Positions 1 to 53,796 of a DNA stretch of 53,796 nt are shown piece after piece. The stretch's first letter is position 1, and every line of letters starts with the position of its first letter. The stretch is from positions 1,726,592 through 1,780,387 of the forward strand of contig FN649740.1 of the NCBI GenBank assembly GCA_000310025.1, read 5' to 3'. The position numbers and the translations under genes are program-made. This stretch comes from Ectocarpus siliculosus (taxonomy: Eukaryota > Sar > Phaeophyceae > Ectocarpales > Ectocarpaceae). Below the pieces are notes generated by a model that worked only from the letters and a program-made list of their open reading frames with translations, made no database searches and had not been told where the DNA came from.

Positions 1-794
1 TTTTTTTGAGGGGGGGGGGGGGGGCAGCAAGAAAAAAAAAAAAACGCCCAGCCACTTTCTTGCCCTTTAAAAGAAAACCCCCCCCCACATTTTTTTTGTG
101 TTCCATTAGATTATAGGAGGCCTTGCCATGTCACCCCCCCCCCCCCCCTGAAAAAGATAAAATGCCACCCACTACACACCTGACCCGAGAAGGGAAACAA
201 GCAACAACAGCGGACTAAAAAAACACCACCACAAGAAGTCTTGACGGCAAGATGAGGAAACAACAACGAACGGTCAAGAGTAATTTTTGTCTACGACCTC
301 TTCGTTGTTTGTGTTGGCTTTGGCTTTTATTGCGTCGACCTGGTCCTCCTCCTGTGAGCGCCCCCGCCTTTTTTGGTTCTTCCCCGTTATTTTGTCTTCA
401 GTTAGGCTTTCTCCGCTCGGGTTCCAGTCGTTTTGTTTTGTTTTGTTGTTGCAGTCGCGTCGTCGGTGGACAGCTTCTCGTGTGTGCGCGGTTTGGGGGT
501 GGACTGGATTTTATTTCCTGGACTAGCGAGATGTCGTGTACTTTGTTGCCTGCGTCCAGCCGTGGATTGCCGCGACTCTCCCTTGCTTTCGTTGTGTCTT
601 GTTGTTGCCCTCTTCCTTTGACGCCTATCAGGGCTGGTTCTGACCGCCGTCGGTACTTCACGCCATTAACGCTTGGTTTTCGCGACGATTGGGTTCGCTT
701 TGGTTTTGTTCGGTCTGGTTGACGTCGGAGGGTCGTTTGCCTGTCGACTTCGTATTGCGTTCGTTCCTCGAGTTGCCGCTTTCCTCTCAAGACT
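1..794. other. Low-complexity and intergenic sequence, no gene seen
   Basis: The first 150 bases are homopolymer runs (T, G, A, C), followed by T- and G-rich sequence. Open frames overlap on both strands with no recognisable domain and with composition driven by TTTTG/GTTGTTG runs, so I call no gene here. Confidence 0.5.
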
Positions 795-960
795 TACTTG
801 GGGAAAATAGTTCCCCAAGTTTCGTCGGTGTTGATCGCCTCTGAGTACTTGGGCAAAGACTTCCCCGAGTTTCGTCGGACTTGTTTGCCTCTGGATGCAT
901 ACAAAAGAGTTCCCCCAAAAGTGTCGTCGGTGTTAACTGCAACTTTCCTTCTGTTTAGCT
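795..960. repeat. Degenerate tandem repeat, about 53-bp unit, three copies
   Basis: Three consecutive blocks share the pattern ACTTGGG...TTCCCC-AGTTTCGTCGG...TTGCCTCTG. The third copy is the most diverged. Nothing suggests it is translated. Confidence 0.55.
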
Positions 961-1197
961 TCGTCATACGGGGGCTCGCGCGCTGCTCGTGTACTGACAA
1001 TGTTTTGGTGCCCAATTCAGCCGGCACTCAGCCGCCGCCGTCTTCCGCGGCTTCGCCGACGCTCACTCGCTACTTCGCCCATCTCCCGGTACTCCTTCTC
1101 CGCCATCTCCTCCATGATCCTCTGATGACGAAGGCCCTATCACCGTTCGTTCGCTATGATTCCGAGTCCGGGATTATGTGTGTGTACAAGTGTTTTT

Positions 1198-1201
1198 AGT
1201 A

Positions 1202-1232
<31 letters not shown>
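1198..1232. repeat. (ATAC)n microsatellite
   Basis: About eight uninterrupted ATAC units followed by ATATAT. The flanking 1233-3061 contains no gene I can support; it is AT-richer intergenic sequence, and its frames have no recognisable domain. Confidence 0.85.
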
Positions 1233-1236
<4 letters not shown>

Positions 1237-3061
1237 CTGTTGTGAAATGTGTTGTGTCATGTTCCTTTACTACCTCTCGTCCAACTCTCTGGAGAATGGT
1301 GCCTGTCAAGCACGGCCATCTGTTGTCGGAGCGCGACGAAGAAGAAACCGGTGTGGCGATTAGTGAGTGAGTGCCGTAAATCGGTGCTGCTCTATAGACA
1401 CATAGGGACCAAGACTGCATTTTTTTAATCCGACGATCATTTTCGTCAAGTTCAGATTTTTTCAAGTATCTGCGTAGTAAGTCTCCAGGCAGGTGGGCAA
1501 GCTAGTATTATGGGATTTGAATATGAAGTGCCACAGGTGGCAGTAGTGCGGGCCAATTCCCAGAAAAAGGAAGAAGTGCAGGAGGTACACAATTCTCCCA
1601 ATTGAAGGATAAGCCAGGGGACAGAGACCTTCGCAACCCCTCTATTACAGGGAGCAGTCCGCCCCCACCTGCTCTTCTTCATTCTGCCTCACAGCCAGAG
1701 CACAGCACGCACCGCTCTGCTGATGTTTCACAAGAGACATTTTCAAGTGAGTTCTTCATCGGATCACGGGTGGGTCCAGATTGTACAGCGCGTGGCAATC
1801 AATCCCCTTGTTGAGCATACAATAAGTCATCATTCGAGAGGAGAGCACACAAAAAACGTAGTTTTTCCGCCCTCTTCGAACACCAATCGTCGCGACTCAA
1901 CTACCCCAAAAAAACAGAAAGAAATATTTTAATGGGTGTCGGACCAACAACCAACCGTGTTTAAAATCTTCTACTTCTATACTATTACTACTGTTGTATA
2001 ATGCTGCTGTTCGTGTAGGAGACCACAAAAAAAACGAAGAGGCAGCCGCGAGAGGAACCGAGGTAGTATGTACCAAGACGAGCTTATTATAAAAGTTCGC
2101 CCAGTAGGTAGATCAACCATCTACTTGAAACACAAGAAAAGCTAACCGAAACATCCAACTACTACATGACGACGTGACACGAAAGACCACAAACATCAAA
2201 ACAACACCGATGAACAAGTTTTTACGACACGTGGTACTTAGTCTACTCCACATCTCTCGCACAAAACAAATCACCACAGATTCATGGCACATATGTAGTC
2301 ACCACGGATTCACGTACGCACATACATACATCCATACACCGACCAACCCGCAATATCAATTCTACCGCCCTTCCTACACCATTGCGTACGGTGTTTCTTC
2401 ACACGTAACCAACCGGATCTCTGCTTGTCTTGTCTACCACATCCATCCAATAGCACAAAAGGTTTTCACTGCTGCTGTTGCTTGTATCGCGAGTTCATGT
2501 GAAGCTGGAAGCCGACTTCGCAGCCGGGGAGAAACAATACAAACACCCTCGCTCAAAACCTTCAATACCACGGAAACAAACCTTTTCAACCAAAACGAAA
2601 ACTTAAAAACCGGTTTCATTGTACGCAATACCAACATCGTGCTGTACGAAAGTGTGGGCGGGCTGAAACGGTCACACTAAGTCACACCGTGGACATTTGA
2701 GGGCAAGGAAAAATGCACACCAAAACGCTCATCATATCCAAGCAACATCCCCAATCGGCACCACCGTCCGACGAAAATTGCACAAAATCACTCCTCGACG
2801 TTCGAAAAGCTACGAATATTCTCGTCGTCCACGATAGATGGCAACACGTACCCCCGGAGACGACGACAAAATTGCACCACCACATCATGAAACCAAAGTA
2901 CGAACTTGGTGCAGAGGGCCAGCACTTGTGCCTACTCCACGAAAGCAGCAACACTCGCATCACCAACGGAAAAGACTCTTCTGTCAAAAGTGGTTGTGCG
3001 GTATCCTAGCTTGTGATGATGGGGGCCTTTTCACCGATGATTCCGCCGCGCGGGATTCAAA

Positions 3062-6000
3062 CTACCCCTGGTACACGTCCATGATGCACGGTGCCTGCCC
3101 GCCGGTATCCTCGCACATCACTCCGCCGAACTGGATCGCCTTGGTGCAGCAGCCGTTCTCCCCTCCGCTGCGCTTGCTGCATCCCTCGCCGCCGCACCCC
3201 CCGCACGAAGCGGCGCAGCAGTAGTATCCCATTCCCGACAGCACACCGTTGCACGTCGTAGTCGAGGGGGAGGAGGAGGAGGAGGAGGAGGAGGAAGAGG
3301 AAGAAGAGGAGGAAGAGGAAGAAGAGGAAGAGGAAGAGGAAGAGGAAGAAGTGGGCTCTACACTCGTCGTCTCGGATTCGTCATCGCTACCTTCACTCAT
3401 CGTCGGGCCGACCTCATTCTGGGAGTCGGTGGGAGACGGGGTAGAAGCGGCGACTTCGGGCGTAGGCGCCGGGGCGGCGGGAGTCTCCAGGTCGTCGATG
3501 AAAGGTACGGAAGGAAAGCTAGCCGGGCACCCCTGGTCCCACGAGCCTTCGATCTCTTCGTCGTCTCTGTAGAGGTTTCGTATACAACCAAGGGGAGGGG
3601 GGTATGGAGTTGAGTGCATGGGATTGGCGGCGAGGCACTGACCCGCGCATTGCGTAATGACCTTCCAGAAACATTTCGTGACAGCATGGTGTGATCACGT
3701 CGCGGTGAAGGAACTTTTTCTTGTCTTGCAGCCTGGATGTATGTGCAGGCAAGATCATGCCTGCCTGCCGGCGCGAACATCGCAAAACGTTCAGGGTGGT
3801 GTTTTGCTTTCCAAGGTGAGTAACTTACCCTTCCTCGCTGACGCCGCACTCCCCGTCTGCGCAGGAGTTGTCGCAGATGACGCCCTGCGGTTCCACACGG
3901 GACTTGATAGAGCCGGCCTCGGTTTCCAAAAATTCGTTGCCGTAAACCTGAGGAGGGGAGGCGGAACAGAGTTGAGCACCGGATACATCAAAATTGAGGC
4001 CAAGGGCGAGCAGGACTCGTGGGCGACGAAACGGTACAAGTGGCCGAAAGAGGGGTTACAAACTCCACGCACTGCTGTGACTCGGAAATCGACCGGGCTC
4101 CGCAAATCAATGGTTGTGGGGCAGCACGTCCGTCCACACCTCCAGCAAAGCTAAGAAGTCACAGCTAAGGGGGACAAGAAACTACATGAATAAACTCACG
4201 TGGTTGTCAACGCCATAGACGAAGCCGTCGATAGTGTGCCCTCCCAGGCGGATGCCGGCACCGAGGCATTGGATGGCAGTGTTGTACCTGCGGGAGAAGA
4301 AAAGAAAACCAAGTTTTGTGGCAGGTATTTTTGTTGGGCACGCGTGAGGCACGATTTGCATCACTCACTAGAGAGAAAGAAAATAGTTCTTCACCATTAC
4401 GAAAAGAGGAAAAAACAACGAGCGGCAAAGAGAAAATTTTTCTTTGTATTCTCCGGTGGTAGCATCTACATCAGCAGCATGCTGCAGCGACAAATTTTCT
4501 TTGTATTCTCCGGTGGTAGCATCTACAACAGCAGCATGCTGCAGCGACAAATCCTACCTGAAGGTGTTCTCGTTTCCCCGCGAGTCGTAGCACCCGGACT
4601 CTGCGTCCCGCTGGTCCTCGCATTCGTTGTACTCGACGACGTTCATGGTTGCGCCTTCCTTGATGTCCACGCACTCGTTGCCGCGAGGCACGAGCTCGTT
4701 TCCGGTCACCCTGTTGGTCGAGTTTTTTTGGGAGTTCACCAGGCAGGAACGATCAGCAACACACCGAAATACAGGCCACGACTTTCGTCGTTCATCAACA
4801 GTTTTGTTTTTTCCTCTATTATTTGCTTAACCATTTTCTACCATTTCTTTCTGATGAATGAGAAAACCATCGCGAACCGTCCCGCACCATGACGGCACAC
4901 CTTAAAATAGGACCAGATCGGCACCCTAGGCAAACTACGTTGCAAATAGACCACTACTTTGTACCCTTTCTGTGTTCCCTTAAACCAAAAAAGAGAAAAA
5001 TACGCGGCAACGGTTCGCGTAGTCAGTCGAGACGTCGCAACTCACAGGTTGTAGTTGCTTCCGTCAGGGCCGTTCGTCACCCTGTCGCCCGTGCCATCTT
5101 CCCATTGGTTGCTTGAAGTTCCGATGTAGATAGCCTCGCCGATCTTTCCGTCGAATTGAAAGCGGAAGTCGTAGATGCCGCAGTTCTCGATGTCGTTGTT
5201 CTGGATCACCGCGTTGGTCACGAAGTTCCTCATGCGGATGCACTCCATCCTTCGAAAGGGACAAAAAACATCAAGGTAATGTGTTGTAATTACGTAGCAT
5301 ACTGGTACAACTGGTACGTATGCATACATATTACCACCACATAAGTACCGTAAGCGCACATGAGAAAAACTGGCGACTACTGCTTTGCTGCTGCTGTTTT
5401 GTCTCGGAACGGGGATCGAGACTGACTGTAGTACACAAGTATGTATAACAGTAGTTTCTAGGGTAGTTTCAACAAAAAAACTGTCACATTGTGGACCTCT
5501 CTCTGTACGTAGGGTTGTCAACTTGCTATCCGACCCCAGACGCAGGTGTGAACTCTGTTCAATGCTGTATGCATTTCATGCTGCCCCTGCTCGTCCTTCT
5601 TATCACGAGAAACCGCCCGCAATAAATTTCAATCCAAACACCAACTTTACGATTCAGTCCCGCCCCACAAACGATTTCCTCCTACATGTGCAGCAGCAGT
5701 AATTCAATCTTTACACTCAGGCTACAGCAGCACGTCTTCAGCTCCTATCTAAGTATCACGTTCAAGGAGCAGCAAGACACACGAGCCAACCTTAGCGTTG
5801 ATATTTGCGTATGTACAGTTCGGGCGCATGTATTTGAGCTGCTTACCCGCAGTTCTGGATCTTGAGGCCATCGATGACAGTCCCGATAAGGGCCGACTCG
5901 ACCTCCAGTCCCTGGTGGGTCAACATGGTGGGCGCTGCCTGGCCCTCGACGAAGATACACTTGTCGATGTAGCTCTCCTCCACGTCCTCATCGTCCAACT

Positions 6001-9000
6001 GGCCGTCGATGGTGAAGCCCTACATAATTTTGTGATCGGCACAGCGCGTGTTGCCATGAACAGAGAGAGTCAGACGTGCGGGCAGGCGGGGGAACAAATC
6101 TACTGCTAACTACCATTGCAGTCTTATCGATCGTATCGTATATACACTGCTGTAGTCTTATCATTGTATGCAGAGCGAGCATATCTTGTTTATCACACGG
6201 CTGCTGCTGCAGATCCATTTACTGACTGTACTACAGTTAGGACTCTGCTTCTCTGCATACCTACAGCGTAGATACATGAGAACAGGTGCCACTGCTGTGG
6301 AAACCAGGATATTAGGTATCTTCCCAGTAGTAGGGACGCACATACAACCGTATAGTCTAGATCTGTGACCCCCGGAAGGACCTTCTCGAGGTCTGAAGAT
6401 TTACAACGAAAAGACCCTTCGTCTGCTGTGACCAGCCGAAGGGTGGAAGCGAGCCCTTGAAGCTCACTCTCACCTTTCACCCTAGCAAGGCAGACTAACG
6501 TCAGCCACGCTTAAAGCCCTGCCGCATCGCAACAAGAGCGAAATTACCTCCGTTGGGAACGGTTGTTCACCACTTCAGGGGCCTTTGCGCATAACGGAGC
6601 GAGGGTATTCTCATCGGGGTTCGACGAGAGTCTGTTCGCGGGTACACATCAGTACAAAGGGAGGCTAACTCTCCCGCCCCTGCGGCCGCGAGTGCGGCCG
6701 GGTTCACCCCGGCTCCCACTGCGAGCCAGAGAAAAAAAGCCAAGAAAAAACTGCGAGCTCAAGCAGCGGAGAATGCTACAGACCCGTCGGCGACAGCTGC
6801 TGATGAACAACATCAGGCAGAGGCAGCAGAGGTGCTGACCAAAGTCCCTGCTCCGACAAAGAAAGAAGAGCGGAGGCAGCTCTAACGGGGACGAATCCGA
6901 ACAAGATTCAGCCAGCCGCCCAAAGCCACGACAACAACAACGACGACAGCGACAACTCCGGCAGCAGCGACGAGGAGGGCGAAATCAGCGAGCCGGGCTC
7001 ACGCGGCGTTGCAGGCGATATGCTGGACGACGACAACGTCCTGGGGGGGGCGCCTGATCCCGGGCGCGTTCAACCATGCGGTCAAGACGAAAACTGACCC
7101 ACCCGGCTTTGTGCTCCAGCTAGCGCTGGGAACTTCCATCCCCGACCCCGTGATCGCCCAGGTGAACCCTCGCCGTCTTAGTCATGAGTTAGCCCACGAA
7201 ACCTTACTGCTCACCATACCGCAATATTATGCGGTGTTTGCTAACATCTGATCTGGTCTTGGCTTGGGTCTTTTTTTTATCCCCGAGCGCCGAAGTCCGA
7301 TGGATCTTTTGAAATCTGGTCTTTTGCTTTCGCGGATTGCCCCCAAAGATCCGACAAAAGCTCCGATTTTGTCTTGCTCAGGTTTGTCTTTTAGAACAAT
7401 TATTCATCTACTTAGTTAGCTGGGTTAGGGTATTAGTAGCCTTCCTTGTTGGGTTAAGGTGGAGGAGGCGAAACCTCGGAAATACACATGTTTGGTGTTC
7501 CTAGTCGGCTCAACCATCTGTCTGCCGCCGCCGGCAAAGGGGCTCCGTCGTATTGAATGCAACGTTCTTGGGAATTTCCGCGTGCTCAAGACCGAAGAAA
7601 TCACGCTCCATTGTAGTTTTGAAACACAATTCCAGTCTCGGTTTTGAACTTGCTTCCGACTTACAAGACCAAGACCTCAGACCAGTCCGCAAACACCCTG
7701 AGCCCTTGGTTACACATTGATAGTAACTCACTTCAAATCAGCGCTCACAGCACTAGTGCCGTTTACTCCAACCCGTGGTCACACAGAAGAGCCCCTCTCT
7801 ACCCTCCTCCTGTGGTACTTTGCCTTCAATTCTTAATACGAGAAGAGTTCAGCACGCTCTTCCCTCTGTGTACACACGAACTAGCGCTATCCACTAGACC
7901 AGGAGCGGAAGCGAGAGAAAAACTCACTTTGCAAAAAAAGCTCGCTTACGCCGGGACTCGAACCCATGACCTGACCTCTAGAAGGTTTCGCAGATACCAA
8001 CGAGACCACCGGGGCGACCGGCTCTACACTCTTTAGCACTAACCGATCTTGAACGTAGCAAGGCTAGGTTCTTCACGCGAGAGAGGCTAGGTTGCTCACC
8101 CCACAACTACCCTAACCCTAACCCACGGCCAAAGCACGGCCTCGCAGCCGCGAACTGCGCGTGCTCGGAATGCAGAACGGGGAGAGGGCGCTGGAGAGGA
8201 ATCGGCCGCCAGAACGTCGAACAACGCCCGACCAATCAGAACGCGCTCACATCTACTATCAGGTCCTTAACATCGACCATCAATGTGTAGACACTTTTTT
8301 TCTGGAAACATGCAGACCACGGATTCCAGGGGCAATGCAACACCCTGGCACACCGAACAGCACCGCGGTCAACCCAAACCCTGACCGGCAGCAGTACAAC
8401 CCGGTAGACCAGGCACACGCTAGCACGAAACGTTTCACGCTCAAAGCCAACATATTTTCGGCACATTGTAAATGATCAGTACTTCCCTGTTCTCTGTCCC
8501 CCCTCGAAATGTCCCCTGCCACATCTCTAGAGCTCTTGTGTTTTTCAAACAACAAGCCCATCCACCAGCACACACCTGTACCTCTCGTGGTTTCCTAGGT
8601 TCGGGCGAGGGTATGTGTGGCGCTACGAGTGTGCATGTGTTGCTGATTTGTTTTACTCGTCTACAGCAAAGTAGTAGTGCTGTAGCGTTCGTTGTAGCTG
8701 CTGACACATTGACTGCTGGATCTTGGGAACCACTTTCAAATTGTTGAGAGATGCGGCATACCACACGGTGTTCTCGATATCTGGGCTTCGCTAGGGCTTG
8801 CAATACTCCTCCCTTTTGCTGCCCTCTGCTCTTTGCAGTTGTGGCTTCCTACGTTCGTGCGAGTGTGCTACGAAAGAACACATGCATGTATGTATGTAGT
8901 ATGTATGTATGTATGTATGTATGTATGTATGTATGTATGTATGTATGTATGTATGTATGTGTATGTATGTGTATGTATGTATGTATGTATGTATGTATGT

Positions 9001-12000
9001 ATGTATGTATGTATGTATGTATGTATGTATGTATGTATGCACACACACGTTCGTTCATGTACATACGTGAGAGATTTCATGATTTGCCATTGATTGGCCC
9101 CATTCCCGAGACCTTGATATTTACCCGCTGTCAGACGGCGCGAAGGGCTGCTGGGCGGTAACTCCACGACTTGCCACTAGACCAGCATATATTTGCAAAT
9201 GATCAGTCAATTATCAGTCAGAACGCCTGAAGACTCAAAAGGGCTAATAATGTGAAGACAACAACAACAACGAAACAATAGGTCGAGAACGTTGACTGCC
9301 GACAACATCCATGTCTGTCTGCACAATTTATGCGTCGTCACCAAACGCTGAAAAACACGGAAGTATTAATACTCTTGAAATCAGAGGGTACTCGTTTTGA
9401 ATAAACACTGGTAGAAATAACGATTCCTGTCGAAGCACTAGTGTTGCCGTCGTTGGGACCCGATAACATGTTGCCAGACAAAAGTGTCATGGGGGCATTC
9501 GGTGCTGTGTTAGATTGGCAAGCAGAACAGCTGTCATTCAAAAGTAAATACCCGCGACCGAAAAACAAACCAGCCCGCAACCGCATCGGCAGACGAAAGT
9601 ATTTACTCCATAGTAGTTATAGACGGTGATACAGAACCAGTGCCTGTCTATCTCGGCAAGAAATGCTGCGTTCCTGCCCAACATGAAATAGCAGTGCAAG
9701 TACATGCACTCGAAGCTCCGGTAGAAACAACACCGGTTTTAGTAGAACCACGCATAGTCACAACTGAAGACTAGTGTACCTCAAGAAAAACACGCTTGTA
9801 GGGCACATCTCTCCCGTGAAAACAGTGCCGCAGACAGCGAGCAGTGTTCAAACGAGTAAAGAAGAGACAGCCAAACACCGTCAAGACCTACAGAATCTCT
9901 ATGTGAAGAAGTACCGCAATTGTGTACGAAATATCGTTCAGTTCTCTCATAAACGCCTGACGAACTAGGTTGGTGTACTGTTGTTGTTGTTGTTGTTGTT
10001 GTTAACTTCACATTAAAAACCGTTCCAATCTCTCTCTACCCAGTACCTTCTATTGCGGAAGCTAATTTTCCGCTAGAACCAGGTACAAAACCTGTAAATA
10101 GGGCTCCGCACCAAGCAAACCCACGCGTGCAGGAGGTGATCGATAAATGCGTTTACGAAATGGAAAAAGCGGGAATTGTTGAACAACGACCAAGCCCGTG
10201 GGGATCAGCGGTAACGACGTTGGTAGCAAAGGCTGACGGCTCTCCCCGGTTCTGAGTGGACTACAGAACCACGATCAATACAAAAATTGATTCGGAAATC
10301 GTACTGTTTGTGACATTCAAAGCGCGTACCACCAAATACGGTGAAAAACTTATGACACATTCTCTCATCAGCTGGAATACGTCTTGGTGAGGATCGGATT
10401 ATGATCATGCCCTTTCGGGAGGACACCTCACGTACCGACCAACGTACGAAAAAATTCGTTAAAGATACTGGTGGAAATCTATGGTGGAGAGTGCCAAGCT
10501 TGTCAGCGTAGGAAAACGGCCCACCGCCGTCCGAAGTTACGGACAGGTCATGTACCTGTACAACGACCGTTTGAACGAATATCGGTTGATCTGGTAGAGT
10601 ACAAAGCGCTATCAGAATCAGCAGGAGGTGAAAAGTGCACGTATGTCCTGTCTATGATGGACCATCTCACTCCCTTCGCATTTCCGAACAAGTCTGCTGA
10701 AACGGTAGCTACGGCAATATTTGACTGGATAATAAGCGTGTTTGGACCACCAGAAATGTTGCACTCTGATCAAGGCACCGAATTCGAAAACAAGATAATT
10801 TTCCAGTCACAGGAAATCCTCGGGTACGAGAAAACCCGGACGACACCGTATCGGCCACAAGGCAATTCAGTGTCAGAACGAGAGCACTCCACAATGCACG
10901 CAATGCTGGCGATGCACAGTTCTATGGAGCGAAATAACTGGGCGGGACTCTTGCCGATGGTACAACTAGCGTAAAACACATCGTTCAGTACAGCCATGCA
11001 TGAGACACCGTTTTTCTTGATGTTCGGTCGCCAACCACTCTCACCTGTACATGTAATTCTTAGGATACCACACGTCGAGACAACCGCCGATACCGAGAGT
11101 TTTGCTCAACAAACACGAGACAATCTGCAAATCGCGTTCGAACTCGCGCGTCGAAACTTGACGGAACGTGCTGAAAAGCAAGCTGCGAAAAACAAAAAGT
11201 TGCCGTAGTATTCAGTGTCCAAACCTGGTCAACAAGTGCTACAAGCCATTCCAGGACACTGACGGACCAAATCCGAAACTGCTTTTGCCATGGAGAGGGC
11301 CATTTATCGTTAGCTCTCAACTATCACCGGTTGTTTCTCGTGTAAAATGAAGGAACGATGCGCGGGAAATATCCGTGCACCTCGCCCATTTGAAGCAGTA
11401 CCATGAACGTCAGAAACCTCCACCACAGTTTAGAAACTGGCTGATTTTTTTTTTCTTGGGGAAACAAATTCCTTTGTCGTCACTGAAACAAACCCTCTAG
11501 TGTATCGAGCAGACGGAAGTACCATAATGTCATGAAATTATTTCCGCATACAGATCAAAACATGGTCTGAGCATCGCGCGTGCTGGAAAGCAGTCATCTG
11601 AAAAGCACATCCATCCGCAAACAAACGGAAACAAACGCGATAGTGACGAAAGCAAAAAACCGAGTACGAACAAACGCGCCAAGCAACAAAAGTCGAAAAC
11701 GGACTCGACATGTAGCAACAGAGCATGAATACAAGTACTCAGCGGAGAAGTAAAAGAGGACGAAAGGCGAACAAAAAATGTGTATCTAAAATGCATACCA
11801 TACGGTGAAAGGAATAGCAACCATCAAATTGGAAGCTATACCACCGGTTGTCTTGGGTCAACCGCTAGCAAGGAAAGTCAAGTACACGATTGATTCTAGA
11901 TGAGATGCTGTTTGGGGTCACAACCAAATAGTATTATTGTTGATGAGTCGTGTAAACAGTCAAACTGTTAACCCACCGTGCGCCTGTTAAATTCGTCCAG

Positions 12001-13555
12001 CAATAAAAAAATTGCAACGCCCAAGCGTTATGTATGGTCAACTCGAGCCAAACACAGCAGCAAGTCAAACCTTGAAAGCAGGGGATTTGAAAATTGCGTA
12101 AGACAATCATCTGTTCGTGAGGTATCTTCCCAGTAGTAGGCAAAGTAGGAAGGAAAATAATTAGCCATCGGTGATCGGTCCTGTGGGAACAACGCTCCGT
12201 CCTGTCCAGGACGCGTGGTCAATGGTCTAACCGCTAAGGCGTACAAAACGTAAGAGTACGCCCCCCCCCCCCCCCACTGTCTACAAACCACCCATCCATG
12301 CCAGAATACACTGCTGTACACCTTGGAGACCACGGAATAACATCTATTATTAGTTTTTGCTAATCTATTAGTATTTGCTACTCTGGTGCCTGTTTGCTGC
12401 TGCTACTGTGTTGTGATTCGCACCAAAAATAAGGAGGAATCACACTGGGTACGGGCCTACAAATAACGAACAAAATTGTTGTGCAACACAAATAAAATAT
12501 ACATTTCATATCAGGCTAGACCCTGTTAGAGAAGGTCGTGTTCAAGAGAGGTCTTCTTGGTCATGCACACCCCTCTCTCAAACCGTAGCCTCCACTGTAA
12601 CTACATATGCCACAAAAAGAAACGTCCGCGACTGGGGAAACCGCTGCGCAGCACACAACAGCAGCAAACAGTTGAGATGAAGGTACACCAGATCGGACAC
12701 GGAACGGACCACAACGTAAGTGGACGTATTTGGGTATTTGGGAGAGTATCTTCGTGCGGGGCGAGGGTAATCGTTTGCAGCCAACGGAGTAGAGGCGGGT
12801 CGCGGTATATCTAAAATATGCCAAACAGCCGTCTGGGTCGCCAACCTCCACGCAACACTACCACACTGCAGCTGCTGTTGCTCCCCAGTCTGTGTGCTGC
12901 TGCTGTATCCGGCAACAGCACATCGCCAGGGCTGCTCAGATCCATAGTTTGAAGGCAATCCGTCCCGCTACAGCAGTACAGCAGTACTTCCGTGTCACCC
13001 GCCCTCGTCACACAAGGGGTATGAAAAAATATCGAAGTTTCGAAAAAAGTGTGGTGCGCACCTGCACCTTGTATGGTCTGTCACGTAGTGGGCAATCGGA
13101 AGGGAAAAGGAAGAGACAGCCAACACCCACCAAATCCACCGACTATATACTGCTGTTGCACGACGCACCCCCTCGCTTGCATCCTACAGCAGTCTCACCT
13201 CCAGAGTGACGTACGAGTGGCGGATGTCGACGACCTTCTGGGACCACATCAGAGACCTGTCGCCGCTGAAGTAGTTGATGATGGCGCCTCTGCCGCCCGT
13301 GATCACGAGAGGGTTGCCCTCCACGCCGGCGTTCATCGTCACGATCGGCTCGCGGTAGATCCCGTCTGCCAAAGATATGATGTCGCCGGCGCCGGCCACC
13401 TCTAGCGCTGCGGTGAGCGTCATGGGACTGCCGTCGGGGGACACCTCGTACATGGCGGCGTTCGTGCCGGTGGCGAGGGCGGCGAGCGCTGCTGTGGCGA
13501 GACGCAGGGCAGCGCCGCCCGCTGTCTTGTTGGTGCATGAAGAAGAAGAAGTCAT
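3062..13555 (-). CDS. Secreted right-handed parallel beta-helix protein with Ser-rich linker and Cys-rich C-terminal module
   Basis: Seven exons read on the minus strand: 13555-13199, 6019-5847, 5249-5046, 4710-4558, 4287-4200, 3947-3829 and 3566-3062. Phases close exactly, giving 1599 nt and 532 residues. All donors are GTGAGN, GTAAGN or GTAGGA. Residues 1-34 form a signal peptide (an Ala/Leu core ending near GTNAA). About residues 35-370 are beta-helix rungs: repeated short hydrophobic strands, G-containing turns, and phrases such as GFTIDG, QNNDIENCG and GHTIDGF. The fold is typical of pectate-lyase-like or alginate-active proteins and their non-enzymatic relatives; no catalytic set can be assigned by eye. 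A Pro/Thr/Ser linker with about 30 consecutive Ser follows, then a C-terminal module with paired Cys (YYCCAASCGGCGGEGC and a later GCC) ending in APCIMDVYQG. It probably acts in the cell wall or is extracellular. The first intron is 7179 bp and full of transposon debris. The join across it (SYVTLE to GFTIDG) reads as continuous beta-helix. Confidence 0.82.
3264..3352. repeat. GAG/GAA (Ser-codon) trinucleotide tract inside exon 7
   Basis: Plus strand is GGAGGA/AGAGGAAGA repeats. On the coding minus strand this is TCC/TCT, a polyserine tract of about 30 residues between the acidic Pro/Thr linker and the Cys-rich tail. The mix of TCC and TCT codons suggests it is not a fresh single-codon expansion. 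The antisense poly-Glu frame is a shadow. Confidence 0.85.
4434..4549. repeat. 57-bp tandem duplication within intron 4 of the beta-helix gene
   Basis: The segment beginning TCTTTGTATTCTCCGGTGGT occurs at 4441 and again at 4498, differing at one or two bases (ATCAGC versus AACAGC). It ends just before the exon 4 donor at 4557, so the intron grew by local duplication. Confidence 0.85.
7729..8022 (-). mobile_element. tRNA-derived SINE, copy 1
   Basis: About 294 bp nearly identical to 44572-44867. Read on the minus strand it starts with a tRNA-like head holding a B box (GGTTCGAGTCC) and an A-box-like GTGGTCTCGTTGG, then about 220 bp of unrelated body. It has no poly-A at its 3' end here (near 7729), unlike copy 2. 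Pol III transcription would be expected from the internal boxes. It sits inside the intron-1 gypsy relic. Confidence 0.8.
8109..8123. repeat. Short interstitial CCCTAA run
   Basis: About two and a half copies of CCCTAA. Too short to be a telomere; it could be a chance or repair-derived interstitial telomere-like sequence. Confidence 0.5.
8884..9040. repeat. (ATGT)n microsatellite, about 155 bp
   Basis: A long run of ATGT with a few GTATGT interruptions, the largest tetranucleotide array in the window. It lies in intron 1 of the beta-helix gene. Poly(YVCM) and poly(HTYI) frames across it are repeat artefacts. Confidence 0.95.
9969..10047 (+). repeat. TTG-headed dispersed module (truncated copy)
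   Basis: A (TTG)n run is followed by ACTTCACATTAAAAACCG, TTCCAATCTCTCTCTACCCA and GTACCTTC. The same module begins the repeats at 39040 and 50007. Here it interrupts the gypsy reading frame just before its RT domain, so it was probably inserted later. Confidence 0.7.
10471..11208 (+). pseudogene. Ty3/gypsy integrase core, interrupted
   Basis: The frame carries the end of the zinc-binding region (CQACQRRK) and a D-D-E catalytic core: Asp in RISVDLVEYK, Asp in LHSDQGTEF, Glu in NSVSEREHST. It continues past a TAA at 10972 into a C-terminal section (MHETPFFLMFGRQPLSPV). The spacing is normal for a gypsy integrase. The in-frame stop and the missing upstream RT show that it is a relic. Confidence 0.85.
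12187..12262 (-). repeat. G-rich short dispersed element, diverged copy
   Basis: Read on the minus strand, a G run is followed by GGTTAGACCATTGACCACGC and GGACGGAGCG, in the same order as the copies at 50096, 51465 and 51594. It is more diverged than those. It may be a SINE head, but no clear pair of A and B boxes was found. Confidence 0.55.
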
Positions 13556-13599
13556 GGTATAGCGCGATGAGCTTCTTCGTACAAGGGGATGGGAGGAAG

Positions 13600-16500
13600 G
13601 GGGGGAGAGTGGCGAAGATCAGGGGGAGAATGAGAGTGAGAGGCAGTGTGAGAGGGGTGGCACAGCCACAGAGGTTGTGGATGCAACGGTAAATTAGCCA
13701 ACGCACACTTGGTTTTGCGTATACCCCGTTCCAGAATTTGGCCGTTCGCTGCGGGCCCGCACGAACATTGTCATGTTCCGAAACAAATATTCTCCCGTGA
13801 GTTGTAACTGGTCCTCCTTCTCGTTGATTCTTTTTCCTCATGTTCTTCTGTTCTTCGCCGTCACAACGTGTGACGACAGACAGAGCTGCGGTTGACTTTT
13901 TTTCCGTTGCATCCTGTTTTTGTGGCCGTCGACTGCTGAGAGGAGCGTTGCGTGGACCGGTGGACATCTCGAGGGTTCCGAAAACCCAGCCAGCAGAACA
14001 GAGGTCGGGACGCAAACCGAGGTTTTCGTACCCGGATGTAAGGTTGGGGGGAGGAGGACGAACATCTTTTCCGTGGCGGGCAAGAGGAAGGTTGTCAAAG
14101 CGTCGGAAGTTTTTGGAAGCATGGTGTGTGTGGTTCTTCTTGTTGTTCCGACGTACCCGTACTGCTGTATACAGCAGCAGCAGTACTGGTACCTTTTTAT
14201 TTACCGGCTGGATTTCGGAACCCATTACACCCATGTCCAGACATCCATACAACCACACAACGCCCGGAGTCAACGGCTTCTTGGTTGTGGTAGACAAGAT
14301 GGGGACACGAGAGAATGGTACACCACACCCAAACCAAAAAAGCATCTTCCTTGCGCAAGTTGCTTTGATTGAGGAGAGGCCCTCCCTCCCCTGATTGGAT
14401 CCACGAATCAGCCCGGGCCTGTGAGATCCAACTCTGAGTGCAGGCTACGGGTAGTCTAGAATATACGCGAGGGATGGCCACACAATAAGCTGGATCTCAT
14501 GAAGATTCAACACGCACCACGCATTGAACCGATGAAAATATGAATATTTGACCCAACAACAACAACAGAGAGCAGTCCAGCTACAGCAGCAGTGTAGTGT
14601 TGTTCATGTACGCGGACAGAACCCGCGACCATCCACAGGAAGATATAATAGCATTGTAGATAGATAGCCTGCTCGTGTACTTCTTTTCCGAGAGCGCCAA
14701 CAGCATCTTATAGTTGTCTTCTATCTGTCTGTCTGTCTGTGAAAAGACAAACAACTACTGTACTGCCTGCGCTTCGCATCATGCTAAATGTATACTTCTC
14801 AGGATGTTGCACCACATTAGACTTGATTTTAGGGTGGACCCAACGTGGAGGCGATTCGTTTTTTCGCCACGGGATCCCACGCGACGTGCCACACGTGAAT
14901 CTGCGAAGAAATTGCTCTTCCGTCTAATGCGGTGGTACCCGTGGAAGAACTCAGCAAACCAGGAAGCAGTGCGAACGTACGAACGTTAACAGCAATGTTG
15001 TATGTTGGATTGCGATCACGTGACTACCTTGCTGGTGACTTTTTACCAATATGGTCATGGTCCTGTTTCAAACTGTATACAACAACCGCATCCAATGCTT
15101 GCTTCGTTCCACCTGTCTGTACTGTCTGTTTCTTCATTTATCCGACTTACATATGTCATCTACAACACCAAAATCCTATGCAGAGAGACACGGACCACTC
15201 ACTGCTGCTTGCTGTAGACAACAAAGAGCGCATGTGGATCTGTTCCCACCAACTTCCCGGCTTCTGTCCGGTGTTGGAAACATTGCGTCCGGCTTCCTTC
15301 GAACGTTCCACATACCGCCTGCGGACATATATATATATAAGCAACATTAAGGACACAGGCTTTCCTCGTTGGGGGGGAGGCCCAGGTCGCAGTAGTCTTT
15401 TCCCACTACTAAGGGCTGGCAGTTCTCTTCGTCGAGATTTAGAGAGGAGAGGGTCTCAGAAGAGAGAGACAAGAGAGAGTGTGCCGCCGAAGGGGCAAGG
15501 GAGACCAAGCCCGAGGGTCTCGGATTCCCAAGCTCCACAGGTGGCGCCAAGAGGGACGCATCCACAGTCGGGTCTCTTGCTGATCAACCATCAGTAAGAT
15601 CCTCCGTTCGGATCGTATCTTGGTCCTACTTTTGTATGTGCAACAATAATGAATGGTTACAGCACTTCTACACCTGTCATCCACATCATGCATCCTACAA
15701 CATCAACAACTTTCTTAGACGTAACCACGATGTACACTACAAAAAACGCGACTCCTTGTGTCCACACATGAGCACCCTGTCAAGCTGTGTTATCCCACGT
15801 GTGTCTTGTGATCCACAGCAACGGCGGATGTGACAAGCAGATTCGTACAACAATTATTATAACATCAAACATCATCATGATCTTCCGATTCAATAATAAT
15901 AGCATTCAATCAAGCATTATTATTTGCAAAAGAAACACGGAATAATACCATCCGGTCGGTTCACGACAATCAATTTGTCATCTACCTGCGACGATACGCG
16001 TCGTCCTAGCCGGAACGCTGCACTCGCCACCACGACGTGGCGCCCTACGAACTACTGCATACTCTGGTGGAACTTATCTTCTTGCGAACGCTGAGGTATG
16101 ACACCTGAAGCATTGTACGCGTTCGCAGCCATTGGTCGACAGTACGCTAAAATGTTCGGATGGCGACGCGTCGACCAGACGACTTTGGCCTACATAGACA
16201 TAGACATGCGAACAGATGTCCAAACTACACCCAATTAATCCGATGAAAGCTACCTGTTGCATGCATATAGTTGTCGTACACGCCTTGACAACATTGTCGT
16301 TTGATCCCTCAACGCTGTGTATGTGCATCATCTCCTTCCTGCAGAAATCAATCAACGAAAAATGGGCGATTCTGTTCAACCCCCATCATCAGTATTTACA
16401 GCGAGCGCTGGGTCTAAAGACCATTCAGGATTCGCCTCTCTTTTGATCGATAACTCTTGCCCCCCCCACAACACGACTCTTTCCGGCTTTCAACCACTAC

Positions 16501-16680
16501 ATCTACTCGCGAAGCCCGGCAGCCATACCACGCATGATGGCCGCCCGCCCTATTGGGGGGCGGGGGGCCAATCGTTCCCCCTAGTTCTTTTGTAAGCTGT
16601 ACCCGTTGTAGTGCCCGTTCCAAAGCAGAAAATCTATTGTTTAGGAGCAAACTGGTTCGGTTGAAGGGCTCTCATTGGCC
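13600..16680. other. Intergenic, no supportable gene
   Basis: About 3 kb upstream of the beta-helix gene start, with scattered open frames on both strands and no recognisable domain or exon chain. CAGCAG and TTG runs are frequent. The promoter of the beta-helix gene should lie just above 13555, but I see no motif that fixes it. Confidence 0.5.
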
Positions 16681-16681
16681 G

Positions 16682-16772
16682 CCCATGGGCTTCCCACGCG
16701 GGCTACCCACGGGCATGCCCATGGGTCACCCATGGGTCGCCCATGGGTCACCCATGGGGCTGCCCATGGGCA
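16682..16772. repeat. Array of CCCATGGG palindromes
   Basis: About eight CCCATGGG-like octamers in 90 bp, spaced 8-10 bp apart with GTCA, GTCG or CTG between them. Each unit is self-complementary, so the array looks alike on both strands and can form cruciforms. Every frame is open, giving short MGHPW/GLPMG peptides that are probably not translated. Confidence 0.8.
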
Positions 16773-17031
16773 TAAAGGGATGCCCGAGTTGCGCGATCAC
16801 CTTCTCGGATCTGGCGACAAAATCCTTGCCGAAGCCAGTCCCTACGACCGTATTTGAGGTATAAGTCGATTTGCACGATTCCCTCTCACAGTCCCGGCAT
16901 TTATCTAAAACATAAATGAAAATGCCCGATTCCAACACTAAACTCAAGGTAACCTCTTGCCAACATCTACTGCATAAAGATTTTGGATTTTTGGACCATT
17001 AGGAGGCTTTATGGCGGTTGCAAGACATTTC

Positions 17032-17084
17032 ACTATAGATATTCAAATGTCTGAATATCTATAGTGAGATTTGAATATCTATAG
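17032..17084. repeat. Hairpin plus third half-copy of an ATAGATATTCA motif
   Basis: CACTATAGATATTCA and its exact reverse complement TGAATATCTATAGTG form a 15-bp stem with a 6-base loop (about 17032-17067). A third arm, TTGAATATCTATAGTGG, follows directly. It lies about 480 bp upstream of the recombinase ATG. It could be an element end or recombinase site, or simply a decayed insertion. Confidence 0.75.
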
Positions 17085-17337
17085 TGGAATATGAAAACAT
17101 GAATTCAAAACCATGTGTTGTAAGGACCCACTCACTCCACCCATCAACCCACCCACCACCCATCCACCCACTCACCTACTCACCCACACACCCACACACT
17201 CATCCACCCACCCATCCACCTATTCAACTTAAACCAACCGACCCACACCCACCGCCCCCAACGATGAATCGTGTCAAGTACAGACAGCTGGAGATACAGG
17301 TGGACGCCGATTCGTGGTGGAGAAATGGCGTCTCAGG

Positions 17338-17383
17338 TAAACATGCTTTGGCGGTATTTTTAAACATGCTTTGGCGGTATTTT
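17338..17383. repeat. 23-bp tandem duplication
   Basis: The block AAACATGCTTTGGCGGTATT plus a T run occurs twice in tandem, just after a GTAAAC donor-like site at 17337. Confidence 0.8.
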
Positions 17384-17564
17384 GTTCTAGCACCAGTCTA
17401 CGCACACAGCAACGAACGTTTGACGCACCAGCCAAAGGTCGCGAACCTTGTTTCTAGTCACGAACAAATGTCTCTGGTTCATGTATCCTTTCCCCATCAC
17501 GTGGTTCGCATAGAGTGCCGCAAGGCGGGGCGGAAGAAACCGTACGGCTACAGTTCCGGGAAAG

Positions 17565-20500
17565 ATGCCGACCGGAGCTGACAAGAAAGATCAAGACCAC
17601 GATCACTGGCGTAAAAGGGAGGCGGTGTGGGCAGGCTGGGGTGATCAGGAAGCTTATGACAAAAAGATGGCCGAGACGAAGGAGAAACGCGACGCTGCGC
17701 GTGAGGTGCACGAGGCCAACCAGAAGAAAAGACAGGCGGAGTTGGAGGCTGCTTCTTCAACACCACACGTAACCGAGAGGCAGGAGGAGGGTTCCGACGG
17801 AAACGTGAGTATGATCAGACGGCACACGGTCCGACCACACATCGGTTGCACTTGTGTACGCCACCGCCTTCCGCTCCGCCTTTCGCGCCGCCTTTCGATT
17901 AAGTTGGCACCGTCTCCCCATCTCTCTCACCCAAAAAAACAGTGTCAGTCCAAAAGGGCGGTGGGAACGGAGCAAGCGCAACATCATCCGGTTGGTGGAC
18001 GAAAGAGAGCGAAAACAACGGCCGCTGCGACTCCTGAAGACAATCGTCTCGAGGCTATGGACGTGGACGGAGTTGGTGGCAACGTTGGTGGCGACTTTGG
18101 TGGAGATGGCAGCGATGACGACGGTGGCAGCGATGGCGGCAGCGGTAGCGGTGGCGGCAATGGCAGCGACAGAGGGACAGGGAGCGGGGGTGGCCCTGTG
18201 CGAAAGGTCACGTACAAACAACGACCAAAGCTATACTATTCTACCAAAATAACCGCACGCCTGGTTGAGCCGTGGCAGGACGGAAGTCGCGAGTGGATGG
18301 ACAGCAAAAAAGAGTCGGGTGGTGAAAAAGCTCAGGAGAGGGGTGGTACGTTCTCCCGCGCAGCAAATGAACCCAGCGGAAACACTTCGATACCCGTCAT
18401 GGTCAAACTCCTGGGTGATGGCCTTTGTGCTGACCAGGGAGAGGGTGATATCGAGATCTCAGACGGGGTGTACTACAAGCGTGCCGAGTTAAGGACCTTG
18501 CAGTATTACTACGACAAGTCCTACGCGTTCGACCCGAAGAACATCGGTGTGGTTCTCAGCGAGACGGGCGTCAAGATCGATAGCCGAATCCACGCGGTGA
18601 AATCAGTCGATCACGGCAAATACACGCTGGAAGGTCGGGAATCCAGAATTACCCAGTGGGAGCTTCTGGAAAACCGGTGCGATGAGAGGGTGACACTGGA
18701 CACCGATCTTCGGCGGTTCATCCTCCATCTGGTGACAAAGTATACGGTCATGATGGGTTCGGTTGTACCGGCTCTCAGCGGCGTGGTCACTGGGATGCTC
18801 TGGAACCCGAACGATGCCATCGACAGAGCCAGTAGGAGTGGTGATGACACAGATCCGGAGAGAAAGATGAAGATTAGCGAGCTGATGTCAATCAAAGTGC
18901 GCGTGGATACTCTGCGGGACTTGTCGCTGGCTGTCTTCACCAAAATCCCCGTGGAAGCCACCCTCGGCGCAAACTTCTGGTCAGACCGACACGATGAGTC
19001 CTTGAAGGATTTCGCCGCACAACCTGGGTCGCTGAGCCAGCTGAACTTTCTAGGCGGGCTAGGATGTGTCGCCGACGACGATCTATTGTAGTACAGGGGT
19101 GCTTATTCACGGGAGATATTGTGAGAGGGGGGCATACCTTAGCACCGCCGGCAGAGCGTGTGCGTGGTTCCTGGGAAGAGAAGCTCAACATCGTCAGCAA
19201 GTTGTTGACGTGTGCTTACCGATTGGGCCGCCCGGGTAACCTCCTCGAAGCATATCAACCATGCACTCTGCAAGAATGCAAGCTCTTGCAAGAACAACAT
19301 AGCCAGTGGTCCGCCAACATCACACATAGCCTGAAAAATCTGAGCGTTCGTGATACCAGGAGCGCCAATGTCATCGACAGCGAGCTCGGAGGGGACATGT
19401 CGTACGCGCTGCGTTTCGCTCTGGCGCGATGCAAAACGTTTGTTCACAACGTGCCACCCGTGGTTATCGTTCGATGTGGGATCAGGGACGCGGCCAAGTA
19501 TGGGCGGGTAGGCCTGCACTCGTTGGACACGACGTTCTTCAGCCACGCAAGGTTTAGCCCCCGTCTTCTCGAGCACGTGCTGGGTGCCGACAGCAGCCAC
19601 GGTGCGGTGCAGAGGACCCTGGATCACTGCCATTCGTTCTTCCAGAACGCGAGGAATCTGCGAAAACACGTGGCAGCTAAAACCAACGGCGGCGTCGGAG
19701 ACGGGATAAAACTCCGTAAACAGAGGGTGCCATTGGTGGAGAACACACCGGAGGAGAGGGAGGAAACCATGGACATGTTTGTGGGGGCCATGTCCGCCAA
19801 CGGGTGCCAGCGCGTGATGGAAGCCATTGACAAAGTCGACCCCGGTTTCGTCGACTGGGGCCTGGACCGTCTCACGGAAGCGAAGAACGCTTCAACGCTT
19901 TTCGAATTGGACGACATCGGTGGAGAAGAGCACCTGCTCGGCAAAACGTCCGAGGGAGTCGCAGAGGGTGAGAAGATGGTGGTGACGCTGTTGAAGGCGC
20001 TGGACGAGGATGGCGTCGATTCAAAAGATTTCGTCCTCTTCAGCGTGGCTACGCATCTGGCAATGCTTTTCAACGGAGCCACCCTGCGCCCCCAGGATTT
20101 CTTCGGACTGGTTGGTAAGACCACCTACTTCAAACCGAGCGTCGGAAGAATGATGATCCGGCTCCCGGCAGAAGGGAAGCAGACAGAGTCCGCCGAAGAA
20201 TCTTTGTCGACAGTTTGCATGGAACACGGCATAGAGGGCGCAGAAGTTGTGCGGTGGTTGGCGGTGATGGCACTGGTTGGGCGGCCGTTCCTCAAGAACG
20301 CCAACGGAGGGGAGCTAGACACAAGATTCGGTCCGCTGGGAATAGATGGGAAGGCTCTCAGCCAAGGTGTATTCGGCACAATACTAGAGGAAACCGGGCT
20401 GGCGTTTTTCGGGCTGGACAACGTTGACGTCAACGCCCTTCGGACCGCCCAGGACACGCTGGCCGTCGAGCACGTCATCGAGCTTGGATTCACCCTGGAC

Positions 20501-21631
20501 GCCATGTGCCTCGATGAACTAGCTTAAGATCAGAGGACCTCGAAAACGGTGAGTCAGTTATTCGACATAGCGCTTTGTGAGCGTGTGTTCGTTTTCATTT
20601 TGTATGCTAGAAACTTTGGGAGCTAAAAACTGTCACACTTCCCCTGTTTTACACCACACCCACCCTCAGAACGTCACCGACATCTACAACGCGAGACGCT
20701 CCGACCCGGTTAGCGTGATAAAGAAGTTCAAGGAGGGGGAAGTGTCTTTCAAGGGGGGCATCAGGAGAATGCTGGACGAGCGACGTCTCCGGCTCAGCGG
20801 GGGATCGGACACCTCCTCGGATGCCAGCAGCACGACCGACGAAGACCTTGACGTTCAGTTCATCCGAGTCGAGAAGGAGCTGAAGTTGAAGACGAAGGAA
20901 CTCGAGATGGCGAGAGTGGAGGACGAACTCCGCCTCCGCAAGTCTGGCGCATGGTTCGTGACTGGCCCTGCCGCCGGCGCCGTACCTGCCACCGGCTCGT
21001 CTACTGATGCGGCACCCATGACTGGGACTGCTGCTTGCGCTACAAACATCCCTGCTCGCGCTGCTATCTCGAGCGTGCCCAAGAGCGCCGCACCCGTAAC
21101 TGGCTCTGCAGATGGTACTGCATCCGCTTCTGGCGTGGCTGTCTCGAAACAACTTAAGCAAGGCCGGGGCCCGTACAAAAAGGTGAGCGCATTTGTTCCT
21201 TTATACAAGTATTATGAGAAGAGTTGGGGTTAGGTGCGGGAACACACAACATTTTTGAGAAAAAGAACGCTAATGCTGTACAATACTCACGAATCAAATG
21301 CAGACGTCGCGGACAACCGACGAGGCCGAACGCGAAGAGGTGAAGGCGATGGTGAAGGCGGTTGGCGAAGCCTTCCAGCGGGCCAAGGTCAGGACCAAGA
21401 TCAGCGGCAAGAGAGACGCTGTTCATCACTACATGGCTTTGCCCAGCAACCAAGCTTCGAGGATTTATCTGGTTAGGTACTTGGTAAAGAACGACGTCGA
21501 ATTCGCCCCAGGGGTGGTACGTCAATAGCAAGCATTCCACGGCCAAAGGCTCCCTCGCGTTCGACAAACTAGTTGGTTTGGTACAGGACCAGGTCGAGGG
21601 TTTCCAGTGGAGTTCGTGGCGCGACATGTAG
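17565..21631 (+). pseudogene. Crypton-like tyrosine recombinase gene, multi-exon, disrupted
   Basis: Exon-like blocks: 17565-17804, 17943-about 19090, about 19090-20548, 20670-21182, 21304-21516 and 21587-21631. The acidic or Gly/Ser-rich N-terminal part is followed by a helical domain and a tyrosine-recombinase core. Arg I is in FNGATLRPQDFF (codon 20086), a Lys-containing beta-turn follows near 20177, Arg II is in NALRTAQDT (20441; the usual HxxR has Asn for His), and the nucleophile is probably Tyr in NVTDIYNAR (20685). Fourteen residues separate LA from that Tyr, as in LAxQ...TS...HY integrases. The C-terminal part is coiled-coil-like and then basic, ending FQWSSWRDM. Two defects: a 1- or 2-nt frame change near 19085-19095, and an in-frame TAA at 20525 just before the last exon of the core. 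An exon-like ATG block at 17264-17336 does not join in phase with 17565. The introns suggest a long-resident or host-adapted element. Superfamily confidence is moderate; the Crypton label is inference. Confidence 0.62.
17805..17942 (+). other. Stop-free 138-nt putative intron in the recombinase gene
   Basis: Starts GTGAGT and ends in a pyrimidine-rich CTCACCC...CAG. Its length is a multiple of three with no in-frame stop, so retention would add 46 residues without breaking the frame. The splice consensus is strong and the encoded Arg/His-rich peptide is unlike its neighbours, so I read it as an intron. Confidence 0.55.
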
Positions 21632-22670
21632 GATGAAGCACGCGAGGGAATGATAGTCGTACTGGAAGCGATCAAGTCCGCGCACACACGCGCCAGAGCA
21701 AGGGGTGGTGGCGATAAGGTTTTGTGTAGGTTTCAAAATAGTCACGGTGATACGGTGTATCGACTCTCGTGTCATTTGTAGCCTACGGATCGTTAGGGGG
21801 TGGCACACTTAAACACGTTGCAGGGATTCCAGCTACCGGAAGTAATTCGGTGGTTTCGTGCTTCACTCGTAGAAGAGATGAACGACAAAGCGACGCCCCC
21901 AACCCACCACGCCGGCTCTGCACGTTCCGCGGGACACGTGCGGCCTGAATGTTGCTGTTGTGAAATTGCTATGCTGGGAACCGTTTTCAGTTATGTGCAT
22001 ACAACAGCACCGAGATCAAGTCCTAGAGAAAACAGAAAAGTCCTGGACAAGCCCCGGTGAAAAGTCTTGGAGCTTGCGTTTCACATCGGAGATTTCGGGC
22101 ACCGTAACGCTCTCCGGCGTCCTGGGACACATCTACGGTGGTTAGAGGAAGCAATTTGGAGAAGCATCGGCCTTTTTCGGGGCGTTTCGAAACATGTCGG
22201 AATTTGGCCTCAGATCCATCCACTTTTAAATAACTACTGCCGCTCCGCGTGCTTTAAACATATGCATGAGAGTAACCGAGTGGAATACGCGAAGAGGCAC
22301 TTATTCGCACCGATATCTTTTTTGCTCCACGTCTGCACCGGTCATCCGAGCTGAGGGCGAAGGTCACGTCCTGCCATACCTGTATATAACGCCGCATCGC
22401 GCGCCGAAACGGAACATTTTTTGGCGAACCGGTGTTCCACAGAAGGAGGGGGAGGGGGGCGGGAAGAAGAGGAAATCGGGGGGTGACGGGAGAGGGAAAT
22501 CGGGCAAGAAAAAGAGGGTAGGTTGATGTTGGGCTCCGACGATGTTGTTCCTGGGGAGCGGGATGGTGTGGCGTTTCGTTTTATGCTCATGGTTCAATAC
22601 ACAGTTCGGAATATGTTCAACCAAGACTTTGGCAAAAACACGACACAGACAGCACAAACTTGAAAACAGT
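21632..22670. other. No supportable gene
   Basis: Downstream of the recombinase there are only short frames without recognisable domains. A Gly/Lys-rich block at about 22440-22520 (KKRKSGGDGRGKSGKKKR) followed by GTAGGT could be an exon of the same element family as the coiled-coil fragment at 23037, but this is weak. Confidence 0.4.
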
Positions 22671-22679
22671 AAGTTGGAC

Positions 22680-22905
22680 GGGTAGAGTTGCCAGCACGCA
22701 TTTTACGTGCCTGCGAAAGACGTGAAATTTTTGGAACAACTCACCCAGACTTCGAAAGGAAGTTTCGAGCTCGGGTACGTCCCAGCACGCCCTTTTACGT
22801 GCCTGCCAAAGACGTGAAAATTTTGAAACAACTCACCCGGACTTCGAAAAAGCAAGTTTGCAGCTCGGGCACGTGCCAGCACGCCCTCTACGTGCCTGCC
22901 GAAGG
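22680..22905. repeat. Tandem repeat, about 92-bp unit, two and a half copies
   Basis: CCAGCACGC starts at 22691, 22782 and 22876. Each unit continues with TTTTACGTGCCTGC, AAGACGTGAAA and ACTTCGAAA, and ends GAGCTCGG or CAGCTCGG. The units differ by scattered substitutions. Confidence 0.85.
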
Positions 22906-23036
22906 TTAAAAAATGAGTTCTTGGAGTCATGGGTCTTACGAAAGTTATTGGCGTGTCGTACGTGTAAATCGCCGTATCACCGGAGTTCCCAGGGCGCTCC
23001 GATTCGCGAGCCGCGGGTATCGACGGCCTCCACCGG

Positions 23037-23225
23037 TTGTGGGCATACGGATCCTCTTCGGGAACATCGTCGGATGCCTTCCGTCTGCAGTTGGAGAAGG
23101 CTAGGGTTGAGAGTAAGCAGCTTTCGCTGGAGATGGATGAGCAGCGCAAACGGATTGAGCAGCAAGAGAACGCGAAGGAACAACTAGTCCGACTTCTTCG
23201 TCTGTGGCTTTCCGCATCGTTAAAC
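23037..23225 (+). pseudogene. Coiled-coil protein fragment
   Basis: The frame reads SSSGTSSDAFRLQLEKARV then ESKQLSLEMDEQRKRIEQQE, a Ser/Thr linker and heptad-rich charged helix of about 45 residues. After that it becomes ordinary non-coding sequence. Such tails are common after DNA-binding domains in transposon-derived proteins, and a similar linker-plus-helix occurs in the recombinase exon 20670-21182. No domain upstream confirms a family. Confidence 0.4.
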
Positions 23226-24353
23226 CCTTCCATGCGAGTTATTTGCCCGACACCCTACCTCTATCGAAGAGTGCTCAGGGTCCTTAAGACAGTGCCAAAG
23301 AAAGACAAGACCTACACCTTCGTGCCGATGGGCCGGGCACGACAGGCGTCAAGACAGGCGTCAACGCCTTCAAAACAACCTAATATCATGAGCAAGCATA
23401 GTGAACGAACATCAAACCAACCTAGACGGGCACAAATCATTTGTGGGCCTGAGCATCGCCTCGTACAGCTTAGCGCCACCATGTGCCGAGGGGCGGGCAA
23501 AAAAAGCGATAACACGCAACGCCCGACCAAAAACCATTCGTGTGACAGAACTACACTAACTACACGAGTCTGTACTCAGGGAAACAAATGCGGTGCCTTC
23601 ATCGTAATCGCGGCCATTCGGCACCTTCAATGCTCTGCGAACCCCACACAAAGGAGACAAAAAAGAAGTCGTCTCACACCCAATGTTCACTTCACCAACA
23701 CGGCAAGATCAACTGACTACACAATTACACCGTGAAGAGGCTGGCTCAGCTGGCCTTGGATTCGGGTCAGCAGCTTCGCTTGCTCGCATTGCACTTGCGC
23801 TGGGAGTGACAGTGGTGGAACCTTTGACGTCTCTTGACTTCCACTCCGACCTGTGTTGGGGCAAACCCACCTGTGTGTCGGGCAGTGGGAGGGTAGTGCT
23901 CGGGTGAAAACGCCAATAAAATACCGAGCGTCGAGTATGCAAGTAAGCGCCATCATGCCGTGCGAGGAAGGGGCATGTTGGCGATTGCCTCGGTTTTAGA
24001 GGGGGCGGGGCGGATGCCTGTACAGTCGATGATCATGCCTAAGAACTCTTGCGATGCAGACCCGAAAATGCACTTGGCGAAATTAACTGACAGGCCGGCG
24101 GCCAGGAGGCGCGTCAGAACTTCTGTCAGGGTCGCCAAGTGGTCTTCCCAGGTTGCACTAGCAATCAGAATATCGTCAAGCCAACTGAAGATACCAGGCA
24201 GGTGCCCGAGTGCAGATTTGACTCTCCTTGTGAACGCAGCTGGCAGCACACACAGACCGAAACCCGCACGCGTGAATTCCCAGAGTAAGCCGTCAGCGTC
24301 ACGGAAGGCCGTTTTAAAAATGTCCTTCTCAGCAATGCTCATCTGGTGGAAAC

Positions 24354-24875
24354 TGTTACCCCTATGGACGGGTAGACGTTGAGGGTAGCTTGTTGAACGT
24401 GTAGAACTTACAAAGCGCGTAGAACGTGAAATGGACGACCCAGATGAAGTCCGGGATGAGGCCGACGAACTTGGTGGAAGTCCTCACGTGCCCCGAAGAA
24501 GAAGTGCTGGCCAGCGGTAGATTCTTCGGAACTCGATGCGTTGTGCAGATGACGCTGTTGATGCTCCCCCTTGCTGTGATGTAACGAGAGCTGATAACCT
24601 GTACATGGCTACTACCGGCGCTCCTCAGACTTTCGTCAACGAGTTCCGAGGTAAACCGGGCATTTTGTCCAACGGCATTGCAGCGTGGGGTGGTCTTCTT
24701 GAAAAGTATCAAAACCACACGCGCGTACGGAAGGATATTTTGGTGAAGAAATTCCGGGCAATGACCATGGAGGAGGATGAAAACCCGGTTGTACTTTTGT
24801 TAGATGTGTAGCATATCCACTGAGCTATCAGTCAGCGCTGACTGATAGCTCAGTGGATATGTTGTGTATCTAACA
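24354..24875. mobile_element. 522-bp LTR-like insertion with GAAAC target duplication
   Basis: The segment starts TGTTACCCC and ends ATCTAACA, with GAAAC directly repeated at 24349-24353 and 24876-24880. Removing it restores a continuous gypsy RT frame (DLASG joined to FHQMS), which fixes both ends. TG...CA ends and a 5-bp target duplication are the hallmark of LTR retroelement integration. Internally, 24606-24808 (plus) encodes a gag-like peptide with AAWGGLLEKYQNHTRVRKDI and FRAMTMEEDENP, resembling copia gag. The right end is a perfect 50-bp palindrome. It could be a small non-autonomous LTR element or a collapsed copia copy. Confidence 0.8.
24812..24861. repeat. Perfect 50-bp palindrome without loop
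   Basis: Arms of 25 bp (CATATCCACTGAGCTATCAG then TCAGC) meet at AGC|GCT with no spacer. Shorter matches continue outward: TGTTAGAT on the left and ATCTAACA on the right. The two TGTTAGAT-CATATCC ends facing each other look like two identical element termini joined in inverted orientation. Confidence 0.95.
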
Positions 24876-25078
24876 GAAACCGGAAGCCAGATCGAGTTGA
24901 GAGAAGTATTTCATGCCTTTCAAAACATCGAAAATGTTCTGCATGTCCCCCAGACCTCCACTATCGTTTACGAGGTGTTTGTTGAGCTCCCGCCAGTCAA
25001 TACAGAGGCGGACTTTGCCATCCTTCTGTTTTTTTTAACGCGTCTGCTCTACACCACTCAATTTTCAACCCCGCAGAA

Positions 25079-25457
25079 ATGGATGAACAAACACGCAACG
25101 CTCTTGCAAGTGACGGTGATGGCGATTGTCGCGACCGCCGCCGTCACTGGAACGGTCGCCTCCGCGGGGGCGCTAGGATCTGTGGTCGCTTCGCTGGCAC
25201 TACCGTTCGAAGTGGTCGTGCTGGAGGAGGCTTACGAGTTTCTTGCGGAGGCCGGGGGAGAGGAGATGGAACGGATGCTGGGCGATGTCAGCGACGCCCT
25301 GGACCCAACGAAGCCCGATGTGGGCGCGCCCACGAGCCGTACACAACGTTACCGGTGCCGAATACCGCTCCATCCTCGACTTTATGGACACCAAGTGTCA
25401 AGGGTGGGATCGGCAGATGGGCGGCGTACCTCCTCCCAGGACGGGGTAGTCGGGTGA
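25079..25457 (+). other. Unrecognised hydrophobic/acidic open frame
   Basis: A stop-free stretch encodes VTVMAIVATAAVTGTVASAG and SVVASLALPFEVVVLEEAY, probably one membrane-spanning segment, then an acidic helix ending in DALDPTKPDVG. After about 25330 the more plausible coding frame seems to shift (NVTGAEYRSILDFMDTKCQG). I do not recognise the family. It lies between the two gypsy halves and may be captured DNA or a degraded exon. Confidence 0.3.
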
Positions 25458-25491
25458 GCCTACTCTGTCGCTAGTTTGGCGTGTTCTGTTG

Positions 25492-26799
25492 AAGGTAGAA
25501 GAACTCCGCACGTTTCTTGGTATGGCCGGCTACCTCCGACAGTTTGTGCCCAAGTATAGCTTGGTAGCCGCGCCCCTCACCGATCTGCTTCGCAATAGTG
25601 AATACGCCACCAAACGAGCACGTAAAGTGGCGATCACGTTGGGACCCGCCGAAGTGAACGCGGTTAAGTCGTTGCAAGCCGCCCGTGCCTCGCCCACCGT
25701 ACTCGCGTTCCCCGACCTAGAGAACACTTTCGAGCTCCACACCGACGCTAGCACAGTTGGAGCGGGGGCGGTTCTCATGCAAACCATCGATGATGTTCCC
25801 CGCGTAATCAGTTTTGCCAGCCACCGTTTCTCGCGAACTGATTCACGTAGGAGCCCGACAGAAAGAGAGTGCATGGGGGTGTTGTGGGGCGTTGATCACT
25901 TCAAGCCATACCTGTCAGGGCGTCGGTTCAAACTTATCGTCGACTGCTCCGCACTAACATGGCTGTTCCGAAGCCGCGACCTGTGCCCCAAGCTCCACCG
26001 CTGGAGCCTCAGGCTCATGGAATACGACATGGACCTTGTGTGGAAGGAAGGCGCACAGCACGTCCTTCTGGACGCTCTGTCGCGCCTCCCACATGCGCCG
26101 TACCCACAAGGTGATGTCGACGATTCGTTCCCCGACGACCCCTCGTCTAGCTCTCCTTCAGCGTTCGTTGGTCCGCGCGGGCCAGTCTTAGACGGAACCC
26201 GGCTCGCAGACATTGACCCCGATGTGGAACCCACGGTAGCAGTTGCATCAGAAGGCAAGGTAGAGCCATTAGCCACCCCCCCCGCCGCTAACTTGCTCGC
26301 CCTGCAAGCCCTACCCTTCGCCGACGTTGCGACCCTCGAAGCCACAGCCGCGCACCCCAGGCGCGGGACGAGACCGCGCACCCCGAACGTCCGTCTTCGC
26401 GCCCCGGGAGACGTGCCACTCCCACCAACGAACGCGTTCCGCAGAGCCCCGAAAGCAAAGCCACCACCGGTCGACCCCCTTGCTCCAGTGCCCGTAGCCA
26501 CCCGCGTCGACACGCCCGCCTCGTCGACACCGCCGGTAGACGACCTGGGTGAGGTGCTCTATGCAGGGGGGGAGGTACCCAGTCCGTCTCCGCACAATCA
26601 AGAGACACCGGCAGTAGACCGAGCCATCCTGACCCTCACCTCGTCGGGACTGCTAGCCCAACGCCAACGAGAGGACGATTATCTGTGTCAGGTTCGGAGT
26701 AGACTAGAAGGAACGGGTACCGTAGACCCTGGAGGAATCGACTGCAGCTACAGTTTAGACAACGATGATGTCATTCGCCACCAGGCATGTCTTCGGTAG
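25492..26799 (+). pseudogene. Ty3/gypsy RT-RNase H connection and RNase H, 3' part
   Basis: The frame starts at KVEELRTFLGMAGYLRQF, the connection that follows gypsy RT. RNase H follows, with Asp in FELHTDASTVGAGAVL, Glu in SPTERECMGVLWGVDHF, and DALSRLPH near its end. A long Pro/Ala/Thr-rich linker (about residues 205-370) leads to a segment that normally precedes the integrase zinc domain (AQRQREDDYLCQVRSRL). It ends in TAG at 26797, and no integrase follows. The upstream RT is on the opposite strand at 23958-25045. It is not functional. Confidence 0.85.
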
Positions 26800-27762
26800 A
26801 AGCGGATATTGCATCCTATCCCGATAGCGCCACCTCAAAACTGCAAAGCGTTTGAGGAAACCACCCTGGATTAGGAAGATGTTTCCACTGAAAACCATAG
26901 AATCCAATCTGAACAAGGTGCATGAGGGTATCACGGAAAAAATTCTCGGGTGGTCACGCAAAGAAACGTGTAGCCGTGTTGAAGAGACCACACGCTCTCG
27001 TAAGCGTTGGCTGGTGCCCAGGGTGCGTCCAAAACTTCACCTGTAGTTTCTCTCGGGAGACGAGAGGGTGGGCGCGCCTCAATCTCTCAATCTATTTAGT
27101 GTACCCGACGTCATCTTTGCCGAATTCGAGTGCCGGCCTTCAGGTGGTGTGTGATGCCCGGGTGGGGCAAGTGTTCTTCAACAGAGCGCGGTCGTACTAT
27201 ATTCATGTTCCTACGATCGAACCGTGATCATGTCAGTACTTCGTGGAGACCCCACAACAATTTGGCTTTTCTAGCCGTTCGGGCTCGACCAGTCAAAAAT
27301 TTAGTCAAACGGCAGGCACTCAGTGTGAAGGCTGGTGAAATCGCGTCCTGTATATTTTGTCGCCCTGTAGCGGCCGGTGTTTCATTATTTCAGTTGTTCG
27401 AAGGTCAAATTCAAGAACAGAGCAAGCGATTCCAACCGGCGGACTTGAGGGAGAGGTTCTTCACCAACATGCAAATCGACGGAAGAATCTCGTGTAACAT
27501 TCGCTGCTGGGGCAATTTACACGTGTCTCAAAGTCGAATCCACCTTGCTCATGTGGCATCGTACGTACTACGATCGCCCGCGCGCGCGCAAGAAATACAA
27601 ACTTAAACTTCTTCGTGGTGTACTCTTCAGGCGTGGAAGACGTGGTGACCCAAAAGACAAAATGCGAATTCTGTGTAACACTTTTGATTCATGCTTCAGA
27701 AACCTCTGCACAACTTTAATTCTTCAACAGGAGAGGATGCCATGTCAGAAAAACCAGTTCAA
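26800..27762. other. No supportable gene
   Basis: Sequence between the gypsy relic and the 3' end of the Crinkler/RHS-type pseudogene. Frames are short, and no integrase, LTR or polypurine tract could be recognised. Confidence 0.45.
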
Positions 27763-29312
27763 TTACAATGGGATCTTAATAACGCATACATCACACGCCG
27801 ATTCGAAGCCGTCAGTTACGTTGCGCAGCCAATCACCACAACCACTATCCTCTTCGCTAGTCTTGGTCGCCTCGTTCCATACTTTGCCCCCTGGAACCGC
27901 TAACGCAAACACACAATTCTTGATTGGCGTGGCGTGGAGGAGTTTAGCACTTTCCCAGTACCGTTCTATATGCTTCCATTTGACAGCCTTCTTCCCCTCT
28001 TTAGGCGGCAAGCCTGCAGATTTCATTTGAAAAAACCACAAGGTCTTGCCGCCGCTGTCCACACCGAACGAATCAGCCGCTGCAAAATTCGGGCTTCCGG
28101 GCCTACAGTACGTCCCAGTGACGAGCGTATCGGGGAAACTGTTGCCTTCAAATGACTCCTTCCTCAGAAAACTAAACCTCAAATAATTTCCCTCGAGTAC
28201 AGACTCTATACTGCTATTTGCACTGCTCAGGATTCTCATGCCAAACCCTTGCTGCTTGCCAGGGCCCCCGATTTGTTCTTGTGCAATCGTTTCAAACCCG
28301 GCCGCGCGCTCAGCTACAACCTTGGCGCCCAAGTCGTCGTTTGCGAAAGCAGCCCGGACAAAGCTTCAAGTGCAGCAAGTTCCTTTCTGGGAAGCTCTCC
28401 TGAAGCCAAATTATGGGCATACTCACTCGCAAAATCGACACTGAACTCCTGGAAACCTGTTTCAGGTATAGGCAACAAATGCAAAAGTGCGTCACCACTC
28501 CTATCGGTCGAAATCTGGTCAGCGTAACCAAGCCCACGCGACAAAACCTGTTGCAGCACATCTAGATCCATATTTGAAGCCTCTTTCTGCATTTTACGGT
28601 AAACCTGCCCGAACTGTTTCGCATCGAACACTGCTCTAGCCACACCTCCAACCTTACCAAAGCGTTCCCGCACGTCGGTTTCTGGCACATGAGGGAAAAC
28701 AGCTCGCTGACATTCGAACAGCTCATCCACGCTCCACACAGGCATATAAAACAGACAGGAACCGGCTTGTTTCATGAACTCGTTAACTCTGCCCGTCCTG
28801 GGCGACACCAACACAACCGTTGGAAGACCCAAAATCTCCTCAGGCTGGTACTTCGGGTCACTCAAATACCAAGTGTTGGAGCCTTGCAGGTAACCAGCCT
28901 TTCTGAAATCAGAAATATCTCCTTGGGTAACCCCTTCATCACTAAACCGGTACCAGGCGCCTTTTCTTTCAAGAACGACAGTTTTTCCTCGACAGCGCAA
29001 CAGGTGCATGAGATAGAAACCAAACTCGGACTTGCCGATCCCGGGAGTGCCTGTCACGACAATATTCTTCAAAGTACCGTCGATAACACCTTCCAAGATG
29101 AGCTCCGACAGGTACTCGTAACAAGGACGGATGAACAGCTTTGATCTCAGCTCAGGCTCGCCCAGGAAAAACGTCCCGTCTGCTAGTTCCAGGGTGTTGT
29201 CGGCTACCACTGCTCTTGTGAGCACGGCGCCGAAATCCGCTAGAGGTTTAGGGACTGCAACGGGCCGACAATCATAATGGGGGGCGGCAGAAGAATGAGT
29301 GTTGGGTCCCAC
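27763..29312 (-). pseudogene. Crinkler/RHS-type P-loop NTPase with C-terminal PD-(D/E)xK-like nuclease, frameshifted
   Basis: The upstream frame (29312-28314) carries a linker, LFIRPCYEYLSELI, a Walker A loop GTPGIGKS, and VLVSPRTGRVNEF in the region of later NTPase motifs. It ends in the helical region EYAHNLASGELPRKEL. A different frame (28332-27763) continues into a nuclease-like domain with FGVDSGGKTLWFFQMKSAG, matching a D...[E/Q]xK restriction-nuclease core, and then CVFALAVPGG. In the Crinkler-RHS class such NTPase-nuclease proteins are known as transposon-linked or effector-like proteins. The frame change lies near 28350 with no intron consensus, so this copy is probably inactive, though a base-call error is possible. 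A pyrimidine-rich CTTCTCAG acceptor precedes the upstream frame at about 29311 and there is no ATG, so a 5' exon is probably missing. The gene is described as found; I infer no activity. Confidence 0.75.
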
Positions 29313-31700
29313 TGAGAAGAAACTATTCCGCGGCCGTCGACGAAAAGCAACCGGTGCATGGAAGGAAGACAGCGCTATGGACGGGCGTTTTCCTCTGACG
29401 AATCACGGAACTTCCTCTCGCTACTGCATCGACGTCACCAGACATGTCTTAAGTAGGCGACTAACAAAAAAAACAACAATCAGTCAAGCTCGAAAAAACA
29501 CGACAACACATCGGCAGGACGGAGTGGCCAGGGCGGTATTGGCTTCCAGGTCAGTATTTTGCCCCTCACCCATCATAAGGTACTTATTCACCCGTCTTAA
29601 GGTCCGTCTTGCATACACACTTGAACTGCAACTCCCGCGCGCCGAGTGATCAAATCGACACACGCAGCACCACTGGGATCAACCTCACTACTTTCGCTGG
29701 CAGACGACGAGGCCGACGAAGAACGAGGGTCAAAACGCGACTTGTTTACTGTTGCGTGTCATGTTCACCGCTTTGCTGACAAGTGACAAGACACGAGGAG
29801 TAACGGGACGACGGGATATGACACAGCCGGTACTCAAACATGGAGTTATCACACACCTGCGGTGGGCCATCACGTGAAGTTGCCGTCCAAGTCATCCAAG
29901 AAGTATGGCGGCCGATTGTGTAGTAGGCCCACGTGACAAGGAACGACGAAACGCGAGGCAAAGACCGCAGAGATCAGAGGGTGGCTCATTGTTTAAAGGC
30001 CCCCACAAAAGATGCGGCCACTGAACGACGAGTAGAAAATCGATCCAACACTCAACGCATGCGGAAATAAAAAAACCTCTAAACGGCTGTGTAACGATTG
30101 CACCTATTTCTCTCTCTTGAAGCTAAATTACAAACGATTGTCAACAAGAGCAATGATCACGATTTCGAGTACACCGCACGACCGTACGCAATAAAGTTCG
30201 ATGACGATCAAGTCGGCGGGAAGACAAACAAAATCCGTAGAAGAAATGCGGCGGATTTTGGGCCTATATTTCGTTGAACAAGTCCCACGGATTGTTCCAA
30301 CGGATTGGTCTTTGAGACGACCACGCCGCGAAAAAACGTAACCTATGCCAAAACAGAGTTGCTGCGGACACGCTCAGAGGTATGGAGCACACGCTCATGT
30401 GTTGAGTACGTACACAACAACTACCGACGCATATGTCGTTCGACCGAACGCGCAAGACGATTGACAAACCTGGACCCTCCGTATTGCTACCAACACTTTT
30501 CTCCCAGACAATCTCCACTGATGGAAGAGGTACGAGCAAACCCAGCTACCGTCCTAGCCAGCCAGGGAATGGAAGAAGGGACCCTTGGCGATGGAATTGC
30601 AAGGGAGTATGGACACGATGCTCTGATCCTGATTTTTGTTTTTAATAATCACGCCAACAAACGCACCACCAGCGGGGGTACAACACGCAGCTCCTCGGTG
30701 ATACAACACATGATTCTCTTTTGCGAACTCGACGAGAAATGCAGCCGGCAGGGTGCGTGCGGTAAGGGCATTGAGTGGGGGTCATCTTCGACGAAACATA
30801 TGAAGCCAAGGAAGCATCCTGACCAGATGAAAACGAAACAATACAAAACAAAACAAAACAAAACAAAAAACAGGCGCAGGGTTCCAGCCAGAGCCACACG
30901 GTCGGGGCCCTTTCCACTCAGCCCCATATGTCATGACTTCCTTGATTCGTGCCTTCAATTCTATCGCGGTATGCGGTCAGCTTTCCTCCTCCCACAATCA
31001 ATAATCACGCCTGAATGAGCCCTGCCCCTAAAATGACGGTTCGTTTTCGCGGGCCTCAACGGTATGGTGTGGAGTATTATCATCATGCGTAAGGACTAAC
31101 GCCCCCCACTCATTTATGGATTCGCGTGTCGACCAACACTCTCTCACGCATCTTGGGACTCGCTCACCTCACTAAGCCGCGAAAAAAAAAAAAAAAAGCC
31201 CAAGGACGAACCTACCACTGCTGGGTCTTGTTGCAGCACCAGCTTGAGCTCCTACGCCCCCCTGCACATGATGTGAGGATTACTACATCCGTAGTGTTAG
31301 ATATACTCGCAGCAGTGTCTGGTCGTGAGGATCCCAGGGGGATACGTGTTGGTAATTTCGTGTGTTATAGGGTACCACCGGTGCAGTCACGGGGACCCTT
31401 TTGGCGTGGCGGATGTGATGAGGCTTGCGTGCGTGCAGCTCACTTCCTCTCTCTCTCCACCACCACCACCGTCTCTCTCCAATCAAGTTTCCTTCTCCCA
31501 CTCTCTCTCCAACTCTCTCTCAATCTCTCTCTCTCGACCTAACACGGCCGACTACCCAGTGCCCCAAGTAACGTCCAGAACGTGCTTGCTGCACCACGCG
31601 TAGTTTACCTTTCACACTAGTGCGATATCACGGTATCTGCGCGCGGGCGTAGCCATCCGGGGGTTGTGCAGTCACGCGCAATCGGTAGACTCCCACAACA
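29313..31700. other. No supportable gene
   Basis: 2.4 kb with short frames only. A 5' LTR for the copia relic should lie here if it existed, but I find no TG...CA unit repeated downstream of 36300 and no tRNA-primer site near 31700. Confidence 0.45.
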
Positions 31701-31709
31701 CCAAACATC

Positions 31710-34700
31710 ATGGAGGACATCGACCTCTCCGCCCTCAGCGGGGAAGAGCTACAACAAAAAGTGGAGGAGATCGTCCAGCAACGAGTGCAAGCCGAACTCG
31801 AAGCCAACAGGATCAACGAGGGTGAAGTCACCATTGCCCAACCACCAGCCGGCAACCCAGCCACTCCAACCGGCAACCCAGTCCCACCTACTGGCAACCA
31901 ACCATCACCCTCCAGCCAGGGTACACCAGCCACATTCAACGACCCCAGCAGCGTCGCACACATCGTGGCGCAAGCGGCCAAGGCGACAGCTGAGGCCATC
32001 GCTCAACAACAGGGCTTTGCCCGCTCAGGCACGATGCGTGTCAATCCAGGCTCAGAAATCGAACCTTGGCTTGGTAGTGTAAAGAAGGAGCAGGACTTGT
32101 ACAATATGTTTGATATTTTTCGTGGTAAGATGATTTCATATTTTCAGGAGGAGGGTGTGCATGATGCGTTGGATTTGGAGGTCGAGGTCAAGGTCGGGAA
32201 GAGGGGTGTGAATGTAGGAGACCTTCGGAGACTTTTTGGAAATGAAGTGGTAGACAAGTCTTTCAAACTGTGGAATATCCTCATAAGCAAGGTTATGTAT
32301 CCCCCGATTCAGAGCTTGATTCTGGCGTGTGAGAGTCCCCAAAAGGGGGTGGAAAATAGTGACCGAGTTCTATCAGGAGAAAAAGCAGTCAGAAAAGTCG
32401 AGGTTGGAGCAGGACTGGAAGGAGTTGGAGATGAAAGAGTCCGAGAGTCCACAGGATTACATTGCCCGCTCAGAGGCCCTTCGCCTGCGTCTCGCATCTG
32501 TAGGCACGATTAAGGATGAAACAGATGCCAACAAAGACATTGCTCGTGGCCTTCCCTCTTCATTGTATGCCGTGAAAAAAGGAATACTGCTTGCCCATGA
32601 TGTCCTGACGTTGCGTACCCTTGAGACTGTGGTGAGGGACGCCCACGTGGAGATGGAGCGGGAGAGGAGCAAGGGGGAGAGGCGCGAGGTGGAGCTCACT
32701 CTCGCCGCGTCCGGCATGGGTCGGCACGGCGGGGGCAGTGGGGGGGCATCCTGGGGTCAAGACGGCGGTCAGGCAGCAGCTGGCGGCCAAAATCGTGACG
32801 GAGAGAAAAAAAATAGTGACGTGTTCAACGACGACCCCGGCGGATTTTGCCGCTACCACCAGTCCGAGCTTCACACCAACGAGCAGTGTCGTCTCCAGCA
32901 GCAACTGCGGCGTGCGCGTTCGAGAGAGGGCGCCGAGGAACGTCGCTCGGGCGGGGGCAGCCGCGGTGGCGGCGGTAGCCAGCGAGGGGGTAGACCGCCG
33001 CCGGGACCCGGCCGCGGTGGCGGGCGATGGGTGAGGATAGAGCAGCAGCACCACACCGGTCATGGTGGCGGTGGCTGGAGCCAAGCCTCACCCCCCCCGC
33101 GACCTCTTCGTGGACGTGGGCCTGGTGGTCGTCTGGGGCGTCACCCGGGGGGTCGTGGGCCCGCGGGACGCCACAGCAGCGACGGGCGTGCCGAGAGAGA
33201 TCGGGCAGGGAGAGGCCCGGGGCACGCGCGTTCTGGCCACGGAAGAGAGCAGGCGTACGTTGTGTACTACGCCCACGATGATGGTGGCTACTACAAAGAT
33301 TACGGCAACTACGACGAAGGCTACTCCTACGACGACGGCTACCACGACGCCGGGTACGCCCACTACGCCGGCGGCGGGGACAGCTACAGCAACTCCTCCT
33401 CCGGGTACGAAGACAGCCGTTCATCTGACGGCGGGATCCACTACGTCTACTACCCTCCCGCCGGTCAAGATTCATCATCCGAGCAGCCACGTCAGCCCCC
33501 CCCCGCGGGCAGCAGCAGCACCGCTTCCTCCTCGTCCTCTGCCCCTTCTCCTGGCGCGCCTCCATCTTCGGGCTACCTCCACCTCTGCACGGCACAATCG
33601 GTGCCCCTAGGCAAGTCTCACCCCGAAGATTTTTTTGATAGGATAGGAGTGACGATTGGAGTAGAGTCTGCTGCATCTGCTTCGTCTCTGCTGAGTGTTG
33701 AATCTAGTGACGGACCGCCTGGTAGCGAAAGATGGGTAGCTAATTCAGGTGCAAGCAACAGTTTTACCAACAGTAGCCTACACATGTACGATCTGCAGGA
33801 GATCCCCGCAAATAGGAAGTATGTTGTCGTAGGTGATGGTCGACTGCTAGAAGTGCAAGCTATCGGTAGCATCAACCTTAGTTTCTTTCAGGAGGATGAG
33901 AACGGTGACAAAACGACGATGTGTGTTAAGCTGACTGACGTGTCTGTAGTAGAGAACCTGAGCTTCAATTTGTTTTCAACGCATGCAGTTTCTCGAAAGC
34001 AACAAATCCTGCACGACGAGCGTGGTGCAACCCTCCAAAATGGACTGCTATTTGCTAGGGAGGAAAAAGCGTCTGCAGCATATGCCATGCGCTTACCATA
34101 CGACCCATCTGCAACTATAGTAGACTCTTCTGCTTTGCCTGCATTCGTGACTGCCCCCGATTCCGCCCCCGCCGTTGGCTCCACGCGTTCCCCTCCCCAA
34201 AAAGGGGGCTCCGCGGAATCATTGGTGTCCGTGTTGCGTTTCCCTCCCGCTGACTCTGCTAGCGTAGTACCTTCGAGTGAGAGCGTCACGCCCGCTGGTC
34301 CCACAAGCGTAGTACCTTCGACTGATAGCGTCACGCCCACTGGTCCCACCAGTGTAGTACCTGCGAGTGAGAGCGTCCCGCCCGCCGGCTCTGCCGGCGT
34401 AGTACCTTCTTCGGCGTCCGAGTTTGTTTGTGTGGGTACTTTTCCGGGTATGGATCTTGGAGACACGAGTGTGCTCACCGACGAGCAGCTCATGGATGGC
34501 TATGATGACACCCCGTATCAAGAGTTTTTCCCCGCGTTTATCCCTGAGACTGATGCTGCGAATGTAGCTGCTGTTTTGGATAGCATTGATGGGGGTGCTG
34601 ATTTTGACTTGGGTGCGGCCGCGCTTGGCCCTGGTGCGTCCCCGTTTGCTCTTGGTTCGACTGAAAAGTCCGTTGACATCGACCGCTTCCACCGCTCCCT

Positions 34701-36300
34701 TGCCCACGCTTGCGAGCCCCTTTTGAGAGAAACCGCCCAGCAGAGAGGCATCGTGCTCACCGGCAAGCTGGAACCGTGCACGGACTGCATGAAGGCGAAG
34801 GGCAGGCGAGGGTCGGTGCCGCGGGGGCCGGGAGCGCGGGCGTCCAAGCCACTCGGGCGTGTTCACCTGGACTTGTGTGGACCGCTGGTGCCTTCCCTGG
34901 GCGGCAACCTCTACCTATTCGTCGCCGTCGACAGCGCCTCGCGGTGGAACAAGGTCTACGGTCTCCGGCGGAAGTCCGACGCGCTGGCGGCAACGAAAAG
35001 GCTGCTGGCGGACGTGGGGCGGTACGACCTCGGGCGCATCGAGTGTTTCCGCGTCGACAACGGCACCGAGTGGACCCGTGGCGACTTCCGGCAATTCTGC
35101 GACGACAACGGCATCGGCGTCGAGTTCACTCCGCCTGGCACTCCGAAGTACAACGGCGTCGTCGAGAGCGCCATCTGGCGGATTATGAAGGCCGGCATGG
35201 CCGCCCGCCGCAGCGCTGGCCGCGTGTTCAACGTCGACTTCGCCTCCATCCCCGGCCTCGACGAGCGCGGTGACCGTCTTTGGATGGAATCGGCGAAGTG
35301 GGCCGCCGACGCTCTTAACCAGTCGGCGACCAAGGCCAACCCCGGGCGGCGCTCACCGCACGAGATGTTCACCGGCGAGCAAGGGCCGTTCCGCGTGCTG
35401 CCGTTCTTCCAGCCCGGCTTCATGCGCGAGGATCGCCGCACCAAGCTCGACGACCAGGCCACCCTCTGCTTCTACCTGAACGGCGGCGACAACCACCCGA
35501 GCGGCACCGTCAAGGTCCTCAAGGCGTCCACCGGTCGCGTCGTCTACACCAACAACGTGTCGTGGGTGACGTCGGCGCCAGCCGGCGAGGGGGGTTCCGC
35601 TGGTATCACCGCTGCACCGACACCCCCCCCGTTCATGCCGCCGGTCGTCTCGATCAACTTTGGCCCAGCACCGACGCCTTCGACTGCCGCAACGCCGCCG
35701 CCAGCGACCACGCCGCCGTCCGCTCCCACGCCTTCACAGCCGCCCTCTGCCACTTCGCCGCCACCGTCGGCGACCCCCGCCCCTGGCCAGCCGTCTTCTG
35801 CCTCTTCGCCGTCACCGTTGGCGACCCTCGATCCAGACCAGCCGCCGCCGCCGGACCCCGCGATGCTCCCGGAGCTTCCTCCTCCCACGGTATTCCACAC
35901 CATGTGGAGATTCTGTAGGCATGTAAATACAACCCTTACAACAGCAGTGCGCGACAAGCATCGGCGGTGGTTGAAGTCATGGCCCAGACAGAGCTTGAGA
36001 AAACTACTATCACAAGGATTCCGGAGAATCGTGACGGGTGCCTCGTTCGTATTTGTCTTCACTTCTTTTTCGCAAACAAAGTGGTACACACGCGCGACCT
36101 CGGCGATTTTCAGAGGTGCCTTAGTGCGTGTAGGCAGCGGCATTGGACCGCCTGCGCCTCCGACTGTAGAGACATTGCCGTATCCCTCATCGCACCAAGC
36201 CAGTCAGCACAGATCAAAAGACAAGCAAATACTCCGGAGTATAAAACATTCACACGTTCCAGTGGTTCCACTCGCTGGCCGCCAAATACTCCCAACGTAG
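31710..36300 (+). mobile_element. Ty1/copia retrotransposon relic: gag, protease, integrase; no RT
   Basis: ATG at 31710 starts gag (MEDIDLSALSGEELQQKVEE). Gag changes frame at a CCCCAAAAGGGGG run near 32338-32350 and continues (KIVTEFYQEKKQSE, then RLEQDWKELEMKESESPQDY). A Cys/His knuckle-like CRYHQSELHTNEQC follows, then a long Arg/Gly- and Tyr/Asp-rich stretch. The protease motif is WVANSGAS, with Asn where DSGAS has its catalytic Asp. The integrase has an HHCC finger (FHRSLAH...CTDC) and the D-D-E set: HLDLCGP, FRVDNGTEW, NGVVESAIW. After VVYTNNVSWV comes a Pro-rich linker to about 35880. Then the expected reverse transcriptase and RNase H are absent; the frame runs 140 unrelated residues to a stop. 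It is 3'-truncated or internally deleted and cannot be autonomous. High GC in 32.9-35.8 kb contrasts with the flanks. Confidence 0.88.
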
Positions 36301-36721
36301 CAGCTACCGCACCAGCACACGATTGATGCATCCTCTCCATTCCACTGTTTTCCATTCATCACAATAAAGATCCAGGGGGGCACATGCCGTTTAATTTTCA
36401 ACATCGTAAAAAATACATGGCACCGTACGCCAGATGAACCAGGTTAATACGAGTGGGAGAGAACAAAGTCCAAAGAGCTGTCATGATATTTTTGCGGTTC
36501 TCGCAACGAATCAGCAAGAGCAGTCGTTTGCAGTAGGATGAACAAGTGGTTGGTGTCACGGGTGATGAGGGAGAAGAAGACGAAGTGTTCATCGGCACGC
36601 CCCTGGACTTGGCTACATCTTATTTTCGCAGATTCAGTCCAATGAGAGTCCACCGCGAGATGGTGCGCGGGGGCTGAAGGGTGTCATCTGCCTGCTGCGA
36701 CAGGAGGAGGCAGTTCACTCG

Positions 36722-37023
36722 GTGTCCTGGACGTGGCCAATCGACACTTGTCGTTCTGTGGAGCGTGCGTCCCGGAAGAAATCAACATCGATCGCTCGCA
36801 TGCTCCCGCTTCTGAAGCTGAGGGCGGCGAAGCCTCGTGTGCTCTTGGCGGCCATGTCTAGGTGCGTGGCGTTGTTGAACCATTCGGGGGTGTGTTGCGG
36901 CCAGTAAAAAAATTGAAAGAAGTTGGCTGATGCTTTTACCCGCCCCGCTTGTTTTCGACAGGTACAACAACAAGCAGGACGGACCTTTCCTCGGGTACTT
37001 GCCGGAAAAAAACGCGGGAGTCT
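36722..37023 (+). other. Possible two-exon small gene
   Basis: A frame ending KPRVLLAAMS-(AG) meets a GTGCGT donor near 36861. An acceptor TTTCGACAG ends near 36961, followed in phase by RYNNKQDGPFLGYLPEKNAG, V and a stop. The joined peptide would be about 80 residues or less, with no recognisable domain. Good splice consensus and a sensible junction are the only support. Confidence 0.3.
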
Positions 37024-37139
37024 AGTACCAGGGTGGAACCCAGAGAAGAGTTTCGCACGGCGAAGTGCTCCGCTTTTTCTAGGGTGCTTCGCTGTTTACC
37101 GGGCATGCTCTGTGCGACATCGATACAGGGGTTTGTGGG

Positions 37140-37724
37140 GTGTTTCAATTCTTAGGGAAAAGGAAGGGGTTCGATCCCATGGTTTTGTTGAAGGTACTCG
37201 AGCGGCCTGCGGGAAAAAGAGCACCGGTCTGGAACCGTAGGGAGTTGGAAAACGTTTGTATGTGTAGCACATCAACCAGTACCGCCCTCAAACGCTTTGG
37301 CACTGATCGAACCTTCAACCGGACGCATCGGGACCTTATCAGTGCTCCAAACGTTGCCGGTTCTATCAAACGTACTCTCGAGCTCGAGAGAGCGCGAGCT
37401 TCTAGTGCGAAGAAAAAGCGCAAGCAAAGGCACCGGCAGCCGCCACCGGAACAACAGCAGAAGCCTCGAGCACAACAACAGGAGCCCTATCAACGCGTGG
37501 AGGAGATCGAGACCAAGCCATCTATCACAGACAGCTCTCCGTTCCGCGAACATGAGTCACACGTAGATCCAGGGCACGGCGTTGCTACCCCTCAGTGTCA
37601 AGCGTCAGAGCGTGGGGATGAAATTTCCATTGAGCATTGTTATGCTGGGTTCCCAGGCAGGGCAGGTGGGAAACAGGATGCAGAGTCTGTACACCGCTCA
37701 GTGTGGCGCGGTTGCGGGCGATAA
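37140..37724 (+). other. Unrecognised basic/Gln-rich open frame
   Basis: A 195-codon frame starting without a clear ATG context. It includes SIKRTLELERARASSAKKKR, a Gln/Pro-rich stretch and an acidic tail. Basic plus Gln-rich composition could fit a nuclear protein exon, but no family is recognised, and low-complexity DNA could keep the frame open by chance. Confidence 0.25.
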
Positions 37725-38111
37725 CATCCCGAAGAGGACCACGAGGTACAACGGTAAAAAAAACTCAGCGAAAGCGTGGTATCATGGAGTAGGCGATCCG
37801 TGAGGTAGCTCAGACTTGATCTGCTTTTTGTTTTGTTTTTTTTGTCGCACTCTGGCGTAAGTGGTATATGGTGCCAAGCGGGCAAGTATGAAAACATTTG
37901 CATTTTTTTACGTGGCTTGGTTGAGAAGGTGGTGCACATGGCTTCCTTTGGAGCCATCCGTCGGCGTACGAGTCGTCTCGACCATCGAGAACACAGTCAT
38001 AGTCAGCACGGAGTATGGAATCTTGCGTCATTTGCGATACCCATATAAATGGGGGGGGGGGAATCGGCGAGGCGTGCTTCGATCTAATCGCACTTCGCTC
38101 TCTCGCACTCG

Positions 38112-38342
38112 CGGATTGAAACAAAGTAAAGGCGGTTTGAAGAACGAACGGAGGATTGGTGCTCCTGAGGCACGCGACGTATCGTCGGACACATCATGGT
38201 TGTTTGAACTTTGCTCTCTCCCTCTCCCCGATTGAAGAAATTCTGGCTTGTGGAACGAGAGCGCGATCGGTGTTCCTCGAGTGCGCGACAAACCGTTTGA
38301 AACATCATGGCTATTTGAACTTTGGTTCCTGCCTGTTTGTGA
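38112..38342. repeat. Degenerate tandem repeat, about 112-bp unit, two copies
   Basis: Each unit contains GATTGAA, a GGTGCTCCTGAG or GGTGTTCCTCGAG block, a GCGCGAC-like block, and ACATCATGG then TTTGAACTTTG. The spacing is similar and identity is perhaps 65-70 percent by eye. Confidence 0.6.
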
Positions 38343-39039
38343 AAAGAGGGAATCGTCCTCGACAGACGTTGGTTGGGGAGTTTCTACCTTTATGAAGGTG
38401 GTCTCCACATTACCCCCCCCCTTTTTTTGAGACTTTTTCTTGTTTTCCAGGCAAGAGAAGTCTTCTTGGGGTAACCGGAACCCGACCGGCTGGCAGCGTA
38501 TGCGAAGGTGTACCGATTCTGGTAGAAGTCAATCGACGGATACCCTGCGAATCGGGTCCTCCATAATAACACTCTCCACCCACAGAATTTACCCTCAACT
38601 GGGAACCTCTTGTGGCCAGGACGGGTAATTCGATGGAAGTGTCACAAGGTTCTTTATAGGATCGATTCCAAGAGGTGTTCTCAGGACTGACACACATGGT
38701 GTCCATGGGAAAATGTCCAAGTCAGGAGAAAAAACGTGCAAAGACTCGTGTGTGCGTGATTGATGTCAAGGGCGTGTCTTTGTGTGTTGGCTCTGCCTCT
38801 CCCCTCCGCCCTCTCTGCGGGCGCGAGCTCGCCGCCAGCACAACGCCACACATTGAATTGGCACACGCATTTGCATGTCATCAACCATGCTGGATCAGTC
38901 TCGCTTTCATAGGGTGACCCGTGCATCTCGTTTATAGACTGCTGCAAGCAGAAGTCCACCGGGTATCATCGTAAGAAGAGTATGTGTGTGCATGTTTCCA
39001 AACGGAACAATTTTGTGCTGGGGTATTGCCCGGCCATTA

Positions 39040-39375
39040 ATTGTTGTTGTTGTTGTTGTCTTCACATTAAAAACCGTTCCGATCTCTCTCTACCCAGTAC
39101 CTTCGTATGTCCGTACTGATCCAACACTCGACGCGGTCGATTCCCGTGGTCACAAGTTAACTTACCCTAAAAAGGTACACTCAAATAAACTGGCCCCGAG
39201 GGGTCCGCAAGTCAATAGAAATCAACGACAGATATTCTCGGATCCTCCGCTCCCTCTTCACGCTATGCGGGGTATCAACTGAGATTAGCAGTCACTATCT
39301 ATCATGGGCCGGAGAGAAAGAGGCACACTCCCTTGGTTCAATCTTGGTACTTCACAACGCAAGCAGAGACAAGTC
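39040..39375 (+). repeat. TTG-headed dispersed repeat, long copy
   Basis: (TTG)n, then CTTCACATTAAAAACCG, CTCTCTACCCAGTACC, GATTCCCGTGGTCACA, AAAAGGTACACTC, CCTCCGCTCCCT and CCTTGGTTCAATCTTGGTA. The same blocks occur in the same order on the minus strand at 48300-48600. Partial head copies lie at 9969 and 50007. Short in-frame similarity between copies (YPKKVHSNK versus YLKRVHSNK) leaves open that part of it was once coding. Confidence 0.75.
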
Positions 39376-39540
39376 CATCTGGCACAGAAAAAGAGAGAAA
39401 AAAAGAGAGAAAAAAAAAGGAGAAAAAATATAAATGGAAACCGTAAGGAGAAGAGAAAATAAATGGAAATAAAATGAAAAAGGGCGAGGTCAAAGAGGGA
39501 CCAGGCCGAAAATAACAGGAAGTATGAGGCAGAACAAGGC
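39376..39540. repeat. A/G-rich low-complexity tract
   Basis: Runs of GAGAAAAAAAGAGAG and AAATGGAAAT, just 3' of the LINE stop codon (minus strand). On the LINE strand this is T/C-rich, so it is not its poly-A tail. Confidence 0.6.
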
Positions 39541-39686
39541 ACACGGTGGAGAGACCACTAACGAACAAGCAAACACGCAAACATGGCCACCAACCAGCGA
39601 TACATTGTAATGGTACGAAATCACTACTACTGGGGGGTTGGTGCAATGGTGCAGCGTTGGGGAGGGGGGAATTGGCGAGAAGAAAT

Positions 39687-41690
39687 TCAATCCGGCACAT
39701 GTCGTGTCACTCGGTCCGTCTCTTCTCGTTTGCTTTCTTCCCTCGCCGTCTCGTCCGTCTCCTGCCCCCCTCCCGCCCCATTGGTTGTTGGCTTGTGGTT
39801 TCGTTTGAGCGCTCGTTGTCGGCTGGCCTCTTCTTCCTTCTCGTGCCAGGAGGTCATGAACCTCTCAGCTCCCTGCAGCACCGCCGCATGCCAGGGTACT
39901 CCCCCCTCCACCTTCGCGGCTTCCGTCCACCTTGACTTCGGTGCCGTGTCTTTCGGTACGGGAATTCCGAGACAACTTGGGTCGGTTTTCGTAGATCCGT
40001 GGTCGGCCCCGAAGGCCTTCAGGTCATCGAGCACACACTTCGGCCAGTTCTGTTCCTGTCCCCCCCTACGTGGCTTCTCCCCCCCAGCCAGCTCGCCGAG
40101 CATCAGTCGTTTCGGGAGTCGCCCGTCCGGCTGCCTTGCCAGTGCTCCCGCGAACAGTAGGCGTCGTTGTCGGATCGTGGCTTCAACGCTCTGGCATTCG
40201 ACCCTCTTCAGCGTCTGGGCGTACGAGAGCTGCCGGTAGGTGTCTTTCTTGCGCTTGTACCCGATAACTCGAAGGAGCAGTCGGTGGTGTGTCGACCGCA
40301 GCGTCTGATAGTGGCCGCTGAGTGGTGACCATGTCATGCAGCCGTACAGCAGTGCCTCCATCGCCTCCGCCTGGAGGAGGCGGATCTTGAGTCGGAATGG
40401 CGCTTTCGGTCTGTCGAAGAGCTCCTGGCCATATCGCCTGAGGCACGCCCACGCTCCTCTGCTCCTGTAGCTGATCTCCCGGGTGAGGTCGCCATGTTCG
40501 TTGACGAGGCCACCGAGGTACCGGAACTCGGTCGTCTGGGCGTATTTCTGTCCCGCGGCTTCGATAGCCAGTGGTGGAGGAGGAGGCGGGGGGGACTGTG
40601 ATGTTGCAGTCGGCTTGCCCTTCGCGCGCATCAGGAGCGTCTCCGTTTTCTTCTCCGACACCGTTAGCCCGAACTCTCCGAACACCTCAACGATGATGGT
40701 CATCATTCTCGCCAGTCCTTCTGCAGACCTCGATACGACGCCGGCATCATCGGCATACAGCATCCCCCATACTGCCCTCCGTACTCGGTCAAGGGGTGTC
40801 TCCTCCCCCCCCCCCGCTTCCGTCTTCCCCTCCTCCAAGCACACCAGATTCCGCAGAACAACATCATCCTCGCTGAATCGGATAACGACGACCTCGAGGA
40901 CCTCGGCGAAGAAGATGTTGAACAGCAGTGGGGATAGCACACATCCTTGTCGCACACCCTGTGTGACGAAGAACCAGTCCGATAGTTCTCCGTCGTCCAT
41001 GCGCACCCGGGCCCGCATTCCATCGTGGAATTGGCGGATGACTTTGATTAGCTTCGCGGGAATCCCGGCCCTGGCCAGCACCTTCCATAGCATCTCTCGG
41101 TCCACCGAATCATACGCCTTCTTCAAGTCGACGAAGCACATGTAGAGCGGTATTTTCTTTCTCCGCCCCAGCTCCTGGAGGCGACGCACGACAAACAGCA
41201 TGTCGACGGTGGATCGCCCGGGTCGGAATCCGCACTGTTCCTCCGGGAGGATGTTGTTGGCTTCGCAGAAGGCGCTTAGACGGTTGGTGATGATCTTGAT
41301 GGGAACCTTGCCTACGTGAGATGGTAGCGAAATCCCCCTGTAGTTGTTACAGTTGGACCGGTCACCCTTCTTGTACAGCACCTTGATGGTTGCGTCCTTC
41401 CACTCTTGGGGGATATCTCCTCCGTTCCACACCTTGACGAGGATGGTATGGAGGTGTCTCAGGACAATGGGTTCGTCGTCATCGATCTTGAGCAATTCGG
41501 CAGGGAGGGAGTCATGGCCGGGTGCCTTCCAGTTCTTGAGGCCTTTCGCTACCCGTGCCACCTCCTCGAGATCTGGCACCTCTCCCAACCGTTGACTGTC
41601 ACGTGTCGCTGGCCGCTGCGTCACTCGTTCGATGATGTCTGGGTTCAGGGTGGGGGATTTGGTGTTGAGTAGGGTGCTGAAGAATCTCGC
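39687..41690 (-). pseudogene. LINE reverse transcriptase domain
   Basis: The reading frame continues directly after the TGA with [19 protein letters not shown], then palm and fingers motifs through [14 protein letters not shown] and [15 protein letters not shown] Pro run ([15 protein letters not shown]) precedes the thumb. The C-terminus is Lys/Glu-rich. No other stop or frameshift occurs in about 670 codons, so the element is comparatively young. Confidence 0.88.
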
Positions 41691-43043
41691 TCACCGTTGT
41701 TGGAGGATGTCGTCCCTGTTCCGGAGCAACACGCCGTTCTCATCCGCGACGAACTGCTGTCCCCCCGCTTGTCTCCCGCTGAGGCCCACTGATCTCTTGA
41801 GGTGTTGGTACAGTCCTCTCATGTCGCGATCTTTGTAGATTGCTTCGAGTTCAGTCACATATCCGTCCAGGTGGGCATAAATGCCCGTTTCGACTGCTGT
41901 AGCCACTGCCTTACACGCTGCTTTGAGAGTTCTCCACGTTGCTGAGTTCCAGTTGCCCCTCATCGCCCGGCGCGCTTCCCGCCGTGTGGTAAGGGCCTCC
42001 TCCAGCGCTGCTCTCGTCTCTGGGGTCTCACACCACCCCTGCGTGCGACGTCTCCGCGGTTCCTCCCCTAGGGTCGTCCGTGCTGCTTCGAGGAGAGCAT
42101 TGGTAAAGTCGGTCACCAATTCCGCGGCGGTGGTTGTTCGTTCGTCCAGTCGTGTGTCGAGGTTGAGGAGGAACCGATCAGTCACCGCACCTCGTGCTGT
42201 TTCGAACTGCAATTCCCGTCGGTTGAATTGCTGCTGTTTCGGTTTAGTCCGGACTGCACGGTTGTGGGCAAGCCTGCCACCGAGGTTGACGGTGGCTACT
42301 ACCATGTTGTGGTCTGAGTCTGCTTTGACTGGGCGAACCGGCTGGGGGGTGACAACCACGTTAGAAACTCGGCCGTGATGTGCCTGCCTTGTCAGGATGT
42401 AGTCAAGTCGCTTGCAATCGTTTCCCGACACACCGTTGTATGTGTGCCATATTCCGCCCTTGCGTGTCTCGAAGAACGTGTTCGTGAGAGCTAGCCTGTT
42501 TTCCGTTGCGAAATTCAACAGTAGCATGCCATTGTCGTTGAGCTCATCACGCCCGTACATTCCTATTATTACCCTTCCGTCCCCTCCGTCCAACCTATCT
42601 CCCGTCCGCGCGTTGGCATCCAATAGAACATACACACATTCTTTGGAAGGGATCCTCCGCACGAGACTGTCAAGTTTTCCCCAGAACGCGCGCTTGCTGT
42701 CGGCGGTTGAAGGTTCGGTTGGAGCATACGCGGCTACGAAGTTGACCGCTCCACGGTGGCCTGCCAACAGAAACCTCATGGCCATAAGGCGTTCGTCGAT
42801 AAACTCCGTAGTGAACGTGGATGTCTTGCACAGTGACTCTTTGACGGCTATCCCCACACCATGGACTCCACCAGTCTCCGTGCCACAGCAGAACACCCGG
42901 AAATCCGCTGCTGCAAATTCCGTTCGACCTGCCCTCCGTGTCTCCTGCATTCCTACCACCGATACGTTTTGTCTCGCTGCCTCGTGTAGAATGCTGTAGG
43001 CTCGCCCGTATCCATTGGCCCCGTTTACAGCCAAAGTCCGCAC
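41691..43043 (-). pseudogene. LINE apurinic-type endonuclease domain
   Basis: This is the N-terminal portion of the LINE ORF up to the premature TGA, about 450 residues from RTLAVNGANGYGRA. All conserved endonuclease boxes are present in order with the expected acidic residues (QETRR, LDANA, SDHNM). In LINEs it nicks target DNA to prime reverse transcription. Its C-terminal 150 residues are a helical linker before the RT. If translated alone it would give an endonuclease without RT. Confidence 0.85.
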
Positions 43044-43479
43044 ATTCCAGGTTGCTACCCTAAGAAGTTGACCCTGCTGTCTCTTTCGCGCGGCGCGCGC
43101 TGTTCTCTTAGCTAGCCTACGCGCCGCCCGACCCCTCCTTCTCCTCCATCTCCCCCATCTCCCCTTCTTTAGACCGGAAGAAGAGTTGATGGTTGGTCTG
43201 CCCCGTTGCCATGGGTTGTTATTGGGCGGGAAGATTCGCCGTTTGGTATCCCATGGTTGGAGGGGAAAAGGAGTTGGTTGGGAAGATTCCTGATGTGGAA
43301 ATGATAAAGATGTCGGTTGTCAGACCTTGGACCCCTTGACAGACAACAATCCACCAAACGCCTTGACAGACAGCCTTGACAAGCAACAAACAGGGGACAT
43401 ATAAGAATATCCCCGGTTTTGGGAAAAGCCATACAAAATCACTGAAAACCGAGATTTTTCCATATGTTTTTGGGTTACT

Positions 43480-43775
43480 GTACGGCTGTACGGCTGTACG
43501 TTGTGCATACACACGTGCGTGCCTTCTTTTGTGCCCTCCCTGCTCCCTGCGCACCACGCAAGTCACGTACGTGTATGTGTATGTATGTATGTATGTATGT
43601 GTATGTGTATAGTGTATAGGGTATCGGGTATTGGTACATACAGGAGCATGGGTGAACGGTGAACTGCGAACTACGAACTACTGCTGCGAACTTGCGAACT
43701 GCGAAACTGAACTAAATACTGCTGTGAAGCTGTGAAGTATGAAGTATATTGGATATTGGATACTGGATACTCGGG
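43480..43775. repeat. Cluster of short tandem repeats
   Basis: Three TGTACGGC-type units (43480-43503), a GTATGTAT microsatellite (43570-43620), GAACTACGAACT/GCGAACT units (43660-43710), and paired TGAAGTATGAAGTAT and GGATATTGGATACT units (43730-43775). Confidence 0.75.
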
Positions 43776-44556
43776 AGAAACTAGATGCATGGATGCATGA
43801 TGTTTTACATTTAGATGGATACAGTAGTATATCCATCTTTCGCCGTCGATAGCTTCTTCTCCTACTTGAAAAACAGAATGCAACGGGCCGCAAAAGCTGC
43901 AGTCAGCCACAAGCCACAAGCCACAAGTGATAAGCGATACGTATTTCAAGCACGAAACATATTCACGACAAAGCTACAAAACCAACTGAGGTGACAACAC
44001 CAAGTATTTTCTGTGTTTGTGTGCGTGTGTGCAAGCTTGCTCGCAGCGCTGCGCGCCCGGTGCGCTTTTCAAAAATGAGGGGTTTCCACATGAGTTCTGG
44101 AGGCGTTTGTATACCGGGGATGGGGGATGTTTTGGCTTGACGACGCCAAATGCCTTGACAGACAGCCTTGACAGCTTGACAAACTTGACAGTTGACCGTC
44201 AACCGACATCTTTGGAAATGATTGATGAAAGGGTATCATTTCCGTCAGGTGAGGGTACATTATTTCCGAAAACAGGGTCCCTCGGGAGTAAAAATTAGCC
44301 AACAGACCGCAGGGAACGTGGAACACGAACTCTTCGGTGGCAATTCAGGACGTGGTGTGATGTGTGTGTGTGTGTGATCACTCTCGGGTATGCAGCTGCC
44401 ACAGGTGCTGCATGCTACCGGTGCAAGCCGTGTAGGCATTTTGCCACAAAAATAATCAGATGTCTCGCATGCAAAAAAACGGCGGTGGATGCTCGTGTCG
44501 CCGTTGTATGGGGGAACATAATAAGTGTCATAAAAACGGCAAGATGCCGTGGACCA

Positions 44557-44867
44557 TTTTTTTTTTTTCTTCACTTCAAATCAGCGCTCACAGCACTAGT
44601 GCCGTTTATTCCAACCCGTGGTCACACAGAAGAGCCTCTCTCTACCCTCCCCTCCTGCGGTACTTTGCCTTCAATTTTTAATGCGAGAAGAGTTCAGCAC
44701 TCTCTTCCCTCTGTGTACACACGAACTAGCGCTATCCACTTGGCCAGGAGCGGAAGCGAGAGAAAAACTCACTTTGCAAGAAAAGCTCGCCTACGCCGGG
44801 AGTCGAACCCCTGACCTGGCCTCTAGAAGGTTACGGGGCTACCAACTAGACCACCGGGGCGACCGGC
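44557..44867 (-). mobile_element. tRNA-derived SINE, copy 2, with poly-A tail
   Basis: The same 295-bp unit as 7729-8022. On the minus strand the head has GGTGGTCTAGTTGGTAGC (A box) and GGTTCGACTCC (B box), then the body. It ends ...TGATTTGAAGTGAAG followed by A12 (T12 on the plus strand, 44557-44569). Poly-A at the 3' end shows RNA-mediated insertion, probably by LINE machinery. The acceptor and anticodon arms do not fold into a normal tRNA, so it is not a tRNA gene. Confidence 0.85.
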
Positions 44868-45366
44868 CTTTGGCACACCTACAAAAAGCACGCCTTTCAG
44901 AGCACACTGTCGAGGGTGCGGATTGCATGACGAGCACCGCCTGTTCTATCTAGCCGATACCTAGCACAATGTCATGTAATGTGTTTGATGTGTTTGATGT
45001 GCGCTCGTCAACAGCTAGCTTCCTTCAAAACTACACCATCACCACCCCCTCCCTCCTCTACCGTCTATCTCCCACTCGTCTTTGTGCATCCAGTGGTTGT
45101 ATTTGTTGCCTTCGAGTACCTGCGGGCCCCAAGCGCGCACTGAAACAACAGTAGAAACGATCCGTGTTCCTGGAAATGTGGTGTATGTTAGGCAGTTAGG
45201 ACACAACAACCACACGGAACAGGGAACAGGGAATTTATTCCGAGTTCCCTGCTACCTGTTCCCTGTCCAACAAAGAAAGGGACGTTCCCAGAGGAGGCAG
45301 GTTGCCAATACAAAGAAAGGGAGAGGGGGCGTCTGGTTGTATTGTGGGGGCCGTTGCAAGGAAGAG

Positions 45367-45408
45367 CATACATACATACATACATACATACATACATACA
45401 TACATACC
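45367..45408. repeat. (TACA)n microsatellite in the 5' leader of the amidohydrolase gene
   Basis: About ten TACA units ending 12 bp before the ATG at 45420. In the upstream frame they would encode a YIHT repeat. The signal-anchor sequence starts only at the ATG, so I take the repeat as 5' UTR. Confidence 0.85.
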
Positions 45409-45419
45409 GGCGTAGTACC

Positions 45420-47654
45420 ATGATTTCTCTCCCCGCCCCACGTGGTGCTCTTTACCGCCTCCGCAAACGTAGCGTGCGCAGGGCGGCGTTGGTCAGCTGC
45501 TTGTTTTTTTCCGGGGGGCTCGGCGGCGTTCTCGCGCTCTGTCCCGAGGCTCCGCCGCCGACTCGCACCGTCCCGGATGACGCACACCGCATGTGCCTCC
45601 TCCCTTCGGACAGCACCATCCAACCTGACGGGTTCTCCTCATCATCATCGTCATCAGCTTTTCCCATCATAGACGCCCACACGCATGCTTGGGAGCGCTG
45701 CTACAGGTTCAACGACACGGATCAAGACCTTTTCGGGTGCCCTCAGTCCCCTGGGGAGATGACCCGCTACATCCCGGCGGGCGTCCTGCCGTTCCCGAAG
45801 CTCGAGGAGAAGTGGCGCAGCAGCAACGTTTCCTACGGCGTTCTGGTGCAGCCATCGTTTCTGAGAGTGGACAACAGCTACCTCGTGCGACAGCTGCGCA
45901 AACACCCGTGGCTTCGGGGGGTCATCGTCGTCACGAACGCGGACGGGACGCTGGACTCCGAGGCCGTGAGCCCGCCGTTGCTCGAGGACATGCACAGGGT
46001 CGGCGTCCGCGGTGTCCGCCTGAACCTTCTCAAGAAGTCCGAGGAGGACATGACGCGCCTCAACGCCGCCATGAACGTGGAAACGGGAGATGACGGTTTC
46101 GTGAATCTGTGGGCGTTTATCAAGGAGCACGACTGGCATATCGAGGCGCAGCAGGAGAGCGACGGTTGGGTCGACCTCATCGAAACCCTCGTCGGCAAGT
46201 GAAAAAGATTTGTAAAAACAGGATTCGGTTCGTTTGTGGCTCGTAATTGAAAATATCTCGGCTGTGCCCCGACTTTGGGCAGAGACTGTACGTAAAGGGT
46301 TGGTCGGGGTGAATGAGAGTTGTACGGGGGAAGAAGAGAACGACGTGAGCACTTTGTCATCCCACACGCGTGCATGTGTATAGTATGTCAGACACTATGC
46401 CGCCACAACAACCAACCGCGTTCTGAGCAGGTCTCCCAAACTCTTGGTTTGTTGTTGCGCAGAAACCGCGTCTGTCTGTCTGTCTCCAGAAAGCGTTTCA
46501 ATTTTGCGATCCTCTATTGAAGACTACCACAGTACATAGAGTTGGCCCATTTCTCAGACCCCCACATCGCGAAGGGCGCCATCTCCCTCCTCTCTTTCTA
46601 CTCTCCCTCACGGTGTAGTCTGCGGTTGTTCGTTGTTGTTCTTCTTGTTGTTGTTTCTCTCACATTAGCTCTATAGTCCACAAAAATGGGGAGCCCGTGG
46701 TCGCAAAACCCGGCACATACGACGCCGCGGGGGAAACAAAACAAGAATAGAGTACAAACCACTCGGAAAAAGAAAACAAAATGATAGAGATGGTTTCGTT
46801 GTGTCATACATATTAAGAAAAATAAATAAATAAATAAAAAATGATAGAAAGAAAACAACAGCTACCACCGCACCGACCAGTCGAGAAAAGGAGCCCTAGG
46901 AAACCGATCAAAATAAAACAAAACCAAAATAAAGGCAAAAATCAAAGGGAAAAAGGAGCGCTTCCCGTCACACCCGCTGTTCGTGTGACCTTTGGTTTGC
47001 CGTGGTGGGCGGGTGTGTATGCATGTTTAAGATGATTGATTGTGGCCTGTTCGAGATAAATAAATGTTTTTGTTATGAAAAAAACAGATCAGCGCCAGTC
47101 CGTCGCGAGGGACTTGAGCAAACCACAACAAGGCCACCCCACCCACAAAAACTTTCGTCTTTTATCGGCGAATGTTGGTGGTGTACCTCCCTCACACCTA
47201 TGATCATAGCCGGCCGTGCAGGCTTACATACACCCCGCCCTTTTTGCTTTCTTCAGGCACCGGCTGCAGAATTGTCGTCGACCACTTCTCGCGGCCTGAC
47301 CCTGCTCTTAACCTGGAGGACCCGGGCTGGCGAGCTGTCCTACGAGCCGCCAGAGACAACGACAACATTTACATGAAGGTCACGGGGACGTACAGGCTCG
47401 GCGTCTGCCCGGAGATTCTCGCCGGGATGGCGCAAATCGCGAGGGAGAGCTTCGGCATCGAGCGTCTCCTCTGGGGCTCCGACTACCCCCACACCGGGTG
47501 CGCCGGCCCGGACATCCGCCACTGCGAGGACAGCCAGGACTACGCGGCGCTGCTGCAGACTGTTCGCGACTGGTACCCCGACGAGGAGGATCAGAAGAGA
47601 GTGCTCTACTCCAACGCCGCCAGGGTGTTCTCGTTCCCGTCGCTCAATTGTTGA
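45420..47654 (+). CDS. Amidohydrolase-2 family (TIM-barrel metal-dependent hydrolase)
   Basis: Two exons, 45420-46194 and 47257-47654, give 1173 nt and 390 residues. The intron (1062 bp) starts GCAAGT and ends TTCTTCAG, a GC-AG intron. Only this donor keeps the frame (LVG|TGCRIVVDHF). Residues 20-41 form a hydrophobic signal or anchor segment after a basic start (RLRKRSVRRAAL), so the protein is probably targeted to the secretory pathway or plastid. The barrel starts with a metal-binding HTH at 87-89 (IDAHTHAW). It continues through VLVQPSFLRVDN, RGVRLNLL, IVVDHF (His 268) and LLWGSDYPH (Asp 334), and ends with SNAARVF. These match the COG3618-like 2-pyrone-4,6-dicarboxylate-lactonase/amidohydrolase group, which hydrolyses lactones or related bonds. 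The substrate cannot be deduced. A poly-Ser stretch (73-79) separates leader from barrel. No frame defect; probably functional. Confidence 0.85.
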
Positions 47655-48290
47655 AACGACCGGGTTGTTGTTGGGTTGCCGGGCGAGGGGGAGGGGCCCA
47701 CAGTATTTTTGATTAGTAGTGCAGGTTGAGTATTTATTTATTGAGTATTTATTTAGTGCCGGGTGGCCTGAGTGGTGCCGATGAAGCTGGCTCGGCAGGG
47801 ACCGACTCCGTAGCGATGCCACCCGCACGGACTGCCTATAGCGCCGTTTTTGACGCTACGGCCACATGGTGCGGTGTGTTTTGTGTTGGATGCTGTTTTT
47901 CAGTTTTGGTTGGAATTGTTGTTTGGGGGCGCGAACAGAATGAACGACAGGGGTGACAGGAAGGAGGGGGGATGGACGGGAACAAAGAAAGGAAAAAAAT
48001 GCAAAAATTAATAATTACGTCCTGTGGGTTCTCCTTACAGGCTGAACTGGTTCAAAGTAGAGTAACCTTGGCGGTACTTCCACGTCAAAGTGCCATTTTA
48101 TCAGGAGTGGTGCAAATTGAGAATTTCTACGGTATCTACCTACACGCGGTTGGCGTCCTCGTCTTCTTGACAGCCATAAGCGGCAAGCAAGCAGTCGCGC
48201 AGTTCAGCATTTACCCTTAACCCGCAGGTTTTTCAAGGAAATGCTGCTCCAGAGGTTTGGTCGCTGCCAAGACGGCTCAAGGCCGGTGTC
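47655..48290. other. 3' flank of the amidohydrolase gene, no gene seen
   Basis: Contains TTTATTTATTGAG repeats at 47730-47755 and otherwise unique sequence without a domain. Confidence 0.5.
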
Positions 48291-48605
48291 CATGACTTCG
48301 AACATCAATGTAGCCTGCAAGCCACTACCAAGATTGAACCAGGGGATGTACCTCTGTCTCTGGCAGTTCATTTCTGCCCCACATAGCGTGCGGGTAGAAG
48401 GGAGCGGAGGGCCCCACACTATGTCTTGATTCACTTTGGCTTGCGTAGCCTTCGGGTCCACTTTATTCGAGTGTACCCTTTTTAGGTAATTTAGCCTGTG
48501 ACCACGGGAATCGCTCGATCAAGTGTGTGATCAGCACGGAGAGATAACGGTACTGGGTAGAGAGATTTTCTTTGTGAAGACACCAACAAACCTTCGAAGG
48601 TCTAG
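48290..48605 (-). repeat. TTG-headed dispersed repeat, second long copy
   Basis: The reverse complement matches 39060-39375 block by block: TGTCTTCACA, CTCTCTACCCAGTACC, GATTCCCGTGGTCACA, GGTACACTC, CCTCCGCTCCCT, GGTTCAATCTTGGTA. A GGTTCAATCCC box on the plus strand at about 48614 resembles a Pol III B box but lies outside the shared region. Confidence 0.7.
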
Positions 48606-49797
48606 GTCTCGGGTTCAATCCCAGTGGGAGTGACATTTTATTGTTGTTTGTTTTTTTGCGCGTGAGCTACGCATGCACATAATTTAGGCCCGGTAGACAA
48701 TAATACAGGTTGGGTGCGGTTCGTTTTCGTTTTGGGATTTTGTTCATTTTTTTTCGATGTTGGGGACGCAATACCAACCATTTTTCGCGCCAACGTTTTT
48801 GTAACTGGCGTTGGCTTGTGGGATAGGGAGATAAATCCTCACAGGACGCTATGTACGTGGGCAGAGGTGACATTGAATGGTTGAAGGACGGGAGCAGTAT
48901 GTCGGGGGCTGTGCCACCTCTCGCGTGTGCACGGTACTTGACACAGCTTTGGGTCGGCTTTGCGATGCGTCTCACCGTCGCTTCTTCTATGCTTTATAGA
49001 GACGAGCGCGTTCACTCCCGTGACCTGCGCTATCTTTGTTCACGTCTAACAGGGGCTGCGGAACTGCATCAGGACAGCCTTTCCGGGAGGTGGGGGGAGC
49101 TAAATAGTTGCGGCAGAGCTACACTACTACGTGGACGAAGGCTGCCGTTATTCGTTAAAAGCAAGATATTTGGCGTGCAATACCTTCGACGAACACTTTC
49201 GTGAATTCTTAAGAGTTTTCTCTGCAAGGAAGGGCAGAGCATATCAACCTGAAACTATTCATGCCGGCCGGGATTTCTGGTGGTGTACTCTGTGCGATGC
49301 GCTGAAGATGTAAGCGCGCCTCCTGATCTTATGCTGTTGGGAACATGCCACGCCACGTTGTGCTGCTTGCCGTGCTGCGCACCATCACAGAATGTAATAT
49401 GGTATGGAACAGCTGCTATTCAGGCTTCGACGCTTTTTCGCAACTGCAGAATGCACGGTGCACAGCTTCAGCAGACCCTAGAGAACAAAAAAAAAAAAAA
49501 AAAGGTGCATATCAGCCCAAAATCGTTGCCTGTGCACACACTGCTGTTACAGCTACATACATGTGTTCCAGCGCCCTTTCTGCTCATGAGACACCTAACC
49601 CGAACCCCTCAGACAAACCAACCGCAGCCCGAAGACAAAAAACCCAAAACCCCTGTACAAAGCCCTAACGCCCAACCCTAAGGCAAGCCCTAACCTTTAT
49701 GGGTGGAGAGTGCTAAGGGGGACCCGATTCCCAAGGTATCCGTCGATCGACTTTTACCAGAATCGGCACAAGACACAAAAACCCCAAAACCAACACA
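48606..49797. other. No supportable gene
   Basis: Short frames only; an A18 run at 49487-49504 and CCCTAA-like motifs near 49660-49690. Nothing is conserved enough to call. Confidence 0.45.
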
Positions 49798-52700
49798 TCA
49801 CGCGTTAGCCGCCGCCGGCGGCGGCACGGACACGAGCATTGCCCCTGAAGTCGTCCACGGCCCGCCCCCCGCGGGCGGCGGCGCCTCCAGCACGGCCACG
49901 CCCATCTCCCCGAGACCTTCCAGCAGCTCTCGCAGGTTCACGGCCAGCTGCGCGACCTCGGGGCCGTTGTCCACCATCAGCTGAAAAATATCGGGGAGGG
50001 GGGGGTGTTATTGTTGTTGTTGTCTTCACACTATTACTAAATAAAAACGTTCCGATCTCTCTATCCAGTACCTCCCGTGGTGGTGTACTCACGTAACCGC
50101 ACGCCGTAGTCGTTAGACCATTGACCTCGCACCCCTACAACGCCGGGCCGGAGCGATATGAAGGTGGCCACGTTGAGAAGACGCTCTAAAACGCCGTGTC
50201 GCGATGGATCACGATCTTGTCTCCCCGGTATTTTTTTTTCAACACATCCCCTTCGACTGGTGTGGTTTTATCTCGAACGGGTAGATAGCCTTTCTTTGAT
50301 TGTTCCTGTATTTTCTAAAAACGATTTACGGGCCCCACGCAAACAACCATCGCAAGAAAACAAGCCACAACGATGGGAGACAAACTATAAACCAGGACTG
50401 CTGTCAAATCGAAAGTTTTCACGATCGCCTTACACCACGCGACAAAAAAATGGACGGATATTCGTGAGTAGAGAAAAAAAATGCACCCGCACTCGATTCC
50501 CCCGCCCCCGCCCCGGTCGTCTTCTTCCCACTGACCTGCACCGCGACAAGATTGACATACGCCTCCAGCAACTTCGGAACTCCCGCCGCTTGCCCTGCGG
50601 CCCCGCCTACAAGCAGGGCCGGAGCCGCCCGCAACGCTCCCAAGACTCCTGCCCACACCGCTTCGGTGAAATACTGCCCCCACAGACGGATGTGGACCTG
50701 CGCACAGTATCATTGGGTTGGGGATAACAAACAAGCGCTTTTCAGGGAGGATTGCTGTTGTTATTGTTGTTATTGTTGTTGTTGTTGTTGTGGTTGGTAT
50801 CTCTCTTCTGATGTTGCCTGTCGTTTGTTGAGGTGTCCCTTGTCACTCATTTCCCCGTGCACGTTAATGGAGTTCTCACAGCTGTACCCTGCTCAGCCTA
50901 CACTTTGTCCGGCGCAAAGACGAACACACCGATTTCTTACCAGCAACATGGATTTCTGTCTATCTCTATCTCTGTCTCTGTCTCTCTTTGTCTCTGTTTC
51001 CCACTCTCTCTTTGTCTCTCTCTCTCCCTCTCTCTCCCTCTCTCTCGTTTGTCAACTACCTCGCTCACCAGCACAGCAGCCCCCTTCCCCCCGACGGCGC
51101 GCCCGTCGGTGTCCACAATCGTGCTCCCCAGCAGCGCGGGCGCCGGACAAAGCCGGCCGGGGGCGATCCTCCTCGACCGAAACAGCGGCGCAGCCGCAGC
51201 CGCAGCAGCAGTAGCAGCAGCACCACCACCACCACCGTCGTTAGCACCGCCACCACCGACGTTGCTCGCTGTCCCCCCTGCCCCCCCCCCGATCCCCGCC
51301 TCTTCGGCCTGAAAGGAGGACCACTCTGCCGCGGCCGCGGATCGTTCGACCTCGGCATCGTTGAGAAGGAGCTCGGTCAGGGCGAGCACCTGCGCAAGAC
51401 GGTATAAGTGGAGGCGTTTCAGTTTGAGTGAAAAACGCCGAAAGGAGCGGTGGTGTGTGGGGGGGTGTACTCCTAGTCGTGCATGCCGTAGTCGTTAGAC
51501 CATTGACCTCGCATCCCTACAAAGCCGGGACGGAGCACGCCGGGTTCTCACCAGGCCAAGCTCTGAAGGAGCGGTGGGGTGGGGGGGGAGGGGGGTACAC
51601 ATAGTCGTGCATGCCGTAGTCGTTAGATCATTGACCTCGCATCCCTACAAAGCCGGGACGGAGCACGCCGGGTTCTCACCGGACCAGGCGAGCACATCAC
51701 CAAGCACGAAGCGCCGTGAGGTATTCGGCGAGTCGCATGAAGGGTGCGCTTCATCCTGCCAAGGGTGTTCGGCATCTTGTGCTTACTTCCTTGCGTACGG
51801 ATGACAGCCGCGTGTGACTTAATTTTATCTTCTGGTGCTTTCACTTCCAGAGACAGGTATAAACACTCTGTGTAACTGCCTCGAGGAAGCTTGACCATTT
51901 TAACACAACGTGGTGCGATAATCTCCCCCGCGCGGAGTGAGGGTTCTCGCGCACAGCATGATCTACTCGACCACCATTATGGTTACCGCCAAAAAAATCA
52001 GAGGTAAAAAAAAAAACGGTAACCTGGTTGCCGAGTTCACGAAGTGAATTGGCTTGTTGTACAACGTCGTTGCCAAGCGACGAAAACCCAATCCCGATGG
52101 CAAACATCGAGGGGGGGGCTTGTTTTACAACGTCGTTGCCAAGCGACGAAAACCCAATCCCGATGGCAAACACCGAGGGTGGGGCTTGTTTTACAACGTC
52201 GTTGCCAAGCGACGAAAACCCAACCCCGATGGCAAACACCGGGGGGGGGAGGATCATCGCTGGATCTATATGGGCGGCGGACAAAATGACAAAGATTGCC
52301 TTCGTGCAGGCCTTTCACCGTCAACAGGCGGGCTTGCTGGACGAATGGCTTACTGGATTGTGGGCATGCCTACAATGATATTATAGTAGGGACCCAACCC
52401 GTATACCATCATTGTAATAGTCCAGTATCCTCGAAATATCCCCCTCTCCGCCCCTCTCTAGAAAACGAACCAAAACAAAAGACAAAACGATGCCGCCTGC
52501 ATCAACTAACTCGATTCAGTCACGCGGAGGACAGACCGGCCCACGGACTGAAGGGGGGAGGGCAGCCAAACACAACGACGTTCGCTTTCCTTCAGCACAC
52601 TTACAACCAACAACCAACAACCACGCTGTTACTAGCAGCAGCTAGCCAGCGAGCGAGCGAACGAGCGCACCTGCTCCAAGAACACGAGCGGCATGCGCCG

Positions 52701-53786
52701 CGCAACGTCCGCGAGCACCGCCGCGTGCCCCCCCGCGCTGGCCGCCGCCCTCTTCCGCCCGGCGCCCTTCTCGCCGACGATAAGCCCCGACCCCGCCAGG
52801 GCGTTGGCCGCCGCCACCAGCCGCAAGCCCGCGCCTCGAGAGCCGGCCTCCGACGGGATGGGTGCCCCGCGGATGACAAACTGCTCCGCGAGCATCGGCA
52901 GCATGCGTCTGTTCGTTGGAGGAGATCAGGGGAGGGGGGGTCCGTCGCGACAGAGACAAGGAAGTATGTCAGCGGAACATTGCTCGTATCGACAGACAAA
53001 AAGCCCGATCCTCGTCTCTGAACTCGAAATATTTTTCCAATCAGACGCAGAAAAAAGGGGGGGGGAGGGGGGGGCTCCGTGGGGACAGGGACCGAAAGGG
53101 CCGTACCATTCTCGTGGCCTCGAAGAGGAGCGCCCCCCGATCAACCCCGATAACAACTTCGGAGTCTGTTCATTACAGGCGTAGACGGTTATTTCGCGCG
53201 TTCCATGACAGCGAAATAAAAAAACGAAAACACGGGCGCCCCCAGGACCCGACCGATAGACACAACACCTGCCTCCCCAAAGGCACACGCGCGCGGTACG
53301 GCTTCAGGTTTGGGGTTGTTCATGGCATCACCTCTCCATTTCCGGACCGACGGTTTCGGCGAACTCTGACGGCGCGGCCATGCACAGCTGGTACAGCAGG
53401 TACTCGGCGGCCGCCCGGGCAACGCGCCGCCGTTCACGCGCGACATCCCTCCCCTGGTCGACCACCGCGGTGCCCCCCTCCATTTCCTCGGTCTTGACGG
53501 TCGCGGCAGCACAAGCCTCGGCGGTGGCGCTAGAGGCGGTCGATTCTTCTTTCGCCTTCGCCTTCTTCTTATCCTTCTCTGTGTCCTTGGCAGTTTTGTC
53601 GACAGTACTATCATCATCCTCGTCGTCATCGTCGTCTTCGGCGCCATCATCGTCGTCCTTCTCGTCGTCGTCGTCGTCGTCTGCGTTATCTTCGTCGTCG
53701 GTTTCGGGGGCACCGTCGTTTCCTCCTTCTTCTTCTTCCTCCTCCTCCTCCACCTCCACCTCCTCTACCTCCTCCCTTTCGTACAC
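49798..53786 (-). CDS. Unrecognised helical protein with acidic N-terminal region (5' end not resolved)
   Basis: Five minus-strand exons join in phase: 53786-53332, 52908-52671, 51389-51069, 50697-50536 and 49980-49798 (stop TGA). All internal acceptors end in CAG, with donors GTGATG, GTGCGC, GTGAGC and GTCAGT. The first block is a Glu/Asp-rich low-complexity region, then Lys-rich, then a helix (RRVARAAAEYLLYQLCM). An in-frame TGA at 53792 and no early ATG mean the true start or an upstream exon is unresolved. Later exons are amphipathic helices (MLPMLAEQFVIRG, LALTELLLNDAEVE, WGQYFTEAVWAGVLGALRAA, PEVAQLAVNLRELLEGLGEM), broken by a Gly/Ala-rich insert in exon 3. The pattern resembles an ARM/HEAT-like alpha-solenoid, but that is inference; no family is recognised. 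The acidic stretch suggests a nuclear or chaperone-like role only weakly. Confidence 0.6.
50007..50072 (+). repeat. TTG-headed dispersed module, partial copy
   Basis: TTATTGTTGTTGTTGTCTTC, then AAAACGTTCCGATCTCTCTA and TCCAGTACCT. It matches the head of the repeat at 39040 and lies in the last intron of the minus-strand gene. Confidence 0.75.
50096..50157 (+). repeat. G-rich short dispersed element, copy
   Basis: GCCGTAGTCGTTAGACCATT, then GACCTCGCACCCCTACAACG and CCGGAGCG; nearly the same as the 51465 and 51594 copies. It lies in an intron of the minus-strand gene. Confidence 0.75.
51430..51690 (+). repeat. G-rich short element, two tandem copies of about 128 bp
   Basis: Each copy has GGAGCGGTGG, a G run with GTAC, TAGTCGTGCATGCCGTAGTC, GTTAGA-CATTGACCTCGCAT, and CCGGGTTCTCACC. 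They differ by a few bases only (for example GTTAGACC versus GTTAGATC), so the duplication is recent. They lie in intron 2 of the minus-strand gene. Confidence 0.85.
52048..52250. repeat. 69-bp tandem repeat, three copies
   Basis: Units start near 52049, 52118 and 52187 with TTGTTTTACAACGTCGTTGC, then CAAGCGACGAAAACCCAATC, CCGATGGCAAACA and a G run. The copies are almost identical. 69 is divisible by three, so several frames stay open on both strands; none has an independent coding signal. The array lies in an intron of the minus-strand gene. Confidence 0.9.
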
Positions 53787-53796
53787 TCCTCACTCT

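Follow-up and report, generated by a model that had tools for sequence, protein, structure and literature searches.

Organization of the locus

The window, a stretch of 53,796 nucleotides of Ectocarpus siliculosus DNA, contains a repeated unit with a multi-exon gene whose core resembles that of the tyrosine recombinases (YRs). In the following, fam1a denotes the window's own family, fam1b and YR2 denote two related families in the same genome, and single copies carry C labels. The features are:

16968..21724, plus strand: repeated stretch, 85.4% identical to C483 over 4,800 aligned columns; this is the minimum extent of the unit, the element ends being unproven.
17565..17804, plus strand: proposed exon 1, with an ATG at 17565, a charged N-terminus and a phase-0 donor GTGAGT at 17805.
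17943..19090, plus strand: exon 2, coding for a large N-terminal domain; relatives of this domain are found at C36, C2, C11, C16 and elsewhere.
19080..19097, plus strand: frame change, where the length is unlike that in C483, C1 and C19.
19097..20524, plus strand: predicted recombinase core lacking its last helix; an open frame, with Leu-Ala (LA) ending at 20524.
20087..20089, plus strand: Arg I codon (L-R-P-Q-D), from direct reading.
20177..20179, plus strand: Lys codon of the β-hairpin (G-K-Q-T), from direct reading and alignment.
20432..20443, plus strand: N-A-L-R in the place of HxxR, with Asn at 20432 and the Arg II codon at 20441-20443.
20525..20527, plus strand: in-frame TAA severing the Tyr exon, identified by comparison with seven other copies.
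20549..20669, plus strand: phase-0 intron GTGAGT...CCTCAG, with its donor at 20549 and its acceptor ending at 20669.
20670..21182, plus strand: exon of the predicted catalytic Tyr (codon 20685-20687, D-I-Y-N), with a charged tail.
21183..21303, plus strand: proposed last intron (GTGAGC...TGCAG), from sequence reading.
21304..21631, plus strand: last exon, encoding a C-terminal module; a length lesion of two bases lies near 21515, and the stop TAG is at 21629-21631.
21632..21715, plus strand: second copy of the C-terminal module (EAREGMIVVLEAIKSAHTRARARG), with 82-85% DNA identity to C36 and C2.

Outside the repeated stretch, C19 matches another 56 columns to the left, at 16530-16585, and C36 matches weakly 27 bases beyond the right end (E 0.24). 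The Arg I, NALR and Tyr motifs of a tyrosine recombinase, which the original prediction had placed by eye, were confirmed by direct reading at 20087, 20432-20443 and 20685. Matches to the core frame occur at no fewer than 12 further sites of this genome, so it is more than a chance open frame.

Lesions of the window copy

The TAA at 20525 is private to the window copy among the eight copies compared; six of the seven others have a sense codon at this position, and in C483 it is deleted. Neither this stop nor the frame change near 19090 is shared by the sibling copies read. The claim of the original prediction that a single stop cuts off the Tyr held only in part: the private TAA does precede the Tyr, but there are also frame lesions near 19090 and near 21515, where the window copy lacks two bases relative to C483 and C1. 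As this two-base lesion adds to the other two, the gene has three or more breaks and is not disrupted by one stop alone. With its Tyr and C-terminus lost through the TAA and the two frame lesions, the window copy cannot cut DNA. When dN/dS was calculated against C483, the read frame gave 0.33 for 17943-19088 (1.1-1.2 in the other frames) and 0.58 for 19097-20524 (0.9-1.3 in the other frames). In the Tyr exon, all frames gave similar values relative to C483 (0.82-0.84), and relative to C1 the read frame gave 0.42 vs 0.84 and 2.1 for the others; the last exon was uninformative.

The intron before the catalytic Tyr

The original prediction included a phase-0 intron just before the Tyr. Among the eight fam1a copies read across this site, the window included, GT was present in all eight and AG in seven, the acceptor region having been lost in C1; this count leaves out C17, C19, C9, C23 and C15:162k, and the splice points of C36 and C2 were picked with the expectation known. 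With the intron removed, the Tyr of the window copy stands 14 residues after LA, as predicted, and the Tyr itself is retained in all eight fam1a copies read at that site. For comparison between families we used alignment A3, a MAFFT alignment of nine cores (five fam1a rows and four fam1b rows) from which C483, C1 and C5 are excluded. The distance from Arg II to Tyr was 41 residues after splicing in four of the five fam1a rows, and also 41 residues in all four rows of fam1b, which is unspliced before the Tyr. Judged by this comparison of copies, the fam1a intron between HxxR and the Tyr is real.

Predicted catalytic residues across the three families

Nine columns of A3 are invariant, including those of Arg I, Arg II and Tyr. 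Arg I is present in all nine rows and in seven of the nine readable fam1a copies; the two exceptions, C483 and C1, are close siblings of the window copy and have His at this position. Arg II is likewise present in 9/9 rows and in eight of nine readable fam1a copies, with Trp in C5. The hairpin Lys was found in the window, C16, C201, C5 and the fam1b rows, and its position is unsure in C36 and C2. The proposed substitution of Asn for the His of the HxxR box was seen in six of the nine readable fam1a copies; it is not fixed, however, since the other three have Tyr, Met and Thr, and in fam1b the first residue of the box is mostly His (five of eight copies, Asn in three). YR2 keeps the HxxR His.

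Probable kinship to tyrosine recombinases

Profile comparison with hhalign linked fam1a to fam1b (E 2.9e-22), fam1b to YR2 (E 4.9e-6, 45 columns) and fam1a to YR2 (E 6.3e-4, 99 columns), and when a wider fam1 alignment was compared with YR2, Arg II and Tyr were in register. The score of A3 against YR2 was 56.1, compared to 23.1 for the best of 200 column shuffles and 16.0 for the reversed alignment; YR2 against XerD scored 36.6, above all 100 shuffles (best, 28.4). Matches of YR2 to known models were obtained for PF00589 (at C36, 1.2e-4), the PHROG 1 integrase (at C16, 2.5e-4) and NCBIfam XerA/XerC, all of them below curated cut-offs where any exist; with Pfam and NCBIfam, YR2 at C16 and C213 reached only 0.03 and 0.01, and YR2 at C24 matched nothing.

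Direct comparison of fam1 with XerD remained at shuffle level (22.1 vs 22.4 for the best shuffle), as did fam1a alone (16.9 vs 22.3), and no signal was obtained by hhalign for fam1 and YR2 against three DIRS YRs and lambda Int. The window ORFs and the scanned fam1a and fam1b proteins gave no YR-type Pfam match, only weak unrelated ones, and a search with the window ORF of Pfam, PDB, phage and PHROG profiles gave no YR result. Against PDB profiles the YR2 profile found nothing and alignment A1 found four chains, none a recombinase; A3 had as its top chain the integrase 3nkh (E 0.32), barely ahead of unrelated chains. Scanned against prokaryote genomes, the YR2 profile gave no result, and an AlphaFold model of the window protein as a single sequence was uninformative (pLDDT 33.6). 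The predicted YR identity therefore stood by way of the shuffle-controlled chain and not by direct match to XerD: through fam1b, then YR2, then XerD, fam1a is very probably kin to the YRs.

Copies, neighbors and probable mobility

Six of seven fam1b pairs are 96.7-99.2% identical and the seventh 80.8%, and the YR2 pair C16/C213 is 98.9% and 95.1% identical in two pieces; identities this high are, at the level of sequence, a record of recent copying. In the two pairs read, similarity between recent copies ends at or near the ORF ends. Cryptons are characterized by terminal direct repeats of 4-6 bp without inverted repeats; when both ends of one YR2 pair and, for one fam1b pair, the right end were read by eye, no clear repeat was seen. 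Neither reverse transcriptase (RT) nor DDE transposase was found in the three proteins scanned from the unit 16968-21724 or in the scanned fam1 and YR2 proteins. A fam1 gene lies near YR2 at three of six YR2 loci, and in two of these the genes are convergent. A C48-like ORF is located upstream of fam1a at C16 (PF02902, E 0.015, below the cut-off). Protease-like ORFs occur upstream of fam1 at C36, C16 and C24, and at C2 beyond the opposite end in reverse orientation; by tblastn the C24 ORF did not match the others. Only three of ten loci of the C36-type ORF are at fam1 loci. With this varied placement, a fixed three-gene order was rejected.

Interpretation and alternatives

We propose, with a probability of about 0.6, that the gene in the window is a dead copy from a seemingly undescribed lineage of mobile tyrosine-recombinase genes. 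Sequence comparison establishes the chain that links fam1a to the YRs, the conservation of the splice site, the lesions and the many copies. Confidence is held at this level because part of the probability belongs to the alternatives and because His stands in place of Arg I in C483 and C1. For such an element to move, a fam1a transcript would first have to lose the phase-0 intron that separates the HxxR helix from the Tyr helix. By analogy with the YR superfamily, the spliced protein of intact relatives would then bind short sites at the element ends, and four protomers would assemble; Arg I, Lys and Arg II would hold the phosphate while the Tyr attacked it to give a 3'-phosphotyrosine link, and the element would exit as a circle and rejoin elsewhere. 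DNA cutting by fam1a, the circles, the choice of target and any role of YR2 are thus what we infer.

It is possible, if rather doubtful, that fam1a descends from a YR and no longer cuts, serving as a DNA-binding partner or regulator of YR2 or forming a domesticated or dying branch like the Crypton-derived DUF3504 proteins. The HxxR His is replaced in every readable fam1a copy, Arg I in two of nine and Arg II in one; what is absent is the box-III His of fam1b, YR2 has kept its HxxR His, and half of the six YR2 genes have a fam1-type gene nearby, all of which fits a loss of cutting. On the other hand, all five fam1a rows of A3 retain Arg I, Arg II and Tyr, and the Tyr is present in 8/8 fam1a copies read there, whereas the DUF3504 proteins, as described in the account of these elements, lost Tyr and Arg II (PMC3212892); moreover, the many dispersed and decayed copies are unlike a domesticated gene. 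An element of two facing YRs, a large fam1 (one branch spliced and His-less) and a canonical YR2, whose mixed complexes may split the cutting, seems unlikely; we know of no eukaryotic pair of two facing YRs, and none turned up in a literature search.

We consider it very unlikely that the genes belong to phaeovirus-like endogenous viruses with large DNA genomes, in which the integrase is a tyrosine recombinase. An ORF on C11 reads like a fibre protein, and tyrosine-recombinase integrases are among the features reported for endogenous viruses of Ectocarpus (PMC13236599); but viral-contig scans with a few short peptide patterns each for fam1a, fam1b and YR2 found no relative, in both pairs compared the similarity between recent copies extends only to the ORF ends or their vicinity, and the scanned window proteins are of retroelement or amidohydrolase type. 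Still less probable is a chance occurrence of YR motifs in some other multi-copy family: no YR model gave a direct profile match to fam1, but the shuffle controls for A3-YR2 and YR2-XerD were exceeded, fam1b and YR2 bridge the gap, and the Arg II-Tyr spacing is equal once spliced.

Comparison with known elements

We read the proposed mobile element as Crypton-like and of a new lineage, likening it to Cryptons by their published description. According to that account, CryptonS and CryptonF of oomycetes and a diatom are stramenopile YR DNA elements without terminal inverted repeats, and some carry a C48 peptidase gene (PMC3212892); the present element shares with them a YR DNA element in a stramenopile and, at C16, the C48-like ORF upstream of fam1a. 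Points of difference are the conserved intron between HxxR and Tyr in fam1a and the replacement of its HxxR His. GCR1_C (CryptonF), DUF3504 (CryptonA-like) and DUF3435 (Starship captain), which we take to be included in the Pfam copy searched, gave no match at E 10; the absence of the first two would speak against CryptonF and CryptonA only. XerD and the phage integrases (PF00589) are matched by YR2, and Arg I, Lys, Arg II and Tyr follow one another in fam1 as they do in these enzymes, but fam1 is far larger, has no significant direct match to them and in fam1a contains the intron. DIRS and Ngaro elements also encode a YR, and RT plus YR frames occur in this genome (L032-L034); in contrast, no RT-RNase H was found in the three proteins scanned from the unit 16968-21724, and neither fam1 nor YR2 has a profile match to the three DIRS YRs. 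Phaeovirus integrases are likewise YRs in brown algae (PMC13236599), but the scans of viral contigs gave no relative of fam1a, fam1b or YR2. The curated Ectocarpus transposon survey lists DIRS, and its main text makes no mention of Cryptons (PMC12477816).

If our reading is correct, a missing branch of YR-only elements with three related families would be added to a brown alga. DNA elements of this kind, with only a YR, are uncommon in eukaryotes. The range from His-bearing unspliced to Asn-bearing spliced forms would make YR function without the HxxR His testable, and raises the question of why an intron lies directly before the nucleophile.

The duplicated C-terminal module

The interval 21639-21715 was considered as a mere conserved element terminus, and this was rejected, as it reads as a duplicate coding module that is also present twice in C36. 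By eye, this interval seems better conserved in DNA than in protein sequence, and for this reason the module may also have a role at the DNA level.

Structure, copies and past selection of the recombinase-like gene

The window occupies C15:1726592-1780387 (C numbers denote contigs, and the gene copies on them) of the 189-Mb genome, and its decayed tyrosine recombinase (YR)-like gene was read as having a minimum of four exons: 17565-17804, 17943-20548 (whose frame changes near 19090), 20670-21182 and 21304-21631. When the core frame, 18998-20524, was used to search the genome, it matched at least 12 other places (at least 23 matches; all 24 candidates were scored), and we call this family fam1a. 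The C483 copy was 85.4% identical to window 16968-21724. Relative to C483, dN/dS in the frame as read was 0.33 and 0.58 in two long stretches vs 0.9-1.3 in the other frames; for the Tyr exon the frames were alike relative to C483, the value in frame relative to C1 was 0.42, and the last exon was uninformative. These comparisons by frame with C483 and C1 support past selection on the long exons well, and the evidence for it in the tail is mixed.

Direct reading found Arg I, Lys, N-A-L-R, the TAA, the intron and Tyr all where the original prediction had placed them. Across the splice site before Tyr, the donor GT was present in all eight copies read (window, C483, C1, C201, C16, C36, C2 and C5) and the acceptor AG in seven, the splice points of C36 and C2 having been picked with the expected place already in mind. 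Among these eight copies the TAA is private to the window copy; six of the seven others have a sense codon, and C483 is deleted there. At the frame change near 19090 the window copy differs in length from C483, C1 and C19, and near 21515 it is two bases short relative to C483 and C1. Asn in the HxxR place was found in six of nine readable fam1a copies (window, C483, C1, C17, C16 and C5); the other three carry Tyr (C201), Met (C36) and Thr (C2). C9, with N-I-N-R, is closer to the related family fam1b and was excluded from the Asn and His counts of both families. Two substitutions count against the YR reading: His replaces Arg I in C483 and C1, the window's close siblings, and Trp replaces Arg II in C5. 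All three copies are decayed, and the window's subfamily may have been failing already before the window copy arose.

Two related families

A search of the same genome with PF00589 gave four matches at E 0.01. Three belong to DIRS-like loci; the fourth, which falls below the cut-off, is a 647-amino acid frame close to the C36 copy. This frame led to six loci, a more canonical YR family that we call YR2; most rows have P-H-x-C-R and a Tyr box like L-Q-V-S-S-x-T-L-R-x-S-Y, and the C36 copy of YR2 carries a stop, and Cys for Tyr. Adjoining the YR2 gene at C24 is a 1087-amino acid open frame, named fam1b (jointly with fam1a, fam1), with the motifs T-H-I-I-R and L-A-R-H-G...Y, which the fam1 HMM picked up at 1.3e-30 in a search of frames from 15 loci. 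A genome search with it gave at least 37 matches (42 of 43 candidates scored). In the HxxR-Tyr stretch of C24 and seven more loci, the HxxR place is His in five, four of them nearly identical to one another, and Asn in three. Because three of these eight loci (C15:2444k, C25:3779k and C11) have a frame break, perhaps another intron, in the stretch from Arg I to Arg II, "unspliced" applies in fam1b to the Arg II-to-Tyr stretch only.

By eye in two alignments (A2, and A3 of nine fam1 cores), fam1a, fam1b and YR2 seem to have in common a His that follows the Lys hairpin and precedes HxxR, about 17-19 residues ahead of G-(x)-R.

Probable kinship to tyrosine recombinases

Four fam1b cores and five from fam1a (C483, C1, C5 and C17 not among them), aligned with MAFFT, had nine invariant columns, including Arg I, Arg II and Tyr; the 41 residues from Arg II to Tyr were gapless in eight of the nine, C2 being two residues shorter. 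Comparison by hhalign gave 2.9e-22 for fam1a-fam1b, 4.9e-6 over 45 columns for fam1b-YR2, 6.3e-4 over 99 columns for fam1a-YR2, and 7.8e-4 at 25% probability for YR2-XerD (score 36.6 vs a best of 28.4 in 100 shuffles). The nine fam1 cores matched YR2 at 9.5e-7, with a score of 56.1 where the highest of 200 shuffles reached 23.1 and the reversed control 16.0. Against an 81-sequence XerD alignment, neither the nine cores (22.1 vs best shuffle 22.4) nor fam1a alone (16.9 vs 22.3) was significant, though the nine-core comparison pairs HxxR with HxxR. YR2 proteins matched PF00589 at 1.2e-4 (C36), 0.01 (C213) and 0.031 (C16), the PHROG 1 integrase at 2.5e-4 (C16) and 0.05 (C24), and NCBIfam XerA at about 5e-4 (C16 and C36); C24 had no match to PF00589 or XerA. 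Profile comparison of fam1 or YR2 with three DIRS YRs or lambda Int gave no signal. The proposed kinship of fam1 to YRs therefore rests on a chain through bridging families.

Putative mobility and probable mode of action

Six fam1b pairs (copies on C84, C23, C25 and C16) shared 96.7-99.2% identity across the 0.8-1.2 kb compared, and C15/C25:3779k shared 80.8%. The YR2 pair C16/C213 aligned in two pieces, with 98.9% and 95.1% identity, over about 2.56 kb; the similarity starts 23 bases ahead of the open frame, about 175 bases ahead of the first ATG, and stops 6 bases past the stop codon. In C23/C16, a fam1b pair, similarity stopped on the right 6 bases short of the stop codon in C16. Terminal repeats were not evident by eye at the ends of the YR2 pair or the right end of this fam1b pair.

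Three of six YR2 loci have a fam1 gene or part nearby: a convergent fam1a gene at C36, a convergent fam1b gene at C24, and a divergent fam1a N-terminal part at C11. None was seen at C26 and C213 (about 1.5 kb viewed on each side) or at C16 (about 1.5 kb left and 7 kb right), and tblastn with three YR2 proteins at E 0.01 found no YR2 in the 53.8-kb window. As fam1 loci number a few tens in the 189-Mb genome, chance seems very unlikely to account for this proximity, which we treat as a lead, because transposons are prone to cluster. Our main doubt is that fam1a might no longer cut DNA and serve instead as a partner of YR2; the HxxR His is lost from every readable fam1a copy. Most likely, intact relatives would work the way Crypton-like YR DNA elements do, the window copy being dead. 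The literature consulted was PMC3212892, PMC13236599, PMC3627910 and PMC12477816. Cryptons go unmentioned in the main text of PMC12477816, and searches of the open-licence literature brought up, among the top matches listed, no paper on a eukaryotic two-recombinase element, a spliced Crypton or a brown-algal Crypton.

Reading frames near other copies, and further features of the window

On C11, a repeat-rich ORF (GTIYMGSINVTN...; L038:3694-4281, plus strand, L038 being a stretch of that contig) separates YR2 from the N-terminal part of fam1a; its sequence looks similar to a virus or phage fibre protein. Near fam1a copies, three further genome stretches contain related ORFs with a cysteine protease-like motif (L015:777-2246, L014:8707-9408 and L016:1397-2248); the C36 one matched the other two by tblastn at 3e-14 and better, and there are 10 loci in the genome.

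Other features of the window

22689-22904: 31-base piece, three times, spaced 92-93 bases, directly past the recombinase copy
23956-26796: remnants of another retroelement; reverse transcriptase frame minus, RNase H frame plus
28314-29402, minus: possible P-loop protein; matches PF07999 (retrotransposon hot spot protein) below threshold, at E 0.09
32320-36300, plus: Copia-type reading frame; integrase and beta-barrel domains, gag match just under cut-off
39690-43319, minus: LINE-like frame pair; endonuclease/exonuclease/phosphatase and reverse transcriptase
45192-47654, plus: probable host gene; amidohydrolase frames, split in two

A blastn self-comparison also revealed an exactly self-complementary stretch of 50 bases at 24812-24861.
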